IMG/VR virus record: IMGVR_UViG_3300029319_000402 | Coordinates: 1-26,949 of that record | Direction: 5' to 3' (one strand) | DNA: 26,949 bases | DNA from: a virus | In this document: in pieces, positions 1 to 26,949 of the stretch | Numbering within the stretch: the stretch's first letter is position 1 | Layout: every line of letters begins with the position of its first letter | Notes under the pieces: generated by a model | The model's input: the letters and a program-made list of their open reading frames with translations, nothing else | What the model was told of the DNA's origin: nothing | The model's database searches: none | Position numbers and translations under genes: made by a program

Positions 1-128
1 TTTTGAACTTTATCTTTGGGTGTTTTTTCTTTTTTGATGTCGATGAATCCCATATCGAGAATCTTCTTATCTTCTGTAAATGCATATCCGACACAAGTTG
101 TGGATGCATCTAATCCTAATGTAACCAT
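1..128 (-). CDS. RuvC-like nuclease, N-terminal fragment
   Basis: Only the first 42 codons are inside the window; the gene continues past its left edge. The protein starts MVTLGLDASTTCVGYAF, the first beta-hairpin of the RuvC/RNase H-like fold. The Asp of LGLDAS sits where RuvC keeps its first catalytic acidic residue. RuvC-family enzymes cut four-way DNA junctions; in phages they resolve branched DNA before packaging. The ATG at 128-126 has a good Shine-Dalgarno (AGGAG, 4 bases away). That site overlaps the TAG stop of the gene upstream (294 residues), so the two are probably co-translated. A related actin-fold or YqgF-type protein cannot be excluded from 42 residues, because the other catalytic acids are out of view. 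Confidence 0.6.
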   Translation of the reverse strand, partial: MVTLGLDASTTCVGYAFTEDKKILDMGFIDIKKEKTPKDKVQ

Positions 129-135
129 TTGTCTC

Positions 136-1020
136 CTATAAGTCTAATTTTATTTTAAATCTCATATTTATTTTATCACTTTTTCTAATTGGTCTTGGTA
201 ATTTAGCTTGAATAATAGGTTCTTCATAATTACCCCTATCATATAAATTAATTGTAGTTATGTATGGTTGCCAATCACTACTTGTAAACTCAGAAGCTAA
301 TAAATATGATGATAACTCTAATGGTTTACCACTTCCACTAACAGGACTCCTTAAAGTATAATTTGTTGAAAAATTATAATCTTGTGGTAATAAATTTAAA
401 GAATACTCATAAGTTGTTATCGAATTAAATGAATCAAATTTTAAACTATAGTTTGTACCTAAATCTGAATAATTTACACTACCACTCCAAGAACCCGTTT
501 CTGTAATTACCACTAACCCTTTATCATAAAATATATTACCAACATAATTATCAGATGATGATAACGCTCCAGCACTTTGTGAGTGATGTGCATTTGTTGA
601 ATATAAATTACCTTTACCATCATCTATAATTATTGGATTATTATTACTATTGTCGGTGACATCTACTTCTGTAAGTTTAAAACTTTTTTCTGTTATTTTT
701 TCACCATAATATTGAGATGGAATCGGAATTATTGAACTACTTGGATATCCATGATATTTAGTTAAAAATTGTTTACCTGTTTTTTTCTTTACAGAAATAT
801 TACTCGATGGTGTTCCAAATTTATGTTCGTTTAAATATTGAGGAGAGCCACTTGTATAGAATAAAACATTTAATGAGTTCCAATAACTTTCACTTATAGA
901 ACCAGAAACTATTTTTATTGATTTTATACCAATTGAAGAAGTAGTAAGGTTTTGTGTATAATTTACAACATTACTTTCAATTATGGTTGATGAATTATCA
1001 ATCTCTCCGAATACATACAT
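136..1020 (-). CDS. Virion structural protein, paralogue of the 365-residue neighbour
   Basis: A 294-residue protein rich in Ser, Asn and Tyr with scattered SGS motifs, no signal peptide and no membrane segment. Its C-terminal part (about 160-294) matches that of the 365-residue protein encoded just upstream. Both have an (I/F)FY..G(I/L) strand, then an NFS...T stretch, then ITT.NLYD/ITSVQLYND, and both end in a basic I.VKL-type strand (KIKLDL here). Such a shared end suggests a common attachment fold, with different N-terminal parts. By position and style it is a tail or baseplate-surface protein; I do not know its precise role. Its ATG follows the previous stop by 11 bases. The Shine-Dalgarno (GATGGG) is weak, so translation may depend on coupling. 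Confidence 0.6.
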   Translation of the reverse strand: MYVFGEIDNSSTIIESNVVNYTQNLTTSSIGIKSIKIVSGSISESYWNSLNVLFYTSGSPQYLNEHKFGTPSSNISVKKKTGKQFLTKYHGYPSSSIIPIPSQYYGEKITEKSFKLTEVDVTDNSNNNPIIIDDGKGNLYSTNAHHSQSAGALSSSDNYVGNIFYDKGLVVITETGSWSGSVNYSDLGTNYSLKFDSFNSITTYEYSLNLLPQDYNFSTNYTLRSPVSGSGKPLELSSYLLASEFTSSDWQPYITTINLYDRGNYEEPIIQAKLPRPIRKSDKINMRFKIKLDL

Positions 1021-1031
1021 AGCAACCCATC

Positions 1032-2129
1032 TTAATAAGTTAGTTTAACTTTAATTGTAGCTTCTGAACTAAAGTTTTTCTTCAATGGTGTTGATAAATT
1101 ACCAACAGCAACCATATCACCAGCATCATTGTATAATTGAACTGATGTAATAAATGTATTTGGATTACCTTTCATTTTTTCTTGTCTTAATTCATTTAAA
1201 GAACCTGAAACAAATGTTGGGTTATTTGAAAAATTCATATGTCCAGCTCTTGTTCTACAAAAATATTGAGCACTCACTTGGTCTTCTTCATCTCTAAATG
1301 TTAATGAGGCTGGTGACTCCAATAAACAATTTATTAATCTTAAAGCTTGTTTTGTATTACCTGTAGTTGTTTTTGCAAAACCAAATCCTTTTTGAGAACC
1401 CGAATCAAATATTACAGTATTATTAACTCCAGCATCAATTCTACCTGGCATTGAAGCTGATAACTCATGTCCACTTAATATTAAGATTCCCATACTTGGA
1501 TAAAAGAAACCAAATGATTGAGATGTAGCTGCATTGTGTGCGGTTCCAGCAGAACCACTAACAATGTTATACCTATCACCAGCTGGTGTAGCTGTTGGTT
1601 TTTGTGTTTTACTATCATCTGTTAATTTTAAAACCACACCACTTAAATCACCAGCAGAACCACTAAATGCTACAGTCCAAGTTCCTTTGTTAATTCTATC
1701 TTTCATATTAGAACGTCTTGCGTTCATAATAAATATTTCAGTATCTTTTGTACTTAACGCACCACCATGTGAACCATTTTGAGATATTTTAAATCCACCA
1801 GTAACTTCTAAAGGAGCTAAAAGCATACTAGCATATTGTTTATAAATCGCTTCTGTAGGAGATTTTATAGTACCACCTGAAGTTTGTCCACCATATCCAT
1901 TCGTACTACCAAATGCAACATTGAACTCTTCTGTAGTTAATGTTGAACTATTTGAAATTCCAAAAAAATATGTTTCATTTGTATCTGATAAAGATGATGA
2001 TTTAATACTAGCAGCTGCTAAAGTAGCACTACCATTTGAAAAATAAGGTGATGTTACCTTTTCAGTATGAGTTATTTTATCCATCCCCTCAGCTGTATTT
2101 ATTGGTATTCTTGTTCCTGCTATTGGCAT
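1032..2129 (-). CDS. Virion structural protein
   Basis: A 365-residue protein rich in Gly, Ser, Thr and Ala with many SGS motifs, typical of beta-rich virion proteins. Residues 205-225 contain a GFFYPSMGILIL strand. Residues 285-365 contain CRTRAGHMNFSNNPTF, ITSVQLYNDAG and a terminal IKVKLTY. The same sequence of elements recurs in the 294-residue protein encoded next, so the two are paralogous over at least the C-terminal 130-160 residues. The N-terminus is unlike the neighbour's. No enzyme motif is visible. The ATG has a strong AGGAG site and follows the preceding gene by 17 bases. It is the second gene of the left operon. A tail or baseplate-surface component is the best guess (inference from context). 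Confidence 0.65.
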   Translation of the reverse strand: MPIAGTRIPINTAEGMDKITHTEKVTSPYFSNGSATLAAASIKSSSLSDTNETYFFGISNSSTLTTEEFNVAFGSTNGYGGQTSGGTIKSPTEAIYKQYASMLLAPLEVTGGFKISQNGSHGGALSTKDTEIFIMNARRSNMKDRINKGTWTVAFSGSAGDLSGVVLKLTDDSKTQKPTATPAGDRYNIVSGSAGTAHNAATSQSFGFFYPSMGILILSGHELSASMPGRIDAGVNNTVIFDSGSQKGFGFAKTTTGNTKQALRLINCLLESPASLTFRDEEDQVSAQYFCRTRAGHMNFSNNPTFVSGSLNELRQEKMKGNPNTFITSVQLYNDAGDMVAVGNLSTPLKKNFSSEATIKVKLTY

Positions 2130-2146
2130 TTTATTCTCCTAATTTA

Positions 2147-2857
2147 TTATGAACCTATATTCGTAGTTCTTGTTGGCCTTGGATTTGTTTTTATATTGTT
2201 TGTTACTGTTATTGAAGCATAAGCACCAAACTCTCTATGTACAATATAAATATCTGTTGACTTACCTATTTCAGTTTGGAATATTGGGTCTATTTTAAAT
2301 GAACCATTTGCCGAAGTTGGTAAATCATACATTTTAGCATTTGCAATTTCTTCCTCTGCTAAAAATTCACCCGCAGTTCCACTTATTCCACCCGGTACTT
2401 CTGTTGGTCCATTTCTTAAATCTACTAATTCTGGTTTTTGAACTACTATATAGTATCCCAAATTTTGAGTCGGACTACCACCAATTAAAGTGATAGCTAT
2501 CTTACCTTTAGTAGCTTGTTCACCATCATTGAATGTAATTGATGTTCCACCCTCAGTGTCTGTACCACCTATGGATAATGAAGGTAGTGATTTTGTACCT
2601 TTAGGTAAAGTAATCAATCTATTTCTTAAATTATATTCAGCGTGAACACTAGCTTCTAATTGTGGTAAGTTTTCAATAGCTTCTCCATAAAACGCAGAAC
2701 CACTTGGATGGTCTGAATTGAAAAGTGTATAGTCAACACCCGAATCCGATAAAGTAAAAGAAGTAATATTTAAATTCTTACCATCTTTAAGAATTTCTCT
2801 TCCTTTTTTCGTTAATACTGCATCAACCGTAATTGATGAATTGTCTAAATATCCCAT
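2147..2857 (-). CDS. Putative virion protein, first gene of left late operon
   Basis: A 236-residue protein that begins MGYLDNSSITVDAVLTKKGR. A short basic helix (TKKGREILKDGKN) is followed by beta-rich sequence, a YTLFNSDHPSGSAFYGEAIE segment near residue 43, and a Pro/Thr-rich tail (NPRPTRTTNIGS). I recall similar N-termini in structural proteins of marine myoviruses but cannot name the family, so the function is unassigned. It is the first gene after a 66-base gap holding the 19-base candidate promoter, with AGGAG 8 bases before the ATG. Downstream genes encode paralogous virion proteins, which makes a tail or baseplate role likely. There is no signal peptide, membrane helix or catalytic motif. 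Confidence 0.6.
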   Translation of the reverse strand: MGYLDNSSITVDAVLTKKGREILKDGKNLNITSFTLSDSGVDYTLFNSDHPSGSAFYGEAIENLPQLEASVHAEYNLRNRLITLPKGTKSLPSLSIGGTDTEGGTSITFNDGEQATKGKIAITLIGGSPTQNLGYYIVVQKPELVDLRNGPTEVPGGISGTAGEFLAEEEIANAKMYDLPTSANGSFKIDPIFQTEIGKSTDIYIVHREFGAYASITVTNNIKTNPRPTRTTNIGS

Positions 2858-2883
2858 TTATTTTCTCCTATTGAAATACTATA

Positions 2884-2902
2884 ATTCATATATAAATATA
2901 AA
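2884..2902 (-). promoter_or_regulatory. Candidate late promoter, copy B of a 19-base repeat
   Basis: Read on the minus strand this is TTTATATTTATATATGAAT. An identical 19-base copy lies at 26146-26164. It ends 26 bases before the ATG of the 236-residue gene, in a 66-base gap that is one of only two sizeable gaps in the window. TATATATG matches 6 of 8 positions of the T4 late -10 box TATAAATA. A start point about 10 bases downstream would leave a short leader holding the Shine-Dalgarno. The exact T4 box occurs on the plus strand of the same site, so the direction is inferred from the adjoining gene. Confidence 0.5.
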
Positions 2903-2923
2903 TAAAATCAAAAAATAATCAAA

Positions 2924-5900
2924 TTAATATGTTACATTGTCTGAATTATCTATTTTTGGATTACCAGATACTACTCTGATTTCGTTTTCACCGCCAGTTA
3001 CTTTAACTCTATAAAACGAAGCACTTGAATAATCCTCTTGTTTAACATTTAAAAATCCTACACCCTTTGAACCCGGAGGTGGATTTTGTGCACCTTTATA
3101 CATTTGTTCTTTAAATGGATAACTAAATTTTGTAATGTGATTTGATGGTAAAGTAATTGTTCCATCTGAAGATGTTGTAAAGTATCGTGTCTTACCCATC
3201 ATTCTACCATTTAAAATACTTGAACCAGTCGTAAAATTTTTACTATCATAAGTAACATTTTTGTGAATTTCTTTTGTAACATACATTCTATTAAAAAATC
3301 TACTAGCATTTGAAAAATCAGTATTACTAAATGAACCAGTGTGAAATAAATCACCACCTATTCTTGTTAGTGGTGATACATTTGAACCTGAATAATGCTC
3401 CATATCACCAATTGTATAAAAATAAAATCTTGTATCTATGTGTCCAACATTATAATCACCACTTGAACCAGTACCACCTGCAAAGTTTATAAAGTGTGTA
3501 TTATCTGAACCAGTACCCCAATTTTTATGTATGTCTTCAAAGGACTGATTAGATTGTGTTGAATAGTGAATCACACCATCAAAACTATTTACAATCTGAG
3601 AACCAGTTGTTGATGGTGGTATAGGTATTGATGCTGAAAATGGATTAACAATTGAAGCAGAATAACCTGCTGGTTGTAAAACAGTTGGATGAACGTATCC
3701 GCTATTGGTTACATACGCATTACCTAAACTTATAGATGTAGTAATTGGTAATTCAAGTTTAGAACCACTAGTTGTTGGTGCACCTTGTATTGTCGTTTCT
3801 TTTATAGAATTAAAAATAGAAGATGGTATAACTGTTTGAGACACAACATCTATTTCACCATTTCCACTATTTGGATTTGTTTCAACTGAACTTAATTTAT
3901 GTTCATATTTTTGTTTTTCTAAAATAGTTGGTTTAATTTCAATTGCGATGTTCGCATCTTCATCACTAAATGTACTACCCGCAGGTACTAATGATTGTAA
4001 TGCATTTACCACGTTTTCACTAAACATATTTTCATTAGCTCTTATAAATTTATTAACATTAATCTCAATCGGATTACAATCAAAAAATTCTTTTCTAAAT
4101 GTATCTAATTCACTATAAGATGATGAATAATATTTTGTAGGGTCTCCATATTTATTTTCTAAACTAAATCCATCTATTTGATTTAAAATAAAATCATTAA
4201 CAAAATCTGTAGTAGATTTGTTTATTTCTAATTTTTTAGATACCGTTACGTTTGGTTTTTTACCTTTTACATTTGTCATAGATTCAACAGCAGACTTGTT
4301 TGCATTTAAATCACTTAAAATTGTTTTGTTTGGATTTATGATTATATTTGTATTAGTTGGTTGTGCTACATTATCTTTTAATGTAAACTTTACAATATCA
4401 ATTATGTCAAGTCCATATACAAAAGAGCTGGTAAAAAATGTGCCTGGTTTTGTAAGTGAATAATCTGTTTTTAAATTACATTTTGGAGCAGAATCTATAA
4501 TTTTTAATTCTTGTACTGAAGAAGAAACTGATGCATTTGAATAATTTTCATTTAATTTAAAATGATAAACCAATTCTTTATCTGTAGAATCTATTGAATT
4601 ACCAACTGATGAAAATTTATTAAACACATGTTGTCTAAATCTTGATGCACTTAAAGATGTTGTCCACGCTTTTATTTCAGCTATAGAACCACTAAATGTT
4701 TCACCTACAAATAAATTGGAAGATGATAAGTAATGTCTTGAACCACTCGATTGCCAGTTTTTATTTGCATTAAAAGTTTTACCAGGAGTATCAGTTCCTC
4801 CAGTTAAACCACCACTTATTGACATTGATGTAAAATTATAAGACTTAATCTGTTCAGGTTTTAAAACATTCTGTAAAGCTGTATGTAATCTATATTCTAC
4901 AGTTCCTCTACCAGTTGAACTTCCTGTCATTCTTTGTATCATCACATTCCACAATTGTCCATCAGTCATTTCATCATAAGCCAGAGACATTGAAATACCA
5001 TTTGTATTTATTGGTAATGAACCTGTTAAAGAATTATTTAGTCTAAATTGAAATGATGAACTTAATCCACTACCACCAGGTATTAACCTCAAGTCCCATA
5101 AACTTTCTGCACCACTACCACTTGATTTTAAAATGGTTTGTGTTTGTGTTGTCGTTCTGTGTTTATAAACAAATTCAATTGTATTAATATCAGCACTATC
5201 CATCCACCAATCAAGATTTAAAATTCTACTTGGTTGGTGTAAATGTAAATATCTATAAAATTTAGCTTGACTTGTTACGAATGAAAAACTACCACTTTGA
5301 TTAAGTAAATTTAAATCAACTGATGGAAATTGTGTTAAATCAGTGGTTTCTATCTGAACATCAGGTAATTCATCATTGACAGTAGGTATAACAGGTCCGG
5401 AATCTGGTTCACCAATATTGAACTGACTTGTGCCACCAAATTCTTTAAATTTAATAACATCAGGTGGATAACCATATGTGTTTAATAAAGCTCTAATGGA
5501 ATTATTTGTTCCTTTTGTTTTATAGATGTATAATAAATTATTTAAAGTTTTTCTCCAAGTATTGTTTTTAATATCATCAATTGTTGTAACACCCGTTAAA
5601 TATTGTCCCAATGAATCATTTAAACTACCACTAAAAGGATTTATAGCCTCCCAACCAATGTTTGATAACAACATTGGTAGTGTATTATCTGGTGGTGAAT
5701 CTGTTTTTTCATATCCTCTTTTATGAATTGTTCCCATTGAATCAATATGATTTCTAATTAAATCATATTGTTCACCTTGTAGATTTAAAAAATCTTTCAT
5801 ATCTTGATAATCAGAACTATCTTGGATATAAAGAGGTAAATTGTTTTCAAACGAATGTATATTGTTGGTATCAAATGCAGAAGCTGAATCCAACGTACCA

Positions 5901-8900
5901 TTATACCAATCATTCCATGCATCTGAACTTGTATGATAAATATTGTCAAATGGTAAGACATCTGATGGATTATTTAATGATACTTTTACATCTGTTATTT
6001 TTGATTCAACAATACCTGGAGGTGTCAAATATAATTGTTTAACTTCATTAGGAGTTATAGTTCTATCATAAACTCTTGGATATTGTAAAAATCCACTAAA
6101 GAATGCATGATTACCACCAACGATTTCATTACCACCAACAGTTAATGGTTCGTTTGGATAGTTAGATGCAGTGAAGTCTGAACCCGTTATACTAAAATTG
6201 TCTCCAAGAGTTGGTCCTGATGCAACATTGTTTCCATCAACATATAGTAATAATCCTGTTGCAGAACCACTTTGATAAGTAAATACAATATGATGCCAAT
6301 CTAATAAGTCATCATCAAAATCGTGAGTTACAGTTTCTGATGTAGCACCTCCACCTGGTGTAGTATTACCTCTAACACCCGCTATAATTCTATTAGGATT
6401 TTGAGCATAAGTTATACCATAAGAATTTGTTGTTAAACCCCTACCAAAAATATTTGTAGAACCACTTCCGCCATGCTGTGTTGTATCGGCAGAACCTGTA
6501 TCTGGATGAAACCTTTTAGCCCATATGGATAATGAAAAGTTATCATCTCTACTAAAGTTAAATTTGTCATCATCAAAATCTAATTCATGTCTACTTTCAC
6601 TAACGAATTGAATACTTTTACCATATTGTCTACCATGCACTTCAACACCATCAGCTATGGTTACTGAACTAAATGGAGAACTTCCACCAGCTATAGGACC
6701 TGGATTATCAAGTGTACCAGAACCCTCAGCAGAAGCACTTAACATCATATCATCAGTAACAAGTGCACCTGATGTAAATGTATCAAAGTTTAAAAATCCT
6801 TGTAAACTTGATGTCAATGTGTTACGATAACTTACAGGAAATAAATCACCCGATGGTTTAACTGAACCTAAAAATGGAATACCAATTGATTCAGAATTTA
6901 CTGTGACATAACTTGCATATTTACCACTTGAATCTAATATTTGATTTGAACCAGTTTTAATACTACCACTTAATATTTCAACATTGGATGAATTTATATT
7001 AAAATCACTTTCCTCTAATAATCCAGCTAAATCATTACCAACAGCAGGTGTTGGAATCCAATAAGAATGAGAGGTATGAAAAATATACCTTTGATATTTA
7101 CTTGGATTTCTTGGTGGATTTTGAACTTCTTGTAACATTTTAGAACCAGAAGTAAATTTAACATTTTGTCCATAATTTTCTGTCTGAAGATTATCAAATC
7201 TCAATCTACCATCAGAGTGTCCTAAACTACCACTATCGGCTTTCATTAAAAATGATAAATAAATTGAACTACTGTAATTAAAAAATGGTTTTTCGTGAGC
7301 TAAATACTTTCTTGTAAATAAAGATACAGATGTATCTGAACCCATATTTTGAGATGAATGATGATAGGCTGTATTAAATCCATCAGCGTTAGGTATCTCA
7401 CCAACATAGTCATCAAATTCATTATAATCATTTTGAACAGGAATTGTATCTGCATAATTTTTACCCAAACCAGGAGCTGATGCAGTTGATTCACTTTGTC
7501 CATCATAATATAAAAATCTTTCATAAGGTGTAAATGTTCTTATTTCATCATTTATCTTTTTAAATAATTCTTTTCTATGTTCTGTTAAAAATACAGAGGA
7601 TGTTTGTATACTTTGTCCTGTACTGGATAAAGATTTTGAAATATCGGAATAATATCCTTGAATAGTTTCAATTTTTGTTTTAAAGTTTTCTAATTTCTTT
7701 TTAGCAGAACCAAAAAATGTATGGTTTTCAAACTGAGTATAATCTGTATTTAAATTTGGATATTCATAACTACTTGAAATTAAATTATCTAATGTTACGT
7801 CACCAATTGAACCACTCAACTCATCATAATTTTGAAAATCAAAATCTTGTCCATCTGAATTTAAATAGTTTTGTTTTGATTGTGGAGCTAATCCATCACC
7901 AAAATATTGTTCTGCAATGTCTGAAAAATAATAAGTGTCTTCAAATTGTGTTGTTAAAACTTCTTTTTCAATTGAAACAAAACTTAAATTACCAACAGAT
8001 AAAGGAAGTGGCTCATAAAGTTTTAAAATTAAAGATTGGTCTTCTTTACCAGTTGATACATCATCAAATAAATAATTCATTATTGGAATGTGGTCACCAG
8101 TTCCAATGTTTAGTAAATGTTTAAATTGATATTTATAATTTGGATTTGGTATTTGATTACCAGTACCATCATCTATTGTTTCTGACTCATTGTTGTGAAA
8201 CTGACTTATAATGTAATTAATTATCGGTGAATCTTTTTCAAGTTTTGAATCCTTTAATTTTAAACGAATTTCTGTCCTTGATGTTGATATTTGTCTTACA
8301 ATGAAATCATAAACAAGTCCTGTTTCTTCTGTAACTCCTGGTAAATAAAAATCTGAAAATGGCCTTGGTTGAGGTGTTGTGCCACCACTACCTGGTTCTG
8401 ATTCTGAAAGTATTGATGGGGGACAAGTTCCATTACCATCATTTAGTCCAAGTTGACAATCTGCGTTTAAATCAGATTTCATAGTTAACATTTCTTGACT
8501 TATATCTGTTCTACCAACAAGGGCCCAGTTTGTTATGTCAAGAGTATTAAACAACCCATCACTTGGTCCTCCAATATCAAACTCTTCAAAATATTGTGGA
8601 TATGGTAAAGTTGATAAATCTACATTTTCTACATTTTCAGGATTTAATTGGTTTAAAAAATCAATCTTAAATCTGTAACCACCTTGAGGTAAATCTACAC
8701 TATTGAATATTTCATTTGGTTTAATGTATATATCATTACCATTTTGATATATTTTAAAATCATTATAAACACCACCAACTAATCTACTTTGAACATTACC
8801 ATTATCACTTAATCCTTCAAATGGTGTAATGTTTATATAAACACCAACATTTGATGGTGATGCATAAAATACACCCACAGCATTATCAAGTGCTTCAGTT

Positions 8901-9019
8901 GGAAAAACTGTTAATCTAATATAGTCGGTTGAGTTAAAATTAGTATCAAAAACACCATCTTGTTGGTTTGCAACTAATTGAAAATCTCCAGCAGATAAAT
9001 CATATTCAAATTGTGGCAT
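2924..9019 (-). CDS. Giant baseplate protein with gpI/gp7-like core and two LamG-like domains
   Basis: A 2031-residue protein, the largest in the window. I see a beta-rich N-terminal domain (1-135) and a helical stretch near 435-500. A jelly-roll-like segment (575-650) is followed by a LamG/concanavalin-like domain (about 798-998: FSLSIWAKRF, DWHHIVFTY, LLLYVDGN, ITPNEVKQLY). Next comes a segment resembling P2 gpI (about 1060-1195: DNTLPMLLSNIGW, then YKTKGTNNSIRALLNTYG). A second LamG-like domain (1240-1465) and a Ser/Thr-rich beta region follow. The P2 gpI family is the wedge partner of the gp6/gpJ protein, equivalent to T4 gp7. This could therefore be the gp7 counterpart, enlarged by sugar-binding-type modules; that identity is inference. 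The ATG is preceded by GGAG inside the previous gene's last codons. Confidence 0.7.
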   Translation of the reverse strand: MPQFEYDLSAGDFQLVANQQDGVFDTNFNSTDYIRLTVFPTEALDNAVGVFYASPSNVGVYINITPFEGLSDNGNVQSRLVGGVYNDFKIYQNGNDIYIKPNEIFNSVDLPQGGYRFKIDFLNQLNPENVENVDLSTLPYPQYFEEFDIGGPSDGLFNTLDITNWALVGRTDISQEMLTMKSDLNADCQLGLNDGNGTCPPSILSESEPGSGGTTPQPRPFSDFYLPGVTEETGLVYDFIVRQISTSRTEIRLKLKDSKLEKDSPIINYIISQFHNNESETIDDGTGNQIPNPNYKYQFKHLLNIGTGDHIPIMNYLFDDVSTGKEDQSLILKLYEPLPLSVGNLSFVSIEKEVLTTQFEDTYYFSDIAEQYFGDGLAPQSKQNYLNSDGQDFDFQNYDELSGSIGDVTLDNLISSSYEYPNLNTDYTQFENHTFFGSAKKKLENFKTKIETIQGYYSDISKSLSSTGQSIQTSSVFLTEHRKELFKKINDEIRTFTPYERFLYYDGQSESTASAPGLGKNYADTIPVQNDYNEFDDYVGEIPNADGFNTAYHHSSQNMGSDTSVSLFTRKYLAHEKPFFNYSSSIYLSFLMKADSGSLGHSDGRLRFDNLQTENYGQNVKFTSGSKMLQEVQNPPRNPSKYQRYIFHTSHSYWIPTPAVGNDLAGLLEESDFNINSSNVEILSGSIKTGSNQILDSSGKYASYVTVNSESIGIPFLGSVKPSGDLFPVSYRNTLTSSLQGFLNFDTFTSGALVTDDMMLSASAEGSGTLDNPGPIAGGSSPFSSVTIADGVEVHGRQYGKSIQFVSESRHELDFDDDKFNFSRDDNFSLSIWAKRFHPDTGSADTTQHGGSGSTNIFGRGLTTNSYGITYAQNPNRIIAGVRGNTTPGGGATSETVTHDFDDDLLDWHHIVFTYQSGSATGLLLYVDGNNVASGPTLGDNFSITGSDFTASNYPNEPLTVGGNEIVGGNHAFFSGFLQYPRVYDRTITPNEVKQLYLTPPGIVESKITDVKVSLNNPSDVLPFDNIYHTSSDAWNDWYNGTLDSASAFDTNNIHSFENNLPLYIQDSSDYQDMKDFLNLQGEQYDLIRNHIDSMGTIHKRGYEKTDSPPDNTLPMLLSNIGWEAINPFSGSLNDSLGQYLTGVTTIDDIKNNTWRKTLNNLLYIYKTKGTNNSIRALLNTYGYPPDVIKFKEFGGTSQFNIGEPDSGPVIPTVNDELPDVQIETTDLTQFPSVDLNLLNQSGSFSFVTSQAKFYRYLHLHQPSRILNLDWWMDSADINTIEFVYKHRTTTQTQTILKSSGSGAESLWDLRLIPGGSGLSSSFQFRLNNSLTGSLPINTNGISMSLAYDEMTDGQLWNVMIQRMTGSSTGRGTVEYRLHTALQNVLKPEQIKSYNFTSMSISGGLTGGTDTPGKTFNANKNWQSSGSRHYLSSSNLFVGETFSGSIAEIKAWTTSLSASRFRQHVFNKFSSVGNSIDSTDKELVYHFKLNENYSNASVSSSVQELKIIDSAPKCNLKTDYSLTKPGTFFTSSFVYGLDIIDIVKFTLKDNVAQPTNTNIIINPNKTILSDLNANKSAVESMTNVKGKKPNVTVSKKLEINKSTTDFVNDFILNQIDGFSLENKYGDPTKYYSSSYSELDTFRKEFFDCNPIEINVNKFIRANENMFSENVVNALQSLVPAGSTFSDEDANIAIEIKPTILEKQKYEHKLSSVETNPNSGNGEIDVVSQTVIPSSIFNSIKETTIQGAPTTSGSKLELPITTSISLGNAYVTNSGYVHPTVLQPAGYSASIVNPFSASIPIPPSTTGSQIVNSFDGVIHYSTQSNQSFEDIHKNWGTGSDNTHFINFAGGTGSSGDYNVGHIDTRFYFYTIGDMEHYSGSNVSPLTRIGGDLFHTGSFSNTDFSNASRFFNRMYVTKEIHKNVTYDSKNFTTGSSILNGRMMGKTRYFTTSSDGTITLPSNHITKFSYPFKEQMYKGAQNPPPGSKGVGFLNVKQEDYSSASFYRVKVTGGENEIRVVSGNPKIDNSDNVTY

Positions 9020-9021
9020 TT

Positions 9022-12000
9022 TTATAACGCTCCGTTTCTATTATTAGTCTTTTTAGGTATTTTTATAAATGAATCTCTTGTCATTGGTTTATTTTTTCGA
9101 TTCTTTTTAATTCTATAATCTCCAATTAAAAAACCTTTATTTCCATTACCATTAGAATCATCAATTACATTCGTAGATAAATCACCTAAATTAAATTCTA
9201 TTTTACAATTTTGTTTTAAATCAACATCTAAATTGTCATCTATAAATATCTGTCCGACAGAACTTTCCTCTGGAAAAGTTGTAGTTGGTGTTAACCCATC
9301 CCAATAATTAAAATCATCATAAAAATTTATTAGTGATGAATCTGCTCTTGTTAAACTTATATCTTTCCACTTTGTTTTGTCATATAATTGTCCATTTAAA
9401 AATTGAATTTCATGTCGTGATGGTGTATTAAAATATTGTACTGCGGGGAATAAATGAACCCAAACTACACACTCTTCACCAACAACGCAATTTGCTTGTT
9501 CCCAAAAGTCAGGATGTTGTTGTTGTTGATAATCATTACCATGATCTCCATAAATCCACATTGTCATTTGACTTCCTGGACTTACTGATGTAATTGTTGT
9601 TCCATCATATGGACTTTGTGTTTGTTTATCCCAATCATCAGCCTGTATACTAATACCTTTGTTTTTAAATCTTATACCAATTCCCTTTAATGAAGAGTTT
9701 GTTTCTCCACCCACATCTTCTTCAGTTCCCATATAAGTAAATTTTAATTGATACCATTGTGTTAAATCATTAACATCTAATAAATCATAACAACTTTGAT
9801 AATCATTACAATCTTTAAGTATATGGTCATAAAGTCCTGTTATGGTTGTTGAAAATTCTTCACCATCTCCTCCATTAGAAGCCCCTTGTAAAACTGTTGC
9901 AGTATATTCATTCATCATTGAATCATATTCTAAAATCATATCATCATCATCATAATCAAAAATATCAGAAAGATTTGATTCTGTATCTAAAGTAGGTGTT
10001 GGAAAATACTGTGGATTATTTGATAAAACTTTTAACAATGTATTGATATCATAACTTTTGTTAAAATATCTTATTTGTTCCAAATCCATTTTTTCTATAT
10101 TTTTTCCAAGTTCATTATTTTCTTTAGCATTAATTAAAAATGTTTCATCAATTATATCTTGATTTCCTACTTTACCACCACTTAATGTATCTTGAACACT
10201 TTTTAAGTATTTTGAATCTTGACTAATACCACCAATCACAGGATTTGTATTTGGCCAAGGTATTGTGGTGTAATCATTACCACCCAATTCATTAAAGTCA
10301 GGAAATTCAGTAGATGGTAAATCTAAGAAGATTCTTGTAGTGACAAGTTTCCATCTAAGTGGTTCAACATAATCTATAATTTCATCAAAAAAATTTAAAT
10401 CATTTTGATACCACGGCTTTTCACTCACACTAACCATAATACTTTTGATAGTTTTTATACCTGAAGTATTGTATGTATTTCTTAATTCTCTTGTTCTCAA
10501 ATGTTCACCACCATCACCAAATGTTCTAGGGAGGTGGGTACTAAAATTAAGTTCATGATTATTATTTATATATTTTGGTATGTATAAATTTTCATTTCTT
10601 TTATCTAATAATTGTTGTTTTGTTCTTGGCCAATCGGCTAAAACATCGTTTATTGTTTTAAATTTATCATCACTATCATTCCAATCTATTACAAAACAAA
10701 GATAGTCTACACCATCAGGTCCCATATTATTTACTGTTACTTGTTCACCAGTAATTATATCGTTGTAAGTTGCTTGAAGACTGTCAGTTGGATTATTTGG
10801 ATTAACAAACTCATCATTATAACTATCCCATTTAGTTTTTTGAATTAATTCAATACTTTCACTTAAATTTACACCTTCATTTAAAATTTGTTGATTCCAA
10901 TAAATTGTTTGCACGCCTGAAATTTCAAACGTAAAAGTTCCACCATTATTGAAAGAAGGAGTATTGATTAATTCAGTACCATCATCCAATGTCCATTGTT
11001 CCGTAGTCATATCACGAACAAGTGTTACACCAGCGTCTTCACCCGTAATGCTAACAATTTCCAATGGTATACTATCATAAGTTATTTCATAATTATCACC
11101 AGTCCAAATAATTGTATTAACATCAGGAATACTACCATCTGAATTATTTGGGTCTATTAAAATTTCTTCACCATTTGTATAAGTTAACTCTGCTTGTGTT
11201 ATATCATATAAAGTTAAACCATCACGATATGGTAATGGGTGAAGACATATATTGAAATTTAATTCAACACTATTTGGTGCTGAAACTAAAAGTCTATCAC
11301 CATCACTTTGATAATAAGCTTGTAAATCAGTATCTGCGAATAATCTTACAATAGGTGTTGGTGCGAAGTCTGAAAATTTACGAAAATATTTTTGTCCTAA
11401 GTATTCAGGATCATTATGTGTATATTGAAGAAGAGCATCTCTAATTTGACTCGCAGGAAACATATTTAACATCACATGATCTATTTCAGCTTCTAACTCA
11501 TTTGTTAAAATTGGATACAATGGATATTGAATGTCATTAATTATATTTTCATATTTGGGTGAAGGATTATATCCTTGTTCTAAATTAGCACCACCACTAG
11601 TGTCTATTATCATTCTAAATTCTTTACCACCAAAAGCTGCTGTTCTGTCTCCACTTGAATATCTTGCATTTGTTGGCTCATCCCATTCCAATATCGTTAC
11701 TTTACCTGAACCATCTTCATTAAATAATTCCATTGGGTCAAATGCATATAAATTTATTGTTTGATTTCTACTTCTATCCCACGGCCATATATCTTGGTCA
11801 CCATCCATATGAATACCAAAGAAAACTAAATTTGCAGCTCCATTTTCTTGAAATAAATTTGTTTGGTCATCTTCATATCCTGTAGTACCATCAACATTTC
11901 CATCATCACCAAACTCTACACCAACCTTTCTTAAAGATCGTATGGGATTAAAAGTACTACGTTTATTACCCCACTCCATATCATATTTAGCAGAATTAGT

Positions 12001-12582
12001 ATTTCCAACCGGCCCATAATTCAATGTATCAAAGTTTTCTACAATGGAAAGATTTCTAATACCTTGAAAGTCACCTGGTGCGTCACCTTCACCATAATTG
12101 GGGCCATTTTGACTATAGAACCAAGCAGCTCCATTGGAATCGTCTTCATCAGTATCACCCTTGCCTTCCATTCCATTCTTTAAAGTAGTATAACCTTTTA
12201 AACTTCCATTTGTGTTATATGGGTTAAAAAATTCTTGGGAAAATATAAAGAAACGAAAATAAACATCATTAATATCACTATTAACACCTCTGTTAACGAT
12301 ATTTAAACTTTGTATTTTAATTGAAGTGTTACCTAAATATTGAAGTTCATCACCAGCGCCTGGTCGTTGATATGATGATTCAACTTTTGATTCCAATATA
12401 GCTTCATTGATTGAATCTCCAACAAAAGATGAATATAAATCTTTGTCTATAAATTTATCAGCATTAATTGGAACACTATCTGAATCTAAATAAACATTAC
12501 TATTATTATCTGACAAATAAGTGTATATACCTAAATCATCTTGAAATGGTTTATTTCTTATCATTCTTTTTTTAATAGCCAC
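9022..12582 (-). CDS. Giant baseplate/tail protein with PKD-like C-terminal half
   Basis: A 1186-residue acidic protein, rich in Asp, Asn and Tyr. The N-terminal 600 residues are unrecognised. From about 615 it runs parallel to the C-terminal part of the 1738-residue neighbour. A degenerate PKD-like domain (VIDWNDSDDK, later TYNTSGIKTIK) is followed by NPVIGGISQDSKYLKS (780-795) and QIRYFNKS (836-843). It ends with NGNKGFLIGDYR and a basic tail closing in NRNGAL. An extra block at about 855-1085, with four Cys and possibly jelly-roll-like, is absent from the neighbour. The start is GTG at 12582, sharing a base with the TAG stop upstream, with GGAG 7 bases before it. An ATG six codons later is the alternative but lacks that spacing. 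No catalytic motif is seen; a baseplate periphery role is inferred. Confidence 0.65.
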   Translation of the reverse strand: MAIKKRMIRNKPFQDDLGIYTYLSDNNSNVYLDSDSVPINADKFIDKDLYSSFVGDSINEAILESKVESSYQRPGAGDELQYLGNTSIKIQSLNIVNRGVNSDINDVYFRFFIFSQEFFNPYNTNGSLKGYTTLKNGMEGKGDTDEDDSNGAAWFYSQNGPNYGEGDAPGDFQGIRNLSIVENFDTLNYGPVGNTNSAKYDMEWGNKRSTFNPIRSLRKVGVEFGDDGNVDGTTGYEDDQTNLFQENGAANLVFFGIHMDGDQDIWPWDRSRNQTINLYAFDPMELFNEDGSGKVTILEWDEPTNARYSSGDRTAAFGGKEFRMIIDTSGGANLEQGYNPSPKYENIINDIQYPLYPILTNELEAEIDHVMLNMFPASQIRDALLQYTHNDPEYLGQKYFRKFSDFAPTPIVRLFADTDLQAYYQSDGDRLLVSAPNSVELNFNICLHPLPYRDGLTLYDITQAELTYTNGEEILIDPNNSDGSIPDVNTIIWTGDNYEITYDSIPLEIVSITGEDAGVTLVRDMTTEQWTLDDGTELINTPSFNNGGTFTFEISGVQTIYWNQQILNEGVNLSESIELIQKTKWDSYNDEFVNPNNPTDSLQATYNDIITGEQVTVNNMGPDGVDYLCFVIDWNDSDDKFKTINDVLADWPRTKQQLLDKRNENLYIPKYINNNHELNFSTHLPRTFGDGGEHLRTRELRNTYNTSGIKTIKSIMVSVSEKPWYQNDLNFFDEIIDYVEPLRWKLVTTRIFLDLPSTEFPDFNELGGNDYTTIPWPNTNPVIGGISQDSKYLKSVQDTLSGGKVGNQDIIDETFLINAKENNELGKNIEKMDLEQIRYFNKSYDINTLLKVLSNNPQYFPTPTLDTESNLSDIFDYDDDDMILEYDSMMNEYTATVLQGASNGGDGEEFSTTITGLYDHILKDCNDYQSCYDLLDVNDLTQWYQLKFTYMGTEEDVGGETNSSLKGIGIRFKNKGISIQADDWDKQTQSPYDGTTITSVSPGSQMTMWIYGDHGNDYQQQQHPDFWEQANCVVGEECVVWVHLFPAVQYFNTPSRHEIQFLNGQLYDKTKWKDISLTRADSSLINFYDDFNYWDGLTPTTTFPEESSVGQIFIDDNLDVDLKQNCKIEFNLGDLSTNVIDDSNGNGNKGFLIGDYRIKKNRKNKPMTRDSFIKIPKKTNNRNGAL

Positions 12583-15500
12583 TAAAATGCTCCGTTATTT
12601 TTAGATGTTTTAAATAAACTTGTTGTTCTTGTTTTTTTAGGTTCAAGAGTTTCTTTATCAAAATTTGGACGATAATCATTATATCCAAAACCAAAGTTAT
12701 TATTACCACTATAATCATTAAAAACATTTGATTCTAAACTTTCATTTCCTATAGATATAAGTAGATTAGAATCAGTAAAATTTTCATTAGTTATTGGACC
12801 TTCACTTGGAAATGGTATTTTAAAAACATTATTAATTCTTGGATAACCACTAATTACATTTCCATCTTCATCCGTTTCAATGTTTACAAATGTACCATCT
12901 GATTGATATTTTGGAAGTACTGGATAATAATTATTTATCGTAAAATTTTGTTCAGAGTAAATGTCTATAGTTTTTGCCTCATTTTCAGACTCCAAATCAA
13001 TACCCTCTCTATTAAATATAGAATAGTCTTTTGGAATAATATTTTTCCAATATCTATCATTATTAGGATTACCAATAATTTCTAAATCCTCTTCTTTAAA
13101 TCCAAACATTTCTGATAATTGTATTGGTTTATTAAAATAACGTATATTTGTTAAGTCTGTATTTCCTATTGAATTACCAAGTTCTTCTGAAAATGTTTGT
13201 ATACCATTATAAATTAAATTATTATCGGAATCATATCTTTGTTCTTTAAATCCATTTAGTAAATTAAAATTAGAACTAAATGATGAATTTATTTTATCTA
13301 AGGCCAATTCTGTTTTTAATTGATAACCTTTATTTTGAAATAACCCATTAAATACTTTTTGTTCCACACCATCAGTGTCTCTAACAATACCAAGTTGTCT
13401 TGATGTAGATTTATAATAAATACTTTCTTTAGAATACCCACCAATTATAGGTAATGTATTTTTATATGGTATGAATGAAAAACCATCAGAACCAAAATAT
13501 TTAAAATCTTCATCCAATCCTTCGTTTATATTTATTCTCAAAGTAAATCTTTTATTGTGTATTACACCCAAAGGTTCATAGTTTTTGTCAGGTTTCATTC
13601 TTAACATTGTACCTTTGATTTCAAAAATACCACCTTTTTCATAAGTGTGAAATACAGATATATTTTCACCCAATAACTTTGGTTCACTTATAAATTCAGG
13701 TGGTGAACCATCACCCCAATCAACATCATATAAATAAAACATTCCTTTTCTAAAATCATTATAAATAATAGATTTTTGTTCTTGAAATGGGTTATTTGTA
13801 TAATATATTGGATAAAAATAAAATTGTGCTTCTAAAGGAGCAGTGGTATCTTTATATTTTTCAGGCTCTAAATTTTTATCATAATACTTTGTTAAATCTG
13901 CAGTACCATATTCATCTGGTCCTTTTTTCATTCGCACATCAACATCGGGTTGAAACTCATATGATTCTCTAATTTCAAAATCATCAAGATAAACTGTTCC
14001 ATTGAATCCAGTATTAGCACCAATTCCACTTGATTGAATGATAAACCACATATCTTGTAGATTGTTTGTATCTTCATTATTAATATAATTTTCAGATAAA
14101 TTAAACACATAACTAAAATTTTCCCAAACATTCAATTTAGTATTTGAAAATCTATTCATTGCACCAAAGTTTTTTTGTTCACTACTACCAAATGAACTAA
14201 TGGAATTGTGACTACCAATTGATTGATTGTATTGTTCATTGTAATTGGTTGAAAGATAATTTATTTCGTTTTGAACTGTTTGAAATAAACCCTTACTATC
14301 AACAACTTTAAACTCAAATGTAAATCTAAATTCTAATCTATCTATTGAACTACTTGATAATTTAAACCTAACAGGAATTTTATATCCATTAGTATTTCCA
14401 TTATATTCTCCATGAAAGCTTTCATTAGGACTATCAAATACAGCTGTTGATGTTGGATTATCATTGTATTGTCTAGGTAATGAAACTCTACCTGTCCATA
14501 CTGGATTATTTCCATTATCTTCAAAAGAATCATCTACTGAACTATCCGTGTCCCAATCTTGATTACCGGTTGCAAATGGAATATTACACATACTAAATTG
14601 TTCAACGTATTGACTACCAGCACCAAGATCTCCATATAATTCTATTTTAACAATATCTATAGAGTATAAATAAGAATCTGGATTTGCGTCAAGATATGCT
14701 AATCTTTCAGCAACCTCATCATTACCACCACTTAATGTATTTATAAAAAGTTGCCAATGTGGTAAATGAACAGTGAAATATTGAGCAGTAGTGCCAATAT
14801 TTTGCGAGTGGTCTTCACCATCATATTTAAAATCATATTGATTATATACCTGAGCTCCACCATCATCATCATAAAGAAGTATGTTAGGTAATGGATTGAA
14901 CTGTCCAGTTTCATAATATGTATCTTTTCCATTAGGAGTGGTATCCTCATCAGGATAAATTTCATATGAATAATCTGTTTCAAATTCTTCTAATTCAAAT
15001 GTACCTGTACCTTCTGGATTATTTTTTGTAATTCCAACTTCAACCACTGGATTTTCATAATTTAAAACTTCTTCACTAGTATCATCATCACTTTCAACGA
15101 CTTCATTTGACTCCGTTGTTTTCATCCAAAAACTAACCTTTAAAGAACTGTATGGATTCAATTCAGTGTCTTGGTCTGAAAAATATATTTGTTGATATTG
15201 ATTCAATGCTCTGTATTGATTTTCATCTCCTAAAGATAAAACTTGAAGAGCTGTACTTAGTGGTTGGTCTAAATTACTTATAGCTGGAGTTAAGTAACTA
15301 ACACATTGCCAGTATGGACCCGTTATGCCATCAGAGGTATTATTTTCTAAAGGGTGTGTTTCATATGCTTTAACACAATATCTATGTGTTCCTTGACACA
15401 TATCAGAATCTTTAATATATGTTTGATTTGAAAAATCAATAGTTGTACATGGAGCAGTCAGACTATTACCAAACCAAACATCAATATATTTTAATGGGTT

Positions 15501-17798
15501 CATACATTTCCCACTTCCAGCCTCTTCAGTATCACCTACATCATAATCATTTGGATTTCCAGCTGGTAAGAGCGGGTTACCTGCACATTTTAAAGTTTCA
15601 CCATTATTATCCGTACCACAAGTATCCACATCCCCATTTTGTAAATCCCATGTTTTTAAATTCATATTACATTCATAAGTTGTCCATTGTATTTGTTCAC
15701 TACCTTGCCCATTTACCAAACCTGTATTTATACTTGTATCATCATAGTCCTCTTGATTACCACCAAACAATGTAGCGCAAGCTAGTTGTAAATCATATGA
15801 GGGAATGACTTGTGATTCATAATCTGTTGTAAAAAATATATTTAATTCAGGAAATTCAGCTATTTGAATAAAATTATCACCTTGTTGATACATACCAACT
15901 ATTCCCATAAATTGTGATTCACCATATACTATTTTAGAAGTATATTGACAATCGTCATCTGGCCATGCATATGAGTCTAATCCTATATCATAATCACCAA
16001 AACCCTCATCATTTATTGATATTTGTCCTACATCATAAATCATATTACTTACATCTTCCCATCTATCATCAGCAGTAAATTGTAAACATCTTTTAAATGA
16101 AAAACATTCATCTGATAAAACCCATTTAGCCCATTGCATATCATAATTTAAAACTTCATCTGAAACTTTCAAATAAGGATAATATCCAGCGTAACCAAAT
16201 TGCCCATCTTCTGTGTTTTGTAAATTATTCACTTCCACATCAATTGTTTCACAAGTCATTTTTGATATATAAGGTAAGTCATTACCTAGAAACATTGGTG
16301 GAAATAAAGAAAAACTTAATTCATCATTCTCATTTTTTACCACGAGTCCACCCTCATCAAAAGATAAATATTCAAAGTGTATTCCATCAGGTTCGGTATC
16401 AGGTAAGAGTCTTACTCTATCATATCCTTTAGCTTGACAAAATAAATCTAAACCTACCACTATATCTCTTTGCTCTTCTTCAGTTTTATTTGTAAATATA
16501 GATTGAGGAATTGACATTGCATCAAAGAATCCTGGTAATTGAGTTCCTTCAGGCATAAAGTGTGTGTGAGTATTATTTAAGGTATCAGTATATGTTCCTC
16601 CCTCAAAATCTTGATTTAAAAATGGTGGTTGATATGGTGCAGTGTTTGATTGACCAAAATAAACTTGCATATTATCAGGCATTAAATGTATCAATTCAGA
16701 GAAAGGTTCAGGAAATATAAACATTTTTTCATCTAAAATAGTTGTATTTTGAGCTGTTTGTGAAAAATTTTCATCTTGTACGAATTTTCTAACATAAGCT
16801 TCATTTGGTTTATTTGTAGGTGTTAAATTAAACCCAACACCATCATATCCTAAATAATCCCATCCACCAGCCGGTTTATAGGAAAATTCACCTAAGCTTC
16901 CAGTTTTAAATTGATTTGACTCTACATATCTTGCTTGTCCATTTGATACTAAATTTTTAGTTGAAATTTGTTGAAATAATAAGTTAGGAACATTTTCCGT
17001 GAAGTTTTCTTTTGAAGTATTGTTGTCCTCTGTTGCAAACAATCCAAGACTTGGTCTTGTATCATCATCTAATAAATAATATTCATCAGTATTTATTTTA
17101 ACATCACCTACATCCGCTATACTATAACACCTAAGTTTAGTTATAATACCTTCAAATTCTATTGAACCGGCTGGAGGAGCAGGAGATATATAAATTCTAG
17201 GTCTTCCATCATCATCTCCACCATATGGTGCAACAAGTGAATATAAACCAACTTCATTAATTGCAGTGGTGTTAAATTCTAAAATCTCAGCAAAATCATA
17301 TCCTTTGTATTGACAAAAAAGTGATTCAATTCTAAAAAATTCTGTAAATTCTGATGGAGAAAAATCATCTCCCCAAGTAAAATCAAGTTGGTGGTCGAAT
17401 GATGTCATTGGGTCATTATAATCTTTAACCATAGCCATACCAAAATATTCTGGAAATTCATAACTACTTGAACCTCCCATGTATTGATTATATACAGTAT
17501 CATAATTACCAATAGCAAGTACAGATAAGCTATCATAACTAAAAGGTAATTCAGATATCTCACCACCTTCTACTGGTTTCATTTCAAAACCAGTTATTTC
17601 TTCAGATGAGCCAAAGTGTTCATATGGAATTGGATTGTTGAATATTTCTTGTGTTATTAAAATACTTCCATCCAATGTATAAAAATATTGAGATAAATCT
17701 ATTCCACTGTATGGGTCATATGTATTGGATAGGGTTGGTTCAATTACAACACCTGGTACTCCAAAATCACCTATTGTATCCTTAGAAAAAGTTGACAT
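12582..17798 (-). CDS. Giant modular baseplate/tail protein with PKD and CBM-like domains
   Basis: A 1738-residue acidic protein. Residues 150-235 and 442-527 are an internal duplication (LFCQYKGYD and LFCQAKGYD), each with a second Cys 62 residues later. Residues 565-832 carry 12 Cys. Two jelly-roll, carbohydrate-binding-module-like stretches follow: about 880-1070, starting SSLKVSFWMKT, and about 1110-1280, ending GTVYLDDFEIRE. A PKD-like domain covers about 1320-1425 (YDVDWGDGSP, then VFHTYEKGGIFEIKG). The rest (NTLPIIGGYSKES, NIRYFNKP, and a basic end closing in NNGAF) parallels the C-terminus of the 1186-residue protein. PKD and CBM-like folds are common in extracellular adhesive proteins, so host-surface contact or baseplate scaffolding is inferred; I see no enzyme site. 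It starts 5 bases after the 570-residue gene. Confidence 0.7.
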   Translation of the reverse strand: MSTFSKDTIGDFGVPGVVIEPTLSNTYDPYSGIDLSQYFYTLDGSILITQEIFNNPIPYEHFGSSEEITGFEMKPVEGGEISELPFSYDSLSVLAIGNYDTVYNQYMGGSSSYEFPEYFGMAMVKDYNDPMTSFDHQLDFTWGDDFSPSEFTEFFRIESLFCQYKGYDFAEILEFNTTAINEVGLYSLVAPYGGDDDGRPRIYISPAPPAGSIEFEGIITKLRCYSIADVGDVKINTDEYYLLDDDTRPSLGLFATEDNNTSKENFTENVPNLLFQQISTKNLVSNGQARYVESNQFKTGSLGEFSYKPAGGWDYLGYDGVGFNLTPTNKPNEAYVRKFVQDENFSQTAQNTTILDEKMFIFPEPFSELIHLMPDNMQVYFGQSNTAPYQPPFLNQDFEGGTYTDTLNNTHTHFMPEGTQLPGFFDAMSIPQSIFTNKTEEEQRDIVVGLDLFCQAKGYDRVRLLPDTEPDGIHFEYLSFDEGGLVVKNENDELSFSLFPPMFLGNDLPYISKMTCETIDVEVNNLQNTEDGQFGYAGYYPYLKVSDEVLNYDMQWAKWVLSDECFSFKRCLQFTADDRWEDVSNMIYDVGQISINDEGFGDYDIGLDSYAWPDDDCQYTSKIVYGESQFMGIVGMYQQGDNFIQIAEFPELNIFFTTDYESQVIPSYDLQLACATLFGGNQEDYDDTSINTGLVNGQGSEQIQWTTYECNMNLKTWDLQNGDVDTCGTDNNGETLKCAGNPLLPAGNPNDYDVGDTEEAGSGKCMNPLKYIDVWFGNSLTAPCTTIDFSNQTYIKDSDMCQGTHRYCVKAYETHPLENNTSDGITGPYWQCVSYLTPAISNLDQPLSTALQVLSLGDENQYRALNQYQQIYFSDQDTELNPYSSLKVSFWMKTTESNEVVESDDDTSEEVLNYENPVVEVGITKNNPEGTGTFELEEFETDYSYEIYPDEDTTPNGKDTYYETGQFNPLPNILLYDDDGGAQVYNQYDFKYDGEDHSQNIGTTAQYFTVHLPHWQLFINTLSGGNDEVAERLAYLDANPDSYLYSIDIVKIELYGDLGAGSQYVEQFSMCNIPFATGNQDWDTDSSVDDSFEDNGNNPVWTGRVSLPRQYNDNPTSTAVFDSPNESFHGEYNGNTNGYKIPVRFKLSSSSIDRLEFRFTFEFKVVDSKGLFQTVQNEINYLSTNYNEQYNQSIGSHNSISSFGSSEQKNFGAMNRFSNTKLNVWENFSYVFNLSENYINNEDTNNLQDMWFIIQSSGIGANTGFNGTVYLDDFEIRESYEFQPDVDVRMKKGPDEYGTADLTKYYDKNLEPEKYKDTTAPLEAQFYFYPIYYTNNPFQEQKSIIYNDFRKGMFYLYDVDWGDGSPPEFISEPKLLGENISVFHTYEKGGIFEIKGTMLRMKPDKNYEPLGVIHNKRFTLRININEGLDEDFKYFGSDGFSFIPYKNTLPIIGGYSKESIYYKSTSRQLGIVRDTDGVEQKVFNGLFQNKGYQLKTELALDKINSSFSSNFNLLNGFKEQRYDSDNNLIYNGIQTFSEELGNSIGNTDLTNIRYFNKPIQLSEMFGFKEEDLEIIGNPNNDRYWKNIIPKDYSIFNREGIDLESENEAKTIDIYSEQNFTINNYYPVLPKYQSDGTFVNIETDEDGNVISGYPRINNVFKIPFPSEGPITNENFTDSNLLISIGNESLESNVFNDYSGNNNFGFGYNDYRPNFDKETLEPKKTRTTSLFKTSKNNGAF
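12590..12593 (-). promoter_or_regulatory. Shine-Dalgarno deciding a GTG start
   Basis: GGAG lies 7 bases before the GTG at 12582. It is made from the Gly-Ala codons that end the upstream gene (...NNGAF, GGAGCA). The TAG stop and GTG start share a base (TAGTG). This placement supports GTG rather than the ATG six codons downstream, and implies coupled translation. Confidence 0.7.
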
Positions 17799-17803
17799 TG
17801 TGA

Positions 17804-19516
17804 TTATACCTTAAAGCCACGAGCTCTTAATAAATCAGTCCGTGATATGATTTCTACTTTTGCTTTGTTTCCATAACCTGAATTTGCAACTGGTTCTGTT
17901 GTAATTGGGTTAATGTGATTCATCCAAAAATCAGAATTGCTTTTAAATGATTCATAATATTGTTCAGTTTCGTTTGGTTCAATAATATTTGGATTATATG
18001 TCGCACATATGAAATACCATTCATTAAAATCTTGAGGAATGTGTGTTGTACTTAATAACCTTAAATCATCATAACCAGGATTAGATGAATTTAATTCAGG
18101 TGGATTCCAAGAAAATTTTCTCATCGTTGCATTACCAACGTGAGAATCTCTTAAACCATTATCAGCACCAGTTGATGTTGTATCACCAAATTCTCTAACT
18201 TGTAAACGAACAAATCTTTCTGAATTTGTATTTTTAAATAAACCTAATGTATCGGATAGATAACCATTAACATCAACAAACTCTCCAAAGTTAGTGTAGT
18301 CTGTTCCTACTCTAGTAGGGTCATCTCTATTTACAATATAAGTTTCTAACTTAAAACCAAATGGATTTTCACTTCGTGTTGGATTTCCAAAATTAAACAA
18401 AGTACCACTTGATGTTTTATCTAAAAACCTTACCCACATTGTAATGGTGAAACCAGTTCCAGCATTATTTAATATAAATGTTTTTTTACTATCATCATCT
18501 ATCTGAGTTAATAATCCATTATAATCACTTGTTAACCAAGTTGGATTGTTAGGATTTAAACTTTCTACAAATTCTTCATTTGTATTTCTTATAATAATAC
18601 CTTGATTTAAATTCCTAAATTGTAAATAACCATTTGATTGATTTTCATATGTTGGAATATCATCAAGCTCTATTGTATCCTCCAATATATCTGTCAAATA
18701 TGGTTCAACTCTTCTGTAAATATCTTCAATTGTGTAGTTTGAATTACTAGCGTTTGCTGTATTTTTTAATCTATGAATAAACGCGTCATCTTCATCTATG
18801 TTTGATTCATCAGGATTATCTTGTGCGTATGAAATACTATTATCTTGACTATATTGAAGTGAACCAGTCCAAGTCCCATTTTCAGCTCTATCAACTCTAC
18901 CATCATCATCATCATCAAAGTTTGGTAGTGTTGGTGGAAGTAACGCCTCCATCTCTTGAAACAATCTGATAATTCTGGATTGTCTCGCATCACCAGTTGG
19001 AAGTAATTCAAATATATTTGTGTCTAAAATATCTTCAGCTTTATCTACATCTATTTCAGTTTCTTTTTGAACTATTGGAACAAATTGACTAACATTTAGT
19101 GGATTACCTTCACCAAAAATTAAATCCGTTATTTCTAAACTTCCATTAGGTAAGTTACCACCTATGATAAATATAGAATCTATTCCACCTACTTCGCCAT
19201 TACCATTAATTAAAATTTCTTGAATTAAATCAAATTCAACCTCATTAGCTATTGTTTGTAAATTAGTTTGAACACCATCATTATCAGATATTGTTTGTAA
19301 TAAATCTTCTTTATTAGCTTCAACATCTTGTTGATATAAAACTAATCTTTCAGTTACATTGTTTCTACCAGATTGAAGTATTCCATTACGAATTGTTTTT
19401 TGACTTTGATTAACTAAATTTACATCAACTAAATTACTTTCTATTAAAGCATCAGCGATTAAATCTAACAATCTTTCAAGATTTTGTCTTTGTATTTGTG
19501 GGTCTAAATCTGCCAT
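17804..19516 (-). CDS. Baseplate-region protein with EF-hand loop and LamG-like domain
   Basis: A 570-residue acidic protein. The N-terminal 190 residues look mainly helical. Residues 201-212 (DDDDDGRVDRAE) fit the 12-residue EF-hand calcium loop: acidic at 1, 3, 5 and 9, Gly at 6, hydrophobic at 8, Glu at 12. Residues about 295-535 resemble a LamG/concanavalin-like jelly roll, with FTITMWVRFLD (356-366), a GTLFNFGN strand and NEWYFICATYNP (498-509). It starts 2 bases after the DNRLRE-like gene's stop, with GAGGA upstream. Lying between gp6 and the giant proteins, it is probably a baseplate component, and LamG domains often bind sugars. Its exact T4 counterpart is not evident. Confidence 0.65.
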   Translation of the reverse strand: MADLDPQIQRQNLERLLDLIADALIESNLVDVNLVNQSQKTIRNGILQSGRNNVTERLVLYQQDVEANKEDLLQTISDNDGVQTNLQTIANEVEFDLIQEILINGNGEVGGIDSIFIIGGNLPNGSLEITDLIFGEGNPLNVSQFVPIVQKETEIDVDKAEDILDTNIFELLPTGDARQSRIIRLFQEMEALLPPTLPNFDDDDDGRVDRAENGTWTGSLQYSQDNSISYAQDNPDESNIDEDDAFIHRLKNTANASNSNYTIEDIYRRVEPYLTDILEDTIELDDIPTYENQSNGYLQFRNLNQGIIIRNTNEEFVESLNPNNPTWLTSDYNGLLTQIDDDSKKTFILNNAGTGFTITMWVRFLDKTSSGTLFNFGNPTRSENPFGFKLETYIVNRDDPTRVGTDYTNFGEFVDVNGYLSDTLGLFKNTNSERFVRLQVREFGDTTSTGADNGLRDSHVGNATMRKFSWNPPELNSSNPGYDDLRLLSTTHIPQDFNEWYFICATYNPNIIEPNETEQYYESFKSNSDFWMNHINPITTEPVANSGYGNKAKVEIISRTDLLRARGFKV

Positions 19517-19518
19517 AA

Positions 19519-20625
19519 CTATTTCCTCTTAACTATAAATTCAAAATCATCATCAAATGTTTGTTCTTGTCCATCATCATATTTTAATTTTAATAAAATT
19601 TTATAAACTCTATCAGGATAGAAACCATCTAAGTATTGAATGAAATAATTAGAATTACTATCACAACTCATAGATGTAAATTGACTAAATGGAACGATAA
19701 ACTCATCAGTAGCCACATCTTTAATTGCATATGAACCACTACCTTCAGTTATAAATGAACCAGTTACAGTCTGAACTGATGTATTGAAAGTTTTTTGAAT
19801 GTATCTTTTTCTAGCACCAACTCTAAACTTAACTCGTTCACCCACCTTGTATTCATCTCTCAAACCTTTCATATATAAAAAGTTATCAGCTAACCCACTC
19901 ATTGTTAACTCGGTTAGTGAGCCTGTATTTGAACCACTACAAGCTATATGGTCGTCCCAACGGACTTCTATTCTTGGTGAGAAAATTGTATGTGTATTTC
20001 TTGAGAAAAATTTTAAATGGCCAAATGTTTGTGAGTCTGTTTCTTGACTACCACTAAAACGAACTAACATTCCATTGTTTGTAATCTGTCCTTTTAGCCA
20101 CATATTCATCATATTGGTTATTTCAACATTAACATCGGGTGATTGCTCACTAAATGTCTGAACAGAATGACTTACAGTTGTGATTGTACCACCAGCAGAA
20201 GTCCAAGCTGTAGCTGAACCTCCTCTTGGATACCTTCTATTTTCCCAACTACATCCATTTATATTTTTTGGATTATCACTAAACTTACCAGTACCCTCAA
20301 CCCAAGCCTCACTTAGTGGTTGAACGGCTAACTTGTAATTAGTACTTAATTCCGCATTACCTTCAGCTTCATACAATCTTAAAAAGTATTTCGCGTCAGA
20401 AGATATAGTTCCATCGGATACTGATTTAGACAATTCAGTAAACTCATCTCCACTAAATTGAACCAATGCTCTCGTTGGATAATCAAATGAACTATTGTAA
20501 AATTCTTTTTTAACTTCAAGTATTTGGTCTCTTCCAAAGTTTTGGTCTCTAAAAGACTCACCTGTTATTGTATTTGAACCACTTGAAATCCAAGTGTCTT
20601 TTGATGGAAAAATAAAATGATGCAT
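19519..20625 (-). CDS. DNRLRE-like virion protein
   Basis: A 368-residue protein. Residues 1-225 have the pattern of DNRLRE/CBM96-type jelly rolls. These are FPSKDTWISSGS, then QNFGRDQILEVKK with TRALVQF, then NVEITNMMNMWLKG followed by NNGMLVRFSGSQE. In cellular proteins such domains sit on secreted, often carbohydrate-related, proteins. Residues 245-368 look like a separate Ig-like beta domain (KGLRDEYKVGERVKFRVGAR, then YKILLKLKYDDG). The start overlaps the gp6 stop (TAATG) and GGGAG precedes it. Its place directly after gp6 suggests a baseplate wedge or peripheral component, where T4 has gp7. A structural role is well supported; a specific one is not. Confidence 0.6.
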   Translation of the reverse strand: MHHFIFPSKDTWISSGSNTITGESFRDQNFGRDQILEVKKEFYNSSFDYPTRALVQFSGDEFTELSKSVSDGTISSDAKYFLRLYEAEGNAELSTNYKLAVQPLSEAWVEGTGKFSDNPKNINGCSWENRRYPRGGSATAWTSAGGTITTVSHSVQTFSEQSPDVNVEITNMMNMWLKGQITNNGMLVRFSGSQETDSQTFGHLKFFSRNTHTIFSPRIEVRWDDHIACSGSNTGSLTELTMSGLADNFLYMKGLRDEYKVGERVKFRVGARKRYIQKTFNTSVQTVTGSFITEGSGSYAIKDVATDEFIVPFSQFTSMSCDSNSNYFIQYLDGFYPDRVYKILLKLKYDDGQEQTFDDDFEFIVKRK

Positions 20626-22874
20626 TATCTAACTCTCCCTTGTATGTTTTGATTTGGATTCTTTAATTCAAAAACCGTTGGTGTTGATACTAATGGTGGA
20701 ATAACAATTGTTTTGTCATCAGAAAGAGCACCTTGAATTGAAAAATCATATTTATAACCATAACCAGTAGGTTGTGAAATTTCAAAAGTTTCTCCATCAG
20801 TTTGATAAGAATATGTATACAGTGGTGGATTAAATTCTTCACCCTCACCACTAGGTGAACCAGAAATATCATCATAGAAATAATCTCTATCTTGAGTTAT
20901 TGTAACATGTCCAATTGAACGAACACCTTCAACACCCATTAGTTCATATTCTAATTGACTTTTATAAATTGGTTGATTGAATTGCATTTTTTCAATTCTA
21001 AAATAATCTTTTATTTTTTGAATACAATTTAATTTTACTTGTTGTTTATCAGCATATTTTTCAGCTATGACATCAAATATTACACCAAAGTTGACAACAT
21101 ATCCATCGTTAAATGTTATTATATCTGTTAACATTTTAAAATTTTGTAAATAGTTATTTAAATTAGTTAATAAGGTTTGTGGAACTGAGTCATTAGTTCC
21201 CAATGATGTTGCATGAGGATTACCAATTAAATTCTTTTGTCCATTGTATGTTAAACAATAAATATTTATTGTTGTCAAACCTGGATTTTCTATAAATTGA
21301 TTTATAAAATTTTGTAACACAGTTCCCCCAGCTGATATATCATTTAAAGTACCATTTGCCGAGTTTAAATTACCAATAACGTCATCCAAAGTATTTGTTG
21401 TTGTATCAGGATTATCTATGATGTCTTGTAATACACTAATTGTAGAAGTTAAATTACTATTAGCAAATTCAGCTAATTGATTAATGGATGCAGCAGCTAT
21501 ATCAGCTCCACCCACTTGTGGTTGATAAGATGCATCTCGTGTAACATATACTTTCGCTATACCACCATACTGAGAATCCATATTTAAAATACGAGCTTCA
21601 TAATCTTCTTTTGTAACACATCTATTTTGTGTTGCAAAAAATGCTTTAGCTTTTTCTTTTATTTCAATTATTTCCTCTTTGTTTCTACCACCAATAGCTG
21701 GTGAGTTATTTATAACACTTGTCAATTGAGCATTTGTATTTCCATTATCAGCAGTCAATGTTGGTGTGGTTATAATATTACCAGCTGGTACGTTTGATTG
21801 TGAACCACCTCCAACACGATAGGTGATTGTTAAAGTTGTATTGTTTGGTGTTTCACCAAGTGTTGAATAAAAATCACCTAACAATGGGTCTATACCATCA
21901 TTTAAATCACTTGTTTGACCAGGAATGGTAATTCCTAATTGTCCGACATCAATATAATCCTCAGTTATGGTTTGTCCGTTTTTCAAAACACCATTTCCAA
22001 ATACTAATGATGTAGTGTTATCAACATTAGTTTCACGGGTAAATCTTTTTGTTGTTTTTCTATAAGTTAAAGAAAAAGGAACTGCTGTCGATGAAGGTAG
22101 TCCACCCTCTGTCGCATAAGCAGAATTTCTATCAATATCATCAGTATAATGTGTTTTTATTGGTATTTGGTCTTGTGCTAAAAAATCTACTTCATACCAA
22201 TTATTCCCGTTTGAATCCACACAAGAAACAATGTCAACAACATTAGTATCAGGTATTGTAAGTTTTCTAAATTTTTCAGGAGCTCCAACTTGAAATGATA
22301 TTGTTTTTTCTTTAGCACTTACAGCTGTCACATTCCTTGATAAAGTATATGATGTTGCTAGTCCAGCGTCATCTTCTGTTCCAATAACAGCTGTGTCGTT
22401 TGATTGTGTTATTTGAAAATCTATATGTTCAAGAGTTGTAAACACAATGTTTGAATTTGAAATGGATTCTATTTCAATACCTGGATTAAATATACCACCA
22501 TTACTATAATCTATTTTAGACCTATCTGTTGAAGCAGTTACCTCCGATGTAAAGGTTAATGTAACGTATGATGGAATAATTGGTTTGACTTTATAACCAA
22601 ACATTTTAGCCATATTAATTACATTTCTTCTTTCTGATGCTAATGGTAATAACATCTCTTTATATTGTTGGTCGATATAAAACGATAACACATCACCAAC
22701 ATATGCGTTCATTTCTAATAACATCATACCAGGTGATGTTTCATTAAAATCTTGATAGGTATCAGGAAAATAAGATTTAGCATAATTCATTAAAGATTCT
22801 TTTAAACTTGAAAAATCTTTATTTAAATAATTTACATTTGATTCTTTAAAATTTTCATTACCATATGTTGGCAT
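20625..22874 (-). CDS. 6: Baseplate wedge protein gp6 (baseplate J family)
   Basis: A 749-residue homologue of T4 gp6 (660 residues) and P2 gpJ. gp6 forms the inner ring of the wedge around the hub and holds the baseplate together during the hexagon-to-star change. The N-terminus is typical: NYLNKDFSSLKESLMNYAKSYFPD, SPGMMLLEMNAYVGDVLSFYID, then the ERRNVINMAKMFGYKVKP helix. The core has TYRVGGGSQSNVPAG (351-365) and ATQNRCVTKEDYEARIL (414-430). The C-terminal wedge has IYKSQLEYELMGVEGVRSI (636-654). A helical, Asn/Thr-rich stretch at about 452-531 interrupts the core and looks like an insertion. GGAG precedes the ATG by 7 bases, and gp25 ends 13 bases upstream. Confidence 0.93.
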   Translation of the reverse strand: MPTYGNENFKESNVNYLNKDFSSLKESLMNYAKSYFPDTYQDFNETSPGMMLLEMNAYVGDVLSFYIDQQYKEMLLPLASERRNVINMAKMFGYKVKPIIPSYVTLTFTSEVTASTDRSKIDYSNGGIFNPGIEIESISNSNIVFTTLEHIDFQITQSNDTAVIGTEDDAGLATSYTLSRNVTAVSAKEKTISFQVGAPEKFRKLTIPDTNVVDIVSCVDSNGNNWYEVDFLAQDQIPIKTHYTDDIDRNSAYATEGGLPSSTAVPFSLTYRKTTKRFTRETNVDNTTSLVFGNGVLKNGQTITEDYIDVGQLGITIPGQTSDLNDGIDPLLGDFYSTLGETPNNTTLTITYRVGGGSQSNVPAGNIITTPTLTADNGNTNAQLTSVINNSPAIGGRNKEEIIEIKEKAKAFFATQNRCVTKEDYEARILNMDSQYGGIAKVYVTRDASYQPQVGGADIAAASINQLAEFANSNLTSTISVLQDIIDNPDTTTNTLDDVIGNLNSANGTLNDISAGGTVLQNFINQFIENPGLTTINIYCLTYNGQKNLIGNPHATSLGTNDSVPQTLLTNLNNYLQNFKMLTDIITFNDGYVVNFGVIFDVIAEKYADKQQVKLNCIQKIKDYFRIEKMQFNQPIYKSQLEYELMGVEGVRSIGHVTITQDRDYFYDDISGSPSGEGEEFNPPLYTYSYQTDGETFEISQPTGYGYKYDFSIQGALSDDKTIVIPPLVSTPTVFELKNPNQNIQGRVR

Positions 22875-22887
22875 TTTTTATCTCCAA

Positions 22888-23379
22888 TTAATATCCGCCA
22901 CCCCCTACTGAAGATTCTGAATTGATAGTTGAACCATCACTAAAATTTAAAGTCACAGAATCTAAGGTATTTGGGTCTTGTGTGATGTTAAATAATATTT
23001 TTACTCTTATTTCATTAGCCCCCACAACTTGATTACTTTCAATTGTGTCTATTTTAATATCTCTTACTTGTACAAAGGGTAACCATAATTCAAACCTATC
23101 TAATATAGCATCTTCTACCGCAATTAAATTTTCACTTTTAATATGTTCAAATAGTAGTCCTCTTAAATTTAAACCTAAGTTAGGTTGAAAAAGTCTTTCA
23201 CCTTCATTGGTTTGTAATAAATTTCTTATATTGTTTTTAACAGCTTCAATGGTTGTTGAAGTTGATGCAAAAAATCCATCTAATTCACTATCTCTACGAA
23301 TAGGTAAGTCTAAACCTATTTTTATTTTATCATCTTCATCTTGAAGATATGGTTTTTTTGATGTATCTCTTACAGCCAT
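22888..23379 (-). CDS. 25: Baseplate wedge protein gp25
   Basis: A 163-residue member of the gp25/TssE family (T4 gp25 has 132). gp25 clamps gp6 and gp53 in the wedge and helps start sheath assembly. The family core is plain: AVKNNIRNLLQTNEGERLFQPNLG (46-69) with the EGER motif, then NLRGLLFE (71-78) and an acidic helix. It ends with the RVRDIKI-like strand pair (VQVRDIKIDTIES, EIRVKILFNI) and a Gly-rich tail (SSVGGGGY). No lysozyme activity should be assumed despite the old name. The ATG overlaps the previous stop (TAATG), with GAGGA about 10 bases upstream. gp6 follows directly, the usual order in T4-like phages. Confidence 0.92.
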   Translation of the reverse strand: MAVRDTSKKPYLQDEDDKIKIGLDLPIRRDSELDGFFASTSTTIEAVKNNIRNLLQTNEGERLFQPNLGLNLRGLLFEHIKSENLIAVEDAILDRFELWLPFVQVRDIKIDTIESNQVVGANEIRVKILFNITQDPNTLDSVTLNFSDGSTINSESSVGGGGY

Positions 23380-23969
23380 TATAATAATTCCTCAATGTCT
23401 TCTTTAATAATTTTTACAGTTGTAAATTGTCTTTGTCCTGCTTCATCTTCATTATTAAACTCATCTTGTGATTCAGGATCTTCACCAATATAAACATAAC
23501 CAGTAGCCTCTAAACCACCAGATTCTTTTGTAATATTTATAGCTGGTACTTCTCCAGCACCTTCTAACAATGGTTCTACAGCTTTTTGAATAGCTAATTC
23601 AAGTCTATCAACTATCTGTTCAACCACTTGACTACCACCAGGTATAAGTCCACCAATTTGTTTTAAAGTTTTTAACAATGGTGCTTTATCCCCAAGTAAT
23701 GTTTCCAATTCAAGATTGATAGGTATGGGTTGTGTTTTTAATTCTTCAATTACAACATTCGCTTTTAATTGAGTTATCGTAAATTCACATTGAGTTAAAA
23801 AATTAACAATTGCATCTACTGTTAATTGAGCTTGAATATCAATTGGTGAACCTTTAGTAGTATCAATATCCTCTTCTTTCAAACCAGAAATTTTAGCAGA
23901 TTCTATAGCTGCAGTAATTAAGTTTTCCCTTAAACCTTTATTTGGGTCTATTGATGGTTTTTCCGCCAT
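23379..23969 (-). CDS. Unassigned baseplate-operon protein
   Basis: A 196-residue acidic protein I do not recognise. It has a helical N-terminal half (GLRENLITAAIESAKISG, then TVDAIVNFLTQCEFTITQLKANVVIEELKT). A Gly-containing linker (KQIGGLIPGGSQ) leads to another helix (VVEQIVDRLELAIQKAVEPLL). A short beta part at the end (ATGYVYIGED, FTTVKIIKEDIEELL) closes it. There is no signal peptide, and no membrane segment is convincing. Overlapping TAATG junctions on both sides tie it to the genes before and after, including gp25. A hub or wedge component or an assembly factor is possible. It equals T4 gp53 in length but lacks its sequence hallmarks. Confidence 0.55.
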   Translation of the reverse strand: MAEKPSIDPNKGLRENLITAAIESAKISGLKEEDIDTTKGSPIDIQAQLTVDAIVNFLTQCEFTITQLKANVVIEELKTQPIPINLELETLLGDKAPLLKTLKQIGGLIPGGSQVVEQIVDRLELAIQKAVEPLLEGAGEVPAINITKESGGLEATGYVYIGEDPESQDEFNNEDEAGQRQFTTVKIIKEDIEELL

Positions 23970-24370
23970 TATAATCTTCCACTTTTCATTTTAGATTTTT
24001 CTTCACTTTTTTTCAATACTTCACTATAATCTTTATTTAAGAATTGACTCATCGGATCACTTGATGGTACGACTTGTGGTTGTTGATTCATCATATCACC
24101 ATATTGTTTACCAACTAATTCATTCATTCTATCAGAAGTAAACTCACCACCACCTAATGTTTTCCAATCACCATCTTGAGCAGTTTCATTCAATACATCA
24201 TTCAATACTGAATTAGATGTGAATGATTTTTTCTCAATTATTTTTTTAGGTTGTGGTTGAGATTCAATTGGTTGTTTTAATTCAGTTATCACTTCCTTAA
24301 TAGCCATCGCAACTTCTTCTCTAACGATTTGTCTGATTATAGTTTTTATATTTGTTTTTTTCTTTTTCAT
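23969..24370 (-). CDS. Unassigned small protein between hub and wedge genes
   Basis: A 133-residue charged protein of unknown function. It starts MKKKKTNIKTIIRQIVREEVAMAIKE, a basic N-terminus leading into an amphipathic helix. A Pro/Gln linker (QPIESQPQPKK) follows, then SNSVLNDVLNETAQDG, a GGGEF turn and a Lys-rich end. An ATG six codons earlier (24388) would overlap the previous gene and has no Shine-Dalgarno. The ATG at 24370 has AGAGG 5 bases before it, right after the previous stop, so I choose that start. The end shares a base with the next start (TAATG). The flexible, helical style would suit an assembly factor or linker, which is only a guess. Confidence 0.55.
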   Translation of the reverse strand: MKKKKTNIKTIIRQIVREEVAMAIKEVITELKQPIESQPQPKKIIEKKSFTSNSVLNDVLNETAQDGDWKTLGGGEFTSDRMNELVGKQYGDMMNQQPQVVPSSDPMSQFLNKDYSEVLKKSEEKSKMKSGRL

Positions 24371-24375
24371 AATTA

Positions 24376-24380
24376 CCTCT
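24376..24380 (-). promoter_or_regulatory. Shine-Dalgarno deciding the start of the 133-residue gene
   Basis: AGAGG lies 5 bases before the ATG at 24370 and directly after the TAA (24383-24381) of the gp5-like gene. The in-frame ATG at 24388 has nothing comparable upstream, so the shorter protein is preferred. Confidence 0.65.
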
Positions 24381-25718
24381 TTATACATTTGGTTCTACAA
24401 AATGTTTTGTACTTAGTATATTATTTATTTTTGTTCCTAAATCTGTTATTTGTTTAGGGTCTACAACTACTTTAACTTGTCCTAATTGTGATGATACAGA
24501 GTTTATACTTTGAATCATTGTTAACATATCATTTAATACAATATGTAACTTTTGTCCTAAAACGGCAGGTTGCATTTTTGAATTAGCTTCTTTATCGTCT
24601 ACAGTTGTAAAACTCCTATCTTTACCATCTTTAAATGGATTACCTAAAAAAGTTTTTTGTGATTCTATTATCAAATTTTCATTATTTGATATAGTTAAAT
24701 GTCTACCCGTTCCAATATGAATATCTTTAATTGATGATAAATACATATCATCTTCTCTTGTGTTTAAAGTAATTCTATCTGAATGTAATAACACTTGATT
24801 AGCTTTTGTGGTTAAATCTCCCTTTTCCATTTTACCATATTCATATATGGATTTACCCTCATTGGGATAAATACCATTAACTGTTTCAATTAAATCCTGC
24901 ATTGACCTGTTGAATGGTAATTCTCTAACTACAAATGATTCTACTAAATCAGAAGCCAATCTAAAACCAGTTATGGTTTTTCCACTAAATGGTTCAACTA
25001 TACTTTCAAAATGTTGCTGTAATGAACCATTAGATGTAATACTTATAAGAGTACCATCTTGAAAATTTTCATATGGTGCACTTGAATTTCTAAAATTTGA
25101 CATAAAAATATAAGGATATTTACTTCTACTTCCTATACGAATACTATTTCCATGTCTACCCTCTAATGTTAAATCACCAGTTGTTTCATTAATAGCATCA
25201 CCAAAATCTAATTCTTCTTTTCTTTCTTTAGTTAATCTTTCCCATTCAAGATTTTTATAAAAATTTGGTGATTCCCCAAGAGCACCTCTCGAAGTTACCT
25301 CACCACTATCGGTTTCAGGTAAAACCATATCTTGTTTAAAAAGAGCATCACCTGGTGAGTTCCAAGTAACACTATTATTATCAGTGTTAAGTGGTCCTAA
25401 ATAATAATTAACTCCACCAATAGTTGTAAGTAAAACTGGATCACCTTTAGTTGGTATATCAGTAATTCCTCTTAACAATGGAAAGTATCTAAAATCCTCA
25501 TTTCCCAATGCAGATTCTTTTGATACAAATTTTTCTCCAGTGTGAGCTGGTACAGCTATTATAGTGTTTATATGATTACCAGCGTCGAAATGTGGGTTTT
25601 CATCAGAGTGACAAACATCTGCACAATAGCCAGGCACAAATTGTAAATACATTGGAACAGAATATTCTTGTCCAAAAATATCTTTTTGTGTGTTTGGATT
25701 TTGAAACATATTAGGCAT
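24381..25718 (-). CDS. 5: gp5-like baseplate hub/central spike protein without lysozyme domain
   Basis: A 445-residue protein resembling the gp5 form of T4-like phages outside the T4 group. After an N-terminal extension, residues about 78-112 look like the OB fold (FPLLRGITDIPTKGDPVLLTTIGGVNYYLGP). Residues 180-200 (TGDLTLEGRHGNSIRIGSRS) match the conserved segment of that family. Residues 300-360 are a short spike-like beta-repeat (ITLNTREDDMYLSS, KDIHIGTGRHLTI, ENLIIESQKTFLG). A helix (AVLGQKLHIVLNDMLTMI) comes near the end. Such proteins form the membrane-puncturing trimer at the centre of the baseplate. T4 gp5 (575 residues) has a lysozyme domain between OB fold and helix; none is seen here. 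The TAA of the previous gene abuts the ATG, and GGAGAG precedes it. Confidence 0.78.
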   Translation of the reverse strand: MPNMFQNPNTQKDIFGQEYSVPMYLQFVPGYCADVCHSDENPHFDAGNHINTIIAVPAHTGEKFVSKESALGNEDFRYFPLLRGITDIPTKGDPVLLTTIGGVNYYLGPLNTDNNSVTWNSPGDALFKQDMVLPETDSGEVTSRGALGESPNFYKNLEWERLTKERKEELDFGDAINETTGDLTLEGRHGNSIRIGSRSKYPYIFMSNFRNSSAPYENFQDGTLISITSNGSLQQHFESIVEPFSGKTITGFRLASDLVESFVVRELPFNRSMQDLIETVNGIYPNEGKSIYEYGKMEKGDLTTKANQVLLHSDRITLNTREDDMYLSSIKDIHIGTGRHLTISNNENLIIESQKTFLGNPFKDGKDRSFTTVDDKEANSKMQPAVLGQKLHIVLNDMLTMIQSINSVSSQLGQVKVVVDPKQITDLGTKINNILSTKHFVEPNV

Positions 25719-26123
25719 TTAACTCTCCGAAAATCCTTTTTGTATTGTTTTATCTTTTATACTTTCAAGACGATGACTTTCTTTTTGTAAATCATCTACA
25801 GTATCTTGAAGTGTTCCCATAAGTTCTGCTTTTTCCTCTTCACTTAATAACATTGATTCATCTGATTCACCTTGTGATTTAGAAATTATTCTTTGTAGTA
25901 CACCAGCGAGTTTTACCAAATGTTCATCATTACGAACAGCTGTATCCATATATTCTTTTATAATAGGTGCAACCAATACCACGTCATCTATGGTTGTTAT
26001 GAATCCATGTATTTCTGATATTAACAAATCGATTTGAGTTTTACGTTTTGTAGTATTCTCATATATATCCTTTGTTAAATCTTGGAAAGTTTTTCCCTCA
26101 AATATTTCTTTTTCGCCTGACAT
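25719..26123 (-). CDS. Unassigned small helical protein, first gene of the baseplate operon
   Basis: A 134-residue acidic, almost wholly helical protein with coiled-coil-like heptads, for example TFQDLTKDIYENTTKRKTQI and LMGTLQDTVDDLQKESHRL. I do not recognise it. It heads the baseplate operon: the 19-base candidate promoter ends 22 bases before its ATG and GAGGAG lies 7 bases before it. Its stop abuts the gp5-like start, so it is probably produced with the hub protein and could assist its assembly or sit in the hub (inference). No membrane segment, signal peptide or catalytic motif is visible. Confidence 0.6.
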   Translation of the reverse strand: MSGEKEIFEGKTFQDLTKDIYENTTKRKTQIDLLISEIHGFITTIDDVVLVAPIIKEYMDTAVRNDEHLVKLAGVLQRIISKSQGESDESMLLSEEEKAELMGTLQDTVDDLQKESHRLESIKDKTIQKGFSES

Positions 26124-26145
26124 ACAATCTCCTCAAGATGTAGTT

Positions 26146-26164
26146 ATTCATATATAAATATAAA
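26146..26164 (-). promoter_or_regulatory. Candidate late promoter, copy A of a 19-base repeat
   Basis: Minus-strand reading TTTATATTTATATATGAAT, identical to 2884-2902. It lies between the sigma gene's terminator and the first baseplate gene, ending 22 bases before that ATG. That is the expected place for the promoter of the baseplate operon. As at copy B, the perfect TATAAATA box is on the opposite strand, so the direction rests on context. Confidence 0.5.
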
Positions 26165-26190
26165 ATTTGTAAGAAATTGTATGAAATAAA

Positions 26191-26212
26191 AAACCCTCAT
26201 TTAAGAGGGTTT
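26191..26212 (-). terminator. Rho-independent terminator after the sigma gene
   Basis: Read on the minus strand, AAACCCTC and GAGGGTTT form a perfect 8-bp stem around a 6-base loop. TTTATTTC follows at once. It lies 6 bases past the TAA of the sigma gene. The T-rich run is on the minus-strand side, which fits termination of sigma transcription; the plus-strand side has a poorer tract. Confidence 0.85.
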
Positions 26213-26218
26213 AATATT

Positions 26219-26920
26219 TTAAAAGAATGAGCCTGAGGAGTCAATTGTTATCGTACCCGTTTTATGATATTTATTGACTAATTTTTTATAATGTTTTTTC
26301 AGTGTATTAACAACAGATGTTATATGTGCAGTTTCAACATCAGTCATTTCTCTTATTAAAATATAAATAGCTTTTTTATTAAAGTTTTCAATGTCATCTC
26401 GTTGTTTCATTAAATCAACAATAGCATATCCTATTTTTAAATCTCTTTCTTTTTTAAAAATATTGCTCATATTGTCATCAAAATAGTAAACTATTTCATT
26501 AGTTAATGTTTTAAAATCAGATTCATCAAATTTGTCAGAGCTCTTATGTCTATCCAATACATCCATACCATCGTGAGTTTTTAATTTTTTATAGTTGTTA
26601 TTATTATGAAGAATTAAATAATTTTTAGCCACAACTGAAAAATAACTAAATGCCTTTGAACCTTTTGTGTGGTCATATTTATGCATATTCATAACCATAA
26701 ATGCAACAACCTCATGTTTTACATCATTGAATCCATAATCAAAATAAGTAAATTTAAAAGTATTAATTATGTTTTCAGCCAACTTATCAAATGCTGCATG
26801 TATTCGTGTTCCATAAATTATGTTTCTTTCACTATCATCAGTAGATGAATTATATTCAATAATAGCATCTTGAACTTCTTTTCCAAAATATACTTTTCTT
26901 TTAGCTTTCTTTTTTGCCAT
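26219..26920 (-). CDS. 55: gp55-like late sigma factor
   Basis: A 233-residue sigma factor of the phage gp55 type, which directs the host RNA polymerase to late promoters. Residues about 45-115 resemble sigma region 2, with the core-binding and -10-contacting helices (HEVVAFMVMNMHKYDHTKGSKAFSYFSVVAKNYLI, given in part: HKYDHTKGSKAFSYF at 80-94). Residues 181-213 (KKAIYILIREMTDVETAHIT onward) look like a helix-turn-helix similar to region 4. The end, TIDSSGSFF, is acidic then aromatic, like the clamp-binding tails of T4 gp55 and gp33. The frame stays open upstream to 26947, but the ATG at 26920 has GAGGAG 7 bases before it and the N-terminus MAKKKAKRK looks natural, so I choose it. A terminator follows; the gene is transcribed apart from the baseplate operon. 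Confidence 0.8.
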   Translation of the reverse strand: MAKKKAKRKVYFGKEVQDAIIEYNSSTDDSERNIIYGTRIHAAFDKLAENIINTFKFTYFDYGFNDVKHEVVAFMVMNMHKYDHTKGSKAFSYFSVVAKNYLILHNNNNYKKLKTHDGMDVLDRHKSSDKFDESDFKTLTNEIVYYFDDNMSNIFKKERDLKIGYAIVDLMKQRDDIENFNKKAIYILIREMTDVETAHITSVVNTLKKHYKKLVNKYHKTGTITIDSSGSFF

Positions 26921-26927
26921 CTTGTGT

Positions 26928-26933
26928 CTCCTC
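26928..26933 (-). promoter_or_regulatory. Shine-Dalgarno deciding the sigma start
   Basis: GAGGAG lies 7 bases before the ATG at 26920. The earlier in-frame ATG at 26947 touches the window edge, and the nine extra codons (MEYLKRRHK) simply read through this site, so the later start is preferred. Confidence 0.75.
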
Positions 26934-26949
26934 TTCAAATATTCCATCA

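Follow-up and report, generated by a model that had tools for sequence, protein, structure and literature searches.

Does a helical segment lying between two jelly rolls in the middle of a 2031-residue protein belong to the P2 gpI/T4 gp7 family of baseplate wedge proteins, and what role does the protein carrying it play? The question is raised by the window analyzed here, the entire stretch of 26,949 bases of an IMG/VR virus record, which holds a single operon on the minus strand. The giant protein is encoded by an open reading frame at 2924..9019 (minus strand). A sequence-only reading had assigned its residues 1060-1200 (positions 5842-5420) to the gpI family. The quoted motifs were confirmed and the segment was correctly placed, but the conserved unit proved to be longer: it spans residues ~1016-1206 (5402..5974, minus strand), has an extra N-terminal helix, and thus starts about 45 residues earlier. 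This gpI/gp7-type helical core contains a KTKGT..S....L motif.

The operon contains a gp25 sheath initiator (22888..23379, minus strand; PF04965, E 2.2e-9) and a gp6-type wedge subunit (20625..22874, minus strand; phrog_219, E 3.4e-22), the expected partner of the giant protein. A 368-aa protein after gp6 (19519..20625, minus strand) shows a weak CBM96 match at its N-terminus (E 4e-5, under the cut-off) and is conserved across the T4-like phages compared. Between gp6 and the giant gene lies a 1738-aa protein (12582-17798), and directly upstream of the giant gene, within the same operon, a 1186-aa protein (9022..12582, minus strand); neither belongs to a known family. Both have only limited stretches in common with relatives, and a short segment of each recurs in the other's counterpart in L004 and L062. 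Downstream of the giant gene, three genes (236, 365, and 294 aa; 136..2857, minus strand) are syntenic in relatives. Two of them encode a C-terminal domain of ~80 aa that is common to several proteins per phage and of tail-fibre type; the corresponding fibre-type proteins lie at 136-1020 and 1032-2129 of the window. In Microcystis phage Mel-JY01 (L032:19234-28180), up to five tandem proteins carry this domain. Searches of the window for tRNAs and Rfam families gave no match.

A search with the core segment retrieved 28 close relatives from IMG/VR, and two alignment-based scans of the same collection yielded at least 574 and at least 556 confirmed stretches. The family thus comprises hundreds of unannotated IMG/VR loci, whose core has no PHROG or Pfam assignment. 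Annotated relatives are distant: phage Mel-JY01, Flavobacterium phage immuto, and a 484-kb uncultured phage. In these, the giant protein is hypothetical or unannotated, and the gene order gp25, gp6, giant gene is kept. Near-complete relatives encode gp23, the major capsid protein of T4 type, along with a tail sheath, which identifies them as T4-like myophages. Each relative record contains exactly one copy of the core, and no T4-type gp7 with full-length similarity was found in the relatives or in the giant protein itself. Given the single-copy core, the operon with gp25 and gp6, the homology to gpI/gp7 described below, and the lack of any other T4-type gp7 in the relatives, the giant protein is probably a version, enlarged to 2031 residues, of the third wedge subunit (gp7/gpI role) in a T4-like marine myophage.

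The gene layout speaks against this assignment in one respect, as gp6 and the giant gene are four genes apart in the window, whereas the corresponding genes are adjacent in T4, P2, and cyanophages. The giant protein could instead be a peripheral baseplate or fibre-anchoring protein that has borrowed a gpI-type core, with the true gp7 encoded elsewhere, for example by the 368-aa, a 570-aa, or the 1186-aa neighbour. The four intervening genes fit such an arrangement, as does the retention, in the distant relatives compared, of the gene that immediately follows gp6 and encodes the 368-aa protein. However, only one place per record matches the core or Tail_P2_I, and no T4-type gp7 turned up in the relatives, so we regard a peripheral role as unlikely.

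The assignment of the giant protein to the wedge depends on the nature of its core. In the record, PF09684 (Tail_P2_I) has exactly one candidate match, at 5450-5569 (E 0.0022 for one record, 12.3 bits). Scores amounted to 12.1-12.8 bits for the window and up to 16.4 bits among the family records tested; no single sequence reached the Pfam gathering cut-off of 20.6 bits. Of 16 family records tested, 11 were matched in the same open reading frame. When 63 diverse aligned family cores were examined, 28 matched Tail_P2_I (best E 2.7e-4), compared to 7 of 63 for the next family. Taken singly, the sequences give a weak signal, but that of the family is strong. Against a gpI profile built from eight phages, the family profile attained an hhalign score of 38.9, whereas the best of 200 column-shuffled controls scored 20.7. 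In the global alignment, 120 columns were collinear (E 6e-6), with an LP..I segment, a P..LLP.LA..GW segment, the KGT helix, and an EYGG end in this order. A search of IMG/VR with P2 gpI itself yielded proteins nearly identical to it, which were of no use for building a profile, and comparison of sequence profiles with PDB chains revealed nothing related.

For T4 gp7, the picture is less direct. The core profile scored no better than shuffles when compared directly, although the motif was aligned at YSTKG(I/T)EAS, residue 735. The link is transitive and runs through a bridge profile, constructed from the proteins encoded next to gp6 on its downstream side in three cyanophages and in Pelagibacter phage HTVC008M. 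This cyano/pelagiphage gp7 profile matched the giant-protein family with a score of 32.1 (shuffles up to 20.9) and T4 gp7 with E 1.1e-8. Of the two families named in the sequence-only reading, gpI was matched well above shuffles, while the direct match to T4 gp7 stayed at shuffle level.

The predicted structure of the core is in line with this assignment. The isolated segment was modeled as all-helical with moderate confidence (pLDDT 77, pTM 0.50). Foldseek against the PDB gave no significant match (best E 2.8); the nominal first rank, 9f4a_A0, has a length fitting gp7 but is likewise not significant. With VIA-align, by which 144 chains were realigned, the best match was 8kea_c (Z 4.8), which is gp32, a wedge protein from phage A-1(L), and further baseplate chains (Bas63, phiCD508, XM1, and phi812) appeared among the 23 rows. 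The structural support lies in this recurrence of baseplate chains, as the Z values themselves are low.

Taken together, HMM matches across the family, profile-profile scores relative to shuffles, the bridge to T4 gp7, gene context, and structure support the proposed assignment: residues ~1016-1206 form a helical domain that shares homology with the wedge core of P2 gpI and T4 gp7. If the short motif KTKGT...S had arisen by chance in a helical protein of other descent, this would account for single-sequence scores under threshold and for local profile alignments to gpI/gp7 of only 26-34 columns. It would not readily account for a score far above 200 shuffles, for the 120 collinear columns, for the same position of the motif in divergent members, or for wedge chains leading the structural list of a protein encoded in a gp25-gp6 operon, and we consider it very improbable.

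The bridge proteins also bear on the published view of gp7 in marine phages. According to PMC7029224, pelagi- and cyanomyophages lack T4 gp7 and have VrlC in its place, and concanavalin A domains are mentioned in the structural operon of these phages. In HTVC008M, gp055 (L310:33435-36485) is encoded directly after gp6 and bears the RefSeq label 'head closure Hc2'; it contains a gp7 core and matches Pfam Baseplate_wedge with E 8e-13. Contrary to the VrlC proposal, it appears to be the genuine gp7 of HTVC008M, and the comparison suggests that gp7 of pelagi- and cyanophages was not replaced by VrlC and is located beside gp6. That the giant protein is itself VrlC, the gp7 substitute proposed in PMC7029224, is hardly credible and was rejected despite a similar length (HTVC008M VrlC, 2001 aa) and a position in the baseplate operon, since no meaningful BLAST or profile match connects the two and VrlC has no KGT core, whereas the gene adjoining gp6 in HTVC008M has one.

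Around the core, the giant protein is built from conserved and variable parts. No match was found for it in PHROG, and its sole Pfam match is Laminin_G_3 (PF13385) at residues 820-994 (E 1.2e-12; 48.6 bits compared to a cut-off of 27.6). Sequence comparison delineated a conserved N-terminal scaffold (residues 239-743; 6791..8305, minus strand) with a predicted coiled coil at ~434-494, which is partly common to Mel-JY01, immuto, and LR756508. Closer to the N-terminus, another stretch (8312-8629, residues 131-236) is also variable, being absent or unaligned in several close relatives. The C-side region was covered by a second structure model of residues 1016-1726. Pfam did not detect a domain there, but residues ~1252-1544 (4388..5266, minus strand) were predicted to form a LamG/pentraxin-like jelly roll with pLDDT mostly >90; fold matches included PAPP-A (Z 16.2), pentraxin (13.5), and laminin LG (about 12). 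LamG-like jelly rolls therefore flank the core on both sides, as had been proposed, the N-side one by its Pfam match and the C-side one by predicted fold.

Beyond the C-side jelly roll, alignment of the family proteins revealed a conserved C-terminal segment (residues 1605-1716; 3872..4207, minus strand), which was found in 174 of 188 proteins compared. Its distance from the core is 62 aa in immuto and at least 300 residues in all others. By eye, the segment resembles the C-terminal half of gpI, whereas a profile comparison of the two gave no support. If it were this half, the C-side jelly roll would be an insertion within the gpI fold.

The N-side LamG resides in a slot directly before the core (residues 744-1003; 6011..6790, minus strand), as delimited by comparison with close relatives. 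Among 31 distinct scaffolds of close relatives, 12 have a cleanly empty slot, 12 carry a LamG of the window type, and seven a strongly diverged one. On a scaffold tree, at least eight changes of cassette state were counted; this number is approximate, because the tree was built by a quick method and leaves several forks open, and because the C-side jelly roll is part of the scaffold. The close sisters L013 and L015 have different cassettes. The N-side LamG is a discrete cassette that is swapped or emptied between close relatives, an observation that is new here. Cassette swapping on a conserved scaffold is the pattern expected of a putative host-contact module, and exchange in this slot may let the viruses change the surface they grip.

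In contractile tails, a wedge is made up of two chains of gp6 type and one of gp7 type, and wedge movement triggers the sheath through gp25 (PMC8894135, PMC10966104). By analogy, the core of the giant protein would pack with two gp6 copies in each of the six wedges of a baseplate, and the jelly rolls would project from the baseplate rim, where they might bind host-surface glycans or anchor fibres. Since core and jelly rolls belong to one chain, a binding event could act directly on the gp6-gp7 bundle, the trigger of sheath contraction. A more far-reaching version seems possible but doubtful to us: one polypeptide would both bind the receptor and trigger contraction, with the second jelly roll placed inside the gpI fold and the LamG cassette, which is replaceable, docked directly on the gp6-gp7 core. 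The placement of the jelly roll between two gpI halves is suggested by immuto, where these putative halves are so close together. If this version were true, host range could change through exchange of a single cassette located in the wedge and not in a fibre.

Known wedge proteins resemble the giant protein in part. P2 gpI and pyocin Tri2 (PF09684) have the KGT helix, a preceding P..LLP.LA...GW-like segment, and a following EYGG in the same order. P2 gpI, however, has 176 aa and directly follows gpJ, whereas the core studied here is in mid-chain between jelly rolls. T4 gp7 comes from a baseplate operon with gp25 and gp6 and has the related motif mentioned above; in contrast, its gene directly follows gene 6, and it has no full-length similarity to the giant protein. 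The single-copy wedge subunit gp32 of A-1(L), the best structural match, forms wedges of the composition (gp31)2-gp32, in which its N-terminal helices bundle with gp31 (PMC10966104), but it has only 191 aa and no lectin-like domains.

The giant protein had been described as far larger than T4 gp7, which is true (2031 compared to 1032 aa), but larger wedge initiators already exist. The wedge initiator of the pelagiphage HTVC008M, gp055, comprises 1016 aa, and those of the cyanophages S-RIM44 and ACG-2014f 3328 and 4225 aa. The two cyanophage genes (L349:2046-12032, 3328 codons; L350:2423-15100, 4225 codons) adjoin gp6 and encode a YHYH domain each. As in the giant protein, a gp7 core is part of a giant chain, and the YHYH module of the cyanophage proteins is putatively involved in host recognition; unlike in the giant protein, the core is at the N-terminus, the gene adjoins gp6, and the three proteins scanned contained no Pfam LamG. 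In AlgoCIS, the wedge proteins Alg11 and Alg12 are also enlarged; Alg11 has carbohydrate-binding modules, and the gp7-like part of Alg12 was termed an evolutionary hotspot (PMC8894135). AlgoCIS differs in being an eCIS, in having gp6 and gp7 parts fused in Alg12, and in the construction of cage and fibres. Cyanophages already provide examples of giant wedge proteins of gp7 type that carry a putative host-recognition module, and together with Alg11/Alg12 these chains lower the novelty of the general architecture. For LamG linked to a baseplate or wedge, nothing relevant was found in the literature.

For the T4-like phages of aquatic habitats, the wedge assignment would provide a function for a large group of giant proteins that lack annotation. 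The comparison of relatives also points to a defined slot beside the contraction core in which lectin-like modules are gained, lost, and exchanged, and a direct connection between receptor contact and baseplate triggering becomes testable.
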